A stretch of 64,000 bases of DNA from Rhodospirillales bacterium. Its GTDB lineage: Bacteria; Pseudomonadota; Alphaproteobacteria; Rhodospirillales; JAPHRK01. The first letter of the stretch is position 1. Every line of letters begins with the position of its first letter. A program made the translations under genes and the position numbers. Location of the stretch: contig JAPHRK010000009.1 in the NCBI GenBank assembly GCA_026196105.1, forward strand, positions 108,679 to 172,678. The letters run 5' to 3'. The notes beneath the pieces are model-generated. The model had not been told where the DNA came from and did no database searches. It saw only the letters and a program-made list of their open reading frames with translations. Below are positions 1 through 64,000 of the stretch, piece by piece.

Positions 1-260
1 TAGGAACACCGACCCTTAGCTTGATTGGGGCAGTCGGTGCAGCTCTTATACTTGGCGCGCGCCGAGGTGGGGTTTTGATCTCTCTCTTGGTCTTACCGCT
101 CTATGTCCCTGTGCTGATTTTTGGCGTGAGTGCGGTTGATGCCGCCATTGGGGGCTTTGAATATAAAGCCCAACTTTTCATTCTTGGAGGGTTGCTTATG
201 GGTACTCTTCCGCTAGCCCCTTGGGGGGCCGCTGCAGCCCTCCGTCAGTCGTTGGAATAA
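1..260 (+). CDS. ccmB: Heme exporter protein B, C-terminal part
   Basis: This is the C-terminal end of CcmB, the membrane subunit of the CcmABCD complex that releases heme-loaded CcmE during cytochrome c maturation. The reading frame is open from base 3, so the gene is cut by the window edge and the ORF-track start at 21 (TTG) is not the real one. The peptide begins GTPTLSLIGAVGAAL and continues with hydrophobic segments around LISLLVLPLYVPVLIFG, both typical of the CcmB C-terminus. It is followed by ccmC to ccmI in the usual order, which makes the identification firm; ccmA would be expected just upstream of the window. Confidence 0.93.
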   Translation, partial: GTPTLSLIGAVGAALILGARRGGVLISLLVLPLYVPVLIFGVSAVDAAIGGFEYKAQLFILGGLLMGTLPLAPWGAAAALRQSLE

Positions 261-271
261 AGAGGGTGAAG

Positions 272-370
272 ATGGGAAAACACATTTGTTCATATCTTGA
301 CCACAATCATTGGATACTTTGCCGTCTTGCCGCTAAAACAGCCGCGCAATTAACTCGTGGACCGCTATGA
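272..370 (+). CDS. Possible 32-residue ORF between ccmB and ccmC
   Basis: A short reading frame (MGKHICSYLDHNHWILC...) fills the gap between ccmB and ccmC. It has a plausible ribosome site (AGAGGGTGAAG) and its TGA overlaps the ccmC ATG by four bases, as the other genes of this operon do. It is rich in His and Cys but too short to recognise. It may be a coupling leader that delivers ribosomes to ccmC, or only a chance frame. I do not recall a conserved gene at this place in ccm operons. Confidence 0.3.
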   Translation: MGKHICSYLDHNHWILCRLAAKTAAQLTRGPL

Positions 371-1095
371 AACGTATAGATCGCTTTGCTAACCCCAATA
401 AGTTTATGAAACTGGCCAAGGCCATTACCCCTTGGGCTGCCTGGTCGACTGTGGGATTCCTTGCTGCTGGACTTTATTTAGGCTTGTTTGATTCCCCTGC
501 TGATTATCAACAAGGTGAGACTGTTCGCATGATGTATGTGCATGTGCCCTCAGCTTGGATGGCAATGTTTTGTTATGTAGGTGTGGCGGTTTCAAGTGCA
601 GTCGGATTGATCTGGAAACATCCGCTTGCGGACTTGGCGGCAAAAGCTACCTCACCTGTAGGAGCTGCTTTCTGTTTCTTAGCATTGCTTACAGGGTCCC
701 TGTGGGGCAAGCCTATGTGGGGGACTTGGTGGGTATGGGATGCGCGTCTGACCTCTATGTTGATCTTGCTCTTCTTATATTTAGGGCACATGGCCCTGCT
801 GAATGCCTTTGATGACCAAACCCGCGCCATGCGCGCAGCTTCGATCTTGGCGTTGGTCGGTGTGATCAATATCCCGATCATCAAATGGTCTGTTGATTGG
901 TGGAATACCCTTCACCAACCTGCCTCCGTGGTGAAAATGGATGGCCCTGCTATTCATCCGGATATGCTTTGGCCCCTCTTGTTAATGGCTATAGGCTTTA
1001 CCACTTTCTATATCTGGGTTGCCTTGTTGCGTATCAGGCAAGAAATTATTGCAAATAAAATTCGAGCTATTCGGCTACGGCAAGTGAATGGGTGA
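367..1095 (+). CDS. ccmC: Heme exporter protein C
   Basis: CcmC is the inner-membrane heme-handling protein that places heme on the periplasmic chaperone CcmE. The 242 aa product has the expected length and about six hydrophobic segments. The tryptophan-rich WWD signature is visible as WGTWWVWDARLTS near residue 121, after a first periplasmic loop containing MMYVHVPSAWMAMF, whose His is a candidate heme ligand. The start is ATG at 367. The gene lies between ccmB and ccmD, and its stop lies inside the start of ccmD, so translation is probably coupled. Confidence 0.96.
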   Translation: MKRIDRFANPNKFMKLAKAITPWAAWSTVGFLAAGLYLGLFDSPADYQQGETVRMMYVHVPSAWMAMFCYVGVAVSSAVGLIWKHPLADLAAKATSPVGAAFCFLALLTGSLWGKPMWGTWWVWDARLTSMLILLFLYLGHMALLNAFDDQTRAMRAASILALVGVINIPIIKWSVDWWNTLHQPASVVKMDGPAIHPDMLWPLLLMAIGFTTFYIWVALLRIRQEIIANKIRAIRLRQVNG

Positions 1096-1330
1096 CGGTA
1101 TGGAAAGTATATCTGAGTATATAAATATGGGCGGTCATGGCGGGTATATTTGGCCTGCTTATGGAGCAACTCTTCTCGTAATGGTGGCTTTGCTCGTAAC
1201 TAGCATTCGTGGCCTTAAAGCCGACGAAAATACCTTAAAGCTTTTACAAGCGGATAATGGAGGACGTCGCCGTCGTCCAGCACCATCTGCTGAAGAAACC
1301 GATAAATCTGATCAGGAAGACGCCTCATGA
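1088..1330 (+). CDS. ccmD: Heme exporter protein D
   Basis: CcmD is the small membrane protein that helps release holo-CcmE from the CcmABC complex. The 80 aa product has the family pattern: a short N-terminal part (MGGHGGYIWPAYGATLL), one membrane helix, then a charged cytoplasmic tail (GGRRRRPAPSAEETDKSDQ). It overlaps ccmC by eight bases and ccmE by four. An internal ATG at 1100 could also serve as start and would shorten the protein by four residues. The family is weakly conserved in sequence, so position in the operon carries much of the identification. Confidence 0.9.
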   Translation: MGDGMESISEYINMGGHGGYIWPAYGATLLVMVALLVTSIRGLKADENTLKLLQADNGGRRRRPAPSAEETDKSDQEDAS

Positions 1331-1782
1331 AGCGCAAGCATCGCCGACTAAGTTTTGTTGCCCTCGCCCTGCTTGCTCTTGGGGCTGCTGTGGCTTTGGT
1401 TATGGCTGCCTTTGAAGAAAATATTGTTTTCTTCTTCAGTCCGACAGAAATGGGCCAAAAGGAAGTCGACCCAACTCAACGCCTCCGCCTTGGAGGGTTG
1501 GTTGAAGAAGGGTCTATTACGAAAGCTGCTGACGGGGTGACGGTTCAATTCGTCGTAACCGATACAGTGAATACAATTCCTGTAGAATTCAGAGGCATTT
1601 TGCCTGACCTGTTTAGAGAAGGCCAAGGGGTTGTCTGTGAAGGTAGGTTGATCAACGGCGTCTTTAAGGCCGATGAAGTCCTTGCCAAGCACGATGAGAA
1701 CTACATGCCGCCAGAAGTTGCTCAGGCACTTAAAGATGCGGAACATTGGAAAGAGAAAATGCAAGATAGTAAGGCTGAATAA
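1327..1782 (+). CDS. ccmE: Periplasmic heme chaperone CcmE
   Basis: CcmE carries heme covalently through the periplasm from CcmC to the CcmF/H ligation complex. The 151 aa protein starts with basic residues and one membrane anchor (about residues 8-28), followed by the OB-fold domain (RLRLGGLVEEGSI near residue 51). The heme-attaching histidine is in KHDENYMPPEV near residue 122, the standard H-x3-Y form. The start overlaps the ccmD stop as ATGA. Downstream ccmF follows after two bases. Confidence 0.96.
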   Translation: MKRKHRRLSFVALALLALGAAVALVMAAFEENIVFFFSPTEMGQKEVDPTQRLRLGGLVEEGSITKAADGVTVQFVVTDTVNTIPVEFRGILPDLFREGQGVVCEGRLINGVFKADEVLAKHDENYMPPEVAQALKDAEHWKEKMQDSKAE

Positions 1783-1784
1783 TC

Positions 1785-3758
1785 ATGATTGTTGAATTAG
1801 GCCATTTCGCTCTCGTTCTAGGATTTGTAATCGCCATAGTGCAAGGCACTGTTCCTTTGGTCGGGGCAGCGAACGGCAATAACCGGTGGATGGCCTTAGC
1901 TGGCCCCGCTTCTCTTGGCCAATTGCTTTGTGTCACCGTGGCCTTTGCTGCTTTGACCTACGCTTATCTTGTCTCGGACTTCTCAGTTCTTAACGTGATC
2001 CAGAACTCCCATACTTCTAAGCCTACGCTGTATAAGGTTTCTGGCGTTTGGGGGAACCATGAAGGCTCCATGTTGCTGTGGGTTCTTATTCTTGCCTTGT
2101 TTGGCTATGCCGTTGCTTTGTTTGGTCGTAATTTACCAAAATCTCTGAAATCTCGGGTGCTCGGTGTTCAAGCGCTGGTTACTGTCGGCTTTTATCTGTT
2201 TATCCTGCTGACTTCTAATCCATTTGATCGGGTTATGTCTCCGCCGATTGATGGAGAAAGCCTTAATCCGATGTTGCAAGACCCCGGTCTCGCCTTCCAT
2301 CCACCTTTCCTCTATCTCGGCTATGTTGGTTTTTCAATATCTTTCTCCTTTGCTATTGCGGCTTTGCTGGAAGGTCGTGTTGATGCAGCTTGGGCAAGAT
2401 GGGTTCGGCCTTGGGCACTTGCTGCTTGGTCTTTCCTTACGGTGGGAATCGTTCTTGGTTCCTGGTGGGCCTACTATGAACTTGGTTGGGGTGGCTGGTG
2501 GTTCTGGGATCCGGTTGAGAACGCTTCCTTCTTGCCTTGGTTAGCAGGAACCGCGTTGCTGCACTCAGCCATCGTGGCTGAAAAGCGCGATACCATGAAA
2601 TCTTGGACTATTTTCCTGGCGATTATGGCTTTCTCTCTGAGTCTCCTCGGGACTTTCCTCGTACGTTCCGGGGTGCTGACTTCAGTTCATGCCTTTGCCA
2701 CTGATCCTAGTCGGGGTGTGTTTATTTTGATTCTGCTAATCATTACCATTGGTGGGTCATTTGCTTTGTTCGCTTGGCGTGGACCTTCGATTAAATCTGG
2801 AGGTTTGTTCAAACCAGTTTCTCGTGAAGGCGGGTTGTTGGTTAACAACTTATTGCTGACCACAGCGACCTTTGTCGTGTTGCTGGGGACTTTATATCCT
2901 CTGTTCATTGATGCCTTGGAGCTAGGTAAAGTTTCTGTCGGAGCCCCTTTCTTTGAAGCAGCTTTTATTCCGATAATGATTCCCTTGGTTGTTGTCATGG
3001 CAGCCGGGCCTTTCATGTCATGGAAACGGGCTGATTTAAAAGTAACTTTGCGTAAACTCGCTCTTACTTTTGTTTTATTTGCTCTTGCGGTTGCAGGGAC
3101 ATTATATGCTCGCCCAGATTCAACGTTCCTCGCAGCCTTTGGTATTGGCTTGGCTGTTTGGCTTGGGTTTGGAACCCTTACTGAGTTCGCCGGACGGATT
3201 AAACTTTTTAAAGCGCCACTTGGTGAGAGCTTGCGTCGTTTGGGGCAGATGCCCCGAGCCAGTTGGGGGATGTCCATCGCCCACTTTAGTCTAGCAATTG
3301 GCATTGTTGGGATGGTTGGGGCTTCGTCTTGGAAGATTGAATCGATCCAAGTGATGAAGCCTGGCGATACCGTAGACGTTTCTGGCTATACCTATACCTT
3401 TGATGGTGTTCGGGATGTCATGGGGCCTAACTACTCAGCTTTACGAGGCAGCTTTACGGTAACTCGTGACGGTGAAACTATCGTTACCCTCCGTCCTGAA
3501 AAACGTGTTTATACGGTTAGTAAACAACCTACCACTGAAGCCGGAATTCATACCATGTTCTCGGGCGACCTCTATGCGGTTGTTGGTGATCCATCGGGTG
3601 ATGAAGGCGGTTTTGTTACGCGCCTTTACTTTAATCCCTTGGTCGTTTGGATGTGGATTGGTACCGTTTTCATGGTTCTTGGTGGGGTAATCAGTCTTAC
3701 TGACCGCCGCCTCAGGGTTGGCACACCAAAGAAAAAAGCTGCAGAGGGGGCGAAGTAA
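1785..3758 (+). CDS. ccmF: Heme lyase subunit CcmF
   Basis: CcmF is the large polytopic membrane protein of the cytochrome c heme lyase; it takes heme from CcmE and joins it to the CXXCH motif of apocytochromes together with CcmH and CcmI. The 657 aa length is normal for the family. The WWD domain is seen as WGGWWFWDPVENASFLPWL at about residues 238-256. Conserved surrounding segments include VWGNHEGSMLLW near residue 89 and GTFLVRSGVLTSVHAFA near residue 294. ATG start at 1785. A 205 aa antisense ORF inside this gene is a shadow. Confidence 0.97.
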   Translation: MIVELGHFALVLGFVIAIVQGTVPLVGAANGNNRWMALAGPASLGQLLCVTVAFAALTYAYLVSDFSVLNVIQNSHTSKPTLYKVSGVWGNHEGSMLLWVLILALFGYAVALFGRNLPKSLKSRVLGVQALVTVGFYLFILLTSNPFDRVMSPPIDGESLNPMLQDPGLAFHPPFLYLGYVGFSISFSFAIAALLEGRVDAAWARWVRPWALAAWSFLTVGIVLGSWWAYYELGWGGWWFWDPVENASFLPWLAGTALLHSAIVAEKRDTMKSWTIFLAIMAFSLSLLGTFLVRSGVLTSVHAFATDPSRGVFILILLIITIGGSFALFAWRGPSIKSGGLFKPVSREGGLLVNNLLLTTATFVVLLGTLYPLFIDALELGKVSVGAPFFEAAFIPIMIPLVVVMAAGPFMSWKRADLKVTLRKLALTFVLFALAVAGTLYARPDSTFLAAFGIGLAVWLGFGTLTEFAGRIKLFKAPLGESLRRLGQMPRASWGMSIAHFSLAIGIVGMVGASSWKIESIQVMKPGDTVDVSGYTYTFDGVRDVMGPNYSALRGSFTVTRDGETIVTLRPEKRVYTVSKQPTTEAGIHTMFSGDLYAVVGDPSGDEGGFVTRLYFNPLVVWMWIGTVFMVLGGVISLTDRRLRVGTPKKKAAEGAK

Positions 3759-3762
3759 GCTT

Positions 3763-4302
3763 ATGAAGCAACGTATTTTTTACTTGCTCCCCCTCAGTGT
3801 TTTTCTGATTCTGGCGATTTATTTTGCCGTGGGTTTGACCAAGGACCCGCGCAGACTGCCTTCGGCTTTGATTGATCGGGCTGTACCCGCTTTCGATCTG
3901 GAACCAATTCAAGGCCATGACCGAGGCTTTAAAAGCACAGACCTTTTAGGGCAGGTTTCTCTGGTCAATGTATTTGGCTCTTGGTGTGTTGCCTGTTTAG
4001 CAGAACACCCGTTCCTCATAGAGCTAAAGGAGACCAAAGCCATTCCGATTTATGGGTTAAATTGGAGAGAAACCTCTCCTGATGCTGCAATAAAATGGCT
4101 GAAGCGTCATGGGGACCCTTATACCTTGATTGGTAATGATGCCGATAGCCGAGTGGCGATTGACTTTGGGGTTACGGGTGCACCGGAAAGTTTCATTGTC
4201 GATAAGCAAGGAACGGTTCGTTACAAACATGTTGGACCAATCTATCCAGATATCTGGGAAAAAACGTTATTGCCTATTGTTGAGGCCTTAAGAAAAGAAT
4301 GA
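3763..4302 (+). CDS. ccmG: Thiol:disulfide interchange protein CcmG/DsbE
   Basis: CcmG is a membrane-anchored periplasmic thioredoxin that reduces apocytochrome c or CcmH before heme ligation. I place the start at ATG 3763 (MKQRIFYLLPLSVF), not the upstream 3718 of the ORF track, because this gives a clean N-terminal anchor and leaves the ccmF end free. The redox motif is GSWCVACLAEHP near residue 69, with the CcmG-specific acidic continuation. GVTGAPESFIVD holds the cis-proline loop. The stop overlaps ccmH by four bases. Confidence 0.95.
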   Translation: MKQRIFYLLPLSVFLILAIYFAVGLTKDPRRLPSALIDRAVPAFDLEPIQGHDRGFKSTDLLGQVSLVNVFGSWCVACLAEHPFLIELKETKAIPIYGLNWRETSPDAAIKWLKRHGDPYTLIGNDADSRVAIDFGVTGAPESFIVDKQGTVRYKHVGPIYPDIWEKTLLPIVEALRKE

Positions 4303-4778
4303 AAACCATGAGAAAGCTTTTCCTGTCCCTCTTATTTGTGGCCATTGCCTTTCCGGCCTTTGCCTTAAATCCTGATGAAGTGCTCAAAGATCCGGTTTTA
4401 GAAAACCGAGCTCGAGAACTGAGTAAAGAAATTCGTTGTGTGGTTTGTCAAAACCAATCTATTGATGACTCAGATGCCGAACTAGCTCGAGACCTTCGAA
4501 TTGTGGTAAGGGAACGTTTGGTTGAGGGCGATAGCGATGACCAGGTCATAGAGTTTTTGGTTACCCGTTACGGAGACTTTGTTCTTCTAAGACCGCCTTT
4601 TCAGGCCAGCACCTATTTTCTGTGGCTTAGCCCGGTCTTTATTCTATTCCTTGGTATTTTCGCTATTATTACTTTCTTTAAAAGGAAAGCAGATAGCATT
4701 AACTCTCTCGCAGACCCCCTGTCTGCTGAAGAAGAAAAACGACTTAAAGCCTTGTTGGGGAGCGAAGAGTCCAAATGA
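4299..4778 (+). CDS. ccmH: Cytochrome c maturation protein CcmH
   Basis: CcmH is a thiol oxidoreductase of the heme lyase complex. The 159 aa protein has a signal peptide (MRKLFLSLLFVAIAFPAFA), then the conserved RCVVCQNQSIDDSDAELARDLR segment with the LRCxxCQNQ active site near residue 49, and a C-terminal membrane helix. This is the short form of the protein; the TPR part is encoded by the separate following gene ccmI. It overlaps both ccmG and ccmI by ATGA, showing tight translational coupling. Confidence 0.96.
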   Translation: MKTMRKLFLSLLFVAIAFPAFALNPDEVLKDPVLENRARELSKEIRCVVCQNQSIDDSDAELARDLRIVVRERLVEGDSDDQVIEFLVTRYGDFVLLRPPFQASTYFLWLSPVFILFLGIFAIITFFKRKADSINSLADPLSAEEEKRLKALLGSEESK

Positions 4779-6199
4779 GTTTTTTCATAGTAGCGTCGAT
4801 CCTACTTTTCATTGTTGTTCTGGGAATTATTGCGATTCCTTTGCTGAGAAATGAAGACGAAAACGAGCCCACCCGTAAAGATTTTGATCTTTCCCTTTAT
4901 AGAGACCAGTTAGCCGAGATTGATCGGGACATGGAACAGGGCCAGATCAACGAAGAACAAGCCAGAGGTGCACGAGCTGAATTGCAAAGGCGTTTGCTGG
5001 CGGCTGAAGCCGCTGATGAAGTGAGTGCTCAATCAGCCTCGATGCCAGCTAAAGGTATGTTTGTGGCTGTTGCTGCTTTTATCTTTGTCACTTCTATTGG
5101 CTTCTATTGGGTGGTTGGTTCTCCTGGTCGACCTGATTTGCCTATGGCGATGCGTAATGTTGAAAAAGAGCAAGATAACGCGCAAATCGATCAGATGAAG
5201 GAGATGATCGCGACTTTGGCTGAGAAGCTTAAGAGTGAGCCTGAAAATCATGAAGGTTGGCAAATGCTTGGTCGCTCTTATCGGGCTATGGACCGTTTTC
5301 AAGAAGCCGCAGACGCTTTTAAAAAAGCGGTTGACCTTTCAAAGGGGTCTGCTGAAGATTTAACCAACTACGGCGAAATGGTCATGTTCGCCGCTCAAGG
5401 CAAAGTGAGTGAAGAAGTTTTTAACGCTTTCCTACAAGCTCATAAAAACGAACCTGATAATCCTAAGGCATGGTTTTACTATGCCGTTGCTCTCGGTGAA
5501 CGAGGTGATAAAAAAGAGGCGCTTCAGGAATGGGTCAATATGGCTTCAACAGCTGGACCAGATGCTGGATGGCTCCCTCAAGTTCAGGAGCGTATTCAAA
5601 CGGTTTCAAGAGAAATTGGCATTGATCCCAAATCCTTAAAGCCGACCATTGAGCAGATGACACAAGCGCCTGTGCCCCCTTCTGCTTCGACAGAAGCTCC
5701 GAAAGGACCAACTCAAGCAGATATGAGTGCTGCCGCTGCTATGACACCAGCAGAACGCCAAGCGATGATACGTTCAATGGTTGATGGGTTAGCTGAAAAA
5801 CTGAAGCAGTCACCAGATGACCTTCAAGGTTGGCTCCGTCTTGGTCGGTCACGTTTACAACTCAATCAATTTGTTGAAGCCAAAGAAGCTTTTGCCAATG
5901 CAGCACGTCTCGCCCCTAAAGACCCGGCCGTCCTAACCGAATATGCCTCATCAATTCTTACTGCAGCCCCTAACCCAAAAATTTTGGAAAAGGAAATGAT
6001 CGATATCATTAAGCGCATTGAAGACATTGATCCAGAAGACGGCAATGTTATGTGGTATTTAGGGCTATGGGAAAAACAGAATGATCATCCTGAAGGGGCT
6101 AGAAAATATTGGGAACGCTTGCTCTCAAAACTCACCCCTGAGACAATGCCATGGATGCGTTTGAAAACCCAAATTGATGGGTTGAGTGCAAGTAAGTAA
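4775..6199 (+). CDS. ccmI: Cytochrome c biogenesis protein CcmI (TPR)
   Basis: CcmI is the apocytochrome c chaperone of the heme lyase complex; its TPR domain binds the C-terminus of apocytochromes. The 474 aa product has an N-terminal membrane segment (ASILLFIVVLGIIAIPLL), a cytoplasmic loop with DLSLYRDQLAEIDRD typical of the family, a second membrane helix near residues 90-110, and then two TPR-rich regions separated by a Pro/Ala-rich linker near residues 295-320. Recurring GWxxLGRSY/GWLRLGRS units mark the repeats. It is the last gene of the ccm operon; a probable terminator lies about 240 bases downstream. Confidence 0.93.
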   Translation: MSFFIVASILLFIVVLGIIAIPLLRNEDENEPTRKDFDLSLYRDQLAEIDRDMEQGQINEEQARGARAELQRRLLAAEAADEVSAQSASMPAKGMFVAVAAFIFVTSIGFYWVVGSPGRPDLPMAMRNVEKEQDNAQIDQMKEMIATLAEKLKSEPENHEGWQMLGRSYRAMDRFQEAADAFKKAVDLSKGSAEDLTNYGEMVMFAAQGKVSEEVFNAFLQAHKNEPDNPKAWFYYAVALGERGDKKEALQEWVNMASTAGPDAGWLPQVQERIQTVSREIGIDPKSLKPTIEQMTQAPVPPSASTEAPKGPTQADMSAAAAMTPAERQAMIRSMVDGLAEKLKQSPDDLQGWLRLGRSRLQLNQFVEAKEAFANAARLAPKDPAVLTEYASSILTAAPNPKILEKEMIDIIKRIEDIDPEDGNVMWYLGLWEKQNDHPEGARKYWERLLSKLTPETMPWMRLKTQIDGLSASK

Positions 6200-6439
6200 G
6201 GGAATAACCATAAGTTCAGAATTTGCACCTCTAGAGTAAAACTCCGAGTCGCGGCAAGAATAGTTGCAAGTTAAAATTATTAAAAAAATAGAAAGTGTAA
6301 ATAGTGGGTTTTTTTGCTGCTTTAGCTGAAAATCTAGTATCGTATCAGGGTAATAAGACATTTTTATTGCTGCAGTGCACAATAATGTTGATATTTTTGC
6401 CTAATTCGGTTATATTCTTATCTGTTGGCTTGAACGCTG

Positions 6440-6471
6440 AACGGCTGAAGAGAATTCAGGCCGTTTTCTTT
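6440..6471 (+). terminator. Probable rho-independent terminator
   Basis: AACGGCTGAA pairs with TTCAGGCCGTT across a five-base loop, with one bulged G, and is followed by TTTCTTT. It lies 240 bases after the ccmI stop, so it could end a long 3' UTR of the ccm operon or a small untranslated RNA made in the gap. Confidence 0.55.
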
Positions 6472-6629
6472 ATGCGCGAAGCCATAAAAATCTAATTTAT
6501 GAGCCCTGTGGATTTCAAATTTTGCAGGGGTTAATGAGTGGCAAAATACTCTGGATTGCCAGAGGTATTTTAATCGCTTGTCCGCTGGGAAGTACAAACC
6601 TGCTTTCCGTAAAAACAAATAACCATTGT

Positions 6630-6644
6630 CGTACGTTACGTACG
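6630..6644. repeat. Inverted repeat CGTACG-TTA-CGTACG
   Basis: CGTACG is repeated around a TTA spacer; each half is itself a palindrome. The element is about 48 bases upstream of the 6692 start codon, a typical operator location. No regulator can be assigned from sequence alone. Confidence 0.4.
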
Positions 6645-6691
6645 TTTGATAGGTTTTGCGACTAAAGGTCGCTAAAATTAGGAGGGAAGAT

Positions 6692-6871
6692 ATGGATACC
6701 TCTCTCGTCAAATATTTGACCGAGACGGCCTCTGAGCTGGTAGAAAAAGCACAAAGTGCCCCAAGCGCAGTTGCTAGCGAAATGCTACTTGAGGCAAGTG
6801 AATTGAATTACCTTGCAGCTCGCGTTGCCAGCAAGGTTACTGTTGAAACACACACAAAATTAGCGGCATAA
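6692..6871 (+). CDS. Small conserved-looking protein, 59 aa
   Basis: I choose ATG 6692 because it is preceded by a strong ribosome site (TAGGAGGGAAGAT); the ORF-track start 36 bases upstream has none. The product MDTSLVKYLTETASELV... is acidic, helical and has no signal peptide, membrane segment or cysteine. I do not recognise the family. Four bases after its stop begins a zinc-ribbon gene, so the two are probably one transcript ending at the terminator near 7090. Confidence 0.7.
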   Translation: MDTSLVKYLTETASELVEKAQSAPSAVASEMLLEASELNYLAARVASKVTVETHTKLAA

Positions 6872-6875
6872 AACC

Positions 6876-7040
6876 ATGGCATCAAAGTCTGAAAACAATA
6901 AGAAACCCCAATCTGACCGTAAGGAAGATCGGAAAAAACGTAAATGTCTAATGTGTTCACAGCCTTTTGTTTCTGAGCACACAGGCCACCGTGTCTGCCA
7001 ACCTTGCAAAAGTACATCTGCATGGCGGGGTGGTGCTTAA
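6876..7040 (+). CDS. Small zinc-ribbon protein, 54 aa
   Basis: This gene is too short for the ORF track. The product starts with a very basic, hydrophilic stretch (KKPQSDRKEDRKKRK) and continues with CLMC...VCQPC, two CxxC pairs about 17 residues apart that should bind one zinc ion, and ends in STSAWRGGA. Short proteins of this form, with the final CKSTSAWR segment, are common in alphaproteobacteria; their function is not known to me. It sits four bases after the preceding small gene and before a strong terminator. Confidence 0.75.
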   Translation: MASKSENNKKPQSDRKEDRKKRKCLMCSQPFVSEHTGHRVCQPCKSTSAWRGGA

Positions 7041-7074
7041 GTTATAAGCACCTTAAAATAATCAATTTTTCAAA

Positions 7075-7110
7075 AGCCGGATTTCCAGTTACGTGGAATC
7101 CGGTTTTTTG
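7075..7110 (+). terminator. Rho-independent terminator
   Basis: GCCGGATTTCCA and TGGAATCCGG form a stem with one bulge and a short GTTACG loop, followed directly by TTTTTTGTTTTT. It ends the two-gene small-protein transcript. Confidence 0.85.
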
Positions 7111-7132
7111 TTTTTAAACACTTTTGATTAAT

Positions 7133-7160
7133 TTGTGTTAACTTGAATTAACCTTATAGT
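7133..7160 (+). promoter_or_regulatory. Possible promoter of the histidine kinase gene
   Basis: TATAGT (7155-7160) resembles a sigma-70 -10 box, with a weak TTGTGT -35 candidate 16 bases upstream. It lies between the terminator and the kinase start at 7202 and overlaps a small inverted repeat GTTAA-CTTGAA-TTAAC. The match is weak. Confidence 0.3.
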
Positions 7161-7201
7161 ATGCGATAGTTACACAAGTACTGTTAATTTAAAGGGACCT
7201 A

Positions 7202-9601
7202 ATGCCGGGTAACCCCAAGTCTAAAAAAAGCTTAAAAACCAAAGCACAGCTCATAGCCGAGATCGAAGTTCTTGAAAACCGTGTTGCTTCTTTAGAAAAG
7301 AATGACGATCAGCAAGGGACTTTGCTTCAGCTTGCTGTTGAAAATTCCCAAGATATCCTTGCTATATTAGACTTCGATGGAACGTTAGAATTTACCTCTC
7401 CCTCCTTTGAGTCAATTCTAGGTTATAACCAAACCGAGTGTTTGGGGAAAACCTCTTTTGATGTGATCCATCCTGATGATCTTAATAAAATCAAATCTGA
7501 TTTTGCGGAAGGGATAAATAGTCACAAGCCAATTTCTACAACTTACCGGGCTCGTCATAAAAAAGGTCACTGGGTTGAAGTGGAATCTTCAGCTACTGCT
7601 ACAAAACTTCAGGATAAAATAAAGATCATCGTTAATACCCGTGATATTTCTGAAAGACTGAAGGCTGAGGAAAGTTTAAGGGAATCTGAGAACCGGTTAG
7701 CACGGATTTTTAACTTAACACCAAATTTGATGGCTATTTCAAATATTGATACAGGGGTGTATCTCGCTGTTAATGATGCCTGGCTGAAATTTTATGGATA
7801 CAAGAGAGAAGAGGCCATTGGGAAAAGTTCTTTAAAACTTGGCAATTGGGAAACACTTGGTGATCGCGATGATTTTGTCAGAGAGTTAAAAGAAAATGGA
7901 TGCGTTAAGGAACGTGAGGTTAGGGTAATTACAAAAGATAAGCGCCTTCATACTCTACTAACATTTGCAGAGACGATAAACTTTGATGGACGCCAAAGAA
8001 TTCTAACAATTGCCCTGGATATCACAGACCGTAAAAAACTAGAACAAGAGCTATATCAGGCGCGTGATAACCTAGAAGAAAGAGTTAAAGCTCGTACTCG
8101 TGCATTAGAGATAAGCGAGAAGCGCTTTAAGGATTTTTCTGAAGTTGGCTCTGACTGGATTTGGGAAACCGATAAGGACCATAAATTTATCTTTTTGTCA
8201 GGCCAGATCGAAGAAATTACTGAAAATAAACCTGAGTCAGTTTACGGTCAAAATAGGTTTGATAATCAACCACCTATAGAAATTGAGAATGAACCTGAGA
8301 AATGGGAGCAACATAGAGAAACTCTTAGTGCTCATAAAAAATTTGAAAATTTTCAATATCGGTATCTAACTAAAAGTGGAAAAATCATCCATATCCGTGT
8401 CAATGGGAACCCTGTTTTTGATAAGGAAAATAACTTTCTTGGGTATCGGGGGACTGGCAAAGAGGTAACCAAAGAAGTTGAGGCGATTGGTGCCTTAAAG
8501 GAAAATGAAGAACGCCTGAGAGGGATGCTCTCTCTTGCTCCAATTGGTGTCCTTATAACTCGTTTTGATGGGACAATCCTTTTTGGTAACGATGAGTTCT
8601 CCCGTCTTACAGGTAAGGCGGCAGGTGCCTCAATCCTTGATTCATGGGTCAACCTTGATGAGCGAGTAAGGTTTCTAGAAAAGTTTAAGAAGCAAGGTTA
8701 TGTCAAAACAGAAGAATCACAAATATTTGGGTCTGACGGCAAGCCGAAATGGATAATGCTTTCCTGGAATTCAATAATAATAGATTCCGAGGAATGTATT
8801 TTAGCATGGATCTACGATATTGATACGATCAAGCGAACAGAAGCAGCTCTGCAAGAAGCAATATCATCTGCTGACCAAGCCAACGCAGCTAAATCAGATT
8901 TTTTAGCAAAAATGAGCCATGAGTTTCGAACACCAATGAACGCCATCATAGGTTTTTCTGATGCCATGCGCTGTGAAGTTTTTGGCCCTATAGGTAATGA
9001 AAAATATTCAAAGTACCCCATTCATATTTATGATTCTGGAAAGCATCTCCTTGAGTTGATCGATGATATTCTTGATCTTTCAAAAATTGAAGCTGGCAAA
9101 ATGGTGATGAATTGGGAGAACGTAAACACTAAAATTCTTGTCGAGAATGTTTGCTCAACTGTTCAGCCATTAGCAGAAAAAAATAACAATTCGCTTGAAC
9201 TGATCTGTCATGAAAATGTTGGCGCTATTATCACTGATTACAGGCGCCTTAACCAAATTTTGCTCAACCTGTTAGGAAACGCGTGCAAATTTACCAAGAA
9301 AGGCGAAATTTCTCTCACAGTTGAGCAAGAAGAATTTAAAGGCCACCCCCGCATGGTCTTTACAGTTAAAGATAATGGTGTTGGCATTGCTCCAGAGAAT
9401 ATGAAAAACCTCTTTCATGAATTTACCCAAGGGGGGTTAAATTCAATTCAAGCAGCAGATGGCAGTGGCTTAGGCCTTGCGATTAGCCGTCGTTTTGCAG
9501 AATTAATGGGCGGGGATATTTCAGCCCAAAGCACATTGGATGTCGGATCAATATTTACTCTTCAAATCCCTATCAAAACCCAAGAAGAGAATGAAAAATA
9601 A
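7202..9601 (+). CDS. Multi-PAS sensor histidine kinase, cytoplasmic
   Basis: A 799 aa soluble hybrid-free histidine kinase with no membrane segment. Order: basic N-terminus and short coiled coil (about residues 8-35), PAS1 (about 45-160), PAS2 (about 165-285), coiled coil, PAS3 (about 305-430), PAS4 (about 435-560), then HisKA with the phosphorylated His in KMSHEFRTPMNAIIGFS near residue 579, and HATPase with the N box (LLNLLGNACKF), G1 (DNGVGIAP) and G2 (GSGLGLAISRRF). No receiver domain and no response regulator is adjacent, so the partner is unknown. Ligands of the PAS domains cannot be predicted. It is the last + strand gene before the accessory block. Confidence 0.93.
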   Translation: MPGNPKSKKSLKTKAQLIAEIEVLENRVASLEKNDDQQGTLLQLAVENSQDILAILDFDGTLEFTSPSFESILGYNQTECLGKTSFDVIHPDDLNKIKSDFAEGINSHKPISTTYRARHKKGHWVEVESSATATKLQDKIKIIVNTRDISERLKAEESLRESENRLARIFNLTPNLMAISNIDTGVYLAVNDAWLKFYGYKREEAIGKSSLKLGNWETLGDRDDFVRELKENGCVKEREVRVITKDKRLHTLLTFAETINFDGRQRILTIALDITDRKKLEQELYQARDNLEERVKARTRALEISEKRFKDFSEVGSDWIWETDKDHKFIFLSGQIEEITENKPESVYGQNRFDNQPPIEIENEPEKWEQHRETLSAHKKFENFQYRYLTKSGKIIHIRVNGNPVFDKENNFLGYRGTGKEVTKEVEAIGALKENEERLRGMLSLAPIGVLITRFDGTILFGNDEFSRLTGKAAGASILDSWVNLDERVRFLEKFKKQGYVKTEESQIFGSDGKPKWIMLSWNSIIIDSEECILAWIYDIDTIKRTEAALQEAISSADQANAAKSDFLAKMSHEFRTPMNAIIGFSDAMRCEVFGPIGNEKYSKYPIHIYDSGKHLLELIDDILDLSKIEAGKMVMNWENVNTKILVENVCSTVQPLAEKNNNSLELICHENVGAIITDYRRLNQILLNLLGNACKFTKKGEISLTVEQEEFKGHPRMVFTVKDNGVGIAPENMKNLFHEFTQGGLNSIQAADGSGLGLAISRRFAELMGGDISAQSTLDVGSIFTLQIPIKTQEENEK

Positions 9602-10167
9602 GGAAGCCCCTGGCATTATCAGGGCATCTCCAGCCAACTGACGCCTCGCTTTTTCAATCACGGCATTTGCAACTAGTTGTTCTCTGGATTGCCTAATAAC
9701 CCGAGTGCCTGCCCCATTTATGGATCGTGGCGGCCAGAAAAATACTCAGTTATGTGGGGAGATAAATTCAACCTATTGCCGTTTTCCTGTAATACCCTCC
9801 CTCGCATCCGGCGTTACTTCTCCCCTGTTGGGCGCTCTCTGAACTATCTTTTTCCTAACAGAGAAATTTTATAACTAACATACCGTATGTTTTTTCAAAT
9901 ACTGCCAATGAAGAATAGCTCTTTGGCCTCAAAGTAAATTTCTAATTATCAGAGAAAAATAATTATAAATTCATAATAAAGTAGAAAAAAACATACATAA
10001 GATTGCAAAAAAATAAAAAAAGCAATAAAAGGTAGTGGTGTAGTATTTTCTTCAAGAGCAATAAGTGGCGTTCGAAAATGCAGGTGGCTTGAGAGTAAAG
10101 CACCTTGCATTTGTTTAAATACAACGCAGCGTATCTATTGCGTGATTAATCAGAGAAGGGGCCAAAA
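9602..10167. other. Intergenic region before the accessory block
   Basis: About 565 bases without a supported gene. A weak hairpin (GCCCCTG...CAGGGC, about 9606-9625) follows the kinase stop directly but lacks a T-run. The 65 aa ORF at 9677 has no ribosome site and no family features. The segment about 9660-9860 is clearly higher in GC than the following 9880-10060, which is very AT-rich; it may be a gene remnant but I could not identify it. A strong hairpin near 10076-10112 is listed separately. Confidence 0.5.
10076..10112 (+). promoter_or_regulatory. Hairpin upstream of the GMC oxidoreductase gene
   Basis: AAATGCAGGTG pairs with CACCTTGCATTT (one bulged base) around a 14-base loop, and is followed by GTTTAAAT. 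It ends 55 bases before the next start codon. It may be a terminator with a poor tail, an operator, or a leader structure of the downstream gene. Confidence 0.45.
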
Positions 10168-11682
10168 ATGAATACTAAATCATATAATTACATCGTTATC
10201 GGCGGCGGTTCTGCAGGCTCAATAGCCGCCGCAGAATTGGCGAAAAATACGGATGTAGCTGTATTGCTTATTGATGCGGGTACCTCACCTGACGATATTG
10301 CAGATGTTTGGGACCCTTATGATAACAACAACCTATATGGAATGAAGGATATTTGGTGGCGGGGTTATAAAACGCCGAAATATTCTGGATCATCTACTAT
10401 GGTAGGTGTCCCGAGATCGAAGCTTTTTGGCGGGTGTACCGCTGTAAATGATATGGTTTTTACGCGCGGTGCCCCGGCTGATTTTGACCTATGGGTTAAC
10501 GTATACGGCTGTACCGGATGGAGCTACAATGATGTTGCCAGTGCTTTTGATCGTATACAGGAGGGCCTCGCTCCTACGACCGGGCCCAAAGATGAATTTG
10601 GTGCAGCCTTTGTTACAGCCTGTGAAGATATGGGTCTCAAATTTGTACCCGACTATAATGCGGGTCTTCCTTTAGATGGCGTGAGTCCATTGTGCTCAAC
10701 CATTTCGAGTAGCACTGTCCGAGAAACAAGCTATCGCACTTATACTGACGATGGTAATGAATCTAATCTGACATTTGTTGGCGGTGCGTTAGTTAACAAA
10801 ATTATTTTTAAAAATGACTGCGCTGTTGGCGTTGAATATTCAGTTGGTGACGCCATTTATGAAGTATATTGCAACGGCGAAATTATTCTCTCGGCAGGTG
10901 CGATAAACTCACCTAAAATTTTAATGCTCTCTGGTATTGGTGAAAAAGCGCAATTAGATAAGTTTGGTATACCCGTAATCGTTGACTCGCCGTCCGTTGG
11001 GAAAAATTTGCAAGACGCAATTATATTTTCTTTAAATTGGTCGACTTCCAGCCCTCTTAACGTTCCCCCAGACGCACCAAACGGCAATCGTCGAAATGAA
11101 GGCTATGCAATCACCTGGACAAACCTGAATGACGAACAACAACCTCAAACATGTATTGAGATGATGCCGGGTCTGTACGAGCCGCACCAATCACATAGCA
11201 CTTTGGTTAATAATTATAGTATTACTGGTGGCGCTATGCGTTTAAAAAGTCGGGGATGGGTTAATTTGGCTTCTGCGGACCCCACTGTTCCTCCTGAAAT
11301 TAATATAAATCTTTTTGAAAACCCCGATGATATGGAATTGGCGTTTGAATCATTTGAGATTGCAAGGTCCATTGGTAATTCTCAGGCCTTATCGAGCTTG
11401 AGAAAGGAGGAAACTACACCGGGAAGTTCGATATCTACACCTGAGCAAATAAAGAAATGGCTTCTTGAGAATAGCATGTCATACAGTCACCCATCCTGTA
11501 CTTGTAAAATGGGGCCGAGTGGTACGGACTCTGTTGTTGATTGCACCCTAAAGGTCTATGGCGTTAAAAATCTCCGTGTTGCAGATACTTCAATCATGCC
11601 GGAAATCACTTCCGGACACACACAAGCGCCAGCATTTATGATCGGCCAAAGGGTTGCCGATTTCATCATTGCAGGGGAGTAA
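10168..11682 (+). CDS. GMC-family FAD oxidoreductase
   Basis: A 504 aa flavoprotein of the glucose-methanol-choline oxidoreductase family, which oxidises alcohols to aldehydes or ketones. The N-terminus has the FAD-binding YIVIGGGSAGSIAAAELA motif, followed by the GMC signatures SKLFGGCTAVNDMVFTRG near residue 77 and GAINSPKILMLSGIG near residue 247. The C-terminal active-site part has SHPSCTCKMG and SGHTQAPAFMIGQRVADF, giving the two His positions expected near the flavin. No signal peptide. Strong ribosome site (GAGAAGGGG). The substrate cannot be read from sequence. The exported HAD gene starts four bases after its stop, so they form a pair; a role for either in the nearby NRPS pathway is possible but unproven. 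Confidence 0.9.
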   Translation: MNTKSYNYIVIGGGSAGSIAAAELAKNTDVAVLLIDAGTSPDDIADVWDPYDNNNLYGMKDIWWRGYKTPKYSGSSTMVGVPRSKLFGGCTAVNDMVFTRGAPADFDLWVNVYGCTGWSYNDVASAFDRIQEGLAPTTGPKDEFGAAFVTACEDMGLKFVPDYNAGLPLDGVSPLCSTISSSTVRETSYRTYTDDGNESNLTFVGGALVNKIIFKNDCAVGVEYSVGDAIYEVYCNGEIILSAGAINSPKILMLSGIGEKAQLDKFGIPVIVDSPSVGKNLQDAIIFSLNWSTSSPLNVPPDAPNGNRRNEGYAITWTNLNDEQQPQTCIEMMPGLYEPHQSHSTLVNNYSITGGAMRLKSRGWVNLASADPTVPPEININLFENPDDMELAFESFEIARSIGNSQALSSLRKEETTPGSSISTPEQIKKWLLENSMSYSHPSCTCKMGPSGTDSVVDCTLKVYGVKNLRVADTSIMPEITSGHTQAPAFMIGQRVADFIIAGE

Positions 11683-11686
11683 TGAC

Positions 11687-12676
11687 ATGAAAAAAACCCG
11701 ACCATTGGTCATGTTGCTAAGCCTTGGCTTGTTCTGTTCAAGTATTGCTGTTCCAATTGCTTCAGCAGCAGAAGACCCTCTTTCTTTTTGGAATGATACA
11801 GATAACAAAACGTCGATAGTCAATTTTGTTCAGAAAGTTAATAAGAAAAATATACCAATAAAAGATCGAATTGCGACGTTTGATTTTGACGGTACTATCG
11901 GCGTTGAAAAACCCACCTATATGGAAGTTATCGTGTCGTCTAAAAAGATGTGCGACATCGCAAAAGAAAATAAAAATTTAAGAGACAAACAACCCTATAA
12001 AGCGGCATGCGCTAAAAACTGGGAACTTATAAACAGTAATTTTGATTACACTATTCAAATCATATTGGATGCGTTCGATGGTCAGACACTAACCAGCTAT
12101 CAAATCTTTGCCGAGAATTTTTTGTCTACAACGAATGATCCAACCTGGAAGCAGCCTTATAAAAAACTTGTTTACGCACCCATGGTTCAGCTGGTTCATT
12201 ATTTACTGAAGAACCAATTCACAATCTATGTTGTTTCAGGGTCACAAACAGCCTTTTTGCGCGTTATGGCTGAAGGCTCTGAACTCTCCCTTGGGTCAAA
12301 CAAGGTTATCGGTTCAACAATTAAGTTTTCTTATAAGCAGGGAGACACGGGTGGGGCTGAATTTATTAGAGATAATAGCTATATGACCCCTCAATCAGGC
12401 GGGAATGGTAAACCTGAACTCATTAAAGAAGTAATAGGCAAAATGCCCATTTTTTCAGCCGGGAATACGATGGGAGATTTTGAAATGCTCTTAAGTACAA
12501 CCCAAAAAAATAATACAGCGCTGACAGGGTTTAGTCTGATTGTTAATCACGACGATGCAAAAAGGGAATATAAATACGCAGATGAAAACCTTCTCAAACA
12601 AGCTAAAAAATATAAGTGGGCAATTGTTAGTATGAAAAAGGATTTCAAAGAAATATTCCCTTTTAAGAAACAATGA
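11687..12676 (+). CDS. Exported HAD-superfamily phosphatase
   Basis: The start is ATG 11687, four bases after the GMC stop, with ribosome site AGGGGAG; the ORF-track start at 11654 lies inside the upstream gene. The first residues (MKKTRPLVMLLSLGLFC...IASAAEDP) form a signal peptide with a cleavage site after ASA, so the enzyme is periplasmic. HAD motif I is FDFDGTIG near residue 64, motif II is in YVVSGSQTAF, motif III and IV lie in SAGNTMGDFEMLL. The fold resembles phosphoserine-phosphatase-like HADs with a helical cap. Substrate unknown. It converges on the kamA-like gene with 34 bases between. Confidence 0.85.
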   Translation: MKKTRPLVMLLSLGLFCSSIAVPIASAAEDPLSFWNDTDNKTSIVNFVQKVNKKNIPIKDRIATFDFDGTIGVEKPTYMEVIVSSKKMCDIAKENKNLRDKQPYKAACAKNWELINSNFDYTIQIILDAFDGQTLTSYQIFAENFLSTTNDPTWKQPYKKLVYAPMVQLVHYLLKNQFTIYVVSGSQTAFLRVMAEGSELSLGSNKVIGSTIKFSYKQGDTGGAEFIRDNSYMTPQSGGNGKPELIKEVIGKMPIFSAGNTMGDFEMLLSTTQKNNTALTGFSLIVNHDDAKREYKYADENLLKQAKKYKWAIVSMKKDFKEIFPFKKQ

Positions 12677-12710
12677 TCAATCTTGCTGAAGATAGCCTTT
12701 CCATGCCAGT

Positions 12711-14024
12711 TCAACAGGCTGCTTGAAAAGGCTCTGTTTTTTCAAAAGGAAATGGGGCGTTATCATATGGTTGGAGTTCATCTATCCAGGCTGCGCTGTC
12801 TGAGTATTTTGCGGCAAAAGGTGTTTGGGTAAGATTGCTTTCACGAGCCTGGAGCATTTTTAGTATGAACATCTTTTCACCTTTTTGCTCCAGAACACCT
12901 TCCACTTGGATTTTACCTGCCTTAGTGGACATTACCGGGCCTCTAGCGGAACGGGCCAAACCTGAGACACGCTGATAAGCTCGGCGGTAAATTTCGTGGG
13001 CTTCAGCCAATGGGATGCGGAAATATGCACTGGGGCCAGTATCGCGCTCTACAAACATATAGTAGGGGATCATGTTCAGTTTGACAGACTCTTCCCACAG
13101 ACGTTCCCAAATGTCAGGGCTATTGTTGATATGTCGCAGTAATGGTCCTTGGGTTCGGATAATTGCCCCAGTCGAGCAAACGGCCTGGATAGCCTTCTCG
13201 ACAGGTTGGGGCATTAGTTCTCGCCAGTGATTCAGGTGTGCCATAAAGGATAAATGTCGGCCTGAATTTACTATCTTTTCAAATAGATGTAGCATTTGCC
13301 CAGCATCTCTGTCTGTGGTGAAACGGTTTGGCCAATAGGTCAGTGATTTGGAGCCGATCCGAATATTCTTAACAGTAGGTATTTCAAGCAGGGGCGTTAA
13401 ATATCGAGCCAGAGCTTTTGCCTTCATGATCATAGGGTCGCCGCCCGTAATCAAAATATCGCTGATCTCTGGATGAGTTTTGAGGTAGTCCGCTAATCTA
13501 TCGGCTTCTTTTGCTTGAATTTTTAATGATGGGTCAGAAATAAACTGGGGCCAGCGGAAACAAAAGCTGCAATAGGCGTGGCAGGATTGTCCTGCACATG
13601 GGAAGAGTAGGGCGGTCTGTTCGTATTTGTGTTGGACTCCATCAAGATACTCGCCATTCAGAAGGGGGATGTTTTGGGTTGTTTGACTAGCAGGATGCGG
13701 ATTGAGTGCTGACCGTATATCCTTGACAGCCTCAGTTAAACTTTTGTTTCCCGCTGCTCTAGCTGTGTTGATTTTATGAAATTGCTCTTGCGTCAGCATA
13801 CCTTTCTGGGGAAAGAGAAGTTTAAACATGGGATCGTCTTGCCACTGGCTCCAGTCGATTAAGTTTTCAAGAACGTAGTCATTTACTCGGAAGGGTAAGA
13901 CTTCAACGGTATTTTCAAAGGTTTTGTGATAATTTTGATCGAGATGTTTCCAATACTTTGTGTCTTTGAATTGAGCCGGTGTGTAAGCTCGAAATTTTGT
14001 CGGTATAGCCCTGTCCTGTGACAT
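12711..14024 (-). CDS. KamA-family radical SAM enzyme (aminomutase-like)
   Basis: A 437 aa member of the lysine 2,3-aminomutase family: radical SAM and PLP enzymes that move an amino group between adjacent carbons. The iron-sulfur motif is visible as CHAYCSFCFRW near residue 147 (CxxxCxxC), followed by ILITGGDPM. The PLP-binding lysine is probably the one in STKAGKIQV. By-eye alignment to clostridial KamA puts R in VERDTGPSAYFRIP and V before STKAGK where the lysine-binding aspartates 293 and 330 belong, so lysine is an unlikely substrate; an acidic side chain is conceivable, as in glutamate 2,3-aminomutases. It lies 29 bases downstream of the aminotransferase gene, on the same strand. Confidence 0.85.
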   Translation of the reverse strand: MSQDRAIPTKFRAYTPAQFKDTKYWKHLDQNYHKTFENTVEVLPFRVNDYVLENLIDWSQWQDDPMFKLLFPQKGMLTQEQFHKINTARAAGNKSLTEAVKDIRSALNPHPASQTTQNIPLLNGEYLDGVQHKYEQTALLFPCAGQSCHAYCSFCFRWPQFISDPSLKIQAKEADRLADYLKTHPEISDILITGGDPMIMKAKALARYLTPLLEIPTVKNIRIGSKSLTYWPNRFTTDRDAGQMLHLFEKIVNSGRHLSFMAHLNHWRELMPQPVEKAIQAVCSTGAIIRTQGPLLRHINNSPDIWERLWEESVKLNMIPYYMFVERDTGPSAYFRIPLAEAHEIYRRAYQRVSGLARSARGPVMSTKAGKIQVEGVLEQKGEKMFILKMLQARESNLTQTPFAAKYSDSAAWIDELQPYDNAPFPFEKTEPFQAAC

Positions 14025-14053
14025 ATTTTTTTACCCCTGCTTGTAATCCATTT

Positions 14054-15442
14054 TCAAATTATCCCATTTGCTATCAATTGATTTTGGAAAGCGATAATTG
14101 AAGCCTCTGTACGGCGTAGTAGTTCACTGCATTCTTCTTTAGTGATGTTCAAGGGTGGGGCCACCATAAACCAGTGTCCGAACCGATTGCCGGTTATGGG
14201 TCGAGCGTAAAGCATGACACCACACTTGAGGCCGTGTTTTCGAATTGAGTCTGTCGGAGAGCAGGAGTCGGGTAATGATTTTTTTGTTTTTTTATCAGAG
14301 ACCATTTCTACGGCGAGTAACAACCCCTTTCCACGAATGTCCCCGATGATCTGGTTGCGTTCTTTGATCGCCTCTAGTTCCGCCCGCAGCATATTGCCCA
14401 CATCGCCCACGCGCTCTGAGATGTTTTGGCGCTCAAATTCATCCAGGACAGCGAGTCCGACGGCGCATGAAACAGGATTGGCGTTATAGGAGTAGCTAAA
14501 TTCGCATCCTGTAAGGTTGGCGAGTTTATCGACCATTGCGGCTGGAGCGAACATAGCCCCCAAGGGGCTGTACCCAGCCCCCAATCCCTTCGCTTTGACA
14601 ATAATATCCGGCAACGCATCGGGCCAATGGTGAGCGGTTATAAATTTGCCGCTACGACCTGCTCCACAGAGGATTTCATCAAATACCAAATAAACCCCAT
14701 AGCGGGTACATATATTTCGTATATCTCTAAAATACTGATCTGGTGGCACGATTGCGCCTGTTGAGAGCCCGCCGATGGGTTCGATAATGAACGCCAAGAC
14801 GTTTTCGGGACCAAGCTCTTGAATTTTTATTTCTAGTGCTTCTGCGCTTTTGGCGGCATAACTTTCAGGAGAATGCCCCTTGGGTAAGCGATAACTGAAA
14901 GGGGCGGGAATTGTTTCAGATGTAATGGCAAAACCATCAAAAAAAGGTGCCAAATCCTCATTACCACCAACTGCAAGGCTCCCTATTGTTGCGCCGTGGT
15001 AAGATGGCATTAAGGATATAACATGACGACGTTTTTCTTGACCCGTTGCAATTGAAAATTGACGAAGAAATTTAAGAGCATTGTCGACGACCTCACTGCC
15101 TCCAGAGGCAAAGTGTACACGCTCAAAACCGGGGCCGGCCAAAGTTGCTAAGCGTTCAGCATATTCAAGGTTGGGTCTAGACCTGGCTACGCGAGTATAG
15201 GCATAATCCAACTTGTTGGCCTGCTCTGTCATCGCGCTGATGATGCGTTTGTTGCCGTGTCCCAAAGCACTAACCATGGGACCTGAAGATGCATCTATAT
15301 ACTCCTTGCCGTCTTCGTCCCACATATAAATTCCGGCAGCGTGATCCATCATGGGCAAGGGCACGATCATCGAGTTTGCGTAATAAACGTCCTGTGTTCC
15401 GCCAACATTAGTTTCTATTGGGGGGGGGCATGCTTTGTTCAT
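14054..15442 (-). CDS. Class III PLP-dependent aminotransferase
   Basis: A 462 aa fold-type I aminotransferase of class III (ornithine/omega-amino acid aminotransferase group). Seen in order: FASGGSEVVDNALKFLR (cofactor phosphate), SYHGATIGSLAVGG, IIEPIGG, VFDEILCGAGRSG and the PLP lysine in VKAKGLGAGYSPLGAM near residue 281. The amino-group donor and acceptor are not predictable. It shares a transcript with the KamA-like gene downstream and faces the NRPS operon across the 15.4-16.1 kb gap. The N-terminus carries a run of nine C in the coding strand (codons 5-8, ACPPP), a possible slippage site; a start at the later MIVPLPMMDHAAG would avoid it. Confidence 0.9.
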   Translation of the reverse strand: MNKACPPPIETNVGGTQDVYYANSMIVPLPMMDHAAGIYMWDEDGKEYIDASSGPMVSALGHGNKRIISAMTEQANKLDYAYTRVARSRPNLEYAERLATLAGPGFERVHFASGGSEVVDNALKFLRQFSIATGQEKRRHVISLMPSYHGATIGSLAVGGNEDLAPFFDGFAITSETIPAPFSYRLPKGHSPESYAAKSAEALEIKIQELGPENVLAFIIEPIGGLSTGAIVPPDQYFRDIRNICTRYGVYLVFDEILCGAGRSGKFITAHHWPDALPDIIVKAKGLGAGYSPLGAMFAPAAMVDKLANLTGCEFSYSYNANPVSCAVGLAVLDEFERQNISERVGDVGNMLRAELEAIKERNQIIGDIRGKGLLLAVEMVSDKKTKKSLPDSCSPTDSIRKHGLKCGVMLYARPITGNRFGHWFMVAPPLNITKEECSELLRRTEASIIAFQNQLIANGII

Positions 15443-16149
15443 AATGGCTTTTCCGCTCCACCGTAAATATGACCAAAAAACGCTCTATTGAATCATAGAC
15501 TTGTCTGTTTGATTGGTTCAGGGAAGGTGATTTAAAAAAGACAATTATAGCGAGTATACCTGTGAGTCGTTAGTTTTTTTTAAAAAAAACTTAAAGTAGA
15601 AAAAAATAGATGCGCTAGTAGGTTCGTTTCTTTCAATAATACTATAAAAACGAGTAAAACTATTATTTAAAATTTTCACATAAATTAAATTGAATTAATA
15701 ATTACTTTTTTGATTTTACTAAAACATAACTCTTGGTTTTGTAATGGTAAAATATATACGCCTAATGAGAGTTCTATGCGAGTATAATTTTATATTTAAA
15801 TATTTATTTTCATAATTATAGATTCAGTTAAATTACGTCGCGTAACAAAAGAGATTTTTGGTGAATTATTATTTTAATGACACAAGTTGCGGCAGAGAAT
15901 CTTTATTTTGAACTATTCTATTTTTCTGTGAATTGGTTTTTGCTGGTAAATGTTCTTTTGAATCATTTTAAGAGTCTCTGACACGTATTGATAGAAAATA
16001 ATAAATTATATCATAACGGGAAAATAATAATTTTTATATCTAAACCGCTTGCTTAAATACAACTAATGGGGATAGGCTTTGTATGTTGATGTTAATTATT
16101 AGTGAAGCAGTAAACCAAAATGTTGTCCTGAGTAAATGGAGGTAGACCC
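15443..16149. promoter_or_regulatory. AT-rich divergent intergenic region
   Basis: About 700 very AT-rich bases separate the leftward aminotransferase/KamA pair from the rightward biosynthetic operon, so both promoters should lie here. I see no gene. A perfect A/T palindrome lies at 15572-15591. The final bases (AAATGGAGGTAGACCC) are a strong ribosome site for the gene at 16150. Such AT-rich stretches are typical targets of xenogeneic silencers, but I could not recognise a specific operator. Confidence 0.6.
15572..15591. repeat. Perfect 20-base A/T palindrome
   Basis: AG-T8-A8-CT is a perfect palindrome about 130 bases upstream of the aminotransferase start. Long T and A tracts of this kind bend DNA. 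It may be part of a promoter or a protein-binding site. Confidence 0.5.
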
Positions 16150-16584
16150 ATGAATTTCGATAAATTCGCAGCCAGTTTTCAGAACCCACAAGATAAAGGC
16201 GGTGATGAAATCCAAGAAAATCAAGAAGAACAAGAGGACGTGGTTCTTATTGGTACAGTTGAGTCGATCAAAGGCGATTCTTGCTGCATCGGAATTAACG
16301 GGATGCTGTATGAAATCGCATCAAGTGATGTGGTTGATATTGACGAAGGTTTCCAAAAAAACACGTCAGATCAAGATGCCGCCGATAGCGGTGAAGCCAA
16401 GGGAAGTGCAAAAGCTAAAGGTAGTGCTAAAGGCAAAACTGACTCAGATAAAACCGGTCCACGCATGGCGTTGATTACCGTAAAGGGTAATAGCGTATTG
16501 CACCAACGTGTCCCCGTTCCTGCACCGTTACTCGCCTCCATGGGTACATGGATGGAAGTTCTTCCGGCTGTCGAAGCTGCCTAA
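16150..16584 (+). CDS. Unknown protein, first gene of the NRPS operon
   Basis: A 144 aa protein that I do not recognise. It has a strong ribosome site (GGAGGTAGACCC) and no signal peptide or membrane segment. Three parts are visible: an acidic Gln/Glu-rich N-terminus, a small beta-rich segment (VLIGTVESIKGDSCCIGINGMLYEI) ending near residue 62, then a low-complexity Lys/Ser/Gly linker with the repeat KAKGSAKGK, and a C-terminal segment (MALITVKGNSVLHQRVPVPAPLL). The linker suggests two small binding modules. As the first gene of the operon it could be a chaperone, regulator or pathway protein; nothing decides this. Confidence 0.75.
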   Translation: MNFDKFAASFQNPQDKGGDEIQENQEEQEDVVLIGTVESIKGDSCCIGINGMLYEIASSDVVDIDEGFQKNTSDQDAADSGEAKGSAKAKGSAKGKTDSDKTGPRMALITVKGNSVLHQRVPVPAPLLASMGTWMEVLPAVEAA

Positions 16585-16657
16585 AAAGGTGTGCAGGCAG
16601 ACTGCAGCAAAATTATGAGTAGTTAAAATATTCAATTAATTGAAGTGGGTACGCTGC

Positions 16658-16921
16658 ATGGAAATTCGAAGCGCGATAGCAGGTTATATCGAAGAGGTCT
16701 CCAATGAGCAGGGCTTTGATCATTCGGCCAACCTTTTCGAATGTGGTCTGTTGACATCGTTAGATGTCCTCTCTCTCGTTGTATTTATTGAGGATACTTT
16801 CACCTTGGAAATTTCCGGTGACGACGTGGATATGGAGAGTTTTGGGACGGTTGATGGTCTTGTTGCCATGGTTGACGCAAATATAAACTCAGAGAAGGTG
16901 CATAATGCTGTTGATCCATGA
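16658..16921 (+). CDS. Stand-alone acyl/peptidyl carrier protein
   Basis: An 87 aa acidic carrier protein. I choose ATG 16658 (MEIRSAIAGYIEE) over the TTG at 16640. The phosphopantetheine serine is in NLFECGLLTSLDVLSLVVFIED near residue 36, matching the (D/N)LFExGxxxSL pattern of discrete carrier proteins. It overlaps the following acyl-AMP ligase by 17 bases, so the ligase most likely loads it. The phosphopantetheinyl transferase at the end of the operon should activate it. This pair probably supplies a starter or side-chain building block for the NRPS proteins. Confidence 0.88.
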   Translation: MEIRSAIAGYIEEVSNEQGFDHSANLFECGLLTSLDVLSLVVFIEDTFTLEISGDDVDMESFGTVDGLVAMVDANINSEKVHNAVDP

Positions 16922-18440
16922 AATGCTGGCTAAAACCGCAAGGGATCAACCTGATAAGGAGGCCATCACCTGTCGAGGACGCCGAATTTCGTTCTCGGAA
17001 TTAGAGGAAGCCTCGACGAAAATTGCTGACTTCCTTATCTCGACAGGTGTGAAGAAAGGAATGCGTATTGCAATCTTTTCGTCAAAATGTATCGACGAAG
17101 TGGCGGTGATTTTTGGAATAGCCAAAGCTGGATGTGTTCTTGTTCACATCAATCCTTCTTTCCGGGATGAAAAACTGCAGCATGTTCTGGCGGAATGTGA
17201 ACCGGCTGCACTATTCTTTCATCAGAGCAAGAAGTCTACTATTGAACGAACCAAGCAAATCGGGGTTTTACCTTCTTTACTGATTTGCTTGGCCCAGAGT
17301 GCTGAACAAGTGCTTTCACTTCCAACATACAATTTGGAAACAATTTTGAAGAAGCCTTATGATGCTGCTCAACATCGTATTTCCACAACAATTGATGGTG
17401 ATGATCTTGCGGCGATTTTATACACTTCAGGGACGACCGCTAGCGCAAAAGGGATCACCGTAACACACCGTATATTGTCAGAATCCACTCTTGTCTCTGC
17501 GCGGGTTCTAGAGAATAAGACGACCGACCGGATCATCAGTGTTACACCGTTTTCATTTGACGGAGCACTGAGCCAGTTGTTCACGACAGTGTTCGTTGGC
17601 GGAACGCTTATCTTGCAAGACTCCCATTTTCCAAAAGATATTATTAAGACTCTGATCTCAGAGAAAATCACAGGCATTCATGCCGTGCCGTCTTTTTGGT
17701 TGATGATACTCGAGCGTTGTCCCTCCTTCGCAGATTTTGAATTTCCACATCTTCGATATGTCTCGCTGATTGGTGAGGCTTTCCCGAAAGATGCGTTAGC
17801 GAAATTGAAGAGCACTCTACATTCTACAGAGTTTTTTATGATGTATGGGACGACTGAAGCGTTCCGATCTACTTTCTTGGCACCTTGTGATTTCGATGTG
17901 AAAACTTCCTCCGTTGGCAAGCCATTACCCGGTGTAGAAATCACCATTATCGACAAAAATGGCAATAGCTGTCGAGCTGGAGAAGTTGGGGAGATCGTAC
18001 ACAAAGGTGCATTCGTGTCTCCCGGTTATTGGAAGCGTGATGGCGGCGTCACGTTCCGAGGAGGTAAGGTTTACACTGGTGACCTTGGGATGTTTGACGA
18101 AGATGGTTACCTCTATTTCGTCGGGCGCAAAGATACAATGATCAAACGTTTGGGATTTCAGGTATACCCGGAAGAGATTGAGGCGTGTTTACAAAGCCTG
18201 GATGGTATCGCAACTGCAGCTACGGTATGCGTGCCAAAACCCAGCGGCGGTCACCAATTGAATGCCTTTCTGGTGCGAGATCAAGGTAGCGACGTTGCCT
18301 TGGATGTCGTTAAAAAACACTGCAAACAGCACTTACCCTACTACATGATGCCCGACAGTATTACGTTTCGTCCTTCAATGCCCAAGACGGGCACATACAA
18401 GGTGGACCGGGCTCAATTATTGACGGAGGCCAGTCCATGA
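16905..18440 (+). CDS. Stand-alone AMP-dependent acyl ligase
   Basis: A 511 aa member of the ANL superfamily (acyl-CoA ligases and adenylation domains), activating a carboxylic acid as adenylate for transfer to a carrier protein. Motifs: P-loop YTSGTTASAKGITVTH near residue 172, MYGTTEAFRSTF near residue 313, YTGDLGMFDEDGYLYFVGRKD near residue 391 and the catalytic lysine in KTGTYKVDR near residue 500. The MYGxTEAFRST segment recalls the acyl-CoA ligases of exosortase-A loci. The substrate-pocket residues read by eye (D G S H S I M R S) match no code I know; the Arg may bind an acidic group. Partner is probably the overlapping carrier protein. Confidence 0.88.
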   Translation: MLLIHEMLAKTARDQPDKEAITCRGRRISFSELEEASTKIADFLISTGVKKGMRIAIFSSKCIDEVAVIFGIAKAGCVLVHINPSFRDEKLQHVLAECEPAALFFHQSKKSTIERTKQIGVLPSLLICLAQSAEQVLSLPTYNLETILKKPYDAAQHRISTTIDGDDLAAILYTSGTTASAKGITVTHRILSESTLVSARVLENKTTDRIISVTPFSFDGALSQLFTTVFVGGTLILQDSHFPKDIIKTLISEKITGIHAVPSFWLMILERCPSFADFEFPHLRYVSLIGEAFPKDALAKLKSTLHSTEFFMMYGTTEAFRSTFLAPCDFDVKTSSVGKPLPGVEITIIDKNGNSCRAGEVGEIVHKGAFVSPGYWKRDGGVTFRGGKVYTGDLGMFDEDGYLYFVGRKDTMIKRLGFQVYPEEIEACLQSLDGIATAATVCVPKPSGGHQLNAFLVRDQGSDVALDVVKKHCKQHLPYYMMPDSITFRPSMPKTGTYKVDRAQLLTEASP

Positions 18441-19471
18441 AGCGCTGTATACAATGTGTTCTTCCCTCAACATTTCCCGGTATTTCCTTCTCTGAAGACG
18501 GTGTTTGTTCGATCTGCAGTGATTTTGCTGAACGTAAGGCCTCAATAGGTCCGGCAAAGAACCTAAATAGTACTCTCTCGAAAGCCATTGAAGCGGCCAA
18601 ATCTCAGAACCGGCAATATGATGCTGTTGTTGCCTTTAGTGGTGGGAAAGACAGCACCTTCCTCATGCATATGCTGAGGGAGACATTTGATTTGAAGCTT
18701 CTGGCTGTCACTTTTGATAATGGTTTTTTGTCTGAAGCTTGTTCCACAAATATACGCAAGGTCGTCAATGCGCTGAACGTGGATCACTTATTCATAAAAT
18801 ATCGCCAAGATCATTTGAACGGAATCTTTTTGGAAAGCGCACTTTCCCAAATCTATCCGGATCATCTGACGAAATTTGGCAGTGGTGTTTGCATCTCTTG
18901 TATTCGCATGGTCATGACCGCCACTTTGAGAACGGCGATTGAGAAGCAGATACCCATGGTTATGCTGGGCAACAGTCCAGGACAGTTGTTGCAGTCTGAG
19001 GATGAACTCATTTACCAAGACAATAAAATTCCTTACGCCCTTCGGCGACAACTCTTCTCCAAATTAGCTGAAAAACGAGGTTCCTGGATATATAATTACC
19101 TGATGCTGACGAAAGAAGAATACGGCACCAAACCTTTCCCACAAACCATTAGCCCCCTTCCAATCGTCGGATACGACGAAGCTGAAATTTACCGCACTAT
19201 TGCGGACCTTGGCTGGTTGAAGCCAGAAGATGTTGATCCAAATTCCACGAATTGTCGTTTAAACGCATTCGGTATTATCAGACACAAAAATCAATACAAA
19301 TTTCATCCTTATGACTACGAGATGAGCGAACTGGTTCGACTGGGCTCAATGAGCAGAGAAGCTGCGCTGGAGAAGTTGGAGGACGTGGCAGGAAAGGTTG
19401 GAGACATAGCGGCAGGGGTTGAAAAGGATATGTTTTGTGGGTCCTGTGCTGGTCAAAGAAAGGTCGTATAG
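18437..19471 (+). CDS. WbpG-like PP-loop ATP pyrophosphatase
   Basis: A 344 aa adenine-nucleotide alpha-hydrolase-type enzyme. The PP-loop is VAFSGGKDSTFLM near residue 65. The N-terminus (CIQCVLPSTFPGISF then GVCSICSDF) closely resembles WbpG/PseA-type N-acetyl sugar amidotransferases, with paired CxxC motifs probably binding zinc. Further cysteines are in GVCISCIRM and at the end in MFCGSCAGQ. WbpG converts an acetamido group to an acetamidino group with ammonia from HisH/HisF-like partners; here an AsnB gene follows three bases later and may be the ammonia source. PP-loop enzymes can also insert sulfur, as CtaC does in closthioamide, so amidine or thioamide formation on a carrier-bound acid are both possible. 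ATGA overlap with the ligase gene. Confidence 0.82.
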   Translation: MKRCIQCVLPSTFPGISFSEDGVCSICSDFAERKASIGPAKNLNSTLSKAIEAAKSQNRQYDAVVAFSGGKDSTFLMHMLRETFDLKLLAVTFDNGFLSEACSTNIRKVVNALNVDHLFIKYRQDHLNGIFLESALSQIYPDHLTKFGSGVCISCIRMVMTATLRTAIEKQIPMVMLGNSPGQLLQSEDELIYQDNKIPYALRRQLFSKLAEKRGSWIYNYLMLTKEEYGTKPFPQTISPLPIVGYDEAEIYRTIADLGWLKPEDVDPNSTNCRLNAFGIIRHKNQYKFHPYDYEMSELVRLGSMSREAALEKLEDVAGKVGDIAAGVEKDMFCGSCAGQRKVV

Positions 19472-19474
19472 TTG

Positions 19475-21256
19475 ATGTGTGGGATTTGCGGTGTCTTTGA
19501 TATGAGCAGTGACAAATCCGTTTCACGGGCTGTGCTCGGGAAGATGAATGAGACGTTATCTCATCGTGGTCCGGATGACAGTGGTCTCTATCTCGACCGC
19601 TCCATTGGCCTTGGGCACCGCCGTCTATCTGTAATTGATCCTGGCAATGGTCAGCAGCCATTCAGCAATCATGACGGTACGGTATGGCTTTCTTACAACG
19701 GTGAGATTTACAATCACGTTGAATTGAGACAGGAGCTTGTGAAAAAAGGGCACCGCTTTGTCACTAACTGTGACACCGAAGTAATCGTGCACGCCTATGA
19801 GGAATACGGCCGAGAATGCGTGTCGAAATTCAATGGGATGTTTTCCTTCGCGTTATGGGACAAAAAAAAGAACTCTCTCTTTATTGCGAGGGACCGTTTG
19901 GGCATTAAGCCGCTTTATTTTGGGGTTTATGGTTCTGATTTTATATTTGCCTCAGAGATTAAGGCCATTTTGGAGCATCCGGCGGTAAGTGCTGAAGTCG
20001 AACTCGCTGCTATTCCAGAATATATTTTATGTACCTCGCTCCTTAATTCAAAGACGATGTTTAAAAATATCCATTCCGTGCCGCCTGGTAATACAATGGT
20101 GATCGCAAACGGTGATATCAAAAAACATTGTTACTGGTCGATGGAGCATAGTAGTGCTGGCCAACGAAATACTTCATTTGATGTCTGTTGTGAAGAAGTC
20201 CAAGCCCTTCTGGATTCTTCTATCAAAATGAGAGTTCGGAGCGATGTGCCTTTCGGGACATTATTGAGTGGGGGATTGGACTCAAGCCTCGTGTCAGCCA
20301 TGGCAACAAGGCATATTGACGGCCCTCTCAAGACTTTTTCGATGGGATATCATAAAAATAAGGAGCTGAGGCCCGAAGGCACGGATGCCTACTACGCAGC
20401 TCAGGTGGCAAGCGCTTATGACACTGATCATATGGAATTGCTGTTTCAATCCGAAGATTATTTCGACGTAATGAAGAGCGTGACATGGCATGTTGAGAAA
20501 CCTGTTGATCTGACCTCTCCCTCTCTATTCCTCCTATATAAAGGGGTGAAGCCAAATGTGACTGTTGTGACGTCGGGTGAGGGGGCAGATGAACTATTTG
20601 CGGGCTATGATTTCTTTCTTAACAATAATCAGGCAGAGCAATTGAGTGAATTTCCGTGGGCTCCTTACCTAGCTGAAGTTTCTACCCTTCTGGACCCCGC
20701 AATAGAAAAGGAAACAGGATATCAAGAGACGGTTAGTACGACCCTGAACAAAGAGATGAATGCTCTTGAGAGCGATGACGGACTCAATAAGCAGCTCTAT
20801 CTGTTCATGAAATATTATCTGGTTGATATGCTGGAGCGTCTGGACAAAACGAGTATGGCTTGGGGTGTTGAATCTCGGGTTCCTTTCCTAGATCACAGAT
20901 TGGTTGAATACGTAGTCAACATGCCTTCCTCATATAAATCAAAGGCAAGTGACTCAAAGATCCTTCTCAAAAATATCGCAACTGACATGCTGCCAAAAGG
21001 TGTTGTAAACAGAAAAAAACGACCTGTTCCAATCCCGGTCGATCCGATGACACTGCTCAAACAACGAAATAGGGCCAACGAATTGGTACAATCCGGAGAC
21101 TCAGCGATTGGGGGGTACTTTGATAAAAAGAACGTGGATAACTTTTTCAAAAAAAAGGCGCAGTATGCCTCGACCGATGATCTCGCTATTTACAGGACAT
21201 CACACACGTTGATTGCCCTTGATCACTGGCATAGAGCGTTCGGGGTTGCGGCATGA
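19475..21256 (+). CDS. Glutamine-hydrolysing asparagine synthase-like amidotransferase
   Basis: Start moved to ATG 19475 so that the catalytic Cys follows Met (MCGICGVFD), as required for class II glutaminases; the listed TTG at 19472 would block it. The 593 aa product has the N-terminal glutaminase domain (SHRGPDDSGLYLD, SYNGEIYNHVELR) and the C-terminal synthetase domain with PP-loop LLSGGLDSSLVSAMA near residue 268 and SGEGADELFAGYD. Family members make Asn, or amidate carboxylates in antibiotic and polysaccharide pathways. Here it may supply ammonia to the adjacent PP-loop enzyme, amidate a carrier-bound acid, or make Asn for the Asn-type NRPS module. Ribosome site AAGAAAGG; ATGA overlap with the next gene. 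Confidence 0.9.
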   Translation: MCGICGVFDMSSDKSVSRAVLGKMNETLSHRGPDDSGLYLDRSIGLGHRRLSVIDPGNGQQPFSNHDGTVWLSYNGEIYNHVELRQELVKKGHRFVTNCDTEVIVHAYEEYGRECVSKFNGMFSFALWDKKKNSLFIARDRLGIKPLYFGVYGSDFIFASEIKAILEHPAVSAEVELAAIPEYILCTSLLNSKTMFKNIHSVPPGNTMVIANGDIKKHCYWSMEHSSAGQRNTSFDVCCEEVQALLDSSIKMRVRSDVPFGTLLSGGLDSSLVSAMATRHIDGPLKTFSMGYHKNKELRPEGTDAYYAAQVASAYDTDHMELLFQSEDYFDVMKSVTWHVEKPVDLTSPSLFLLYKGVKPNVTVVTSGEGADELFAGYDFFLNNNQAEQLSEFPWAPYLAEVSTLLDPAIEKETGYQETVSTTLNKEMNALESDDGLNKQLYLFMKYYLVDMLERLDKTSMAWGVESRVPFLDHRLVEYVVNMPSSYKSKASDSKILLKNIATDMLPKGVVNRKKRPVPIPVDPMTLLKQRNRANELVQSGDSAIGGYFDKKNVDNFFKKKAQYASTDDLAIYRTSHTLIALDHWHRAFGVAA

Positions 21257-22419
21257 TTGATTATGATGACCGCCTAATTTCGAATGGTAGAGATTTTGTC
21301 AAAAGGGTTATCGCACCGATCGCGAGTGAGATGGACGAAAAGGAAGAATTCCCCTTTGATGCATTCCGGCAAATGGGGGAGTTTGGATTGTTTGGGGTAC
21401 CCTATCCAGAACAATATGGCGGGATGGGTCTCGATTATATGTCCTTCACCGGACTTATCCGCGAGATTGCCAAGGTTTGTGCCTCAACGGCTATGACAGC
21501 TTTGTCCCATGCGACATTGACATGTGGTCCAATATTTACCCATGGGGGGGAGCAACTCAAAGAGAGGTTCCTTTTACCACTTATAAGCGGTGAGAAAATC
21601 GGCTCTTTTGCAATGACTGAAGCGGAGAGCGGATCAGATGTTTCATCGATTGGCACGCGCGCTAAGTTGTCGGGAGATGACTACATCCTCAACGGTTCCA
21701 AGATGTATATCACAAACGCTAATGTGGCCGATGTCGCCGTTGTTGTTGCAAGTACCTCTCCCCAGGCGGGTTTGTTGGGACTAAGCCTGTTTGTTGTTGA
21801 GAAAGGGATGCCGGGTTTTTCAGCAACCGGACGTCGGGAACGAAAACTCGGCATGCGAGCCTCCGATACGGGTGAACTAGTTTTTAATGATGTACGTGTC
21901 CCCAAAGAGAATCTGATTGGCGGCAAGAACAGAGGCTTCAAGGTTCTGCAGCAAACACTGGCGACAGCTAGGTTGGGTATGGCAGCTATTGCTATCGGCA
22001 TATCTGAAGGTGCCAGGGATTTTTCTATCGATTATGCCATGCAAAGAAAGCAGCAAGGAAAACCTCTACACCGCTTTCAAATGATCAAGAGCATGTTGGC
22101 AGATATGGAAATGAAAATCAGTGCTGCGGACTTGCTCTTGAAAAAGAGTGTGTGGCTACGTGATCAAGGAAAGAATTTTACAAAAGAAGCTGCTGAAGCA
22201 AAGCTGTTTGCTTCTGAAATGGCAGTGGAAATTACCAAAGATGCGATTCAGATTCACGGTGCTTATGGGTATTGCAGGGATTTGCCGATTGAACGGTTTT
22301 TCAGAGATGCCAAGCTGACAGAAATCGGAGACGGAACCTCTGAAATCCAGCGATTGATTATTGCTGATGAGATGATCAAAGCACGATCCCATTCCCGAAA
22401 TAATGCACTGGCTTTGTAA
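21253..22419 (+). CDS. Acyl-CoA dehydrogenase-family flavoprotein
   Basis: A 388 aa FAD enzyme of the acyl-CoA dehydrogenase family. Visible signatures: FAMTEAESGSDVSSIGT near residue 117, the QIHGAYGYCRDLPIERFFRDAK segment near residue 335 and EIGDGTSEIQR near residue 358. The last aligns with IYEGTSQIQR of medium-chain dehydrogenase, whose Glu is the catalytic base; here it is Asp. In NRPS and PKS clusters such enzymes desaturate carrier-bound acyl or aminoacyl groups. The gene overlaps asnB by four bases and precedes the first NRPS gene by 16 bases, so the substrate is probably carried on the stand-alone carrier protein. Confidence 0.9.
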   Translation: MIDYDDRLISNGRDFVKRVIAPIASEMDEKEEFPFDAFRQMGEFGLFGVPYPEQYGGMGLDYMSFTGLIREIAKVCASTAMTALSHATLTCGPIFTHGGEQLKERFLLPLISGEKIGSFAMTEAESGSDVSSIGTRAKLSGDDYILNGSKMYITNANVADVAVVVASTSPQAGLLGLSLFVVEKGMPGFSATGRRERKLGMRASDTGELVFNDVRVPKENLIGGKNRGFKVLQQTLATARLGMAAIAIGISEGARDFSIDYAMQRKQQGKPLHRFQMIKSMLADMEMKISAADLLLKKSVWLRDQGKNFTKEAAEAKLFASEMAVEITKDAIQIHGAYGYCRDLPIERFFRDAKLTEIGDGTSEIQRLIIADEMIKARSHSRNNALAL

Positions 22420-22435
22420 GAGGAGATAGATCTTT

Positions 22436-25400
22436 ATGCGGCAGGAAACGGACACCCAAAAAACAACATATCCCGAAATAAAACCTAGTGGGAATAAACA
22501 GTTCTCACCTCTTTCATTTCAGCAGGAGCGGGTTCTTTATCTACACAAGCTGTCATCGGAAGGGGCGTTGTGGAACCGAATTTCCTGCAAAAAAATGCTA
22601 GGGGATATAGATATTCCGTCCTTGAAAAAGGTGATTGAAGCCCTCATTGAAAGACATACCGTTCTTAAAACCAAAGTAAGTATTGTTGGCGGAGAACCTC
22701 GTCAGTCGCAGCACGAGAGGCTTGAAGGGGCATTCCAGTATATTGATATTTCCGCTCAACCTGAGGCCGATTTGGAAGAGAAGGCTAGAGCGATATTGAA
22801 TCGTGAATACCAGGAGTTGTTACCTCTGGAGAATGGTGAACTTTTTAAAGCCATACTTGTGCAATGCAGTGAGACTGAGACATGGCTGATTCTTAAGTTA
22901 CATCACATTATTTCAGATGCGACGACATTCCGGATTTTATGGGATGATCTAAAATTATTGTATAATTCTCAGTCTGGTGAAGCTGAAACGCTACCGCCAC
23001 TCGATATCGAATACTCTGACTACTCCTATTGGCTTAGAAAACAATTCGGAGAAGAAAACACGAAAGAACAGGAAGCCTACTGGCTTGACCAGTTTAGTGG
23101 TGAGATTCCGAGGTTAGATTTACCAACAGATTTCTCAGAACCGCCAAATTTGACGTTTAAAGGGGCTGTAGAAAAGCAACTGCTCCCGAAGGAACTAATA
23201 AAACGTCTTCAGTCATTTAGCTTTAAAAAGAGGGTAATCCCCTTTTCGACAATGCTGAGTGCCTATTATTTACTGCTGCATAATTATTGTCACCAAGACG
23301 ATATCGTTATTGGTTCGGTGTTTTTAGGCCGCCATTACAATCCACAGGTCAAACGTCTGGCAGGTTTTTTTGCAAACACCGTCGCACTACGGGCTCAACT
23401 TGAGAAAACTCAAACGGTCGAAGAGTTTGTCAAATATGTGCATACCAAGGTTACCGCTGCACATGAAATGCAGGATTACCCTCTGGAGAGGCTTGTAGAT
23501 AAACTCGATCTGGATCGGGAACATCAACGAAATCCTCTTTTCCGCGCATTGTTTAACATGGTTACTGGGCATGAGGAGAAGCATACATTTAAGGGGATAC
23601 AGCAGGAAGGATGGTTAGAACCTGAAATTAGTGCCACGCAAGTAGATTTTTTCCTTGATTTTCATATGAATGCTGAAGAGTCGGATCTGCGCATTGAGTA
23701 CAACGCCGATATCTTTTCCAAGGCGACAATCCAGCGCATGTTGCGCCATTACATCGTCATCGTCGAAAAAATAATGGACTCTCCGAATACAAATATTGGG
23801 GAGTTGGGCATGCTTAATGAAGTTGAGAAGCAGAAAGTTTTATCCTTTAGTGAGGGCGAAACAGTTTCTTGGAATTTCGACCAAGGCGTGGTTGGACTGT
23901 TGGAAGAACGTGCCGAGCAAACACCAGAGCAGACGGCACTGTTATTTGCTGATCAGATGATGAGCAATGGCCAATTTAATAAGAAAGTAAATCAACTGGC
24001 TGCGACGCTGATCGATACCGGAGTTGCCGACACTGATATCGTAGCGATCATGGTAGACCGGTCTCCTGAAATGATGATTGGCTTGTTTGCCATTTTGAAA
24101 GTGGGGGCCGCTTACCTGCCCATCGACCCTACATTTCCTCAGCAACGTATAGAATACATTTTGCAAGATAGTGGCGCTAAATGTCTGCTTTCCCAGGAAG
24201 ACGCCGGGCAAACCTTAGAACAGAGTGATACGGACCTTTCCCTCAAGTACATTCCAATTGATCAAGAGAGTTCATATAGCGGGAATGGAAATAATATAGG
24301 CAAGCGGCTGGATGGTTCGAACCCAGCCTATGTGATCTATACCTCGGGATCGACAGGTAAACCAAAGGGCGTCATTGTTGAACACAGTGCTCTAATGAAT
24401 ACCCTGCAGTTTATGGAAGCCAAGTATCCATTAACTGAAAAGACGATCCTGCTAAAAACGAATTTCACATTCGATGTTTCCTGCACAGAGTTGTTTGGCT
24501 GGCTATATGATAGTGGGCGGCTTGCCCTACTAGATAAAGGGGCTGAAAAGGACCCGTCCAGCCTAATAGGGGCGATAGGTAAATTTGGGGCTACTCATAT
24601 TGATTTTGTACCCTCAATGCTGGATGCCTTTTTGGCCGGATTGAAGGAAAATGACATTCCGACAATTGAAAAGCTAGAATATGTTTTTGTGGCAGGTGAG
24701 GCTCTTAAGCCAGATTTAGTCAACCGCTTCTATAGGATGATTAACACTGTAAAGCTTGAAAATTTGTATGGCCCTACAGAAGCCGCGATCTATGCGACAT
24801 GGTACCCCTTACCGCGAAAAGAAGAGCTAAAACAGGTTTCCATCGGCAAACCGCTAACCAATACGAGGTCATATGTTCTTGATGAAAATCTAGAGTTATT
24901 GCCGGTCGGTGTGGTTGGGGAACTCTGCCTGTCAGGTGCAGGACTTGCTCGGGGGTATATGAACAACCCTGAGTTAACGGATGAAAAATTTTGCCGTAAT
25001 CCACATTGGGAAGGCGAAAGGATTTATAGAACAGGTGATTTAGCGAAGTGGGATGATGAGGGGTTGATACAATTCCTCGGCAGAGGAGATGGCCAACTCA
25101 AGATAAGGGGCTTTCGGGTTGAAATTGGGGAAGTTGAAAGGAAACTTCTTGGATGCCGCGATATTGCTGAAGCGGTGGTGACCACAAGGGCTGATCAATT
25201 TGGACAGGTAGGTCTTGTCGCCTATGTCACCACTAAACAAGGACAAAAATTGTCAACGGTGGATATTCGTAAGGAACTGGCTGCTTGGTTACCTTGTTAC
25301 ATGATTCCAGATTTTATTAAGGACCTAGAGGAATTGCCTAGGTTGCCTAGTGGCAAGATTAACATCCACGCTCTCCTGGAACTCGAATGGAGCAACGCTC

Positions 25401-25747
25401 CCTCAACAGAGACACAAGTTGCAGCAACAGAGCTAGAGCAGATTGTTATCGGGATAGCTGAAAAATTGCTCAATACCTCCGATCTTGATCCGGATAGCAA
25501 TTTTTTCCAATTGGGGGGGAACTCATTGTTGACCCTTCGTTTTATTGCCGCGCTTGATGAAACTTTGGGCACAAGTTTGTCGGTTATGGATTTTCTTGAG
25601 TTGCCGACAATTTCTGAAATAGCAAAACTCATTGAGAATTCGGATTCATATGTAGAAGTGTCCTCAGAAGTGGTGCTTAAAAGAAAAGAGGGTATCGTTG
25701 GTGCAAATAAAGTTGTCCAGGACAACTTCGAAGGCGCAAAAATATGA
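22436..25747 (+). CDS. NRPS protein 1, one module (C-A-T)
   Basis: A 1103 aa single-module nonribosomal peptide synthetase with ribosome site AGGAGAT. C domain about residues 20-450: the active motif reads HHIISDATTF, with Ala in place of the usual Gly of HHxxxDG. A domain about 480-975: P-loop YVIYTSGSTGKPKGVIVEH, LYGPTEAAIYATWY, YRTGDLAKW and catalytic Lys in LPSGKINIHALL, so it looks active. My by-eye specificity code is D-V-T-D-F-A-L-I-Y-K, which I cannot assign. T domain about 1000-1065 with FFQLGGNSLLTL. A C domain at the N-terminus means an upstream donor is expected, probably the discrete carrier protein. ATGA overlap with NRPS 2. Confidence 0.95.
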   Translation: MRQETDTQKTTYPEIKPSGNKQFSPLSFQQERVLYLHKLSSEGALWNRISCKKMLGDIDIPSLKKVIEALIERHTVLKTKVSIVGGEPRQSQHERLEGAFQYIDISAQPEADLEEKARAILNREYQELLPLENGELFKAILVQCSETETWLILKLHHIISDATTFRILWDDLKLLYNSQSGEAETLPPLDIEYSDYSYWLRKQFGEENTKEQEAYWLDQFSGEIPRLDLPTDFSEPPNLTFKGAVEKQLLPKELIKRLQSFSFKKRVIPFSTMLSAYYLLLHNYCHQDDIVIGSVFLGRHYNPQVKRLAGFFANTVALRAQLEKTQTVEEFVKYVHTKVTAAHEMQDYPLERLVDKLDLDREHQRNPLFRALFNMVTGHEEKHTFKGIQQEGWLEPEISATQVDFFLDFHMNAEESDLRIEYNADIFSKATIQRMLRHYIVIVEKIMDSPNTNIGELGMLNEVEKQKVLSFSEGETVSWNFDQGVVGLLEERAEQTPEQTALLFADQMMSNGQFNKKVNQLAATLIDTGVADTDIVAIMVDRSPEMMIGLFAILKVGAAYLPIDPTFPQQRIEYILQDSGAKCLLSQEDAGQTLEQSDTDLSLKYIPIDQESSYSGNGNNIGKRLDGSNPAYVIYTSGSTGKPKGVIVEHSALMNTLQFMEAKYPLTEKTILLKTNFTFDVSCTELFGWLYDSGRLALLDKGAEKDPSSLIGAIGKFGATHIDFVPSMLDAFLAGLKENDIPTIEKLEYVFVAGEALKPDLVNRFYRMINTVKLENLYGPTEAAIYATWYPLPRKEELKQVSIGKPLTNTRSYVLDENLELLPVGVVGELCLSGAGLARGYMNNPELTDEKFCRNPHWEGERIYRTGDLAKWDDEGLIQFLGRGDGQLKIRGFRVEIGEVERKLLGCRDIAEAVVTTRADQFGQVGLVAYVTTKQGQKLSTVDIRKELAAWLPCYMIPDFIKDLEELPRLPSGKINIHALLELEWSNAPSTETQVAATELEQIVIGIAEKLLNTSDLDPDSNFFQLGGNSLLTLRFIAALDETLGTSLSVMDFLELPTISEIAKLIENSDSYVEVSSEVVLKRKEGIVGANKVVQDNFEGAKI

Positions 25748-28700
25748 CTGCGGTCAGCATTCGAACATATCCGCGGATACCGTCAAATGTAGAGGAAACT
25801 TGTTACCCGCTGACTTTCCAACAGGAAAGGGTGATCTATTTTTGTGAACTCGATCCAGATAGTTCCATATGGGACATCAATACTTGCAAACGCCTGACGG
25901 GAAAACTGGATATTAACAAATTGGGTAAGGCCGTTGAGCGGTTGGTCGGCGGTCACCAGATTTTAAAAACGAGGATATTTAAAACTGATGGTGACCCCAA
26001 GCAATCGTTTGATCAGGATACAAGCGAGGCGTTTCGTCATATCGATATGACGAATGAAGCAGCGCAAAATGTTGAAAACGCTCTGTCATTACGAATTACA
26101 GAAATATGCCAAAAACCAATTTCCAAATGGACCTTTGATGATCTGCTTTTTGAAGTTGTCGCGTTCACCCTTACTCCGGTAAATCACGTCCTCCTTTTCC
26201 GTATCCACCATATCATTTCCGATGCGGCTTCTGTCGATGTCTTGTGGCGTGACCTTGCCGATATCTACAACCAATTAGTTTCCGGAGCTAAAGGGGAATT
26301 GCCTCCGAAAACTCTGAAGTATTCGGATTATGCAATATGGCAGCGTCGTCAATTTGATGTAGAGCAAACGCGTGAGCAAGAAGAATACTGGCTTGCTCAA
26401 TTTTCAGACGAAGTTCCTGCCCTCGATTTGCCAACAGATTTTTCCTCATCGGCAGAGCTTTCTTTCAAAGGCGGGCTTGAAATTGTTGAGATGCCCAAGG
26501 AATTGATTGAAAAGCTTCAGGTACTCAGTTGGAAAAAGAGAGTACTGCTGTTTTCCAGTCTTTTTTCAGCTTATTTCGTGCTTCTCCAAAAATTCTGTCA
26601 ACAAGAGGATATCACGGTCGGCGCGTTGTTTTCCGGGCGCCATTATAGTCCTGACCTCCAGGAAGTGGTCGGGTTCTTTGTGAATATGGCTGCTGTGCGG
26701 GTCAATGTCGGTTGGGATTGCACGTTTGATCAACTCGTGGAGCAGGTTCATGAGAAAGTTGAGATGGCGTATTCCATGCAGGATTACCCATTCGAGCGCC
26801 TTGTGCAAAAATTGGCACCCAATAGAGATGATGGCAGGATGCCCTTGGTTCGAACAATGTTCAACGTGGTGTCGAATGCTGATGATGAATGCATGTTCGC
26901 TGGAATGGAGAAGGAGAGTTGGGTCGATGTTGCGACACAGACAAACGCAGTTCAGGTTGATCTAATTTTTGATATCCATTGGGGGGCTAAAGGTGCTGAA
27001 ATCAGGATTGAGCATAATACGGATATCTTCAAAACAAGTACAGTTTCTCGGCTGGCGGAACATTACATCACGCTTCTTGAACAACTAGGTTCAGGTTGGG
27101 ACGTTGGATTGAGTGAACTTGAACTTGTGACTGATGAAGAGAAACAACAACTCATTGAGGGTGTAAACCCAGAAAGCGTTCCCTATGCACACGATAAATG
27201 TGTCCACGAGTTGTTCGAAGAACAAGCTAACAAAAGGCCGGAAGATATCGCCATTGTGGATGGTGATTGCATCTATACATATGAAGAGGCGAACAAAAAA
27301 ACTAACCGCTTAGCCAGGGTTCTAAGAGGTATGGGGGTCGTGCCTGACAGCATCGTCGCCATTATCGGTGAACGAACAGCTGATATGGTTCTAGGGCAGC
27401 TCGGGATTTTGAAAGCTGGCGGAGCCTATTTGCCGATTGTTGCCAATAGTCCTAAAAAACGTATTCATGAAATGTTGCGTGATGCCGCTCCGCGAGTATT
27501 GATCCTTCCCGATAGTTTTGATGACGATATCGAATTTGACGGGCCAGTGCTTAGGCTTGGTGATGCCGTTGTGAATGAGGCTGATGAGGCCAACCTTGCC
27601 AACTTGACCGGACCTTCAAATCTCGCCTACGTCCTTTATACATCTGGGTCTACTGGGGTACCTAAAGGGGTTATGGTGGAGCAGCGTAGTGTTGTCAATT
27701 TAGCGATAAATGCGGAATATGTAGAGTTCCGTTCTGATGACCGAATACTACAAACCGGTGCTCCTGCATTTGATGCAACGACATTTGAGGTATGGGGTGC
27801 TCTACTTAACGGCCTGCGGCTTTATGTCGTCGGTGAAGAGGTTCTGCTGGATGCAGAAGCATTAGGGAAATATCTGGAAGAAAACCAAATCAGTATCATG
27901 TTTATGACCCCGCCGTTGTTTCATCAGTCGGTTGAGGTCAACAACTCCCTGTTTAAATCTTTGAGGTATCTGATTGTTGGTGGGGATGTGCTGTCGGTGA
28001 AGCATGTTGAATTGGCAAGAAAAGCAAACCCCTCCCTTACAATTATTAACGGATATGGACCAACGGAAAATACAACATTTTCAACATGTTACACTGTTGT
28101 TGAAGCAGAGAAAAGAACGATCCCTATTGGCACGCCAATACCTAACTCAAGGGCCTATATCCTGGACAGGGAAATGAAACCTTCGCCGATTGGGGCCATA
28201 GGAGAACTCTATGTTGGTGGCGATGGTTTGGCACGTGGTTACCTAAACCGACCGGAGTTAACTAGGGAAAAATTTATTCCAGACCCCTTCTTGCCTGGAG
28301 AGAGGGTTTATAAGACGGGAGACCTGACACGACGGCGTCCTGATGGAAACATAGAGTTTATTGGTCGAGCTGATAATCAGGTCAAAATCAGAGGGTTCAG
28401 GATTGAATTAGGTGAGATTGAAAATCGATTACTTGACCATGAAAATATAAAAGAAGCGATTGCGACTTCGTCTACCGGGGAAGATGGAAACAAGTTTATT
28501 TGTGCTTATTATGTCGCCGGTTCGACGCTCACTAAAACAGAATTGCGCAAACATCTCGCAGATTTGCTGCCAGGTTATATGGTGCCGTCTTATTTTTGTC
28601 AGGTGGAGCAAATGCCTTTGACTGAGAGCGGAAAAATCGATCAGAAAATGCTCCCAGTGCCGCAGATGAACACGGGGCAGGAAAAGATACAAACCGATTG

Positions 28701-28953
28701 GGAGAGTGCCACAGAAACGAGCATTGCTCGTATATGGGAAGAATTGTTGGGAACATCGAATATCGGTGCACATGACAACTTCTTTGATGTGGGTGGTCAT
28801 TCCATGACTGCTAGCTGGCTGGCTCGTCGGCTAAGTATGGAATTCGGTGTAAAAGTATCACTTAGAACAATCTTTGATTCACCAACGGTTGCTGAATTGG
28901 CGACATTGGTCGGCAATGACGAGGGGAAAAGCGCAGAGAAGAGGGTTGTTTGA
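25744..28953 (+). CDS. NRPS protein 2, one module (C-A-T), Val-like
   Basis: A 1069 aa single NRPS module. C domain about residues 15-445 with HHIISDAASV, again Ala for Gly as in NRPS 1, which suggests the two C domains are close relatives. A domain about 465-955 with intact motifs (YVLYTSGSTGVPKGVMVEQ, GYGPTENTTF, YKTGDLTRR, TESGKIDQKMLP). The code read by eye is D-A-F-F-I-G-G-T-F-K, close to the valine code D-A-F-W-I-G-G-T-F-K, so valine or a similar branched residue is likely. T domain about 985-1055 with FFDVGGHSMTASW. It shares one base with the start of NRPS 3. No epimerase domain. Confidence 0.95.
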   Translation: MTAVSIRTYPRIPSNVEETCYPLTFQQERVIYFCELDPDSSIWDINTCKRLTGKLDINKLGKAVERLVGGHQILKTRIFKTDGDPKQSFDQDTSEAFRHIDMTNEAAQNVENALSLRITEICQKPISKWTFDDLLFEVVAFTLTPVNHVLLFRIHHIISDAASVDVLWRDLADIYNQLVSGAKGELPPKTLKYSDYAIWQRRQFDVEQTREQEEYWLAQFSDEVPALDLPTDFSSSAELSFKGGLEIVEMPKELIEKLQVLSWKKRVLLFSSLFSAYFVLLQKFCQQEDITVGALFSGRHYSPDLQEVVGFFVNMAAVRVNVGWDCTFDQLVEQVHEKVEMAYSMQDYPFERLVQKLAPNRDDGRMPLVRTMFNVVSNADDECMFAGMEKESWVDVATQTNAVQVDLIFDIHWGAKGAEIRIEHNTDIFKTSTVSRLAEHYITLLEQLGSGWDVGLSELELVTDEEKQQLIEGVNPESVPYAHDKCVHELFEEQANKRPEDIAIVDGDCIYTYEEANKKTNRLARVLRGMGVVPDSIVAIIGERTADMVLGQLGILKAGGAYLPIVANSPKKRIHEMLRDAAPRVLILPDSFDDDIEFDGPVLRLGDAVVNEADEANLANLTGPSNLAYVLYTSGSTGVPKGVMVEQRSVVNLAINAEYVEFRSDDRILQTGAPAFDATTFEVWGALLNGLRLYVVGEEVLLDAEALGKYLEENQISIMFMTPPLFHQSVEVNNSLFKSLRYLIVGGDVLSVKHVELARKANPSLTIINGYGPTENTTFSTCYTVVEAEKRTIPIGTPIPNSRAYILDREMKPSPIGAIGELYVGGDGLARGYLNRPELTREKFIPDPFLPGERVYKTGDLTRRRPDGNIEFIGRADNQVKIRGFRIELGEIENRLLDHENIKEAIATSSTGEDGNKFICAYYVAGSTLTKTELRKHLADLLPGYMVPSYFCQVEQMPLTESGKIDQKMLPVPQMNTGQEKIQTDWESATETSIARIWEELLGTSNIGAHDNFFDVGGHSMTASWLARRLSMEFGVKVSLRTIFDSPTVAELATLVGNDEGKSAEKRVV

Positions 28954-31900
28954 TGACTTCCCGCAATGAGGCATTATATCCTGCGTCTGCGAATCAAAAG
29001 CGGATGTTTGTCCTCAACCAGTTATCACCCGACGGTACTGAATACAACGTTCCAGTTGCCTTGAAGCTGGTAGGAAAAGTTGACACCCGTCGATTGAGGA
29101 CAGCCTTGGAAACACTGGTTGAACGACATGCAAGCTTGAGAACTTCTTTTAAACTTGATGGAAAGAATGTCGTTCAAAAGGTTGATAAACGATGCAAGGT
29201 TACTTTGGCTCGTCGCCAGGCAAGTAATAAAACTGAAGTTGAAGAAGTTAAGAGGGACTTTGTTCGACCCTTCGATCTGTGCTGTGCACCGTTGTTTCGA
29301 GCCTGTTTGATTAGGGTGAAATCGGATGAATACGTCTTTTTACTAGATATGCATCACATCATATGTGATGGCGTATCAATTGATATTTTACTTGAGGAAC
29401 TTGCCCAGTTTTATGATGGACAATCGCTAAAAAAACCTCAAGGTGAGTATAAGGATTTTGTTCAATGGCAAAGACGTTTTGCCAAGACAGAAGAAGCCAA
29501 AGATCAGGAGAAATATTGGCATACTCTCCTGGGTGGTGACAGGCCTACATTGAACCTTCCGACAGACTTTCCGAGGAAACGAACTCAATCCTTTGAGGGT
29601 GACCGGGTGTTTGTGTGCCCGGACAAAAAATTCTGCACAGAGCTACGTTCATTCGCTGCAAGCAACCGTGTCTCGCTGTATATGGTCTTGCTTTCAGCGT
29701 ACTATGTTTTGCTATCAAAGTATTCCTCTCAGGAAGATATTATTGTCGGTACGCTGGTTGCCGGGAGGGGAGCTGAAGAATTTCGGGACGTAGCAGGCCT
29801 GTTCGTCAACACCCTGTTATTAAGAAGCCAACCGCGAGGTGATCTGGAATTTACTGAATATTTAAAACAGGTGCGCGGGGAATGCCTGGATGCCTTTGAA
29901 AACCAGGACTATCAGTTCGAAGATTTGGTAGAGTGGATCAGCCCCACTCGGGACCTAGGGCGCAATCCGTTATTTGATACGTCATTTGGACTTCTCACCT
30001 GTGATGAGGAACCTGCTTGGTACGGCGGCGTCAAATTCAGTCGTTACGAACTCGACTATGAAATATCAAAATTTGATCTTAGTTTGACGGCTATTGAGCA
30101 GCGAGACCAAGGGCTTGCGCTTGAATTTGAGTATTGTACCGAGTTGTACCGCAAAGAGACGATCGAAAGGCTATCTTCTCACTATTTGAGTATACTGAAA
30201 GAAGTAATCGCCAATCCCTGTTCCAAGTTATTAGATATAAATATACTGACTGTTGAAGAGAAACTCGCTGCAGTCAACCCTATGGTGCATCAGGCGGAGC
30301 AGGAGCAAAACTCAAAGAGCGTTATGGAACTCTTTTGTGACCAGGCTCAGAAACATCCAGCTGCGCCCGCCGTGATGTTTGGTGAGAAAAAACTGACCTT
30401 TGGTGATCTGGATAAACGTTCAAACGAACTTGGTGTAAGACTTCAAAATCAGGGTATTGTCCATGGCGATCTTGTCGGTGTGGGAATTTCTCCATCCATT
30501 GAAATGATTGTTGCCGTCTTGGCAGTGCTCAAACTTGGTGCGGCGTACCTTCCAATCGCCCCCACAACCCCTATAGAGCGGGTTAAGAAAATTGTATCAG
30601 ACTCCGGTATTTCAATGCTCCTGATCAGGGGTGATCAAGAGCATTACTCGTCGCTCGATCTGACAACTATGCAAGTTGATGATGAAGCCCGGAATGAGGG
30701 GGGAGGGGCCTTGGTGCCTTCTGCCATTAAACCCGGTGATTTGGCTTACGTCATCTACACTTCTGGTTCCACCGGCACACCTAAGGGGGTGATGGTATCC
30801 CACGGTGCCCTTGCGAATTACGTCACTTGGGCAACAAAAACCTATGTCAATGAAGAGAAAATTTCATTTGCATTGCATTCGCCCCTATCGGTCGACCTGA
30901 CGGTAACATCTGTATTTGTGCCTTTGGTGTCGGGCAACCGAATTGTAATTTATCAGAATGAAGATGCACTTGGCCTGATTAAGGAAATTGTCAGAGATAA
31001 TCAGGTCCAATTGATCAAATTTACGCCGACCCACCTTAGCCTGTTGAACGAGGTTAAAAGGAAGGGCGATCGAGCTGCAAGTAAGCTTCGTGGTCTTATC
31101 GTTGGTGGGGAAGATTTAACGACGAACCTTGCTGCTGATATCGAAGCGAGTTTTGACGGTCAAGTTGAAATATTCAATGAATACGGGCCTACAGAGGCGT
31201 GTGTTGGATGTATGATTCATAAGTACCATCCTGAAAAGGACACTTGTTTATCTGTCCCGATTGGGAAAGCAATCGACAATACCGGAATTTTTTTATTGAA
31301 CCGGTATGGCAATCCGGTTCCAGCAGGCGTGACAGGAGAATTGTACGTGGCTGGAGCGGGTTTGGCGGAGGGTTATCTGAACAACCCCAAGCTAACGGAT
31401 GATTGTTTTGTCATAAATCAAGTCGGTGATGCTCAACTGCGCATGTATAAAACGGGTGACTTGGCCCGAATGCTACCAAATGGATTGATTGAGTTCCTAG
31501 GGCGAAATGATGATCAAGTCAAAATCCGTGGATACAGAATTGAACTGGGAGAAATTGAGGCCAGCCTCAAACATTTAACAGAGGTAAAGGACGCTGTTGT
31601 ATTGAGGGCGTTAGATGCCGCAGGTGATCCCTATCTCTGTGCTTATGTCGTGCTGATGAATAAAGAGGTTTCAACTGCGGATTTGCGAACTCAACTCACC
31701 GAGCATTTTCCTGAGTATATGGTACCAACCTGGTTTGTACCGCTTGAGCGCTTTCCGGTTGGGCGGGGAGGTAAGCTTGACAAAAGTGCGCTCCCTAATC
31801 CTTCTGAATTTATGACGCGTAACCATCCCTATGCAGCTCCCAGGACTAAAGCGGAAGCTGAAATAGCGAAAATTTGGGAAGAGGTTTTGGGGCTCCAGGC

Positions 31901-34900
31901 CGTTGGGGTCGACGATAATTTCTTTGAGCTTGGCGGGCAATCATTAAAAGCAACTTTCATGATTGCCAGGGTTAACAGGGAACTTCGTGCGAACCTCTCG
32001 TTGCGTGACGTCTTCACCTATCCAGTAATTCGAGAACTGGCGGTTCTTGTCGAACAAGTTGGAGATGATCCATTGGTTGCTATCGACCCTGTCGGTAAGC
32101 AAGAGTATTATCTGGCGTCATCTGCTCAGAAGCGTCTGTTCATCTTGAACCAACTTGCCCCGAGGGATGTACAGTACAACGTGCCTTGGGCGATCAAAAT
32201 TACCGGGCAGTTTGATGCTGAAAGATGGGAGAAAGCCTTTTGTTCTCTCATCGCGAGACATGAGACCTTGAGGACTTCCTTTGCTCTTATCAATGATGAG
32301 ATTGTCCAGAAGGTGCATCCCCACATCAACTTTGAGTTTGAGAACCGCTCTTCAAAGACAGGTGTCGATTTATCGAGAGAAATTGCCTCTTTTGTTCAGC
32401 CTTTTGATTTGGGTAAAGCCCCCCTCATAAGAGGTAGAATAATAGGAGTAAGTGAGGAAGAGCATACCCTTATCGTTGATATGCATCATATTGTTTCTGA
32501 CGGTATATCGGTGGAGATTATTCTCAATGAACTCTGTACTTTGTATCAAGGGAAAACACTGGATGCCATTGTCATTCAATATAAAGATTACGCATCGTGG
32601 CAATATGAAAATTCGAATACAGAAAGGGTCAAGGAGCAGGGTAACTATTGGAAAAAGACATTTGAAGGTGAGTTGCCGATACTGAATTTACCCATAGATT
32701 TTCCATATGGAGCCGTTCAATCCTTTGAAGGGGACCTTGTGTCATTTAAGGTCGACCAGGCGACGGTCGAAAGCCTCAGAAAAGTGAGCCAAAATTGCGG
32801 CGCGACGATGAATATGACATTGCTTGCTGCATATACGATACTGTTGTCAAAATACGCTGATCAAGAAGATATTGTCGTCGGAACCCCGATCGCAGGGCGT
32901 ACCCACGCATCACTTCAAAAGATTGTAGGAATGTTCGTCAATCCGCTGGCGATGCGCAATCAGCCAAAGGGTACTCTTTCTTTCCATGATTTCCTTCATC
33001 AGGTGAGAGGGAATGCGCTAGATGCCTACAGCAATCAGGAATACCAGTTCGAAGATCTAGTCAATGACCTGGAAATAGAGAGAAATCTCAGTAGAAGTCC
33101 ATTGTTTGATACGGTTTTTGCATATCTGGATGATAGTAATAAGAAAATTAAAATTGACGAGCTGGATATTGAACTTCTCGACCTCGAGTGGAAGATTTCC
33201 AAGTATGCGGTTACGTTGCTTGTCTCAGAGCAGGAACAGGGCCTCGCCTGTGAGCTGGAATTCTGCACAAAGCTTTTCCGCAAGAGCACCATTGAGAAAT
33301 TTGGAACGCACTACACTCACATTTTGCAACAAATTGCGCGCCACCCTGATCGAAAGATTAATGATATCAAGCTATTGACCGATACTGAGCGGCAACAGAT
33401 TTTGGTTGAATTTAATCGTACAGAACATCCATATCCTAAAGATCAAAGTATCCATGAGCTGTTTGAAAAACAGGTCGCCAAACAACCAGATAATATTGCC
33501 GTCGTTTTCGGGAAAAAATCTCTTTCCTACCTCGAGCTAAACCAGCGGGCCAACCAAATTGGCAGAACGTTGTTGGATGAAGGTGTAGTAAAGGAAGAGA
33601 TCGTCGCGATAATAGCCGAGCCGTCGATTGATATGATTGTGGCTACTTTGGGTATCTTGAAGGCAGGTTGTGCCTTTTTACCGATCGACCAAGGTTGTCC
33701 CGAAGATCGGGTGAAGGCAATGCTGGATGACAGTGGTGCGAGGATTGTGCTTGAAACGGGGCATGGTGCATCATGTCAGGACAAGTCGCGTACTATCTTG
33801 AAGTTATATGATGAAAATTTGTTTCAAGGAGACGACTCAAATCTCAGAACAACCGTAAGAGGTAAGGATTTAGCTTACGTAATTTACACTTCGGGCACGA
33901 CTGGAAAACCCAAAGGGGTGATGATTGAGCACCATTCGGTTAATAACCTGTGCACTTGGTATAATGAAGAATTTGAGATGACAGCAGCAGATCGCGCTAC
34001 AAAGTACGCCCGCTTCAACTTCGATGCTTCTGTCATGGAAATATTTCCCTATCTGCAGGTAGGGGCGGCCTTACATATTCTTGATGATGAAATGTTGTTA
34101 GATCTGCCCCGGCTCAACAATTATTTCAATCAAAACGGAATAACCATCAGTTTCCTTCCCACCCAGGTATGTGAACTCTTCATGGAGTTGGACAATGAAT
34201 CCCTTCGAGTTCTGTTAACGGGTGGTGATCGTTTGCGCCGACTGGAACCCACGAACTACCATGTGGTGAATAACTATGGGCCCACGGAAAATACAGTTGT
34301 AACAACCAGTTGCAGACTCAATGCCGAAGAGGAAGGAATTCCAATCGGCAGACCAGTATTTAACACACACATCTATCTCTTAGGACAGGATAATAAGCTC
34401 GTACCCATTGGGATACCGGGAGAATTATGTGTCGCCGGTGTAGGATTGGCACGGGGCTATCTGAATGACAGTGTTCGGACAGATGAGAAATTTGTTCCCA
34501 ACCCTTTTGAGCCAGGAACCAAAATGTATCGAACAGGAGACCTGGCGAAATGGCTTCCTGATGGTCGTATAGAGTTTATCGGTCGGACGGATGAACAAGT
34601 TAAGATAAGGGGATGTAGAACTGAGCCCCGAGAGGTTGAGACAACGATCCTGGCATACGAAGCGGTAAAAGATGCTGTGGTCGTGGCGCGTGAGGATTGT
34701 CAAAATAATAACTATCTTTGTGCCTATATTATTTGGCACAAGACCGAAAAATTTGCCGAGCTACAGTCCTACTTAGCCAAGCACCTTCCAGACTATATGG
34801 TGCCAGCATTTCTACTTGCCGTTGATAAGTTTCCACTGAATGTGAATGGCAAAGTTGACAATAATGCGTTGCCGGAACCAGACATTGCTTTGCCAGATGG

Positions 34901-37900
34901 ACAAGGTCAATTAACGGCTCGAAATGAAACGGAAAAAAAGCTTGTCGATCTGTGGTGTGAGATATTGGGTCGAGGGCAGGTAAGTGTTCAGGATAATTTT
35001 TTTGAAATTGGCGGCCATTCTCTTCGTGCGACAATAATGCTGGCGAAAGCGAATAAGATATTTAGTACCGTTGTCGCACTGAGTTCTGTCTTCGACAATC
35101 CGACCATTGCTTCGTTGGCTTTGTGCTTTGAAGGCGCTGTACGACATGAAGCGCCAGTGCTGAAACAGGTTGACAACCGCTTGTATTATTCCACAACGCC
35201 GATACAGAAACTGCTACACGCGATCTGTATGTCCAGAAAGGGGATAGAATACAACCTTCCCATGGCGTTTGAGCTTCAAGGTGACCTGGATATTGCCAGG
35301 CTGGAGGGTGTCTTCCGACAATTGATTGAGCGACATGAATCACTGCGTACGTCCTTAGTAAAGGTGGACGGACAACTCATGCAGACAGTGATACCTGTTG
35401 CTGACTTTACGATCGATATTTTGGAAGAAAATGATGAAGAAACCTTAGATGAACTCGTTCATGATTTCATTCGGCCTTTCGATTTAACTATGGTTCCATT
35501 GATGCGTGTTGCGTTGATGCCTAAAGGCAAAGATCAACATATTTTACTGATGGATCACCACCACTTAATAAGTGATGGTACGTCGGTAGGTATTTTATTT
35601 CAGGAAATGACGGCACTCTACGCTGGTGAAAAGTTACCTTCCCTCGAGGTGACATATAAAGATTATGCAAAATGGCTGGGTGATCACCTACAAACTGAAA
35701 AAGTTCGTGATCAAGAGAGATATTGGTTGAATGTTTTCAATAATCCACCTCCCACACTCACACTTGATACGGATTATCCCAACCCGGAGAAATATTCGTT
35801 TGCGGGCGGTAGGATAAGCTTTGGTGCGAGGCCTGGGGTCCAGGACGGGTTAAAAGCTCTATGTGTGGAGAAGGGCGTTACACTTTATATGATCCTTCTC
35901 GCTGCCTATAATATCATGTTGTCAAAATATAGCGGTCAAGAAGATATCATTGTCGGTGTCCCGACAGTCGGCAGGTACATTGCTGATATTCAGGATGTTG
36001 TAGGAACATTCGTCAGCACACATGCTGTCAGAAGTCAGCCGAAAGCTGACCTTTGTTTTGATGACTATCTCGAACAGGTGAAAATTGCTGTCCGCGGCAC
36101 GCTAGAAAATCAAGAATATCAGCTCTGGGATTTAATGCTGAGTTATTCTAAGGAAACTGGCGGTGAAAGCCTATTTAGTACGGTGTTTGTTGTTCAGGAC
36201 CAAGCTTTTGAGGCTATGGAGATTCCTGGTCTGAATGTCGAAGAGATAGATGTTCCCTATCATGTATCGAAGTTTGACCTGACTTTGGGTGCAATTGAAA
36301 GGGCAGCAGGTCTCGAATTTGAACTGGAGTACAATACTGACCTGTTTCGGCGGAGCACGGCTAAACGTGTTGCAGGACATTTCCAAAATATACTTGAACA
36401 GCTTGTTGCTGAACCGCGTAAGGAGTTAAGACACTTCGAAGTTATGTCTCCTCAGGAAAGAGGCAAGATACTACATAAGTTTAATAGTGAGGTTACAGAG
36501 AGCGGGATTGACCAAAATGTTGTGAGAGCTTTTGAGCATCAGGCTTGCGAGTTTCCGACCCGTGTGGCGATGGTCTATGAAGGTGATATTGTCACCTATC
36601 ATGAGCTAAATCGCCGTTCAAACCAGTTGGCTCGTTACCTGCGTGGGGAAGGGGTCGGGGTTGGTGATGTTATCGGCATCATGGTGTCATCGTCTTTTGA
36701 AATGATTGTTGGGGTTCTGGCCGTTTTGAAGTCTGGGGCCTCGTATCTGCCATTAAGTGAGAATTTACCGCTGAAGCGGATTAAGTATTTTCTGGCAGAT
36801 AGTGGAGTGAAGCAGCTCCTATGTAATTCACTACCTGATAAAACCCAGTTTGAAACTCCCCTTATCAACCTCAAGGATGAAAAGAACTACGACCTGGATG
36901 GCTCTGACCTCAATTCACAGAAGGAAGTTGCAAGGGTTGCTTATGTAACCTACGCCGTAGATCAGGTTGGTGGTTTAAAGAAAGTGATGGTTGAGCATCG
37001 CTCATTGTTTGATCGCTGTCAGTGGTACATTGAGACGTTCTCTGTGACGCCTGATGATCGAAGTGCAAAATATAGTGATCTGACGACGAGTGCGACCATT
37101 ATGGAACTGTTTCCATTCTTGTGTGTCGGTGCGTCAATTTGTGTCCTGCCTGAACAGATCGGCCATAACGTTGAATTACTGAACGAGCATCTCAAAAACG
37201 AGAATGTGACCATTGGCTGGCTACCTGCACCCCTATGTAAGCGATTAGCATCTCAAGTAAACCCAACACTGCGTGTGTTAATTACTGCTGGGCGAAATGT
37301 TGGGGCAGCTAGAAGGGGAGCCTACGAGTTAGTCAGGTGCTTTGGACCAGTTGAGAATACGGAAGTGACGACTTATTGCCCCGTACGTGGTGGTGATGTC
37401 GCTAACATTGTCGGCAAACCAGTAACAAATTCAAAAATCTACATATTCGCTCATGACGGCGGTTTGCAGCCAATTGGGGTCAGCGGTGAAATGTGTATTG
37501 CAGGTAGTGGTCTTGCCAAAGGTAATTTAGGTGGTGACGAGGCTATTTCATCTGAATTTGCTCCGGACCCTTATGTTGTTGGCGGCATGATGTATCGCAC
37601 GGGAATTTCTGCCCGATGGCTTGCCGATGGTCGTATTGAGCTAACCGGTCAAGACAGAGAAGTGAATGTTGATGGCCACCGGGTATACCTCGTTGAGATC
37701 GAGCAACATCTCCAATTCCATAAAAGTATTAAGGATGCTGTTGTTGTATTTGAGGATGACGATCCACTCTACCAACGCCTAGTTGCATTCCTTGTGCTAA
37801 GAGGTGATGTGCAGATGCCGTATCAATCCTTTGTTCAGGAGCTAAAGTTCCATCTTGGACAATGGTTGCCCAACTTCATGATACCTGAAGCTTATGTGAA

Positions 37901-38303
37901 GGTGGGTATGATACCTCGGGATGCGAAAGGAAGTGTCCAATATGGACGTCTGCCAAGTCCGGACCGCCAGACAGATAGAACAGAAACCTCACCACAACAC
38001 GAAGAAAAATTACTGCCGCAATCGACGGTCTCTGAGACGATAACGTCGATTGTCGAAGACCTGCTCGATAAAGAGCAAATTAATCCAGCAGCCAACCTTT
38101 TTGATCTGGGGATGGACTCCTTGAAGGCGATGAATCTTATCACCCAAATTAATGATGTTTTTGGGACCAGCCCCAACGTTTGCCAGGTATTGATGAACCC
38201 AACGATATTAGAGATTTCACATAGCCTGTCGGAGACAATACACAACCACATATTACAGTTAAATAACGTCGCTCCGAGAGCGTCTGAATTGAGGTTATCA
38301 TGA
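28953..38303 (+). CDS. NRPS protein 3, three modules, last A domain degenerate
   Basis: Start ATG 28953 shares a base with the NRPS 2 stop; the listed 28950 TTG adds one Met. The 3116 aa product reads C-A-T-C-A-T-C-A*-T. Approximate limits: C 5-430, A 455-950, T 960-1030, C 1045-1470, A 1490-1985, T 1995-2060, C 2075-2500, A* 2510-3005, T 3025-3095. All three C domains have HHxxxDG (HHIICDG, HHIVSDG, HHLISDG). First A code by eye D-L-T-K-I-G-E-V-G-K, an Asn code. Second D-A-M-F-L-G-N-V-V-K, near Leu (D-A-W-F-L-G-N-V-V-K). The third lacks catalytic residues (listed separately). The last T has LFDLGMDSLKAM. No thioesterase, reductase or epimerase domain follows. Confidence 0.96.
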   Translation: MTSRNEALYPASANQKRMFVLNQLSPDGTEYNVPVALKLVGKVDTRRLRTALETLVERHASLRTSFKLDGKNVVQKVDKRCKVTLARRQASNKTEVEEVKRDFVRPFDLCCAPLFRACLIRVKSDEYVFLLDMHHIICDGVSIDILLEELAQFYDGQSLKKPQGEYKDFVQWQRRFAKTEEAKDQEKYWHTLLGGDRPTLNLPTDFPRKRTQSFEGDRVFVCPDKKFCTELRSFAASNRVSLYMVLLSAYYVLLSKYSSQEDIIVGTLVAGRGAEEFRDVAGLFVNTLLLRSQPRGDLEFTEYLKQVRGECLDAFENQDYQFEDLVEWISPTRDLGRNPLFDTSFGLLTCDEEPAWYGGVKFSRYELDYEISKFDLSLTAIEQRDQGLALEFEYCTELYRKETIERLSSHYLSILKEVIANPCSKLLDINILTVEEKLAAVNPMVHQAEQEQNSKSVMELFCDQAQKHPAAPAVMFGEKKLTFGDLDKRSNELGVRLQNQGIVHGDLVGVGISPSIEMIVAVLAVLKLGAAYLPIAPTTPIERVKKIVSDSGISMLLIRGDQEHYSSLDLTTMQVDDEARNEGGGALVPSAIKPGDLAYVIYTSGSTGTPKGVMVSHGALANYVTWATKTYVNEEKISFALHSPLSVDLTVTSVFVPLVSGNRIVIYQNEDALGLIKEIVRDNQVQLIKFTPTHLSLLNEVKRKGDRAASKLRGLIVGGEDLTTNLAADIEASFDGQVEIFNEYGPTEACVGCMIHKYHPEKDTCLSVPIGKAIDNTGIFLLNRYGNPVPAGVTGELYVAGAGLAEGYLNNPKLTDDCFVINQVGDAQLRMYKTGDLARMLPNGLIEFLGRNDDQVKIRGYRIELGEIEASLKHLTEVKDAVVLRALDAAGDPYLCAYVVLMNKEVSTADLRTQLTEHFPEYMVPTWFVPLERFPVGRGGKLDKSALPNPSEFMTRNHPYAAPRTKAEAEIAKIWEEVLGLQAVGVDDNFFELGGQSLKATFMIARVNRELRANLSLRDVFTYPVIRELAVLVEQVGDDPLVAIDPVGKQEYYLASSAQKRLFILNQLAPRDVQYNVPWAIKITGQFDAERWEKAFCSLIARHETLRTSFALINDEIVQKVHPHINFEFENRSSKTGVDLSREIASFVQPFDLGKAPLIRGRIIGVSEEEHTLIVDMHHIVSDGISVEIILNELCTLYQGKTLDAIVIQYKDYASWQYENSNTERVKEQGNYWKKTFEGELPILNLPIDFPYGAVQSFEGDLVSFKVDQATVESLRKVSQNCGATMNMTLLAAYTILLSKYADQEDIVVGTPIAGRTHASLQKIVGMFVNPLAMRNQPKGTLSFHDFLHQVRGNALDAYSNQEYQFEDLVNDLEIERNLSRSPLFDTVFAYLDDSNKKIKIDELDIELLDLEWKISKYAVTLLVSEQEQGLACELEFCTKLFRKSTIEKFGTHYTHILQQIARHPDRKINDIKLLTDTERQQILVEFNRTEHPYPKDQSIHELFEKQVAKQPDNIAVVFGKKSLSYLELNQRANQIGRTLLDEGVVKEEIVAIIAEPSIDMIVATLGILKAGCAFLPIDQGCPEDRVKAMLDDSGARIVLETGHGASCQDKSRTILKLYDENLFQGDDSNLRTTVRGKDLAYVIYTSGTTGKPKGVMIEHHSVNNLCTWYNEEFEMTAADRATKYARFNFDASVMEIFPYLQVGAALHILDDEMLLDLPRLNNYFNQNGITISFLPTQVCELFMELDNESLRVLLTGGDRLRRLEPTNYHVVNNYGPTENTVVTTSCRLNAEEEGIPIGRPVFNTHIYLLGQDNKLVPIGIPGELCVAGVGLARGYLNDSVRTDEKFVPNPFEPGTKMYRTGDLAKWLPDGRIEFIGRTDEQVKIRGCRTEPREVETTILAYEAVKDAVVVAREDCQNNNYLCAYIIWHKTEKFAELQSYLAKHLPDYMVPAFLLAVDKFPLNVNGKVDNNALPEPDIALPDGQGQLTARNETEKKLVDLWCEILGRGQVSVQDNFFEIGGHSLRATIMLAKANKIFSTVVALSSVFDNPTIASLALCFEGAVRHEAPVLKQVDNRLYYSTTPIQKLLHAICMSRKGIEYNLPMAFELQGDLDIARLEGVFRQLIERHESLRTSLVKVDGQLMQTVIPVADFTIDILEENDEETLDELVHDFIRPFDLTMVPLMRVALMPKGKDQHILLMDHHHLISDGTSVGILFQEMTALYAGEKLPSLEVTYKDYAKWLGDHLQTEKVRDQERYWLNVFNNPPPTLTLDTDYPNPEKYSFAGGRISFGARPGVQDGLKALCVEKGVTLYMILLAAYNIMLSKYSGQEDIIVGVPTVGRYIADIQDVVGTFVSTHAVRSQPKADLCFDDYLEQVKIAVRGTLENQEYQLWDLMLSYSKETGGESLFSTVFVVQDQAFEAMEIPGLNVEEIDVPYHVSKFDLTLGAIERAAGLEFELEYNTDLFRRSTAKRVAGHFQNILEQLVAEPRKELRHFEVMSPQERGKILHKFNSEVTESGIDQNVVRAFEHQACEFPTRVAMVYEGDIVTYHELNRRSNQLARYLRGEGVGVGDVIGIMVSSSFEMIVGVLAVLKSGASYLPLSENLPLKRIKYFLADSGVKQLLCNSLPDKTQFETPLINLKDEKNYDLDGSDLNSQKEVARVAYVTYAVDQVGGLKKVMVEHRSLFDRCQWYIETFSVTPDDRSAKYSDLTTSATIMELFPFLCVGASICVLPEQIGHNVELLNEHLKNENVTIGWLPAPLCKRLASQVNPTLRVLITAGRNVGAARRGAYELVRCFGPVENTEVTTYCPVRGGDVANIVGKPVTNSKIYIFAHDGGLQPIGVSGEMCIAGSGLAKGNLGGDEAISSEFAPDPYVVGGMMYRTGISARWLADGRIELTGQDREVNVDGHRVYLVEIEQHLQFHKSIKDAVVVFEDDDPLYQRLVAFLVLRGDVQMPYQSFVQELKFHLGQWLPNFMIPEAYVKVGMIPRDAKGSVQYGRLPSPDRQTDRTETSPQHEEKLLPQSTVSETITSIVEDLLDKEQINPAANLFDLGMDSLKAMNLITQINDVFGTSPNVCQVLMNPTILEISHSLSETIHNHILQLNNVAPRASELRLS
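36480..37970 (+). other. Inactive adenylation domain in module 5
   Basis: Compared with the active A domain of the preceding module, the P-loop YTSGTTGKPKG is replaced by YAVDQVGGLKK; the FDAS Asp that holds the substrate amino group is Ser (TTSATIMELF); GPTENT is GPVENT; YRTGDLAKW is YRTGISARW, losing the ribose-binding Asp; GRTDEQVKIRG is GQDREVNVDG; and the catalytic Lys of NGKVD is gone (KGSVQ). The frame is nevertheless open over about 500 codons and the surrounding C and T domains keep their active residues. The domain clearly shares descent with that of module 4 (SVMEIFPYLQVGA versus TIMELFPFLCVGA). It is probably a structural platform only. Confidence 0.88.
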
Positions 38304-39430
38304 ACCAGGAAGATGCCGTTAACAGGGCTATTGAGGATGTCGTAGACCTACATCGGAACCGTTTTACTCTTTTGAAAGAAGCCAAAAAACCCAAGATCGG
38401 CTGGGTAACAATTTATACACCGGAGGAAATCCTCCTTGCTGCTGGCGTGATTCCGTTTCGATTGACTGGAGAGGTTGGATTAAACTCAACTGAGCCGAGT
38501 GCTATTCTTGGCAACAATTACTGTTCTTATGTTTTGTCGTGTCTGGGCGAAGGTCTGGCCGGTGTGTATGATTTTGCTGATGGCATTATTTTCGCGGATG
38601 CTTGTGACATGCGAAAGAGACTTTGGGAAGCTTGGGCACGGGAAATTCCATCGAATAAAAGCTATTTTCTAGAATTTCCAAATGATGCAAGTGATATTTC
38701 CAAAGAGTATTTTGCTTCACAATTACGTAAATTAATCAAAATATTAGAGCGTGAATACGAGTGTGAAATCACCGGTGAGGCTCTACGACAGTCAATTAAG
38801 GTTTGCAATGAGTCCAGGACACTCATGCAACGACTCTTCAAAAACAAGAAAGGGGAGCGACTAGCTTTGTCAGGGCCGGAATCGATACAGGTTGTCAAAG
38901 CTGCGTCTACTGGAATGAAGGAGTCCTTCAATACAAAAATATCAGCACTGATTGACGTTTTGGAGACGGCAGAACAACCCCCAGCCCGTGATAGGCATCG
39001 CGTGATGATATGTGGAAGTTATTTTGACCACAGTGAAATTATTGAAACAATTGAAGGAGCCGGGGCTGACTTTGTTTGTGGCGATATCAGCAATGGAGTC
39101 AAATATTTTGAAGGGAATATCGATCTCAATTCGGACCCTGTCACAGCGATTGCTGACTATTATCTTGAGAAAAATACCAGCGCTTACAGGCTGGATACCG
39201 ATGTTCGGGTAGAGCACTTACTTGACTTAGTGGAAGAGTACCAGGTGGACTCGGTAATTTATTACGCTTTGAAGTTTTGCGACACAAATTTACACGACTT
39301 CCCTTACGTGAAAGAGAAGCTGAAAGAGGAGAAAATCCCCGTCTTATTTATTGAGGGGGAGCGTAACACAACAAATTTTGGTGGAACGAAAACCCGTATT
39401 CAGACCTTTCTGGAAGCACGGATGTTTTGA
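38300..39430 (+). CDS. 2-hydroxyacyl-CoA dehydratase D-component-like subunit 1
   Basis: A 376 aa protein of the HgdB/BcrC/BadD family, whose dimers carry [4Fe-4S] clusters and reduce or dehydrate acyl thioesters through radical intermediates. Family segments seen: PKIGWVTIYTPEEILLAAGVIPFRL near residue 33, candidate cluster cysteines in NNYCSYVLSC near residue 75, FADACDMRKRL near residue 104 and YALKFCDTNLHD near residue 320, then PVLFIEGERN. The start overlaps the NRPS 3 stop as ATGA, so it is co-translated with the synthetase. The likely substrate is a carrier- or CoA-bound acid in the same pathway. The double-cubane-cluster reductases are a close alternative family. Confidence 0.87.
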   Translation: MNQEDAVNRAIEDVVDLHRNRFTLLKEAKKPKIGWVTIYTPEEILLAAGVIPFRLTGEVGLNSTEPSAILGNNYCSYVLSCLGEGLAGVYDFADGIIFADACDMRKRLWEAWAREIPSNKSYFLEFPNDASDISKEYFASQLRKLIKILEREYECEITGEALRQSIKVCNESRTLMQRLFKNKKGERLALSGPESIQVVKAASTGMKESFNTKISALIDVLETAEQPPARDRHRVMICGSYFDHSEIIETIEGAGADFVCGDISNGVKYFEGNIDLNSDPVTAIADYYLEKNTSAYRLDTDVRVEHLLDLVEEYQVDSVIYYALKFCDTNLHDFPYVKEKLKEEKIPVLFIEGERNTTNFGGTKTRIQTFLEARMF

Positions 39431-39439
39431 GGAGGTAAC

Positions 39440-40657
39440 ATGTTACAAGAAACAATAGGACAAGAACGTCAGATTCAATACCAGAATCTCTTAAACCTGG
39501 TTGGTGATCAACGCCAGGATACAGATGAAGATAAGCCATTGCTCAAGGCATCCCAGATGCGATCAATCATCAATTCACATCGTATGATGCAGGCCTACAG
39601 GGAGGGATCAAGGGTTGCCTATGTCTCGGAACAGTTTCCGTCAGAAATAGCATTTGCCTTTGATATGATCCCTTGGAACCTGGAGTCCATGGCGATCATG
39701 CTTGCCCAATCTGTGGATGTCGACAGGGTTTTTAAACTGACGCAGGAGCATCAACTGTCTAGGGATATATGTTCTTTTTTGCGTGGACCTTACGGGATGA
39801 TGATGGAAAATTGTTATCCGACCCCGGACTTCGTACTGACCAATACCCAACCTTGCGAAGGGTTGTCGAAGGTCGGGTTAATATCTGGAAAGGGATACAA
39901 GGCTCCCGTTTTAGCCTTACATGCGCCTAACAGTATTGATGAGGACTCTCTGAGTTATCTTGTCAAACAAATGGAACATATGATGTCCCGGATGGAAGAA
40001 GACCTTGGGATTGAAGTTGGTCCCGACTCTCTGAAATCCGTCGTCGAGTACTCAAATCAGGCGAGAGAATATTATAATAAAACGGTGCAACTCTTGCGAT
40101 CCAACAGTCTTCCAGACGTATCGCGGGAACTGCAGGAGATATTTGGGATGAACTACTTCGGAGTGAAGGAAAATGCCCGAATTTGTAAGGTTTTATATGA
40201 AGAAGCCATGCAATTAGCTGGCAAAGAAACCAGCAAGAGAAAACGCGTCTTGTGGATAGGCCAGGTGCCGGAAGAGTCCCATGAAATACTTCAGCATATG
40301 AGGGAGGTCGTCGATATCGTCTATTGGGCTCCGCTCTGGGATGCAAACATGATGATGCTTGATGAAAAAGACCCCCTCAAGAGTATTGCAGAAAGAGCAA
40401 TACTCTATCATTGGGATGCTGAAAGAACAAAAGTAGAGACGTCGCAAATATGTGAAGACCATGAAATTGATGGGTTCCTGATTGCCAACGTGTGGGGATG
40501 CAGGAACGTGATGGGTATCAGCCAGGTGCTCAGGGATATTGCGAATAGCAAGAAGCTAAAACATCTGACGATCAGCATCGATCTCGTTGACCGCAACAAT
40601 TATGCGTTCAACCAAGTTAAAAACCGAGTTGATGCTTTCCTAGAACTCTTACAATAG
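39440..40657 (+). CDS. 2-hydroxyacyl-CoA dehydratase D-component-like subunit 2
   Basis: A 405 aa second member of the same family, with an excellent ribosome site (GAGGAGGTAAC). Segments: RVAYVSEQFPSEIAFAFDMIPWNLES, candidate cluster cysteines in SRDICSFLRG near residue 112, NTQPCEGLSK near residue 135 and NVWGCRNVMG near residue 352, near the C-terminal end of the fold. The pattern of three separated cysteines matches the paired subunits (HgdA/HgdB, BcrB/BcrC). Together with the preceding gene it should form the heterodimeric catalytic component, recharged with electrons by the activator encoded next. Nothing in the sequence gives the substrate. Confidence 0.85.
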   Translation: MLQETIGQERQIQYQNLLNLVGDQRQDTDEDKPLLKASQMRSIINSHRMMQAYREGSRVAYVSEQFPSEIAFAFDMIPWNLESMAIMLAQSVDVDRVFKLTQEHQLSRDICSFLRGPYGMMMENCYPTPDFVLTNTQPCEGLSKVGLISGKGYKAPVLALHAPNSIDEDSLSYLVKQMEHMMSRMEEDLGIEVGPDSLKSVVEYSNQAREYYNKTVQLLRSNSLPDVSRELQEIFGMNYFGVKENARICKVLYEEAMQLAGKETSKRKRVLWIGQVPEESHEILQHMREVVDIVYWAPLWDANMMMLDEKDPLKSIAERAILYHWDAERTKVETSQICEDHEIDGFLIANVWGCRNVMGISQVLRDIANSKKLKHLTISIDLVDRNNYAFNQVKNRVDAFLELLQ

Positions 40658-40677
40658 ATAATTGGTAGGACGTAAAA

Positions 40678-41451
40678 ATGATTACTGCAGGCATAGATAT
40701 TGGGTCTCTTTCCACAAAGTGCGCCCTCATGGATGAAGACCAGAAAGTTATTGGGTTTGATGTGGTTCTGACTGGTGGAAACAACAAGGCAGCTACAGAG
40801 GAAGTGTATAAAAAAGCTCTCGCTAATGCGAAGTTAAAGCGCAGCGATGTTGGGTATGTTGTTACCACCGGTTATGGGAGGGAGAACATACCATTTGCGG
40901 ATAAACATGTTTCGGAGATTACCTGCCATGCTTTGGGTATGCATATAACAAATCCGGAGATCAGGACCATCTTGGAAATTGGAGGTCAGGATAGTAAGGC
41001 CATTCGGGTCAATGAGGATGGACACGTCGACAACTTCCATATGAACGATAAATGCGCCGCAGGTTGCGGAAGGTTTCTTGAAGTCACGGCCAGGGCTATG
41101 GGTGTGGAGCTTGGTGAGCTTGGGGGGATTTCGGAAAAATCTGAAAATACTGTAAAAATTAGTAGCACCTGTACGGTTTTTGCAGAAACGGAGATTGTAT
41201 CTCTTGTTGCTGTTGGGACGGCAATCCCCGATATTGTTAAAGGTGTTCATAATTCTATCGCGACGCGGGCGACCTCGCTTCTTCGGGCCGTAGGGCTCAG
41301 CGGTCCTTTAGGAATGAGCGGGGGAGTTGCCTTGAATTCAGGCGTTGTGAAATCGGTGGAAGAGGCTTTGGGAAAGGAGGTCTATATAGTGGAAAACCCA
41401 CAAGTCAGAGGGGCGATCGGCGCTGCGTCTATTGGTCAGAGATTGGTTTAG
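40678..41451 (+). CDS. ATP-dependent activator of 2-hydroxyacyl-CoA dehydratase (HgdC-like)
   Basis: A 257 aa protein of the HgdC/HadI/BcrAD activator family: a homodimer holding one [4Fe-4S] cluster between subunits that uses ATP hydrolysis to push a low-potential electron onto the dehydratase. The actin-like ASKHA ATPase motifs are clear: AGIDIGSLSTKCALM at the N-terminus, LEIGGQDSKAI near residue 101 and MSGGVALNSGV near residue 218. The two cluster cysteines are in NDKCAAGCGRF and SSTCTVFAETE. A single activator gene, rather than two ATPase subunits, points to the dehydratase type rather than the four-subunit benzoyl-CoA reductase. Such activators are very oxygen sensitive. Confidence 0.92.
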   Translation: MITAGIDIGSLSTKCALMDEDQKVIGFDVVLTGGNNKAATEEVYKKALANAKLKRSDVGYVVTTGYGRENIPFADKHVSEITCHALGMHITNPEIRTILEIGGQDSKAIRVNEDGHVDNFHMNDKCAAGCGRFLEVTARAMGVELGELGGISEKSENTVKISSTCTVFAETEIVSLVAVGTAIPDIVKGVHNSIATRATSLLRAVGLSGPLGMSGGVALNSGVVKSVEEALGKEVYIVENPQVRGAIGAASIGQRLV

Positions 41452-41515
41452 GTGCTGATATTATTGGAAATCTCTCCCTTAATGGTTGCAGTGGTCAAAT
41501 TGAAAAATTGGTTTA

Positions 41516-42190
41516 ATGATCGAAGGCATTCTCCCTGAAGAAGTCGTCTCCATACATAAATATGGAGACGATACCAGTGCTGTTTTGCTTCCCGAAGAGG
41601 CGGCGCTAATAAATAAGGCTATTGATAGCAGGAAAAGGGAGTTCGCAACGGGGCGAGCCTGCGCTCGCAAGGCTCTACGTAATTTGGGGCTACCTTCAAC
41701 GCCTATCCTTCAAGGCCCCAAACGAGAACCGCTCTGGCCGCCGGGTGTGGTTGGCAGTATCACCCACTGCGAGGGGTACTGCGCTGCCGCCGTTGCTAGA
41801 CGACAGGATATATTGGCCGTAGCAATAGATGCCGAACCCCATGATGCTTTGCCTCCGGGGGTGCTTGACAGGGTGTGTCAAGAGGAGGAGCAGGTTTGGA
41901 TGACGAATGCGCCCGAAGGTATCCATTGGGACAGGCTTATCTTCAGTGCAAAAGAGAGCGTCTATAAGGCATGGTTTCCCCTTACGGGACGTTGGCTCGG
42001 CTTTGAAGATGTATTGGTGAGTTTTGAGTTGGTCACAATGACTTTTCACGCTCGCCTGCTCGTTACCCCGCGAAGAGTTGCCAACCAAGATTTGTGTGCG
42101 TTTAACGGACATTATCTTGTCCGCAATGGCTTGGTTGTAACCGCGATAACTCTGCCACAGCAGGGCTTGTTAGAGGAAAACCGACTTTGA
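41516..42190 (+). CDS. 4'-phosphopantetheinyl transferase, EntD/PptT-like
   Basis: A 224 aa Sfp-superfamily enzyme that moves phosphopantetheine from CoA to the Ser of carrier domains. Signature segments are GSITHCEGYCAAAVA near residue 80, AIDAEPHDALPPGV near residue 103 and LIFSAKESVYKAWFPLTGRWLGFED near residue 142, the form typical of the EntD/PptT group. It is the last gene of the operon and should activate the stand-alone carrier and the five T domains. Start ATG 41516 has only a weak ribosome site; the 64-base gap before it is the longest internal gap of the operon's second half, so it may have its own start signals. Confidence 0.93.
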   Translation: MIEGILPEEVVSIHKYGDDTSAVLLPEEAALINKAIDSRKREFATGRACARKALRNLGLPSTPILQGPKREPLWPPGVVGSITHCEGYCAAAVARRQDILAVAIDAEPHDALPPGVLDRVCQEEEQVWMTNAPEGIHWDRLIFSAKESVYKAWFPLTGRWLGFEDVLVSFELVTMTFHARLLVTPRRVANQDLCAFNGHYLVRNGLVVTAITLPQQGLLEENRL

Positions 42191-42489
42191 CCACAATGAA
42201 AAAAGACAACCCCCTTTCGTTATTCCAAAACCTCATCTGAAATTATTCGCCTTACTGTAATGATGTACATCAGATCTCCTATTTCGTTGCGCAATGTTGA
42301 AGACCTTTTTCACGAGTGAGGCACCGATGTCAGCTATGAATCAGCCTGGTTTTAGTGGAACAGGTTTGGGCTGATGTTTTCTTCAGAAATAAGGGAAAAT
42401 ATGATCAATCAAGCCAAAGTATGGTTGAACTGGCTAGTGGCACCTGGATGAAGTACAGCCTATGTGTGCAGGCCAGACACGAGAAGGAA
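42191..42489. other. Gap between the NRPS operon and tRNA-Ser
   Basis: About 300 bases with no supported gene. The 80 aa ORF at 42355 runs into the tRNA in antisense and is not credible. A 12-base perfect palindrome (TGATGTACATCA, 42261-42272) is present, with no known meaning. No clear terminator is seen after the operon. Confidence 0.5.
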
Positions 42490-42579
42490 TGGCGGAGAGA
42501 GAGGGATTCGAACCCTCGGTACGCGTTAACGCACACACGCTTTCCAAGCGTGCGCCTTAAGCCACTCGGCCATCTCTCC
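42490..42579 (-). tRNA. tRNA-Ser (GGA anticodon)
   Basis: On the - strand the sequence folds as a class II tRNA. The acceptor stem GGAGAGA pairs with TCTCTCC, followed by G and an encoded CCA. The anticodon stem-loop is CGCTTGGAAAGCG with anticodon GGA, there is an extended variable arm, and the T loop is GGTTCGAATCC. It reads UCC and UCU serine codons. It lies between the NRPS operon and ubiV. Confidence 0.96.
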
Positions 42580-42676
42580 GCATTTTGTCCTTGTTAGGAG
42601 CGCTATTGCACTCTGAAGGAGGCGGGAACCTAACGGATGTTCTTGGGTTTTTCAAGGATAGAAAAGAAACTTCGTT

Positions 42677-43591
42677 TCATTCACCGAGTTCGGCTCGTTC
42701 GCCTTCTGTAACAACCCCTTCTTTGCCGTAAAAATAGCCGTTAGAAAAGGGCATGTCGTCAGATTGCTCACTGATAATGTCTTCTGTTTCAGCAATGCCC
42801 GATTTGCCATCCAAAAGGTCACGGTAGGCTTGGGCAATCTTGACCATGTCACCGCTATGGGGGGAGAGGCGAAAGTGGGAGACGCCCATCTTTGCCATGG
42901 CTTCCATTTCAGCGCTTAAGTTGCAGTAGGTATAAGACATGGTTTGCACCCCGTTAACCGCCAAGAAGGGCTCACCGTCCAGGGTGTCGAGGTCGAGGCC
43001 ATCAGGGTCACGGTCACAGACGAATTGACAGTTATCCTTAGAAAGTTGATGAGTGCGCGCATGGTAACAGCGAGCCGAAATCGCCAAGGGCAAGCGACCA
43101 TAAATCTGGACTTCTAACTCTGCCGATGTGGATTTCGCCAGGGCTTCAATCGATTTGCTTTCAAGCTCAACGGGTAAGGTGATCCGTGTGGCACCCTTGC
43201 GTGTTAGGTAAGCAAGCGTTCCCTCGTTATAGACATTAATAAAGGGGCCAATGGCGTGGGGGCGGCCTTCAAGCAAGGCGGCTGCGGAGATATCGTTGGC
43301 CTCCACCATGTAGCCTTCAGCTTCAGCAATTTCGCGAACAGACTCCATTTCCCGCTTGGTCATGATCAAGGCCAATGTGGAGAGAATAACTTCTTTCCCG
43401 GCGGCTTCTAAACGCTCAATGATATCGGGGATATATTGGGCATAAAAAGGTGAGCGTTTGGAGCAAACCACTTCACCTAAATAAACTGAATCAACTGGAG
43501 CCTCGTCTGCCATACGGAAATAGAAATCCCGCCACGTCTCTGCTTTCCAGTTGAACAGATTAGGGCCGAGGGTAAGCTTGGAAGTCTTCAT
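42677..43591 (-). CDS. ubiV: UbiV, oxygen-independent ubiquinone hydroxylation
   Basis: UbiV is a U32-peptidase-like iron-sulfur protein that, with UbiU, performs the ring hydroxylations of ubiquinone synthesis without oxygen. The 304 aa product shows GPNLFNWKAETWRDFYFRMA at the N-terminus and the four expected cluster cysteines: one in VVCSKRSPF near residue 43 and three in CYHARTHQLSKDNCQFVCDR near residue 180. It follows ubiU by eight bases on the same strand, third in the ubiTUV order. This gene set indicates ubiquinone-dependent life under low or no oxygen. Confidence 0.94.
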   Translation of the reverse strand: MKTSKLTLGPNLFNWKAETWRDFYFRMADEAPVDSVYLGEVVCSKRSPFYAQYIPDIIERLEAAGKEVILSTLALIMTKREMESVREIAEAEGYMVEANDISAAALLEGRPHAIGPFINVYNEGTLAYLTRKGATRITLPVELESKSIEALAKSTSAELEVQIYGRLPLAISARCYHARTHQLSKDNCQFVCDRDPDGLDLDTLDGEPFLAVNGVQTMSYTYCNLSAEMEAMAKMGVSHFRLSPHSGDMVKIAQAYRDLLDGKSGIAETEDIISEQSDDMPFSNGYFYGKEGVVTEGERAELGE

Positions 43592-43599
43592 AAAATTCT

Positions 43600-44589
43600 C
43601 TATCGCCAGGTTTTTTCGTAGGCACCGGAGGTCTTCTGCTGGCCTTCGGTAATGCTATCTAGATTTAGCTGCGGGATTGGCAATCCTTCGGCGGCTGCGT
43701 CCACGGCTTTGCGGAAGGCACTCACCACCTGAGCGATATAAGCCCTGCCCCTTTGCCGACCTTCGATCTTGAGTGCCGTCACACCAGCTTCCATCAATTC
43801 AGGGAGCATGGCCGCTGCATTAAGGCTAGTCGGTTCTTCAAACAAGTAAGAAGCCCGGCCCTCTGTGACAAAACGTCCTTTACATAAAGTTGGGTAACCT
43901 GCTTTTTCGTCTGGAGCAAAAGCGTTGATGGTGAAATCGCCGAGGCGAGAGACCATACGGTCCCCTTCGTCTTCATAGCGCACATGACTGGCGGGTGAAC
44001 ATACCCCGGTCATATTGGGGGATTCTCCGGTGGCATAGGACGATAAGGCACAACGGCCTTCAGCCATGACACAAAGGCCGCCAAAGACGAAGACTTCGGT
44101 TTCAACATCAATTTCTTTATTAAGAGCGGAGATTTCTGGCAAGGTCAATACGCGAGGCAGGACCACGCGCTGCACGCCGAAGGCTTCACGATAAAATTTT
44201 ATCGCTTCAGGGTTTGAGGCTGATGCTTGAACGGAGAGATGACGTCGTAAATCTGGATGGGTTTGGGCTGCGTAATCTGCTAGGCCAATATCTGCTAAAA
44301 TGACCGCATCAACTCCGATTTTAGCTGCGTCATCGACGGCTTTTTTCCAGGGCTCAGGATTGCCCGCTTCTGGGAAAGTATTAATTGCCACATAAACTTC
44401 AGCGTCGTTAGCGTGGGCGTATTCTAAACCTTCGGCTAGTTCTTTACGGTTAAAGTTAAGCCCGGGGAAATTACGGGCGTTGGTTTCATCCCGAAACCCC
44501 AGATAAACCACATCGGCACCCGCATCAACGGCAGCATGAAGCGAGGCAGGGGTTCCTGCCGGGCAGACTAGTTCAAGTTTGTTTGTCAA
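43600..44589 (-). CDS. ubiU: UbiU, oxygen-independent ubiquinone hydroxylation
   Basis: UbiU forms a heterodimer with UbiV; both carry [4Fe-4S] clusters needed for anaerobic ubiquinone synthesis. The 329 aa protein starts LELVCPAGTPASLHAAVDAGADVVY, the standard U32 N-terminus. Cluster cysteines are visible in FGGLCVMAEGRCALSSY near residue 172, TGVCSPASH and TLCKGRFVTEG near residue 235, and the QASASNPEAIKFY region matches the family. Overlaps ubiT by four bases and is followed by ubiV. Confidence 0.95.
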   Translation of the reverse strand: MTNKLELVCPAGTPASLHAAVDAGADVVYLGFRDETNARNFPGLNFNRKELAEGLEYAHANDAEVYVAINTFPEAGNPEPWKKAVDDAAKIGVDAVILADIGLADYAAQTHPDLRRHLSVQASASNPEAIKFYREAFGVQRVVLPRVLTLPEISALNKEIDVETEVFVFGGLCVMAEGRCALSSYATGESPNMTGVCSPASHVRYEDEGDRMVSRLGDFTINAFAPDEKAGYPTLCKGRFVTEGRASYLFEEPTSLNAAAMLPELMEAGVTALKIEGRQRGRAYIAQVVSAFRKAVDAAAEGLPIPQLNLDSITEGQQKTSGAYEKTWR

Positions 44590-45260
44590 TTCTCTCTCAC
44601 TCTTTTGCGGCGGCTTTGACGGGAGATGCCGTCAACTTTTTCATTCAGTTTTTTCAGTTTTGCAGCTTGAATTTCACTTTGGCGCAATGCTGGAGAAATG
44701 GCAGCAGCGCGTAGCATCTCTAAATCATTGGCAGCACGGGCCATTAGGCTAATGGCACTTTTGGCAACCCCACCTGCAGGACGGGCAAAGGGACCAAGGA
44801 AGGAAAGAACATCTTCCATTACATTAATTTCAGCACCATCGACGGCATTGCGAAGAGCAACCACGGCTTCCGTATCACCTTCAACGACAAGGTCGCGGGC
44901 AAAAAACAAAGCATCGCCATCAGTCTCTCCTTCAAGCAATTCAATCAGCTTGAGCAAGGGGCCACGAATAGTCGCTGTTGCATTGATGGCTTCTTCCTCT
45001 TCCCCACGCACAGCTTTAAGCTCTGGCATCAAAGGGTCAGGGGTGAGCAAAAACATGAACGGCAAATCGGTAGGGTCGATCAGAAAAACGGGATCATCTA
45101 AGCAAGACAAGCGCTCAAAAACATCGGGGTGGCGGTTGGCGATGGCGTTCATTGCCCCTTTGAGGATGGGTTGCAAAGGAGCCAAGGGCAAAGGCCGTAC
45201 AGCCATGCCTGCAAGGAGAACCGGAGTAAGGGGCGGCGTCATGCTAGAGGTGCGACTCAT
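44586..45260 (-). CDS. ubiT: UbiT, SCP2-domain ubiquinone synthesis accessory factor
   Basis: UbiT is the SCP2-type lipid-binding protein of the anaerobic ubiquinone pathway, thought to hold the hydrophobic intermediates as UbiJ does in the aerobic one. The 224 aa product has the SCP2 fold region around FLIDPTDLPFMFLLTPDP and the sterol-carrier-like segment GDALFFARDLVVEGDTEAVVALRNA near residue 133. The C-terminus is basic and helical. It is the first gene of ubiTUV, with ATGA coupling to ubiU. No FNR-type box was obvious in the 130 bases upstream. Confidence 0.92.
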   Translation of the reverse strand: MSRTSSMTPPLTPVLLAGMAVRPLPLAPLQPILKGAMNAIANRHPDVFERLSCLDDPVFLIDPTDLPFMFLLTPDPLMPELKAVRGEEEEAINATATIRGPLLKLIELLEGETDGDALFFARDLVVEGDTEAVVALRNAVDGAEINVMEDVLSFLGPFARPAGGVAKSAISLMARAANDLEMLRAAAISPALRQSEIQAAKLKKLNEKVDGISRQSRRKRVREN

Positions 45261-45391
45261 CGAATCCCTGTCTAAAATAATATTAGGAGAGCCTTCTATA
45301 ACCTAAATGGGCCTTGCAGGGCAATAACTGCGGTCAATTTACATTTGTGGTATTGGTATTCTGGGTTTCTAGTTTGCCTTCATCGACCGAT

Positions 45392-46363
45392 TTAAGAATC
45401 TCTTTTGCAAACAACTTTGACTACCCGAGCTGAACGGATCAGGTTGCGAGCAATTGTTGGATAGTTTTTATCTGTTACCACTTGGGAAGAGGTATATTTT
45501 AAGGTGGTTTCTTGAATCCCAGCTATGGAAAGAATTCTTTTTACATCAGGGACCCGTGTGGTTGAAAAACGACCGCGTCGTGGTGATCCCCCTATCGTTA
45601 TTCCGGCTATATCTTGATTTTCATCCATTAATACGCCACCGCTAATTCCACCCAATTCAGTAAGTGACTGAGGGAGACTGGATACTTCAGCCCACATATC
45701 GACTTCCTGTTTTCCTGACCACCTTCCCTTATGTTTCAGCCATTTCCATCCAAGATGTTTCCCATGGAGAGCACCCGGGTTTCCTTTGGGGAAACCAACG
45801 GTAAATCCATTAATATTTGGATTTGAGTTGGACCTTAAGGAAAGTGGAGTTCGGGCAGGAAGGGGCTTAATAGATTTCAAAATAGCGGCATCTACCCTTC
45901 TGTCTTGAGCAACAATTAAACCTTTTACCGTAATAAATTTACCATTTTTTTTATCAATTAATAAATAGATATCAGAGCAATCTTCCACCACGTGACGGGC
46001 CGTTGCCCAATATTGGGTTGCCTCAATAGCAAAGGCTGTTCCGGAAGACCAAGTTCCCTTATTCTCAGGGTGGTCCATGACCATACTTCCAAGAGGTAGC
46101 CTGTAATTTTCTTGGGTTTGAATAGGTGCAGCATTCGAAGACCCAATATCCCAGTCTTCGGTCTCTTTAAACCACAAGGCTGGAGGTTTTTTTTCAATAA
46201 GTTTTTGATCGCCTTGGGATGGATCTTTCAGAAACCAAAAATCTGAAAAGTCAGCACCCGATACAATGACAACAACTAAATAAAATACTGCGCCAATGGC
46301 ATAACCGCCAATAGTCTCGGCGACTCTTTTTCTTACTGATTTAAAGAATGGCCCAATCTTCAC
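45392..46363 (-). CDS. Membrane-anchored trypsin-like serine protease
   Basis: A 323 aa protein with an N-terminal membrane helix (GGYAIGAVFYLVVVIVSGA, about residues 19-37) and a chymotrypsin-fold protease domain outside. The triad is visible: His in YWATARHVVED near residue 120, Asp in QDRRVDAAILKS near residue 158, and Ser in LGGISGGVLMDEN near residue 240 (GxSGG). There is no PDZ domain, so it is not a DegP-type protease. It overlaps the upstream DUF350 gene by four bases, so both proteins are probably made together. Substrate unknown; a role in envelope stress is only a guess. Confidence 0.85.
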   Translation of the reverse strand: MKIGPFFKSVRKRVAETIGGYAIGAVFYLVVVIVSGADFSDFWFLKDPSQGDQKLIEKKPPALWFKETEDWDIGSSNAAPIQTQENYRLPLGSMVMDHPENKGTWSSGTAFAIEATQYWATARHVVEDCSDIYLLIDKKNGKFITVKGLIVAQDRRVDAAILKSIKPLPARTPLSLRSNSNPNINGFTVGFPKGNPGALHGKHLGWKWLKHKGRWSGKQEVDMWAEVSSLPQSLTELGGISGGVLMDENQDIAGITIGGSPRRGRFSTTRVPDVKRILSIAGIQETTLKYTSSQVVTDKNYPTIARNLIRSARVVKVVCKRDS

Positions 46364-46773
46364 CCTGCCACCGCCGCGGAATTAATAAATGCGACGGCCA
46401 GCTTGAGTGACCCCAGTGTTACGGCTGCAGGGATTTCATCATTTTCAATACGCTCGGGAAGTTTTCTAAGGAGCATATCTGTAATTCGGTAGGTGACTAA
46501 CTGAATTAGGATAGCCACAAATCCGTATATAATAATATCGAACACATTGACGCTGCCAATCATTGAGGCAGCGAGTGTCATCCCCAGACCCAAAACGATA
46601 GCTCCAAATGAAATTGCGGCTGAGGTGTTGCCGGATTTGATGAGTTTTATTTCATGATAAGGTGTAATAGCAATATAGATCGCTAGACCAACAACGAGCA
46701 TTGCGACTGTGACCGAGAAGTGGAGGAGCATATATGGAGCCCCGGATATTAAACTCTGTATGACGGCTTCCAT
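46360..46773 (-). CDS. DUF350 membrane protein
   Basis: A 137 aa integral membrane protein with about four hydrophobic helices (residues 15-36, 48-67, 72-92, 115-137). The pattern matches DUF350: a conserved SAAISFGAIVLGLGMTLAAS segment near residue 51 and polar breaks between paired helices. The function of the family is unknown. It is the first gene of a two-gene transcript with the serine protease, whose start overlaps its stop. Confidence 0.82.
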   Translation of the reverse strand: MEAVIQSLISGAPYMLLHFSVTVAMLVVGLAIYIAITPYHEIKLIKSGNTSAAISFGAIVLGLGMTLAASMIGSVNVFDIIIYGFVAILIQLVTYRITDMLLRKLPERIENDEIPAAVTLGSLKLAVAFINSAAVAG

Positions 46774-46896
46774 TTTGAGCTATTTCTCCTATGTGCATTT
46801 TATAAAATACAACAAGAAATACCAATTTAAGCAAGCTATTATTACGAGAAAACCTTGAACTCCTTTTTTTACTTATGCCGGATTAATAAACGAGAC

Positions 46897-48363
46897 CTAT
46901 GTCCCACAGAAAGTTTCATGAATAATTTCGTCGGGCTTGGGTGGGGTTTCATAGTCTGCGTGTTCTGGTTGGCTCGTGAAGGGCAGAGACAAAATTTTCA
47001 AGAGGCGTTCAAAAGGTTCGTAGTCACCTGTGAGGGCTGCTTGAATCATTTCCTCAATTCGGTGATTGCGAGGGATAAAGATGGGGTTCACAGCTTGCAT
47101 TGTTGCCATACGATCAGCAGTGCTCATTCCCTCTTTAGCTATGCGTATTTTCCAGCTTGCGACCCAATCAAGAAAAGCGGTTGGTTCAGAGAATAATGCA
47201 CTGAGGGTCGTGAAATTATCATTTTCTAAGTCGCTGGTGAGATGACGGAAAAAGAGAGTGAAATCGACCTTATGGGCCGTAAGGAGTTCCAGAGTATCTT
47301 CGATGAACTTGGGGTCATCGTCCTGAGTTGCCATGAAACCAAGTTTCTTCCCAAAGCCTCCGTAATAGTCCTGGCTAAATTGATCATTAAAGGTGCTAAG
47401 AGCTTCTTGAGCTTTCTCAACGGCTTTTTCGTCGTCTTCATCAAGCAGAGGTAATAAAGTTTGGGCAAATTGGGCCAAATTCCATTGCGCAATATTGGGT
47501 TGGTTTCTCCAAGCATAGCGTCCCATGTGATCAATCGAGCTGAAGACCTTGCCAGGATGGAAAGTATCCATAAAGGCGCAAGGGCCGAAGTCGATGGTCT
47601 CTCCAATAACCGAGCAGTTATCCGTATTCATCACGCCATGAATGAACCCAATTTGCATCCATTGAGCTACTAATGAGGCTTGGCGAGCAACAACAGCTTT
47701 GATCAAGGCGAGGTAGGGATTAGTAGCCTTGGATAACTCAGGGTAATGACGACTGATAACATAATCTGAAAGGCGTTTAACGGCGGCTTCATCTTGGCGT
47801 GCATAATGGTACTGAAAGGTGCCGACGCGGATATGGCTTTGGGCCACTCGGGTAAGGATTGCGCCAGGTTCAACTGAGTCACGGAGAACATTCTCCCCCG
47901 TCGTCACAGCTGCAAGAGCCCGAGTTGTTGGCAAACCCAGAGCTGCCATGGCTTCACTGACAACATACTCCCTAAGTACAGGGCCAAGGGCCGCGCGACC
48001 ATCGCCGGAGCGGGAGAAAGGCGTGCGTCCTGAGCCCTTAAGCTGAATATCCCGCCTTATGCCATCATGCCCAATAGCTTCTCCTAACAGAATAGCCCGA
48101 CCATCACCCAATTGGGGAACCCAGTTGCCAAATTGGTGCCCACCGTAGGCCATGGCAAGAGGGGCAGCTCCATCAGGAACTTGAACCCCCGCAAGAATAT
48201 TGATGCCTTCAGGGGTTAAAAGTGAGTCAGCCTCAATTCCCATAAGCTTTGCCAGTTCAGGATTAATCCTGATGAGTTTTGGAGCCATGACGGGTTGGGG
48301 GGGAAGCTTGGCGTAAAACTGCTCAGGCAATTGGGCGAAGGTGTTTTCAAAAGGAATAATCAT
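46897..48363 (-). CDS. selO: Protein adenylyltransferase SelO
   Basis: SelO (YdiU) is a pseudokinase-fold enzyme that transfers AMP from ATP to Ser, Thr or Tyr of target proteins. The 488 aa product has MAYGGHQFGNWVPQLGDGRA near residue 67, QLKGSGRTPFSRSGDGRAAL near residue 107 and the metal-binding GVMNTDNCSVIGETIDFGPCAF near residue 239. The penultimate region ends TFCGT, with the Cys in the place of the selenocysteine of eukaryotic SelO. It stands alone, with 120-base and 50-base flanks. Confidence 0.96.
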   Translation of the reverse strand: MIIPFENTFAQLPEQFYAKLPPQPVMAPKLIRINPELAKLMGIEADSLLTPEGINILAGVQVPDGAAPLAMAYGGHQFGNWVPQLGDGRAILLGEAIGHDGIRRDIQLKGSGRTPFSRSGDGRAALGPVLREYVVSEAMAALGLPTTRALAAVTTGENVLRDSVEPGAILTRVAQSHIRVGTFQYHYARQDEAAVKRLSDYVISRHYPELSKATNPYLALIKAVVARQASLVAQWMQIGFIHGVMNTDNCSVIGETIDFGPCAFMDTFHPGKVFSSIDHMGRYAWRNQPNIAQWNLAQFAQTLLPLLDEDDEKAVEKAQEALSTFNDQFSQDYYGGFGKKLGFMATQDDDPKFIEDTLELLTAHKVDFTLFFRHLTSDLENDNFTTLSALFSEPTAFLDWVASWKIRIAKEGMSTADRMATMQAVNPIFIPRNHRIEEMIQAALTGDYEPFERLLKILSLPFTSQPEHADYETPPKPDEIIHETFCGT

Positions 48364-48415
48364 AAGGCTTATTTAACCATAATTATCCTGTTTTCAAGGC
48401 ATTACCCAATAGTTT

Positions 48416-49294
48416 TTATTTCTTATAATTAACTTGTTTTTGCTTAATATCTGTTACCATTTTGAGGGCCATTTCTTCAAAACTACTAATAGGTGTGACG
48501 TGTAAAATGCCTTTGTAAGGCAGCTCTATATACAAATTTTTCTTATGGGCCATGAGGCGGGCATGTGTGGCCTTTAAAAAGGTAAAGCCCACACCAGATT
48601 TTAAAACAAATCCAACATTTTCTGTTGAGGCATAAAACAATCCGTGTGGCGGGGTATAGACAAGTGAGACAACGTCAAACTCAAGTTGGTAAATCAATTT
48701 AGGTTGCTTGCCGGGACTAAGGAAAAAGATAGAGCGACCAACGGCAATAAAGGTGTTTTCACCATCGCCAGAAATGGCGGTTATGGGGTCAGGTGTTTTG
48801 ACCAAGTGGGTGAGTTCTTGTCCTTTTTTAGCGAGATAAGCGTTATGGTTCTGGCTATTATTTCTCCCGCCAGAAAGGTAAAAACTGTTCCATCCTGCAG
48901 GGGTGATTTCCATATAGGTGTCAGGTAAATCAAAAAGTAAATTGAGCCCTGAAGGGCTTGGGATACCGAGTTGTGCCTCTTTGACTCCTAGAAGCGTCCC
49001 TTCTTTTATCCAGTTGTAATCTGATAGTGATGACCCAATAGGAAGGGGATAAGGAAGGATGCTTTTCTTATCTAAAACATAAAGTGTTTCATCCGTTAGG
49101 AGGGTCAGTTGTCCTTTATGGTTTATTCTGATCTTGGGAGTTTTTCTTGTAAATTTTTCAGCCAGTTTATCGAACTCAAGAAGATAACCTGCCTTAACCC
49201 CCTTTGGGAAATAACTATCATAGGTTTTTTCCTCTTCAGCCCAAGCCTTTGAAAAGGTTAGGAAGACAAGGGGAAGGATAAAGAGTAATCTCAT
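48416..49294 (-). CDS. Unknown secreted protein, possible beta-propeller
   Basis: I place the start at 49294, where ATGA overlaps the stop of the upstream gene; this gives a clean signal peptide (MRLLFILPLVFLTFSKAWA then EEEK). The mature part of about 270 aa is rich in beta strands with repeated short turns (KGQLTLLTDETLYVLDKKS, GDGENTFIAVGRSIFFLSPG), which suggests a WD-like or NHL-like propeller, though no repeat is exact. I do not recognise the family. It is translationally coupled to another unknown secreted protein. Confidence 0.7.
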   Translation of the reverse strand: MRLLFILPLVFLTFSKAWAEEEKTYDSYFPKGVKAGYLLEFDKLAEKFTRKTPKIRINHKGQLTLLTDETLYVLDKKSILPYPLPIGSSLSDYNWIKEGTLLGVKEAQLGIPSPSGLNLLFDLPDTYMEITPAGWNSFYLSGGRNNSQNHNAYLAKKGQELTHLVKTPDPITAISGDGENTFIAVGRSIFFLSPGKQPKLIYQLEFDVVSLVYTPPHGLFYASTENVGFVLKSGVGFTFLKATHARLMAHKKNLYIELPYKGILHVTPISSFEEMALKMVTDIKQKQVNYKK

Positions 49295-50064
49295 TGGGTC
49301 GCTCCCGACCACTTGAAATATTCACTATTCTTATTTTCAGCCCTGTCAGGGTTTATATTGAAAATTTTATTGGTATAGGCAGCCACCTGTTCGCCTATAG
49401 GGACGGCTTCATCATCAGTGTCTTTCTCAGATGAGCGCCCCCCTGAAATAGCCCACTCAACTGTTTTATTGGTAAGATGGGATGTCATCTTGTGGATAAC
49501 AATGTCTTGAGCGTCACTTTCCAGTTCAACAAGGGAACCATAAAGAGGTTTAGAAATTTCCAAGTAGGTGGCTTCAGATTTCTCCACTAAAGATTTTAAG
49601 GATGTACCATAACGCGCTTTTTTTGCTGTCCACTCACTCGCGGTAGCTTTGGTCATATTATTGAATTCAGCCCTGGCTTTTTGCCAAACTTCACGCGGGA
49701 TATGCGGTGCAGGTTTAGGCGTTATTGTTTTACGTTTAGGCGACATATTTAAAGCCTGCTTGCCAAACTTTTTCAAAGCATCTGGAATTATTGAGGGAGC
49801 AGACGTGTTAGCGGTCGATGAGTCTTTTGTGTCGTAGGCGCTTGGGGTTTCTTTTGTAGAGCTTAGGGGTAAATCCAGAGTGACTTTTTTGGATTTCTCT
49901 TTCTTTTCCTTAATCCAACCAACAACTCTCTCGACACCCTCTTCAACATATTGACTTATGGGTTTTTCACTAGCCACCGTTGTTTTTTCATCTGCCAGAA
50001 CAGTGTTTCCCAATGTACAGCTTATTATAAAAACGGAAAGAATGAAGGTGGTGTAATTAAGCAT
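49291..50064 (-). CDS. Unknown exported protein, possible lipoprotein
   Basis: Start set to ATG 50064, which has an AGGA ribosome site eight bases upstream, giving MLNYTTFILSVFIISCTLG; the ORF-track start 54 bases upstream adds a charged tail before the signal. IISC could be a lipobox, making the mature protein a lipoprotein. The remaining 240 aa is helical, Lys/Ser/Thr rich and low in conserved motifs, with a segment ARAEFNNMTKATASEWTAKK. Family not recognised. Its stop overlaps the next secreted protein, so they probably act together. Confidence 0.65.
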   Translation of the reverse strand: MLNYTTFILSVFIISCTLGNTVLADEKTTVASEKPISQYVEEGVERVVGWIKEKKEKSKKVTLDLPLSSTKETPSAYDTKDSSTANTSAPSIIPDALKKFGKQALNMSPKRKTITPKPAPHIPREVWQKARAEFNNMTKATASEWTAKKARYGTSLKSLVEKSEATYLEISKPLYGSLVELESDAQDIVIHKMTSHLTNKTVEWAISGGRSSEKDTDDEAVPIGEQVAAYTNKIFNINPDRAENKNSEYFKWSGATQ

Positions 50065-50254
50065 AACCGGTTTCCTAAAAGGCACATTTGCGATATTTAT
50101 TTTTCTTTTTAGTCTCACACTTTAGGTGAACAGATAGGTCATGTGATTGATCATCGCCATAATATTCGACACCCAAGTGAATGGAGATGCCAGAAATTAG
50201 CCTTAATGCCAGATAGTAGCATGACAGGCTTAAAATATAAACCGGAACGAGATT

Positions 50255-51217
50255 TTAGCGAAGGGCGTGTTTCTTCATGCGGTAAAGCAAGGTGTCACGG
50301 GTGAGGCCGAGGAGTTTGGCCGCGCGGGATTGATTGCCACTGGTTTTGTCTAAAGCCGCCTTGATGAGGTCGACTTCCAAGTCCACAAGATTAAGGCCGC
50401 CCTCAGGCAGGGTGATACCGATTTTTGCCAAAGTTCCCGTCGTTGGTGTTGTGTTGAACTCGAAAGGCAAATGCTGGGGTTGGATAGTTTTGCCGCTACA
50501 CAGAATTACCAAACGTTCACATAGGTTTTTAAGCTCGCGGATATTGCCGGGCCATTTGTGTTTTTGCAGAATTTTTTGTGTTTCTTTTGCTAGAGCCGGC
50601 GCGTCTAAACCATGGCTTGCTGCCAGAGTTTTCATCATCCCCTTTATCAGAACGGGGATATCTCCGGTGCGTTCTCTCAGTGGAGGAAGCTCCAGGGGAA
50701 CCACGTTTAAACGATAGAATAAATCTTCACGGAAGGCCTTATTACTGATCTGGTCGCGTAAATCCCGGTTGGTTGCTGCGATGATGCGAACGTTGGCGGT
50801 AAAAGGTTTCGTTTCACCTACTGACTGGCATTCGCCAGATTCTAAAAACCGCAGGAGCTTGGCTTGAGTTGAAAGAGGGAGTTCACCCACTTCATCAAGG
50901 AACAATGTGCCTTTATCGGCGCTGCGAATACGACCAACATTATCTGATTCTGCGCCTGTAAAAGCACCTTTTTTGTGCCCAAAAAGTTCTGTCTCAACTA
51001 AATTCTCGGGAAGGGCTGCGCAATTAACAACAATAAATGGTTCGTCTTTGCGAGGGCTTTGTTGATGCAGTGCTTCAGCTAGGAGTTCTTTACCAGTTCC
51101 GCTCTCGCCCTGAATGAGGACGGTCACGTCAGTTGCAGCCACTACTTCTGCTGTCCTCAGTAGGTTCAGCAGTTCAGGGGATTGTCCCATGAATAAAGTT
51201 TCAAACGCATTGCTCAT
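50255..51217 (-). CDS. Sigma-54 transcriptional activator without sensory domain
   Basis: A 320 aa AAA+ enhancer-binding protein. Start at 51217, where ATG shares a base with the stop of the upstream gene. Visible are Walker A (GESGTGKELLAEAL), the sigma-54 contact loop KKGAFTGAES, Walker B (GTLFLDEVGELPL), the arginine finger region and a C-terminal Fis-type helix-turn-helix (SRAAKLLGLTRDTLLYRMKK). There is no receiver, PAS or GAF domain before the AAA+ part, as in PspF, so control must come from a partner protein. The coupling to the membrane protein gene upstream makes that protein a candidate. Confidence 0.9.
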   Translation of the reverse strand: MSNAFETLFMGQSPELLNLLRTAEVVAATDVTVLIQGESGTGKELLAEALHQQSPRKDEPFIVVNCAALPENLVETELFGHKKGAFTGAESDNVGRIRSADKGTLFLDEVGELPLSTQAKLLRFLESGECQSVGETKPFTANVRIIAATNRDLRDQISNKAFREDLFYRLNVVPLELPPLRERTGDIPVLIKGMMKTLAASHGLDAPALAKETQKILQKHKWPGNIRELKNLCERLVILCSGKTIQPQHLPFEFNTTPTTGTLAKIGITLPEGGLNLVDLEVDLIKAALDKTSGNQSRAAKLLGLTRDTLLYRMKKHALR

Positions 51218-51933
51218 TATTTCAATCCGCAAGTTTGGCAAAGAGAGTCAGCTAGTTGACCAGCATATATCAGGCTTAACACCCCTAAGACAATGATGAA
51301 TATTCCAATTTTTTGTCTTAATTGTGGCGATTTTAGCCGACCCAATAAAGTACCCGCAAAAAAACTTGTGGCAACCATAATAGGTAAGGTACCTAGGCCG
51401 AACATGATCATAGTCAATAATCCTTCAATCATGCCGCCTGAAGCTGTGGCCCAAATTAATGACGTATAAACCAGCGAACAAGGCATCCACCCCCAAAAAA
51501 GACCGTAGAAAAGAGCTTGAAGCGGAGATTTGGCGGGAAGAAATGTTTGGCTAAGGGGTTGAACTTTTTGCCATAGACCGCGCCCCATATGCTCAATAGA
51601 GGCGTAAGAGGGGAGCCAGCCTGCCATATAAAGGCCGACAAAAAGAAGAAATACTGAGGCAAGGAATCGTAAAATATATAACCCATTGGTGGGGCCAAGT
51701 ACAAACAGCAGGCCCGAGCCAAGAGCACCAGCAAGAGCGCCTGCTATGCCATAAGTCAGGATACGACCAAGATTGTAAGCAAAGGCATACCAAGCAAGAA
51801 TAGATTTGTCGTCTCGTTTTTCTGGGGGGAGACTAAGGGTTAAGGCACCAGCGATACCCCCGCACATGCCCATGCAATGAAGACTGCTCAGCAGCCCAAG
51901 ACCAAGGGCAGTCAGGAGAAGGCTATAATCCAT
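51217..51933 (-). CDS. SafE/TauE-like (DsbD-type) membrane protein
   Basis: A 238 aa polytopic membrane protein with six or more hydrophobic helices. The N-terminal LGLLSSLHCMGMCGGIAGAL motif with paired Cys and Met residues is typical of the sulfite-exporter TauE/SafE-annotated group related to DsbD and UreH transmembrane domains, often linked to copper handling or cbb3 oxidase assembly. A second conserved part is GWMPCSLVYTSLIWATASG near residue 143. The C-terminus ends in CQTCGLK. Transported substance unknown. Translationally coupled to the PspF-like regulator. Confidence 0.82.
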   Translation of the reverse strand: MDYSLLLTALGLGLLSSLHCMGMCGGIAGALTLSLPPEKRDDKSILAWYAFAYNLGRILTYGIAGALAGALGSGLLFVLGPTNGLYILRFLASVFLLFVGLYMAGWLPSYASIEHMGRGLWQKVQPLSQTFLPAKSPLQALFYGLFWGWMPCSLVYTSLIWATASGGMIEGLLTMIMFGLGTLPIMVATSFFAGTLLGRLKSPQLRQKIGIFIIVLGVLSLIYAGQLADSLCQTCGLK

Positions 51934-51941
51934 CTTAGGTC

Positions 51942-52673
51942 TTACTTCTTGACTTCTGCCTCGTAAGGCTCAGGCTCATCAAAATCATCCATTTCGGGTA
52001 TCAGCATACCGTTATGGATTACATATTTACGGCGCTGCTCATAAGCATCGCGTTCGGCAATATAAGGATCGATAGCGGTTTTGCTTAAGGCTTCTAACTT
52101 GTCTTTATTATCAGCATAGGTAATAGCGTCATCAACGGTAGAAGCTAGGGCCAGAGGATTTAACAGAGCATTCACAACCGTTCCTGTGGCATCACGCATA
52201 TTGCTGGGGCCAAAGATGGGGAGGACGATATGAGCGCCAGAATCAGCTCCGTTTGCCCCTGCTGCTTGTCCTAAATCTTCCTGGCGGGCTGTCACGCCCA
52301 TCTCAGTCGCTCGGTCAGATGTACCTCCAAGGCCCAGAGTGGTGTTGATCATAAACCGCTCCATAGCTTTTTCAGCATTCTCGTTATCGCCCTGCAAAAC
52401 GCTGCTGACAGCTGAAAGGGGCTCAGTGAGATTTGAAGCTGTATTTGAAATAACTTCTCGGGCAGGTGGGGGGACGAACACTTTGTAGAATTCAGCAACA
52501 GGGTTGATAACCATGGTTCGCAAACCCCGATTAAATTCAGAGGTTACCCGGTTGACCCCTTCAAAAGGGTCTTTGTCATCATTGGTTTCGTCGTCTGCCA
52601 AAGCAGGAGTCCAATTAAGCGCAAGAGCCACGCTAAGGGCAAGAGCTGCCCCTTTTGTCCATCCCAGTTTCAT
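51942..52673 (-). CDS. mlaA: MlaA/VacJ-family outer-membrane lipid transport protein
   Basis: MlaA removes phospholipids from the outer leaflet of the outer membrane and passes them to MlaC. The 243 aa product has a signal peptide (ALALSVALALNWTPALA), then the family core DPFEGVNRVTSEFNRGLRTM near residue 35 and VLPIFGPSNMRDATG near residue 149. The mature protein has a C-terminal acidic tail. Unlike E. coli MlaA there is no lipobox cysteine, so it is probably a plain periplasmic or peripheral protein, as seen in other alphaproteobacteria. No other mla gene is adjacent. Confidence 0.9.
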   Translation of the reverse strand: MKLGWTKGAALALSVALALNWTPALADDETNDDKDPFEGVNRVTSEFNRGLRTMVINPVAEFYKVFVPPPAREVISNTASNLTEPLSAVSSVLQGDNENAEKAMERFMINTTLGLGGTSDRATEMGVTARQEDLGQAAGANGADSGAHIVLPIFGPSNMRDATGTVVNALLNPLALASTVDDAITYADNKDKLEALSKTAIDPYIAERDAYEQRRKYVIHNGMLIPEMDDFDEPEPYEAEVKK

Positions 52674-52708
52674 TTTCCACTATCCCATATATTTCTATAT
52701 TGTGCAGA

Positions 52709-52728
52709 GTATGCCATATAGTCCTCGG
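52709..52728. repeat. Inverted repeat CCTCG-GT-CGAGG
   Basis: A 12-base inverted repeat (within TAGTCCTCGGTCGAGGAAAC) lies between the divergent mlaA and DUF1737 genes and may be an operator. The loop of two bases is too short for an RNA hairpin, so a DNA-binding role is the more likely of the two. Confidence 0.35.
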
Positions 52729-52764
52729 TCGAGGAAACATACTCTTTAAAGAGAACGATTTAAG

Positions 52765-52950
52765 ATGCAAAAAAAATACAGATTGTTAACGGGTGTCGAT
52801 GATGCCGCTTTTTGCCAACGGGTTTCAGATGTCATTGAGGAGGGCTATGTACTTTATGGCTCCCCATCCGTGACCTTCAATGGGGAAAATGTGATTGTTG
52901 CCCAAGCTCTGGTTCTGCCAGAAGTTATTGAAAATATGTCTAGAAATTAA
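52765..52950 (+). CDS. DUF1737 protein
   Basis: A 61 aa protein, MQKKYRLLTGVDDAAFCQRVSD..., whose YRLLTG start and GYVLYGSPSVTFNG segment match DUF1737. Members are small single-domain proteins of unknown function, common in proteobacteria. It lies between divergent mlaA and the convergent amidase gene, whose last bases it overlaps by four. Confidence 0.8.
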   Translation: MQKKYRLLTGVDDAAFCQRVSDVIEEGYVLYGSPSVTFNGENVIVAQALVLPEVIENMSRN

Positions 52951-53636
52951 ATAATTTCTGTCAAAGACGTTATTCTTCCGGCTGTGTCCGGGTCAAGCAA
53001 ACCATCGACGCGGAGAGGGCGAAAATGGCGTTGGAAAGCTTTGATAACGCTTTTTGTCTGGGGATCAATTTCACCGCTTAAATTTATTTCATAACCAATT
53101 TTAGCCAGCTTATTTTGGGCTTTTTTAACGTTGGGTTTTTGTGGCTTGCTTCGTGGTAGGAAAAGGCCAATACCGACTCGGGCGAGGGCCTCCCAATCAA
53201 AAAGTTCTCCCGGATCGGTTTTTCTTTGTGGTGCGATATCTGAATGTCCGACCACATTACGCTCAGGAATGGGGTGCCGGCGGAGAATGTCGTGAGCTAG
53301 GATTTCAAGTGATGCCATTTGAAATTCTGTAAATTCCCGATAGCCAAATTCATGGCCTGGGTTAATTAACTCTATCCCAATTGAACGGCTGTTAATGTCA
53401 GTTTCACCCCGCCAAGAAGAAACACCTGCATGCCAAGCTCGGTTTTCTTCCTCAACCATTTTGGTAATGCCACCTTTTTCGTCGATGACGTAATGGGCGC
53501 TGACTTCGGCTTCAGGGTTGCAAAGGCGTTCCATAGCTTCATCAGCGGTTTTCATCCCCGTGTAGTGGAGGACCAGCATGTCGATGGGTTGATTGCCACG
53601 GCGGTCGTTGAAATTTGGAGAAAGGCGTTCAAGCAC
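52947..53636 (-). CDS. N-acetylmuramoyl-L-alanine amidase, AmpD-like
   Basis: A 229 aa zinc amidase of the amidase_2 family that cleaves the bond between muramic acid and L-Ala of peptidoglycan. Zinc ligands and active residues lie in MLVLHYTGM near residue 24, NRAWHAGVSSWRG near residue 68 and VVGHSDIAPQRKTDPG near residue 131. A C-terminal peptidoglycan-binding domain (KAQNKLAKIGYEINLSGEID...) spans about residues 168-225. No signal peptide, so it may act in the cytoplasm on recycled muropeptides. It starts one base from the stop of the ABC-F gene upstream. Confidence 0.9.
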   Translation of the reverse strand: MLERLSPNFNDRRGNQPIDMLVLHYTGMKTADEAMERLCNPEAEVSAHYVIDEKGGITKMVEEENRAWHAGVSSWRGETDINSRSIGIELINPGHEFGYREFTEFQMASLEILAHDILRRHPIPERNVVGHSDIAPQRKTDPGELFDWEALARVGIGLFLPRSKPQKPNVKKAQNKLAKIGYEINLSGEIDPQTKSVIKAFQRHFRPLRVDGLLDPDTAGRITSLTEII

Positions 53637-55432
53637 TACTTAAGTTCCTCTTTCATCATTTCTAGCTCCAGCCAGCGTTCCTCCAGGGCTTCCAGGGCCT
53701 CTTTGGTGCTTACCAGCTCTTTACTGGAGTTTTGGAAGCCCTCCGGGTCTTTGGTATAGAAGTTAGGGTCGTGTAACTTCTCTTCCAAAGCCGTAATAGC
53801 AGCACTTAATTCTTCCATTTTTCTAGGGGTTTGGTCTAGCTCTCTTTGGTCTTTGTAGCTCAGCTTTGAAGATTTTTTAGCGGTACGGGTTGTCGCTTTT
53901 CCCTTTTTAGGTTCTTTAGGAGCCGTGGTGCCTGTAACCTCTCCTCGCTGGCGTACATAATCGTCGTATCCCCCGACATATTCCTGAATGTCGCCGTCCC
54001 CTTCTACGGCAATAACACTGGTGACCAAGCGGTCGAGGAAATCCCGGTCGTGGCTCACCAGCAGCAAGGTCCCTTGGTACTCACTGAGCATCTCCTGGAG
54101 GAGGTCCAAGGTCTCCATGTCGAGATCGTTGGTGGGCTCATCCATGACAAGGAGGTTGCTTGGTTTCGCTAAGAGTTTTGCTAGCAACAGCCTATTGCGT
54201 TCACCACCAGAAAGGGTGCTTACTGGTGCTCTTGCTTGGCGTTCATCGAACAAAAAATCTTTCAGGTATGAAACCACATGGCGTTGACGGTCCTGGACCA
54301 TAATCATATCGCCGCCAGTTTCTGCTAAAGAATCCCAAAGGGTTTCCTCGTCTTTAAGGCTATCGCGTTTTTGGTCAAAATAGGTAAGGGTCAGATTGGT
54401 ACCGAGCTTTAAGGTACCGCTATCGGGTTCTAATGCCCCGGTAAGCAATCTCAAAAGGGTGGTTTTTCCTGCTCCGTTAGGGCCGATCAGTCCAATCCTG
54501 TCGCCACGTATAATCTTGGTGGTGAAGCCATCGACAATTTTGTGCTCTCCATAGGATTTTTTTAAATCTTCGCCATTGATCACGACTTTACCACTGCTCT
54601 TGCCAGACTCGGCAGCGAGCTTTGCACTCCCAACTTTATTGGCGAGAACTTCTTTTCTCTGGACCCGGAGCTCTTTAAGGGCGCGTAGGCGCCCCATGTT
54701 ACGTTTGCGACGTGCCGTGACGCCGCGAGCCAACCAGCGGGTTTCTTCTTTGAGCTTCACATTCATACGGTTGAGCTCAGACTCTTCATCGTTAGCAACT
54801 TCTTCAGACCATTTTTCAAAAGCCAAGAAGCCCTCTTCTCTTTGCCTAAGGGTGCCTCTGTCCATCCAAAAAGTTTTGTTGGTTAAACGATTGAGGAAAG
54901 CCCGGTCGTGGCTGACCATAATCATCGCTCCCTTAAAACCTGAAAGCTCGTTCTCCAACCAGTTAATTGTCGGAATGTCCAAATGGTTGGTCGGTTCATC
55001 AAGGAGTAAAACATCAGGAGCGGAAACAAGGGCTCGCGCCAGAGATGCCCGTCTTCCTTCGCCACCTGAGAGGTTGCCTATATCCTGACTGCCATCAAGG
55101 TTTAGGGCTTGAAGGAAGGTTCCAATCAGGTAGGTGTCGTCAACTTCAACTAACCCAGCGGCAACGAAATCTTCAACGGTCGCTCCGGCTTCAAGTCTAG
55201 GTTCTTGCGACAGGTAGGCGACACGAACCCCAGTCTGAACAATCCGCTCACCGTGATCTGGCTCAACCACATTGGCAATAATTTTAAGGAGAGTTGATTT
55301 GCCCGAGCCATTACGCCCAACCAAGCAGGCCCGTTCTCCACGACCAATAGTCGCTTCCACATCGGTGAATAAGGGTTTGCCGCCAAAGGTGAGAGAAATG
55401 CCTTTGAGCGAGAGGAGAGGTGCTACTGCCAT
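53636..55432 (-). CDS. uup: ABC-F ATPase, Uup-type
   Basis: A 598 aa soluble protein with two ABC ATPase domains and no membrane part. First Walker A VGRNGSGKSTLLKI near residue 38, signature LSGGEGRRASLARAL near residue 118, Walker B LLLDEPTNHLD; second set IGPNGAGKTTLLRLL near residue 315, LSGGERNRLLLAKLL and LLVMDEPTNDLD. The linker is basic, and the last 80 residues form a charged coiled coil (PKKGKATTRTAKKSSK...), as in Uup. ABC-F proteins act on the ribosome. Uup is preferred over EttA because of the C-terminal extension. Confidence 0.9.
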   Translation of the reverse strand: MAVAPLLSLKGISLTFGGKPLFTDVEATIGRGERACLVGRNGSGKSTLLKIIANVVEPDHGERIVQTGVRVAYLSQEPRLEAGATVEDFVAAGLVEVDDTYLIGTFLQALNLDGSQDIGNLSGGEGRRASLARALVSAPDVLLLDEPTNHLDIPTINWLENELSGFKGAMIMVSHDRAFLNRLTNKTFWMDRGTLRQREEGFLAFEKWSEEVANDEESELNRMNVKLKEETRWLARGVTARRKRNMGRLRALKELRVQRKEVLANKVGSAKLAAESGKSSGKVVINGEDLKKSYGEHKIVDGFTTKIIRGDRIGLIGPNGAGKTTLLRLLTGALEPDSGTLKLGTNLTLTYFDQKRDSLKDEETLWDSLAETGGDMIMVQDRQRHVVSYLKDFLFDERQARAPVSTLSGGERNRLLLAKLLAKPSNLLVMDEPTNDLDMETLDLLQEMLSEYQGTLLLVSHDRDFLDRLVTSVIAVEGDGDIQEYVGGYDDYVRQRGEVTGTTAPKEPKKGKATTRTAKKSSKLSYKDQRELDQTPRKMEELSAAITALEEKLHDPNFYTKDPEGFQNSSKELVSTKEALEALEERWLELEMMKEELK

Positions 55433-56175
55433 CAGAGCTGAACCGTCATGCCGTCTTCAGCTGTGAGCCAGTCAATTTTATCCAGGTTAGACAGAACCTC
55501 GTGATTCATGTGGGTCAAAATACGTTTTTTTGCCGTCAAAGAGGCAGATTTTTCAGTCAATGTTTTATAGTCCAAATGGAAATTAATTTTCTCATCAAAA
55601 GCGTAGCATTCGCAAATCAGAAGGTCGGCTTCGGCTGCAGCAGGGATTAAGTTGTCGGTCCACTCAGTATCACCGGTGTAGGTCACCACTTTTCCGGCCA
55701 TTTCCAGGCGCAACATTTGCGAAGGGTCACCACTTGGATGGACTGCGGGGAAAGGCGTCACTTTTAAGTTTTCAAGATTTGTGGTTTCTCCAAAATCCAT
55801 TTCAACAAAGTTTATTTTGTAACTGAATCCTTTGCCATAGGAGCCTGGGAAAAGAATATCACAAGCGGCCCTTACCCGAGCCTCAGTACCTTGCGGCCCC
55901 GCAATAGTCAGTGGTTTCTCCCTTTTACTCACAAAGCGCCCATCAAGCAGGAAGAACGGAATTCCCCCGAAGTGATCCCCGTGGAGGTGGCTAAAAACAA
56001 TGGTATCGATGGTCGCGGGATCAACATCAAATTTTCGCATGGCGATGAGGCTGGAAGGACCGCAATCAATTAAAACCGTTTGCTCTGAACTCTGAAACAG
56101 AAAACAAGTCTGGAAACGCCCCCCACTACCAAAAGCATCGCCACAGCCCAAAAACTGTAGAAAGCTCTCAGACAT
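55432..56175 (-). CDS. MBL-fold metallohydrolase, RNase Z-like
   Basis: I place the start at 56175 (MSESFLQFLGCGDAF), just after the stop of the DjlA-like gene; the ORF-track start lies inside that gene. The 247 aa metallo-beta-lactamase-fold hydrolase has the metal motif VFSHLHGDHFGGIPFF near residue 57, YTGDTEWTDNL near residue 175 and a C-terminal LTHMNHEVL. GSGGRFQTCFLF and the overall layout resemble RNase Z/ElaC and phosphodiesterase groups but are shorter. Substrate unknown. Confidence 0.82.
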   Translation of the reverse strand: MSESFLQFLGCGDAFGSGGRFQTCFLFQSSEQTVLIDCGPSSLIAMRKFDVDPATIDTIVFSHLHGDHFGGIPFFLLDGRFVSKREKPLTIAGPQGTEARVRAACDILFPGSYGKGFSYKINFVEMDFGETTNLENLKVTPFPAVHPSGDPSQMLRLEMAGKVVTYTGDTEWTDNLIPAAAEADLLICECYAFDEKINFHLDYKTLTEKSASLTAKKRILTHMNHEVLSNLDKIDWLTAEDGMTVQL

Positions 56176-56176
56176 T

Positions 56177-56923
56177 TTAAGAGATGCCCCGTATCTTTTT
56201 AATTTCGTCGTAGGCCGCATTGATCGCTGCCATCTTTTCGTTGGCGAGATCGACAAATTCTTGCGGCATGCCTTGGGCAATTACTGTGTCAGGGTGGTGT
56301 TCTCTGATCAAGGTGCGATAAACCTTCTTGACCTCATCGTCGCTGGCTTCAGCGCTAACCCCTAAAAGCTCGTAGGGGCTGGTACCTTGGGGTGAAATAT
56401 AAACGGCTTTGATGCGGTCAAACCGCTCTTTGCCAAAACCAAAGATCGAAGCAACGGTTTCCAGGTATTTGATCTCGTTGGGATGAATGACCCCATCGGC
56501 ATTGGCAATATGAAAAAGTCCGCCCAGAAGTTCTTCAAGAACGGCTGGTTGGTGCGCAAACATCTGACCAATTTGTGAGGCGTAAGGCTCGAAACCTTCT
56601 GCGTCCTGCTTGGCCCGGTCAAAGATTTTGCCCACACCTTTCATGTCATGGGAAGGGACTCGAAAAATCTGTTTGAAGGCGTCAACTTCATCGCGGGTTA
56701 CCTGCCCATCGGCTTTTGCCATTTTAGCGCTAAGCACAATGATCGCTACCGTAAAGGCAACCTGCTTCGTTGTGCCGAGTTGTTCCAGGCTGCCATCGCC
56801 AAGGCCTGGTTTGCCACTTAACCTGTCAATGGCATGCCCTGCTGCTGTGCCTAAGATCGCCCCAAGTGGTCCGCCTAGCGCAAAGCCAGTAACACCACCA
56901 ATAACCTTTCCCCAGATGCTCAC
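56177..56923 (-). CDS. DjlA-like protein with TerB and J domains
   Basis: A 248 aa protein with a glycine-rich N-terminal hydrophobic segment (GGVTGFALGGPLGAILGTAAG), a TerB-like helical domain (about residues 55-175, with KMAKADGQVTRDEVDAF and IANADGVIHPNEI repeats) and a C-terminal J domain whose HPD tripeptide is in IREHHPDTV near residue 214. J-domain proteins stimulate the ATPase of Hsp70 (DnaK). This layout is that of DjlA, although the N-terminal membrane anchor is less distinct. The MBL-fold gene follows it. Confidence 0.88.
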   Translation of the reverse strand: MSIWGKVIGGVTGFALGGPLGAILGTAAGHAIDRLSGKPGLGDGSLEQLGTTKQVAFTVAIIVLSAKMAKADGQVTRDEVDAFKQIFRVPSHDMKGVGKIFDRAKQDAEGFEPYASQIGQMFAHQPAVLEELLGGLFHIANADGVIHPNEIKYLETVASIFGFGKERFDRIKAVYISPQGTSPYELLGVSAEASDDEVKKVYRTLIREHHPDTVIAQGMPQEFVDLANEKMAAINAAYDEIKKIRGIS

Positions 56924-57052
56924 TTTTCTCGCCGCCTAATAAATTGAACGTTCCTATGATGGATACAGACGATTTTTGTGAGACGCAAGGGATTGAAGCG
57001 CCTCAAAAGGTGGGTATGCTATGGTTCAGTTATATTAAATGTTTGGGGAAAC

Positions 57053-57562
57053 ATGAAAAAGCATACAAGAGAGCAGCTCTTTGAGAGGTTAGAAGGGTTG
57101 GGCATTGCCCAAAAAACTTTTGATCATCCGCCCATCATGACCGTAGATGATGGGCATGAGCATTGGGAAAATATTGAAGGGGTTCATTGTAAGAACCTGT
57201 TTCTCAAAGACGCAAAAGGGGCCTATTGGTTGGTGGTGACGCCCATTGATCGTGAAGTGAACCTCAAAGCTATGCCAGAGCGGATGGGGTCAAAACGGAT
57301 TTCTTTTGCGCGTGCCGAACGTTTACGAGAAATTTTGGGGCTAGAACCTGGGTCCGTTACTCCCTTTGGATTGATCAATGATGATGAGAAAAAGGTCAAT
57401 GTGGTGCTGGACAAAGAGATGATGTCGGCTGAGATTGTCAATTATCACCCTCTTGAAAATAACGCGACAACCTCCATTTCTCCTTCAAACCTTCTCAAGT
57501 TTATCGAGTCCTGCGGCCACGACCCAAGGATTGTTGAACTTAGAATGGATATGCCCGCCTAA
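57053..57562 (+). CDS. Prolyl-tRNA editing deacylase (ProXp-ala/YbaK family)
   Basis: The start is ATG 57053; the ORF-track start 75 bases upstream has no ribosome site, while GGGGAAAC precedes this one. The 169 aa protein belongs to the YbaK/ProX family, free-standing domains that remove wrongly attached amino acids from tRNA-Pro. Segments include FDHPPIMTVDDG near residue 21, CKNLFLKDAKGAYWLVV near residue 46, and VTPFGLINDDEKKVNVVLD near residue 102, as in PrdX/ProXp-ala. Ala-tRNA-Pro is the likely substrate. Confidence 0.88.
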   Translation: MKKHTREQLFERLEGLGIAQKTFDHPPIMTVDDGHEHWENIEGVHCKNLFLKDAKGAYWLVVTPIDREVNLKAMPERMGSKRISFARAERLREILGLEPGSVTPFGLINDDEKKVNVVLDKEMMSAEIVNYHPLENNATTSISPSNLLKFIESCGHDPRIVELRMDMPA

Positions 57563-57580
57563 TGAAAAAGGAACAGCAAC

Positions 57581-58951
57581 GTGGATAGCCAACTAAAGGC
57601 CATTATCGAACAGATTGTTGGGGTTGAACATGTCTCGGATTCAGAAGCGATGCGAGAGCTTCATGGGCATGGTGAATCCTACCACAAAGGAATTCCACCT
57701 GAGTTGGTGGTTTTCGCCGGATCAACTGAAGAAGTTAGCGCTGTTGTTAAAGTTTGTTCCGAGCGCAACACTCCAATCATTCCTTATGGCACAGGTACCT
57801 CTTTAGAGGATCATGTGTCGGCTTATCGTGGCGGTGTTTCCATTGATGTATCACGCATGGACAAAGTGATTAAGGTCAATACCGAAGACTTAGACGTGGT
57901 GGTCCAACCCGGCGTGACTCGTAAACAATTGGATTCTTACTTGCGAGATACGGGGTTGTTCTTTCCGGTTGATCCGGGAGCTGATGCGTCGCTTGGGGGC
58001 ATGGCGGCTACCAGAGCTTCTGGCACCAATGCGGTTCGTTATGGCACCATGCGTGAGAATGTTATCTCCATGACCGTGGTCCTTGCTGATGGCACAGTTA
58101 TCAAAACCGCCAGCCGTTCGCGGAAATCTGCCGCTGGTTATGACCTCACGCGTTTGATGGTGGGCTCAGAAGGTACTTTAGGGGTCATTACGGAATTAAC
58201 TCTTCGGCTTTATGGAGTTCCAGAAGCGATTTCTGCTGCTGTCTGTCCGTTTGATACCATTGAAGGAGCGGTGGATACCGTGATTTCGACGATTCAATGC
58301 GGTATCCCCGTTGCTAGGATTGAACTGCTCGATGCGGCTACCATTGATGCGGTGAACAAATATTCCAAGCTTGATAACAAAGTTACGCCAACTCTGTTTT
58401 TTGAATTTCATGGCAGTGAAAATGGGGTGGAGGAGCAAACTCAATTGGTGAAAGAGCTTGCCACGGACAATGGGGCTGGAGAGTTTCAGTGGGCCACCTT
58501 ACAAGAGGACCGAGATAAACTTTGGCACGCGCGCCACAATGCCTACTATGCTTCTATGGCGATGAAACCCGGAACTAAAGGCATAACCGGAGATACTTGC
58601 GTTCCTATTTCCCGCCTAGCTGAAGCTATCGACGAGGCTAATAAAATTTTGGCAACCTCTGATCTGTTGACCTTCATTGTTGGTCATGTGGGGGATGGTA
58701 ACTTTCATACGGTGATTTTGGTAGACCCCGACAACGAAGCTGAGATCGAAGAAGCTAAAATTCTCAACAACAAAATTGTTGAACGGGCTTTGGAGTTGGA
58801 AGGAACCTGCACGGGCGAACATGGTGTCGGGCGAGGCAAAATGGATTTCCTCATTCAGGAGCATGGTGCCGGGGTAGAGGTCATGAAGGCCATCAAGAAA
58901 GCCCTGGACCCGAACGATATTATGAACCCTGGTAAAATCGTGACGGTGTGA
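57581..58951 (+). CDS. FAD-linked 2-hydroxyacid dehydrogenase (D-lactate type)
   Basis: A 456 aa flavoprotein of the GlcD/D-lactate dehydrogenase family, oxidising D-lactate or related 2-hydroxyacids and passing electrons to quinone or cytochrome c. The GTG start at 57581 is chosen for its ribosome site AAAAAGGA. FAD-binding segments: TPIIPYGTGTSLEDHVSA near residue 66, PVDPGADASLGGMAATRASG near residue 128 and LMVGSEGTLGVITE near residue 194. The C-terminal metal and substrate residues are in VGHVGDGNFH near residue 367 and TGEHGVGRGK near residue 412. No GlcE or iron-sulfur subunit is nearby. Confidence 0.9.
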   Translation: MDSQLKAIIEQIVGVEHVSDSEAMRELHGHGESYHKGIPPELVVFAGSTEEVSAVVKVCSERNTPIIPYGTGTSLEDHVSAYRGGVSIDVSRMDKVIKVNTEDLDVVVQPGVTRKQLDSYLRDTGLFFPVDPGADASLGGMAATRASGTNAVRYGTMRENVISMTVVLADGTVIKTASRSRKSAAGYDLTRLMVGSEGTLGVITELTLRLYGVPEAISAAVCPFDTIEGAVDTVISTIQCGIPVARIELLDAATIDAVNKYSKLDNKVTPTLFFEFHGSENGVEEQTQLVKELATDNGAGEFQWATLQEDRDKLWHARHNAYYASMAMKPGTKGITGDTCVPISRLAEAIDEANKILATSDLLTFIVGHVGDGNFHTVILVDPDNEAEIEEAKILNNKIVERALELEGTCTGEHGVGRGKMDFLIQEHGAGVEVMKAIKKALDPNDIMNPGKIVTV

Positions 58952-58976
58952 TACACCCCAGTCAAGGAACTGATTT

Positions 58977-59414
58977 GTGAGTGAAGAACTAAAGACAATT
59001 GAAGAAACGTGCGGTGGGTTTTTTGGGTTATGGATGCTTGATCTGTCCCGCTCCACATTTGAGCAAAACGAGCCACCACAATCAGCCACCCACCGACTAG
59101 AGCTCTATGAAGGACATGTGGTTTTTTACATGAACTGGATTGATGCTGAGGGCCAAGACTTTGAGGTTAAGTTTGCTGGAATTCCGGATGGCCAAATCAG
59201 AGAATTTCCTGGAGGGGAGTTGGCAGACGCTATGTCTGTTACCGCCCCATCTGAGCTTGAACTCAACACCTCTGCTTTTCTTAAAGGTAACGAACTCATG
59301 ACGGCGACACGGTTGCTTGTTGAGAATGGAAGCGAAATGCTCCTCACTCAAACGGTGCATCTTCCTGATGGTGTTACCCTGCAAAATAAGTCACTCTACG
59401 TGAAGGAAATTTGA
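58977..59414 (+). CDS. Unknown 145 aa protein, lipocalin-like
   Basis: GTG start with ribosome site AAGGA. The product has no signal peptide; its alternating strands (FGLWMLDLSRSTFEQ, HVVFYMNWIDAEGQDFEVKF, LLTQTVHLPDG) suggest a small beta-barrel of lipocalin type. I do not recognise a named family. It sits between the D-lactate dehydrogenase-like gene and the histone-deacetylase-fold gene on the same strand, so it may be in their transcript. Confidence 0.65.
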   Translation: MSEELKTIEETCGGFFGLWMLDLSRSTFEQNEPPQSATHRLELYEGHVVFYMNWIDAEGQDFEVKFAGIPDGQIREFPGGELADAMSVTAPSELELNTSAFLKGNELMTATRLLVENGSEMLLTQTVHLPDGVTLQNKSLYVKEI

Positions 59415-59439
59415 AGGAACAAATTTAGGGAGGGAGACC

Positions 59440-60456
59440 ATGAAGGTCGTTCATAGCGACACGCACGAAAGCCACAACCCAAAAACCTATTTCAAAGGCG
59501 GTGGTTTTTTTGAACCTCAAGAGGTTCCTGCGCGTGTTGAAGCGTTGCTGGATGCTGTGATATCGGCAGGCCATCAAATTGTTACTCCCGCTGATCACGG
59601 TCCTGCTCCTCGAGCGGCAGTCCATACCCCTGAATATCTCACTTTTCTTGAAACCATCTATGATCGCTGGAAAGCTATGGGCAGCGACTCAGATGAAGTG
59701 TTGCCCAACATCCACCCCGGTCGCCATATGTCCTCTATGCCCACTGGTGTTGTCGGTCAGGTTGGGTATTTTACGGCTGATCTTTCTGCCCCTATTGGGG
59801 TCGGGACCTGGGAAGCCGCTTGTGGAGCTGCTAACACAGCCGTTCATGCTACGCAGTTGATGATTGAGGGAGAGAAAACGGTTTATGCTCTTTGTCGTCC
59901 TCCTGGGCATCATGCTTACAAAGATCAAGCTGGTGGTTTTTGTTTCCTCAATAATACCGCCATTGCAGCTCACCATGCCACAACCCAATTAGGTCGGGTG
60001 GCCGTCCTAGATATTGATGTTCATCACGGCAATGGAACCCAAGGGATTTTTTATGATCGCTCAGATGTCCTGACCGTCTCCCTTCATTGCGACCCTACAG
60101 ATTATTACCCCCATTATGCTGGGTATGCCCATGAGCGCGGTGAAGGTGCAGGGCTTGGTTACAACCTCAATTTACCCCAAGCACCTGACACCAGTGACGA
60201 GGCTTATTTGCAAGCTCTTGAAACTGCCTTAGCTACCATCCGGTCTTTTGCCCCAGCAGCCTTATTTGTGGCTTTGGGCCTCGATGCTCACGAGAACGAC
60301 CCTCTCCGAGGGCTTGCTGTGACAACCGGCGGATTTAACAAGATCGCCCGAAAAATCTCATCTCTAGATTTGCCGACCGTATTAGTTCAAGAGGGCGGAT
60401 ATGACCGTACTAATCTTGGACCAAATATCATCAGTGTTTTGTCGGGTTTTGAATGA
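59440..60456 (+). CDS. Histone-deacetylase-fold amidohydrolase (acetylpolyamine type)
   Basis: A 338 aa zinc hydrolase of the arginase/deacetylase superfamily. Zinc and active-site residues are visible in CRPPGHHAYKDQAGGFCFLNN near residue 151, VLDIDVHHGNGTQGIFY near residue 189, and GLDAHENDPLRGL near residue 278; the C-terminal YD in VQEGGYDRTN is the catalytic Tyr region. The N-terminus (HSDTHESHNPKTYFKGG) matches acetylpolyamine amidohydrolases more closely than AcuC. Good ribosome site (GGGAGG). Likely role: removal of acetyl groups from polyamines. Confidence 0.9.
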   Translation: MKVVHSDTHESHNPKTYFKGGGFFEPQEVPARVEALLDAVISAGHQIVTPADHGPAPRAAVHTPEYLTFLETIYDRWKAMGSDSDEVLPNIHPGRHMSSMPTGVVGQVGYFTADLSAPIGVGTWEAACGAANTAVHATQLMIEGEKTVYALCRPPGHHAYKDQAGGFCFLNNTAIAAHHATTQLGRVAVLDIDVHHGNGTQGIFYDRSDVLTVSLHCDPTDYYPHYAGYAHERGEGAGLGYNLNLPQAPDTSDEAYLQALETALATIRSFAPAALFVALGLDAHENDPLRGLAVTTGGFNKIARKISSLDLPTVLVQEGGYDRTNLGPNIISVLSGFE

Positions 60457-60473
60457 ACAAAGGAATTTTCTAA

Positions 60474-60935
60474 ATGTCTGAGAAAATATGGAATGTCTAT
60501 CTTTCTGGTGAAATTCATAGTGATTGGCGAGATCAAATTGCTAACGGAATTGCTAAGGCCGGATTGCCCGTTGTTCTCAATTCACCGATTACGGTGCATG
60601 AAGATTCAGATGATTGCGGTGTGGCTATTTTTGGCCCGGAAAGTGATAAGTTTTGGCATGACCAGAAAGGGGCGAAACTAAATGCTATTCGTACCCGAAC
60701 CTTGATTGAACAAGCCGACCTTGTGGTGGTTCGCTTTGGAGAAAAATATAAACAATGGAACGCTGCCTTTGATGCAGGTTGCGCCTATGCGCTTGGTAAA
60801 CCCTACATCACTTTGCATCCTACAGAACACGACCATGCCCTCAAAGAAGTAGACGGTGGAGCTGCGGCGACAGCCCGAGACCCAATTCAAGTCGTCCAAG
60901 CCTTGGTTTACATAACTCAAGGCAAAATGCCCTAG
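60474..60935 (+). CDS. ytoQ: YtoQ family protein
   Basis: A 153 aa soluble protein, starting MSEKIWNVYLSGEIHSDWRD, with FGPESDKFWHDQKGAKLNAIRTR near residue 52 and VVRFGEKYKQWNAAFDAGCAYALGKPYITLHP near residue 83. These segments match YtoQ, a nucleoside 2-deoxyribosyltransferase-like fold whose function is unsettled. It follows the deacetylase-like gene by 17 bases and precedes a GST gene by 14, suggesting one transcript. Confidence 0.88.
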   Translation: MSEKIWNVYLSGEIHSDWRDQIANGIAKAGLPVVLNSPITVHEDSDDCGVAIFGPESDKFWHDQKGAKLNAIRTRTLIEQADLVVVRFGEKYKQWNAAFDAGCAYALGKPYITLHPTEHDHALKEVDGGAAATARDPIQVVQALVYITQGKMP

Positions 60936-60949
60936 TTGGGCTCTATAAA

Positions 60950-61603
60950 ATGAGTTCATTGCCCCGCCCCCTTCTTTATAGTTTTCGCCGTTGCCCTTAT
61001 GCCATGCGCGGGCGGATGGGGCTTTTTGTCAGTGGGATGACTTGTGAGCTACGCGAAGTGGTGCTGAGGGACAAGCCACCCTCAATGTTAGCTCTATCCC
61101 CCAAAGGGACGGTGCCCGTATTACAAACGGTTGAGGGGACGGTGATCGATGAGAGCTTGGAGGTTATGCTTTGGGCTCTAGAACAATATGATCCAGAAGG
61201 GTGGTTGCAGCCAGAGCAAGGTAATTTGGACGATATGCTGGCTTTGATCGAGCGAAATGATGGAGAGTTTAAGGAGCATTTAGACCGCTATAAATATCCC
61301 ACGCGATATGACAGTGTTGATCCACTGGCCGAGCGCTCAAAGGCTGAAGGTTTCTTGCAAGAGTTGGAGAAACGATTGTCTGCTTCTTCCTTCTTATTCG
61401 GCTCCAGGGTCTCCCTGGCTGATTATGCAATTGCGCCTTTTGTTCGACAGTTTGCTCATGTGGATAAAGATTGGTTTGATCAAACGCCCTATCCAGGTTT
61501 GCAAGCTTGGTTAGAGGTTTTTTTGAAAAGTGACCTCTTTATCTCAGTCATGAAAAAATATCCTCAGTGGCATGAGGGTGACGAACCCGTGATGTTTGGT
61601 TAA
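60950..61603 (+). CDS. Glutathione S-transferase family protein
   Basis: A 217 aa two-domain GST. The N-terminal thioredoxin-fold half starts PLLYSFRRCPYAMRGRMGL, with a CPYA motif as in glutaredoxin 2 and omega-class GSTs, so a thiol transferase activity is likely. VPVLQTVEGTVIDESLEVM contains the cis-Pro and Glu-Ser glutathione contacts. The helical C-terminal half includes LFGSRVSLADYAIAPFVRQF. Substrate unknown. It is the last + strand gene before the convergent chemoreceptor, whose stop is one base away. Confidence 0.9.
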   Translation: MSSLPRPLLYSFRRCPYAMRGRMGLFVSGMTCELREVVLRDKPPSMLALSPKGTVPVLQTVEGTVIDESLEVMLWALEQYDPEGWLQPEQGNLDDMLALIERNDGEFKEHLDRYKYPTRYDSVDPLAERSKAEGFLQELEKRLSASSFLFGSRVSLADYAIAPFVRQFAHVDKDWFDQTPYPGLQAWLEVFLKSDLFISVMKKYPQWHEGDEPVMFG

Positions 61604-63676
61604 TCAAGATACTTTCTGCAAGAAGGTTTCGACCGACCTTCCAAGTTTTTCAGAAACACTGGCGAGGCGGCTGGAAACAGATTTGACAGTTGAGGCTTCG
61701 TCGTTGGTTTGGGTAATGGCGTTTGCAACCATGTCGACACTTTGTAAAGCTTGATTACTGCCTGACGCCGCCTGACCGATATTTTGGGAAATCTCTTGGG
61801 TGGATTGGCCTTGTTCATCAACGGCCGTTGCAATGGTGGCAGAAGATTGGTTGATTTCAGCAATTGATTCGCTCACGCCCCCCATAGCGTGCACAGCATC
61901 ATTTGAGGCGTTTTGGATGTTGGCAATTTGGGTGGCGATTTGCTCTGTGGCTTTCGCGGTTTGATCAGACAGCTGTTTGACCTCTGCTGCCACCACAGCA
62001 AATCCTTTGCCTGCTTCACCAGCGCGCGCCGCCTCAATGGTGGCATTTAGGGCCAGCAAGTTGGTCTGTTCGGCAATGTCACGAATGAAACCAATAACAT
62101 CACCGATATCTTCGGTGGCTTTGGCAAGATTCGTAATGCCCGCACTGGTTTTGCCAACCATCTGGGTCGCTTCTTCTGCAAAGTTACTGGTTTGTTGAGT
62201 GAGAGAAGATATTTTTTGGATGGCAGCAGAGACTTCTTCAGTAGATCCAGCAACAGATTGAACATTCTCAGCGGCATCTTCTGAAGATGACTTTGCCGTT
62301 TTAACCTCTTGAGAGGCGCTTTCAGCAACTTCAGCCAAAGCATCTGCGCTCTGCTCCATTGCTTGGGTTTCTTGATTTAAGGTTTGGAGGACTTCAGAAA
62401 TATCCGACCTAAAAGCACCAATTTCAACTTTCAACTGGGCCTGGCGTTCAAGCTCATGTTCATGCTCAAGTTTCGATGTGGCCTCCAACTTTTCTGTCTC
62501 AATAGCATTGTCACGAAAGACTGAAAGAGAACCCGCAATATGGGCGATTTCGGAGAAGTTGGTTTTGATATTGATATCTGTGTGCATTTTGCCCTCTGAC
62601 AGGGCTAAGATTGCCTCTGACACTCGAGACAAAGGCCCCGAGATAATGCGAACCCCGAAGAAGACCACAAAGCTAATAACGGCAAGAATAATCAAACCGA
62701 CAATAGCTTGGACAATGATGAGTTCTGAAAGAGCGGCATAAAGCTCATCGTCTTCTTGCTGGATAGCAACAGCATAGGAGGTATTAACACCCGGCAAAGG
62801 AGCCTCTATCACCGTGAGGGAGTTGCCGTCTTTTGTTTCTGAAGACCTGAGAGTATTATCGTTGGCATCAGAGGAAACCATCGCCAATTGTGCCGTCTCA
62901 ATGTCACGGGAAGAGGTGATTAAATTGCCTTGCTTATGCCGCAAGGTAATAACACCTGTTTTGCCAAGCATGCCGAAGCTTTTGAAATAGGTCCCTATGG
63001 CTTTGGCAGGCAATATGCCAATGAGATGGCCGGCTGCTTTCTTTTCGATCACCATGGGAGCAATCACAAGAGCATAGCTATCCGCGCCTTTTTCACCAGG
63101 ATAAAAAACAATCGATTTGTTTTGCCCAAGTTTTGAGATTTCAGTTTTAAGGTTGTTTAGCAGGGGCGTGTTGGCTGCTGGTCCGCCAATCATTTGCCCA
63201 AACTCATCACTTTTGCGCATGGAATAAACAATGGTACCATCAGCAGTTGCCAGCATGATGTCGCTAAACTGAGATTGCTCGACATAGCTTTTTATATGCC
63301 CGTGGTGAGCCTCGTGCATGAATTCATACATCTCTACACCATCTCCGAGAACGATGGTGCTTCTATCAACATCTTTTTTGAGGAAAATATTTTTGATCGC
63401 GGCTGTATCGCTGCTTTCCCATCCTCGAGTAAGGTCCACCATAGCTTTGATAAAAACGGTACCTTTGGTTTGAAAAGAAAGTTCGTTTTTTGCCGATGTT
63501 AGAATTGTGTTCGCACTATCCAGGTTAGTTTCCAGCAAACGGCTTAAAACCATGTCGGTTCTATTTTCAATGCTGTTCTTTAAATTCAGATAACTAATGA
63601 TAAAAAAGGAAAAAAGAGAAACAGCACAAACAGAAATTATGGAAATTGGTAAAGCTCTAGAAATGCGAACAACCAT
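61604..63676 (-). CDS. Methyl-accepting chemotaxis protein
   Basis: A 690 aa chemoreceptor. Order: N-terminal membrane helix (about residues 9-30), a periplasmic Cache-like sensor domain (about 35-300), a second membrane helix ([23 protein letters not shown], about 320-345), HAMP (about 346-400), and a cytoplasmic signalling coiled coil with the invariant hairpin tip [31 protein letters not shown] near residue 540. The tip binds CheA and CheW. Ligand unknown. Strong ribosome site (GAGGAG). It points to a motile organism, though no other chemotaxis gene is here. Confidence 0.95.
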
Positions 63677-63886
63677 TTTTTCTCCTCAAGGAAAGTATGA
63701 ATATTTATCCCGAGGTTAAGTGAATTTAAAAATTAAGGAATGCACATTTGTTCACAAAACAGTGAGCAGGGTACATTAACCTCGTTTTACATAAATAATT
63801 GGCATTACACTGATTGAACTCCTTTTTATTGGAGCTATGTTAACCCACATATCAAAAAACAATTAGCCCTGATCGGAGTTCCACCA

Positions 63887-64000
63887 ATGGACAACACCAC
63901 AACTTACGAGCCCCCGAAAGTTTGGAAATGGGAGAATGAGAGCGGAGGAAAGTTTGCCAACATAAACCGCCCGATAGCTGGCTCTACCCATGATAAAGAA
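63887..64000 (+). CDS. yghU: YghU-type glutathione S-transferase, N-terminal part
   Basis: The frame starts at ATG 63887 with ribosome site GGAG and stays open to the window end. The 38 visible residues (MDNTTTYEPPKVWKWENESG then GGKFANINRPIAG) match the distinctive N-terminal extension of YghU/YfcG-type glutathione S-transferases, which act as disulfide-bond reductases. The gene is cut by the window end. Confidence 0.85.
   Translation, partial: MDNTTTYEPPKVWKWENESGGKFANINRPIAGSTHDKE

What the first reader, a model, noticed from the sequence alone, without database searches (positions are those of the whole stretch)
16658..22419. Five-gene starter-unit cassette with carrier, ligase, PP-loop enzyme, AsnB and dehydrogenase
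A discrete carrier protein and ligase are followed without gaps by a WbpG-like PP-loop enzyme, a glutamine amidotransferase and an acyl-CoA dehydrogenase, before the first NRPS protein, which itself opens with a C domain needing a donor. The arrangement suggests that an acid is loaded on the carrier, given nitrogen (amide or amidine) and desaturated before being passed to NRPS 1. I do not recognise this combination from a known pathway.
Basis: inference. Interest (0 to 1): 0.72.

Follow-up and report, generated by a model that had tools for sequence, protein, structure and literature searches.

The report
Carrier-bound nitrile-making starter cassette
Five genes at the head of a peptide-antibiotic-type operon appear to load an amino diacid onto a small carrier protein and turn its spare acid group into an amide and then, by a free-standing relative of the enzyme domain that makes the nitrile of albicidin, into a nitrile, a route from acid to nitrile on a carrier that has not been described in this form.

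Summary
The five genes are real, in order and nearly gapless (16658-22419), and head one operon running to 42190: carrier, ligase, PP-loop enzyme, AsnB, acyl-CoA-dehydrogenase-like enzyme, three NRPS proteins, a 2-hydroxyacyl-dehydratase-like pair with activase, and a PPTase. The set, dehydratase included, recurs at 45-60% identity in five Paenibacillus species. The PP-loop protein is not a sugar enzyme by family cut-off: it is a stand-alone homologue of the AMDH domain of AlbIV/CysH, which dehydrates carrier-bound asparagine to cyanoalanine (PMC7966384). Loci with the domain embedded in an NRPS have it in an Asn-coded A domain and no amidotransferase nearby (0/17); 55 of 64 loci with the stand-alone form have AsnB or an NAD-synthetase-like amide former nearby. 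The ligase pocket resembles beta-aminoacyl-ACP synthetases, with the amine-binding Asp and VinN's carboxylate-binding Arg. Best reading: amino-dicarboxylate -> ACP -> amide (AsnB) -> nitrile (PP-loop) -> desaturation -> NRPS. A cysteine triad resembling the [4Fe-4S] ligands of NcsA/TtuA could explain the brown colour reported for CysH. Untested: substrate, product, the dehydratase's role, and whether the unit starts or ends the peptide.

The parts
16658..16921 (+). discrete acyl carrier protein (87 aa, phosphopantetheine Ser in GLLTSLD)
   Evidence: PF00550 26.6 bits over cut-off 20.8; 55% identical to the carrier in Paenibacillus
16905..18440 (+). stand-alone AMP ligase (511 aa), beta-aminoacyl-ACP-synthetase-like pocket
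   Evidence: PF00501/PF13193; pocket code DGSHSIM with Asp235, Arg at VinN-331 position; identical code in five Paenibacillus; best PDB matches of the pocket region CmiS6 and HitB
18437..19471 (+). PP-loop enzyme (344 aa): stand-alone AMDH-type amide dehydratase, probably with a [4Fe-4S] cluster
   Evidence: 31% identity, E 1.5e-45, to the domain embedded in X. albilineans AlbIV; invariant C4 C7 C24 C27 SGGKDS C152 C155 GQ183 S270 N272 C273 in 59-62 sequences; AlphaFold2 model pLDDT 92.6, best PDB match 8wex TM 0.65, then NcsA/TtuA
19475..21256 (+). AsnB-type glutamine-dependent amidotransferase (593 aa), Cys2 and synthetase P-loop intact
   Evidence: TIGR01536 519 bits over cut-off 267; MCGICG N-terminus and LSGGLDSS
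21253..22419 (+). acyl-CoA-dehydrogenase-like flavoenzyme (388 aa)
   Evidence: PF00441/02770/02771; nearest NCBIfam AcrC, below cut-off; 59-60% to Paenibacillus
22436..25747 (+). NRPS 1, C-A-T, A code DVTDFALIY (unassigned; Ser-like)
25744..28953 (+). NRPS 2, C-A-T, A code DAFFIGGTF (Val-like)
28950..38303 (+). NRPS 3, three C-A-T modules: Asn code DLTKIGEVG, Leu-like DAMFLGNVV, then a dead A domain; no thioesterase
38300..39430 (+). 2-hydroxyacyl-CoA-dehydratase-like subunit 1 (376 aa), Cys at YCSY, ACD, KFCD
   Evidence: PF06050 257 bits; 49-50% in the five Paenibacillus genomes, about 14 kb from the PP-loop gene in P. elgii and P. ehimensis; sequence
39440..40657 (+). 2-hydroxyacyl-CoA-dehydratase-like subunit 2 (405 aa), Cys at DICS, QPC, WGC
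   Evidence: PF06050 154 bits; sequence
40678..41451 (+). acyl-CoA dehydratase activase (257 aa)
   Evidence: TIGR00241 256 bits over cut-off 125; NDKCAAGC and STCTVFAE motifs
41516..42190 (+). 4'-phosphopantetheinyl transferase (224 aa)
   Evidence: PF17837/PF01648
12711..14024 (-). KamA-family radical SAM protein, probable helper gene (beta-amino acid supply)
   Evidence: TIGR00238 125.6 bits, below cut-off 199; CHAYCSFC motif; 46-48% homologues lie next to NRPS genes in Mycetohabitans and Streptomyces
14054..15442 (-). class III aminotransferase, possible helper gene
   Evidence: aspartate-aminotransferase-family models, below cut-offs

Best explanation
The cassette builds one carrier-bound nitrile unit. 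(1) The ligase adenylates an amino-dicarboxylic acid and loads it on the discrete carrier, holding the amine with Asp235 and the spare carboxylate with the Arg at the VinN-331 position (inferred; L-Asp through its side chain, or beta-glutamate, are the leading candidates). (2) AsnB turns the spare carboxylate into a carboxamide with glutamine nitrogen (inferred from family). (3) The PP-loop enzyme, a stand-alone AMDH, activates the amide oxygen with ATP and removes water to give the nitrile (reaction shown for CysH in the literature, inferred here); the three invariant Cys probably hold a [4Fe-4S] cluster with a free iron site. (4) The dehydrogenase sets a double bond next to the thioester, as a gene deletion suggests for BolQ of bolagladin (inferred). 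(5) The unit is handed to the first C domain of NRPS 1 as starter (inferred, about 60%), otherwise to the A-less terminal module. The dehydratase/activase set acts somewhere in the same pathway; its step is unknown.
For: Whole operon, with dehydratase, conserved in five Paenibacillus species. PP-loop enzyme homologous to the AlbIV domain along its length with all motif residues shared; CysH's domain dehydrates carrier-bound Asn in vitro (PMC7966384). All 17 embedded loci plus L014 have the Asn code. Complementary partners: of 64 discrete loci AsnB within 6 kb in 37, NAD-synthetase-like in 21, at least one in 55; of 17 embedded loci none. Carrier and ligase each in 56 of 64. Ligase: identical pocket code in the window and Paenibacillus at 50% overall identity; pocket region best matched by CmiS6 and HitB with no gap in the beta13-beta14 loop; Asp and Arg as in VinN/BolO/AfcQ (PMC11253843, PMC7756342, PMC12186527). 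A beta-amino-acid aminomutase-like gene sits inside the Paenibacillus cassette. P. elgii has no Asn module, so its PP-loop enzyme has no Asn-loaded T domain to act on.
Against: No activity, substrate or product is known to me for any stand-alone member. The AMDH domain of CysH also carries out an aminomutation, so the outcome could be an isomerised amide. The ligase lacks VinN's F231 and S299 (G and I here). The catalytic Glu of many acyl-CoA dehydrogenases reads Asp in the window and in Paenibacillus (GDGTSEI), and the nearest named relative is a reductase (AcrC), so step 4 may run the other way. Nine of 64 stand-alone loci show no amide former within 6 kb, though four of these are short or cut contigs. 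The role of the 2-hydroxyacyl-dehydratase-like enzyme is not explained.
Confidence: 0.55

Rival explanations
1. The carrier-bound unit is not the starter but is transferred in trans to the terminal module, whose own A domain is dead (window) or missing (Paenibacillus), as CysH feeds the dead module 3 of CysK through CysB.
For: The last A domain has lost the A3 motif, Asp235, the A7 Asp and the A10 Lys; Paenibacillus NRPS 2 ends C-T with no A; the two terminal C domains are each other's closest by identity, 45%; precedent in cystobactamid (PMC7966384).
Against: No CysB/SyrC-like shuttle gene was seen in the window operon (Paenibacillus has a free thioesterase-family gene); NRPS 1 opens with a C domain and then would need another donor; bolagladin gives the starter precedent (PMC7756342).
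Confidence: 0.3
2. The PP-loop enzyme makes an amidine (acetamidino-type chemistry of WbpG), with AsnB as ammonia source.
For: Nearest named family is TIGR03573, best solved structure is Legionella N-acetyl sugar amidotransferase 8wex, TM 0.65.
Against: Below TIGR03573 cut-off; sequences of that wider family in related genomes mostly lack C152, C155, C273 and GQ183; no HisH/HisF-like partner in the operon; many loci have an NAD-synthetase-like partner of about 330 aa instead of AsnB; the AlbIV/CysH relatives give nitrile.
Confidence: 0.12
3. The PP-loop enzyme acts in trans on the Asn-coded module of NRPS 3 (a split AMDH), while ligase, carrier, AsnB and dehydrogenase make an ordinary amidated, desaturated starter.
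For: NRPS 3 module 1 has the Asn code DLTKIGEVG, the code found around every embedded AMDH.
Against: Paenibacillus keeps the PP-loop gene inside the cassette but P. elgii has no Asn module; stand-alone relatives occur with ligase, carrier and AsnB in loci without any NRPS seen.
Confidence: 0.12
4. The PP-loop enzyme is a sulfurtransferase that makes a thioamide or thioacid on the carrier, like the [4Fe-4S] thiolases NcsA/TtuA.
For: CxxC aligns with the cluster ligands of NcsA (hhalign 98.5%) and a third Cys is at a comparable place; fold search lists NcsA/TtuA next after 8wex.
Against: The same triad is present in AlbIV, whose product holds cyanoalanine, and CysH dehydrates Asn with ATP alone (PMC7966384); no sulfur-donor gene in the operon.
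Confidence: 0.06
5. A surface-polysaccharide modification cassette that happens to lie beside an NRPS operon.
For: Relatives of the carrier-ligase-PP-loop-AsnB set lie with glycosyltransferases, Wzz and exosortase genes in many genomes.
Against: Here and in Paenibacillus the genes are contiguous with NRPS genes, with overlapping stops and starts, and the ligase differs from the polysaccharide-locus ligases at the amine-binding Asp.
Confidence: 0.05

Closest known systems
AMDH domain of CysH (cystobactamid) and AlbIV (albicidin)
   Same: Homologous PP-loop protein (31% to AlbIV), same Cys and SGGKDS motifs, acts on a carrier-bound unit
   Different: Free-standing; served by AsnB, a separate ligase and a discrete carrier; the ligase is not Asn-coded; outside the embedded clade, which has 100/100 support. 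The 2021 study reports homologues only inside Asn A domains
Bolagladin / AFC-BC11 starter cassettes (BolO-BolC-BolN-BolQ; AfcQ)
   Same: VinN-type ligase, free ACP and (bolagladin) an acyl-CoA-dehydrogenase-like enzyme making a beta-amino starter for an NRPS (PMC7756342, PMC12186527)
   Different: In bolagladin the spare carboxylate is proposed to be removed by a PLP decarboxylase; here no decarboxylase, but AsnB plus a stand-alone AMDH
XrtA/PEP-CTERM (exosortase) ligase and amidotransferase set, TIGR03098/TIGR03108
   Same: Ligase is nearest to TIGR03098 and AsnB scores second best to TIGR03108; carrier-ligase-AsnB-PP-loop sets occur in such loci
   Different: Both below cut-off; ligases there lack the amine-binding Asp; no NRPS
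N-acetyl sugar amidotransferase WbpG/WbuX (TIGR03573)
   Same: N-terminal Cys pairs, PP-loop, fold (8wex)
   Different: Below cut-off, extra Cys triad, no HisH/HisF partner, carrier-protein context
ATP-dependent nitrile synthetases QueC/ToyM, ArtA/NitB, PesC
   Same: ATP-driven amide to nitrile chemistry; a PDB chain called nitrile synthetase (9lei) gives a weak match, E 0.0027
   Different: Different enzymes; as described in PMC13060819 they act on nucleobases, polyketides, amino-acid side chains or a peptide C-terminus, not with a ligase-carrier-AsnB set
Acrylate-pathway enzymes (2-hydroxyacyl-CoA dehydratase with activase; AcrCAB)
   Same: Dehydratase pair, activase and AcrC-like flavoenzyme in the operon; AcrA/AcrB-like ETF in the Paenibacillus cluster
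   Different: Found in an NRPS operon; no paper in the library holds both terms

Membership tests
AMDH (CysH/AlbIV) amide dehydratase | sequence homology over the whole domain with SGGKD ATP motif | tested here: met
   31% over 329 columns, E 1.5e-45 to AlbIV domain; SGGKDS invariant
AMDH (CysH/AlbIV) amide dehydratase | inserted in an Asn-specific A domain | tested here: not met
   free-standing 344 aa gene; partner ligase code DGSHSIM, not Asn
AMDH (CysH/AlbIV) amide dehydratase | dehydrates a carrier-bound amide | not testable with these tools
   needs intact-protein MS
N-acetyl sugar amidotransferase TIGR03573 | score over curated cut-off | tested here: not met
   133.5 against 203.2 bits
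N-acetyl sugar amidotransferase TIGR03573 | HisH/HisF-like ammonia partners nearby | tested here: not met
   none among the operon's genes
VinN-type beta-aminoacyl ligase | amine-binding Asp (D230) | tested here: met
   FSFDG, aligned to GrsA D235
VinN-type beta-aminoacyl ligase | shortened beta13-beta14 loop with Arg331 | tested here: met
   EAFR against EASAR in polysaccharide-locus ligases; ungapped to CmiS6/HitB
VinN-type beta-aminoacyl ligase | F231 and S299 | tested here: not met
   G and I at GrsA 236 and 301
AsnB asparagine synthase TIGR01536 | score over cut-off, Cys2 glutaminase, synthetase P-loop | tested here: met
   519 against 267 bits; MCGICG, LSGGLDSS
XrtA-associated ligase / amidotransferase TIGR03098, TIGR03108 | scores over curated cut-offs | tested here: not met
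   416.5 against 592; 457 against 817 bits
L-prolyl-PCP dehydrogenase NF045652 (pyrrole starter) | score over curated cut-off | tested here: not met
   248.6 against 650 bits
2-hydroxyacyl-CoA dehydratase system | two HGD-D subunits plus activase with their Cys | tested here: met
   PF06050 twice, TIGR00241; three Cys per subunit in the window and Paenibacillus
[4Fe-4S] PP-loop enzymes (NcsA/TtuA/TtcA) | CxxC plus third Cys as cluster ligands | tested here: inconclusive
   C152-x2-C155 aligns exactly; C273 (STNC) lies by eye on the third NcsA Cys (ECPY), but hhalign sets it some residues off; model coordinates could not be inspected

The most novel reading that the evidence does not exclude
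A stand-alone, iron-sulfur AMDH works with AsnB (or an NAD-synthetase-like enzyme), a dedicated ligase and a discrete carrier as a portable acid-to-amide-to-nitrile module, used here to start an NRPS with a desaturated beta-amino nitrile and, in exosortase/polysaccharide loci of many phyla and in Methanosarcina, to make nitrile acyl groups for surface polymers; in the present operon it is coupled to a radical 2-hydroxyacyl-dehydratase, the first in an NRPS pathway.
Probability: 0.3. Interest if true: 0.85.

Novelty: new variant of a known kind. Interest (0 to 1): 0.7.

Why it matters
Nitriles are useful reactive groups in drugs and few enzymes that make them are known. This would be a separable set (ligase, carrier, AsnB, dehydratase) that turns an acid into a nitrile on a carrier protein. 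It also offers an answer to an open question of the cystobactamid work, namely which metal makes CysH brown and how the AMDH domain works: a conserved CxxC plus Cys triad like that of [4Fe-4S] PP-loop thiolases. The link with a radical dehydratase, normally an anaerobic fermentation enzyme, would be unusual for a peptide pathway.

Tried and rejected
Pyrrole-type starter (proline A enzyme, PCP, dehydrogenase): the dehydrogenase is far below the prolyl-PCP model and the ligase pocket is of another type. LPS sugar amidotransferase: below cut-off, no HisH/HisF. Plain fatty-acid loading: the pocket is that of amino-acid enzymes with Asp235. The paper library gave nothing for PP-loop + NRPS + amidine, adenine nucleotide alpha hydrolase + NRPS + thioamide, or 2-hydroxyacyl-CoA dehydratase + NRPS. 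A Stachelhaus reading of the ligase with Arg at 330 was corrected to the VinN-331 position after the loop length was compared. A search of 60 genomes of the same order found only distant, mostly partial relatives, so the cassette is not a trait of the lineage. The TtuA family search in relatives found none; NcsA from archaeal genomes was used instead. NRPS 1 code DVTDFALIY could not be assigned. Promoter and terminator scans gave no more than shuffles.
Full report
OBSERVATION. The five genes are as described: carrier 16658-16921, ligase 16905-18440, PP-loop enzyme 18437-19471, AsnB 19475-21256, acyl-CoA-dehydrogenase-like 21253-22419, all on the + strand, overlapping or abutting, followed 16 bases later by NRPS 1. 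Family assignments hold. The operon does not stop there: NRPS 1 (C-A-T), NRPS 2 (C-A-T) and NRPS 3 (three C-A-T modules) overlap by 4 bases each, and NRPS 3 overlaps the first of two genes of the 2-hydroxyglutaryl-CoA dehydratase D family, followed by the activase and a PPTase. No thioesterase is present.

CONSERVATION. A scan of 84,980 prokaryote species with a profile of the PP-loop protein gave five Paenibacillus species (elgii, ehimensis, tyrfis, oleatilyticus, sp. MZ04-78.2) at 57-58% identity, then a drop to 41%. In all five the order is carrier, ligase, PP-loop, a KamA-family radical SAM gene, AsnB, dehydrogenase, NRPS 1, NRPS 2; the KamA-family protein scores next best to glutamate 2,3-aminomutase, below its cut-off. 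In P. elgii two genes like the electron-transfer subunits of acryloyl-CoA reductase precede the carrier, and NRPS 2 (C-A-T-C-T) is followed by a thioesterase-family gene, the dehydratase pair, activase, a MATE exporter and a methyltransferase. The dehydratase subunit is 49-50% identical in all five and about 14 kb from the PP-loop gene in P. elgii and P. ehimensis. Sixty genomes of the window's own order have nothing close, so the cluster is scattered, as horizontally moved clusters are.

THE PP-LOOP ENZYME. Relatives fall in two sets. In 17 loci of the genome collection, and in the Roseovarius plasmid, the protein is a domain inserted in an NRPS A domain between core and C-terminal subdomain; the Pseudohalocynthiibacter plasmid has the same arrangement by tblastn. 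One is the 941-aa NRPS of Xanthomonas albilineans (L089), which I take to be AlbIV of albicidin; another (L092) is a myxobacterial protein whose domain is 69% identical to it, the figure given for CysH against AlbIV. That work named the domain AMDH and showed in vitro that CysH converts carrier-bound L-asparagine to beta-cyanoalanine (-18 Da), and that the protein without the domain does not (PMC7966384). All 17 embedded domains, and the Roseovarius one, lie in A domains with the asparagine code DLTK[IV]GE[VI]G. In 64 loci, the window among them, the protein is free-standing. In the tree the embedded set is one group with full support, and the window and Paenibacillus proteins are a fully supported group within the free-standing set.

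PARTNERS. Within 6 kb of the 64 free-standing genes there is a carrier in 56, a ligase in 56, AsnB in 37 and a protein of the NAD-synthetase family in 21; 55 have at least one of the last two and only three have both. None of the 17 embedded loci has either. Asparagine already bears an amide; where a ligase loads something else, an amide-forming enzyme comes along. That is what a two-step route, carboxylate to carboxamide to nitrile, predicts. Limits: loci are not independent, many are contigs of uncultured organisms, and four of the nine without a partner are short or cut. Many of these loci are exosortase or polysaccharide loci, a use of the same set that I did not find described.

COFACTOR. 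Across 59-62 sequences the invariant residues include C4, C7, C24, C27, SGGKDS, C152, C155, G182-Q183, S270-x-N272-C273. Most of the sugar-type relatives in related genomes lack the triad 152/155/273. An hhalign comparison with archaeal NcsA (98.5% probability) puts C152-x2-C155 exactly on the cluster-binding CxxC; STNC corresponds by eye to the third ligand (ECPY), though the global alignment sets it some residues off. The predicted structure (pLDDT 92.6) is closest to the Legionella sugar amidotransferase 8wex and then to NcsA and TtuA. CysH was reported to be dark brown with the metal unidentified, the authors having looked for CxxCxxxC; a TtuA-like [4Fe-4S] site would explain it. This is inference.

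THE LIGASE. Window and Paenibacillus ligases are 50% identical overall but have the same pocket residues. The amine-binding Asp235 is present. After the TE of motif A5 they read AFR, one residue shorter than the ASAR of polysaccharide-locus ligases, which lack the Asp. The pocket region alone best matches the stand-alone beta-amino-acid enzymes CmiS6 and HitB, without a gap in that loop. In VinN the shortened loop holds Arg331, which with Ser299 binds the spare carboxylate of (3-methyl)aspartate, and Asp230 binds its amine (PMC11253843, PMC7756342); BolO is proposed and AfcQ shown to take L-Asp, loaded through its side chain (PMC7756342, PMC12186527). Two other VinN residues are not shared. 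I therefore expect an amino-dicarboxylate, L-Asp or beta-glutamate being likeliest; the aminomutase-like gene inside the Paenibacillus cassette favours the latter there.

HOW IT WOULD WORK. Loading by the ligase; amidation of the spare carboxylate by AsnB; ATP-driven dehydration by the PP-loop enzyme; desaturation by the dehydrogenase, as inferred from a gene deletion for BolQ in bolagladin; transfer to NRPS 1. In bolagladin the spare carboxylate is proposed to be lost to a decarboxylase; here there is none, and AsnB plus the AMDH take its place. The downstream A codes read unassigned, Val-like, Asn, Leu-like, and a last A domain that has lost its A3 motif, Asp235, A7 Asp and A10 Lys. Since P. 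elgii also ends in a module without an A domain, and cystobactamid feeds such a module in trans, delivery to the end of the chain is a serious rival.

WHAT IS NOT EXPLAINED. The dehydratase and activase have their metal-binding cysteines and are conserved with the cassette, but no step in the scheme needs them. With the AcrC-like flavoenzyme and, in Paenibacillus, AcrA/AcrB-like partners they resemble an acrylate-pathway set, which would remove an alpha-hydroxyl and reduce the double bond; then the flavoenzyme would be a reductase. The window genome gave no full-length match to that ETF subunit. Genes 42677-45260 (two U32 proteins and an SCP2 protein) look like ubiUV and ubiT, which would fit an organism that also lives without oxygen.

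VERDICT. Observation confirmed; interpretation right in outline and sharpened. New variant of a known kind: a free-standing AMDH with its own amide-forming partner and carrier, in a conserved NRPS operon.

Noticed in passing
38300-41451: 2-hydroxyacyl-CoA-dehydratase-like pair plus activase inside an NRPS operon, conserved in Paenibacillus; role unknown.
   Followed up: partly
35178-38303 (NRPS 3, last module): Dead A domain (A3, Asp235, A7 Asp, A10 Lys lost); the P. elgii counterpart has no A domain at all.
   Followed up: yes
12711-15442: Divergent KamA-family radical SAM and class III aminotransferase genes; KamA homologues at 46-48% lie next to NRPS genes in Mycetohabitans and Streptomyces.
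   Followed up: partly
L021-L068, L070-L079: Carrier-ligase-PP-loop sets with AsnB or an NAD-synthetase-like protein in exosortase/polysaccharide loci of many phyla and in Methanosarcina-type archaea, mostly without NRPS genes.
   Followed up: partly
L074, L080-L095: Recurrent clusters in Bacteroidota and Rhodobacterales: Asn A domain with embedded AMDH, discrete A enzyme and carrier, in some an acyl-CoA-dehydrogenase-like gene, and in Bacteroidota a TonB receptor; products unknown to me.
   Followed up: no
L015 14190-20882: Streptomyces sp. NBC_01216 plasmid: AsnB, A-T protein, PP-loop enzyme fused to a C domain, and an Asp/Glu racemase-family gene in a row.
   Followed up: no
L057, L059, L060: AsnB-carrier-PP-loop set beside a Ser-coded NRPS and further assembly-line genes (a KS-AT-T-TE protein in L057), with no free ligase.
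   Followed up: no
42677-45260 (-): Two U32 proteins and an SCP2 protein, probably ubiUV and ubiT for oxygen-independent ubiquinone synthesis (Pfam only).
   Followed up: no
16150-16584: 144-aa protein of no Pfam family just upstream of the carrier gene.
   Followed up: no
21253-22419: The usual catalytic Glu motif reads GDGTSEI (Asp) in the window and Paenibacillus dehydrogenases.
   Followed up: no
G000:C5:4122-6415: A second HGD-D pair elsewhere in the same genome.
   Followed up: no
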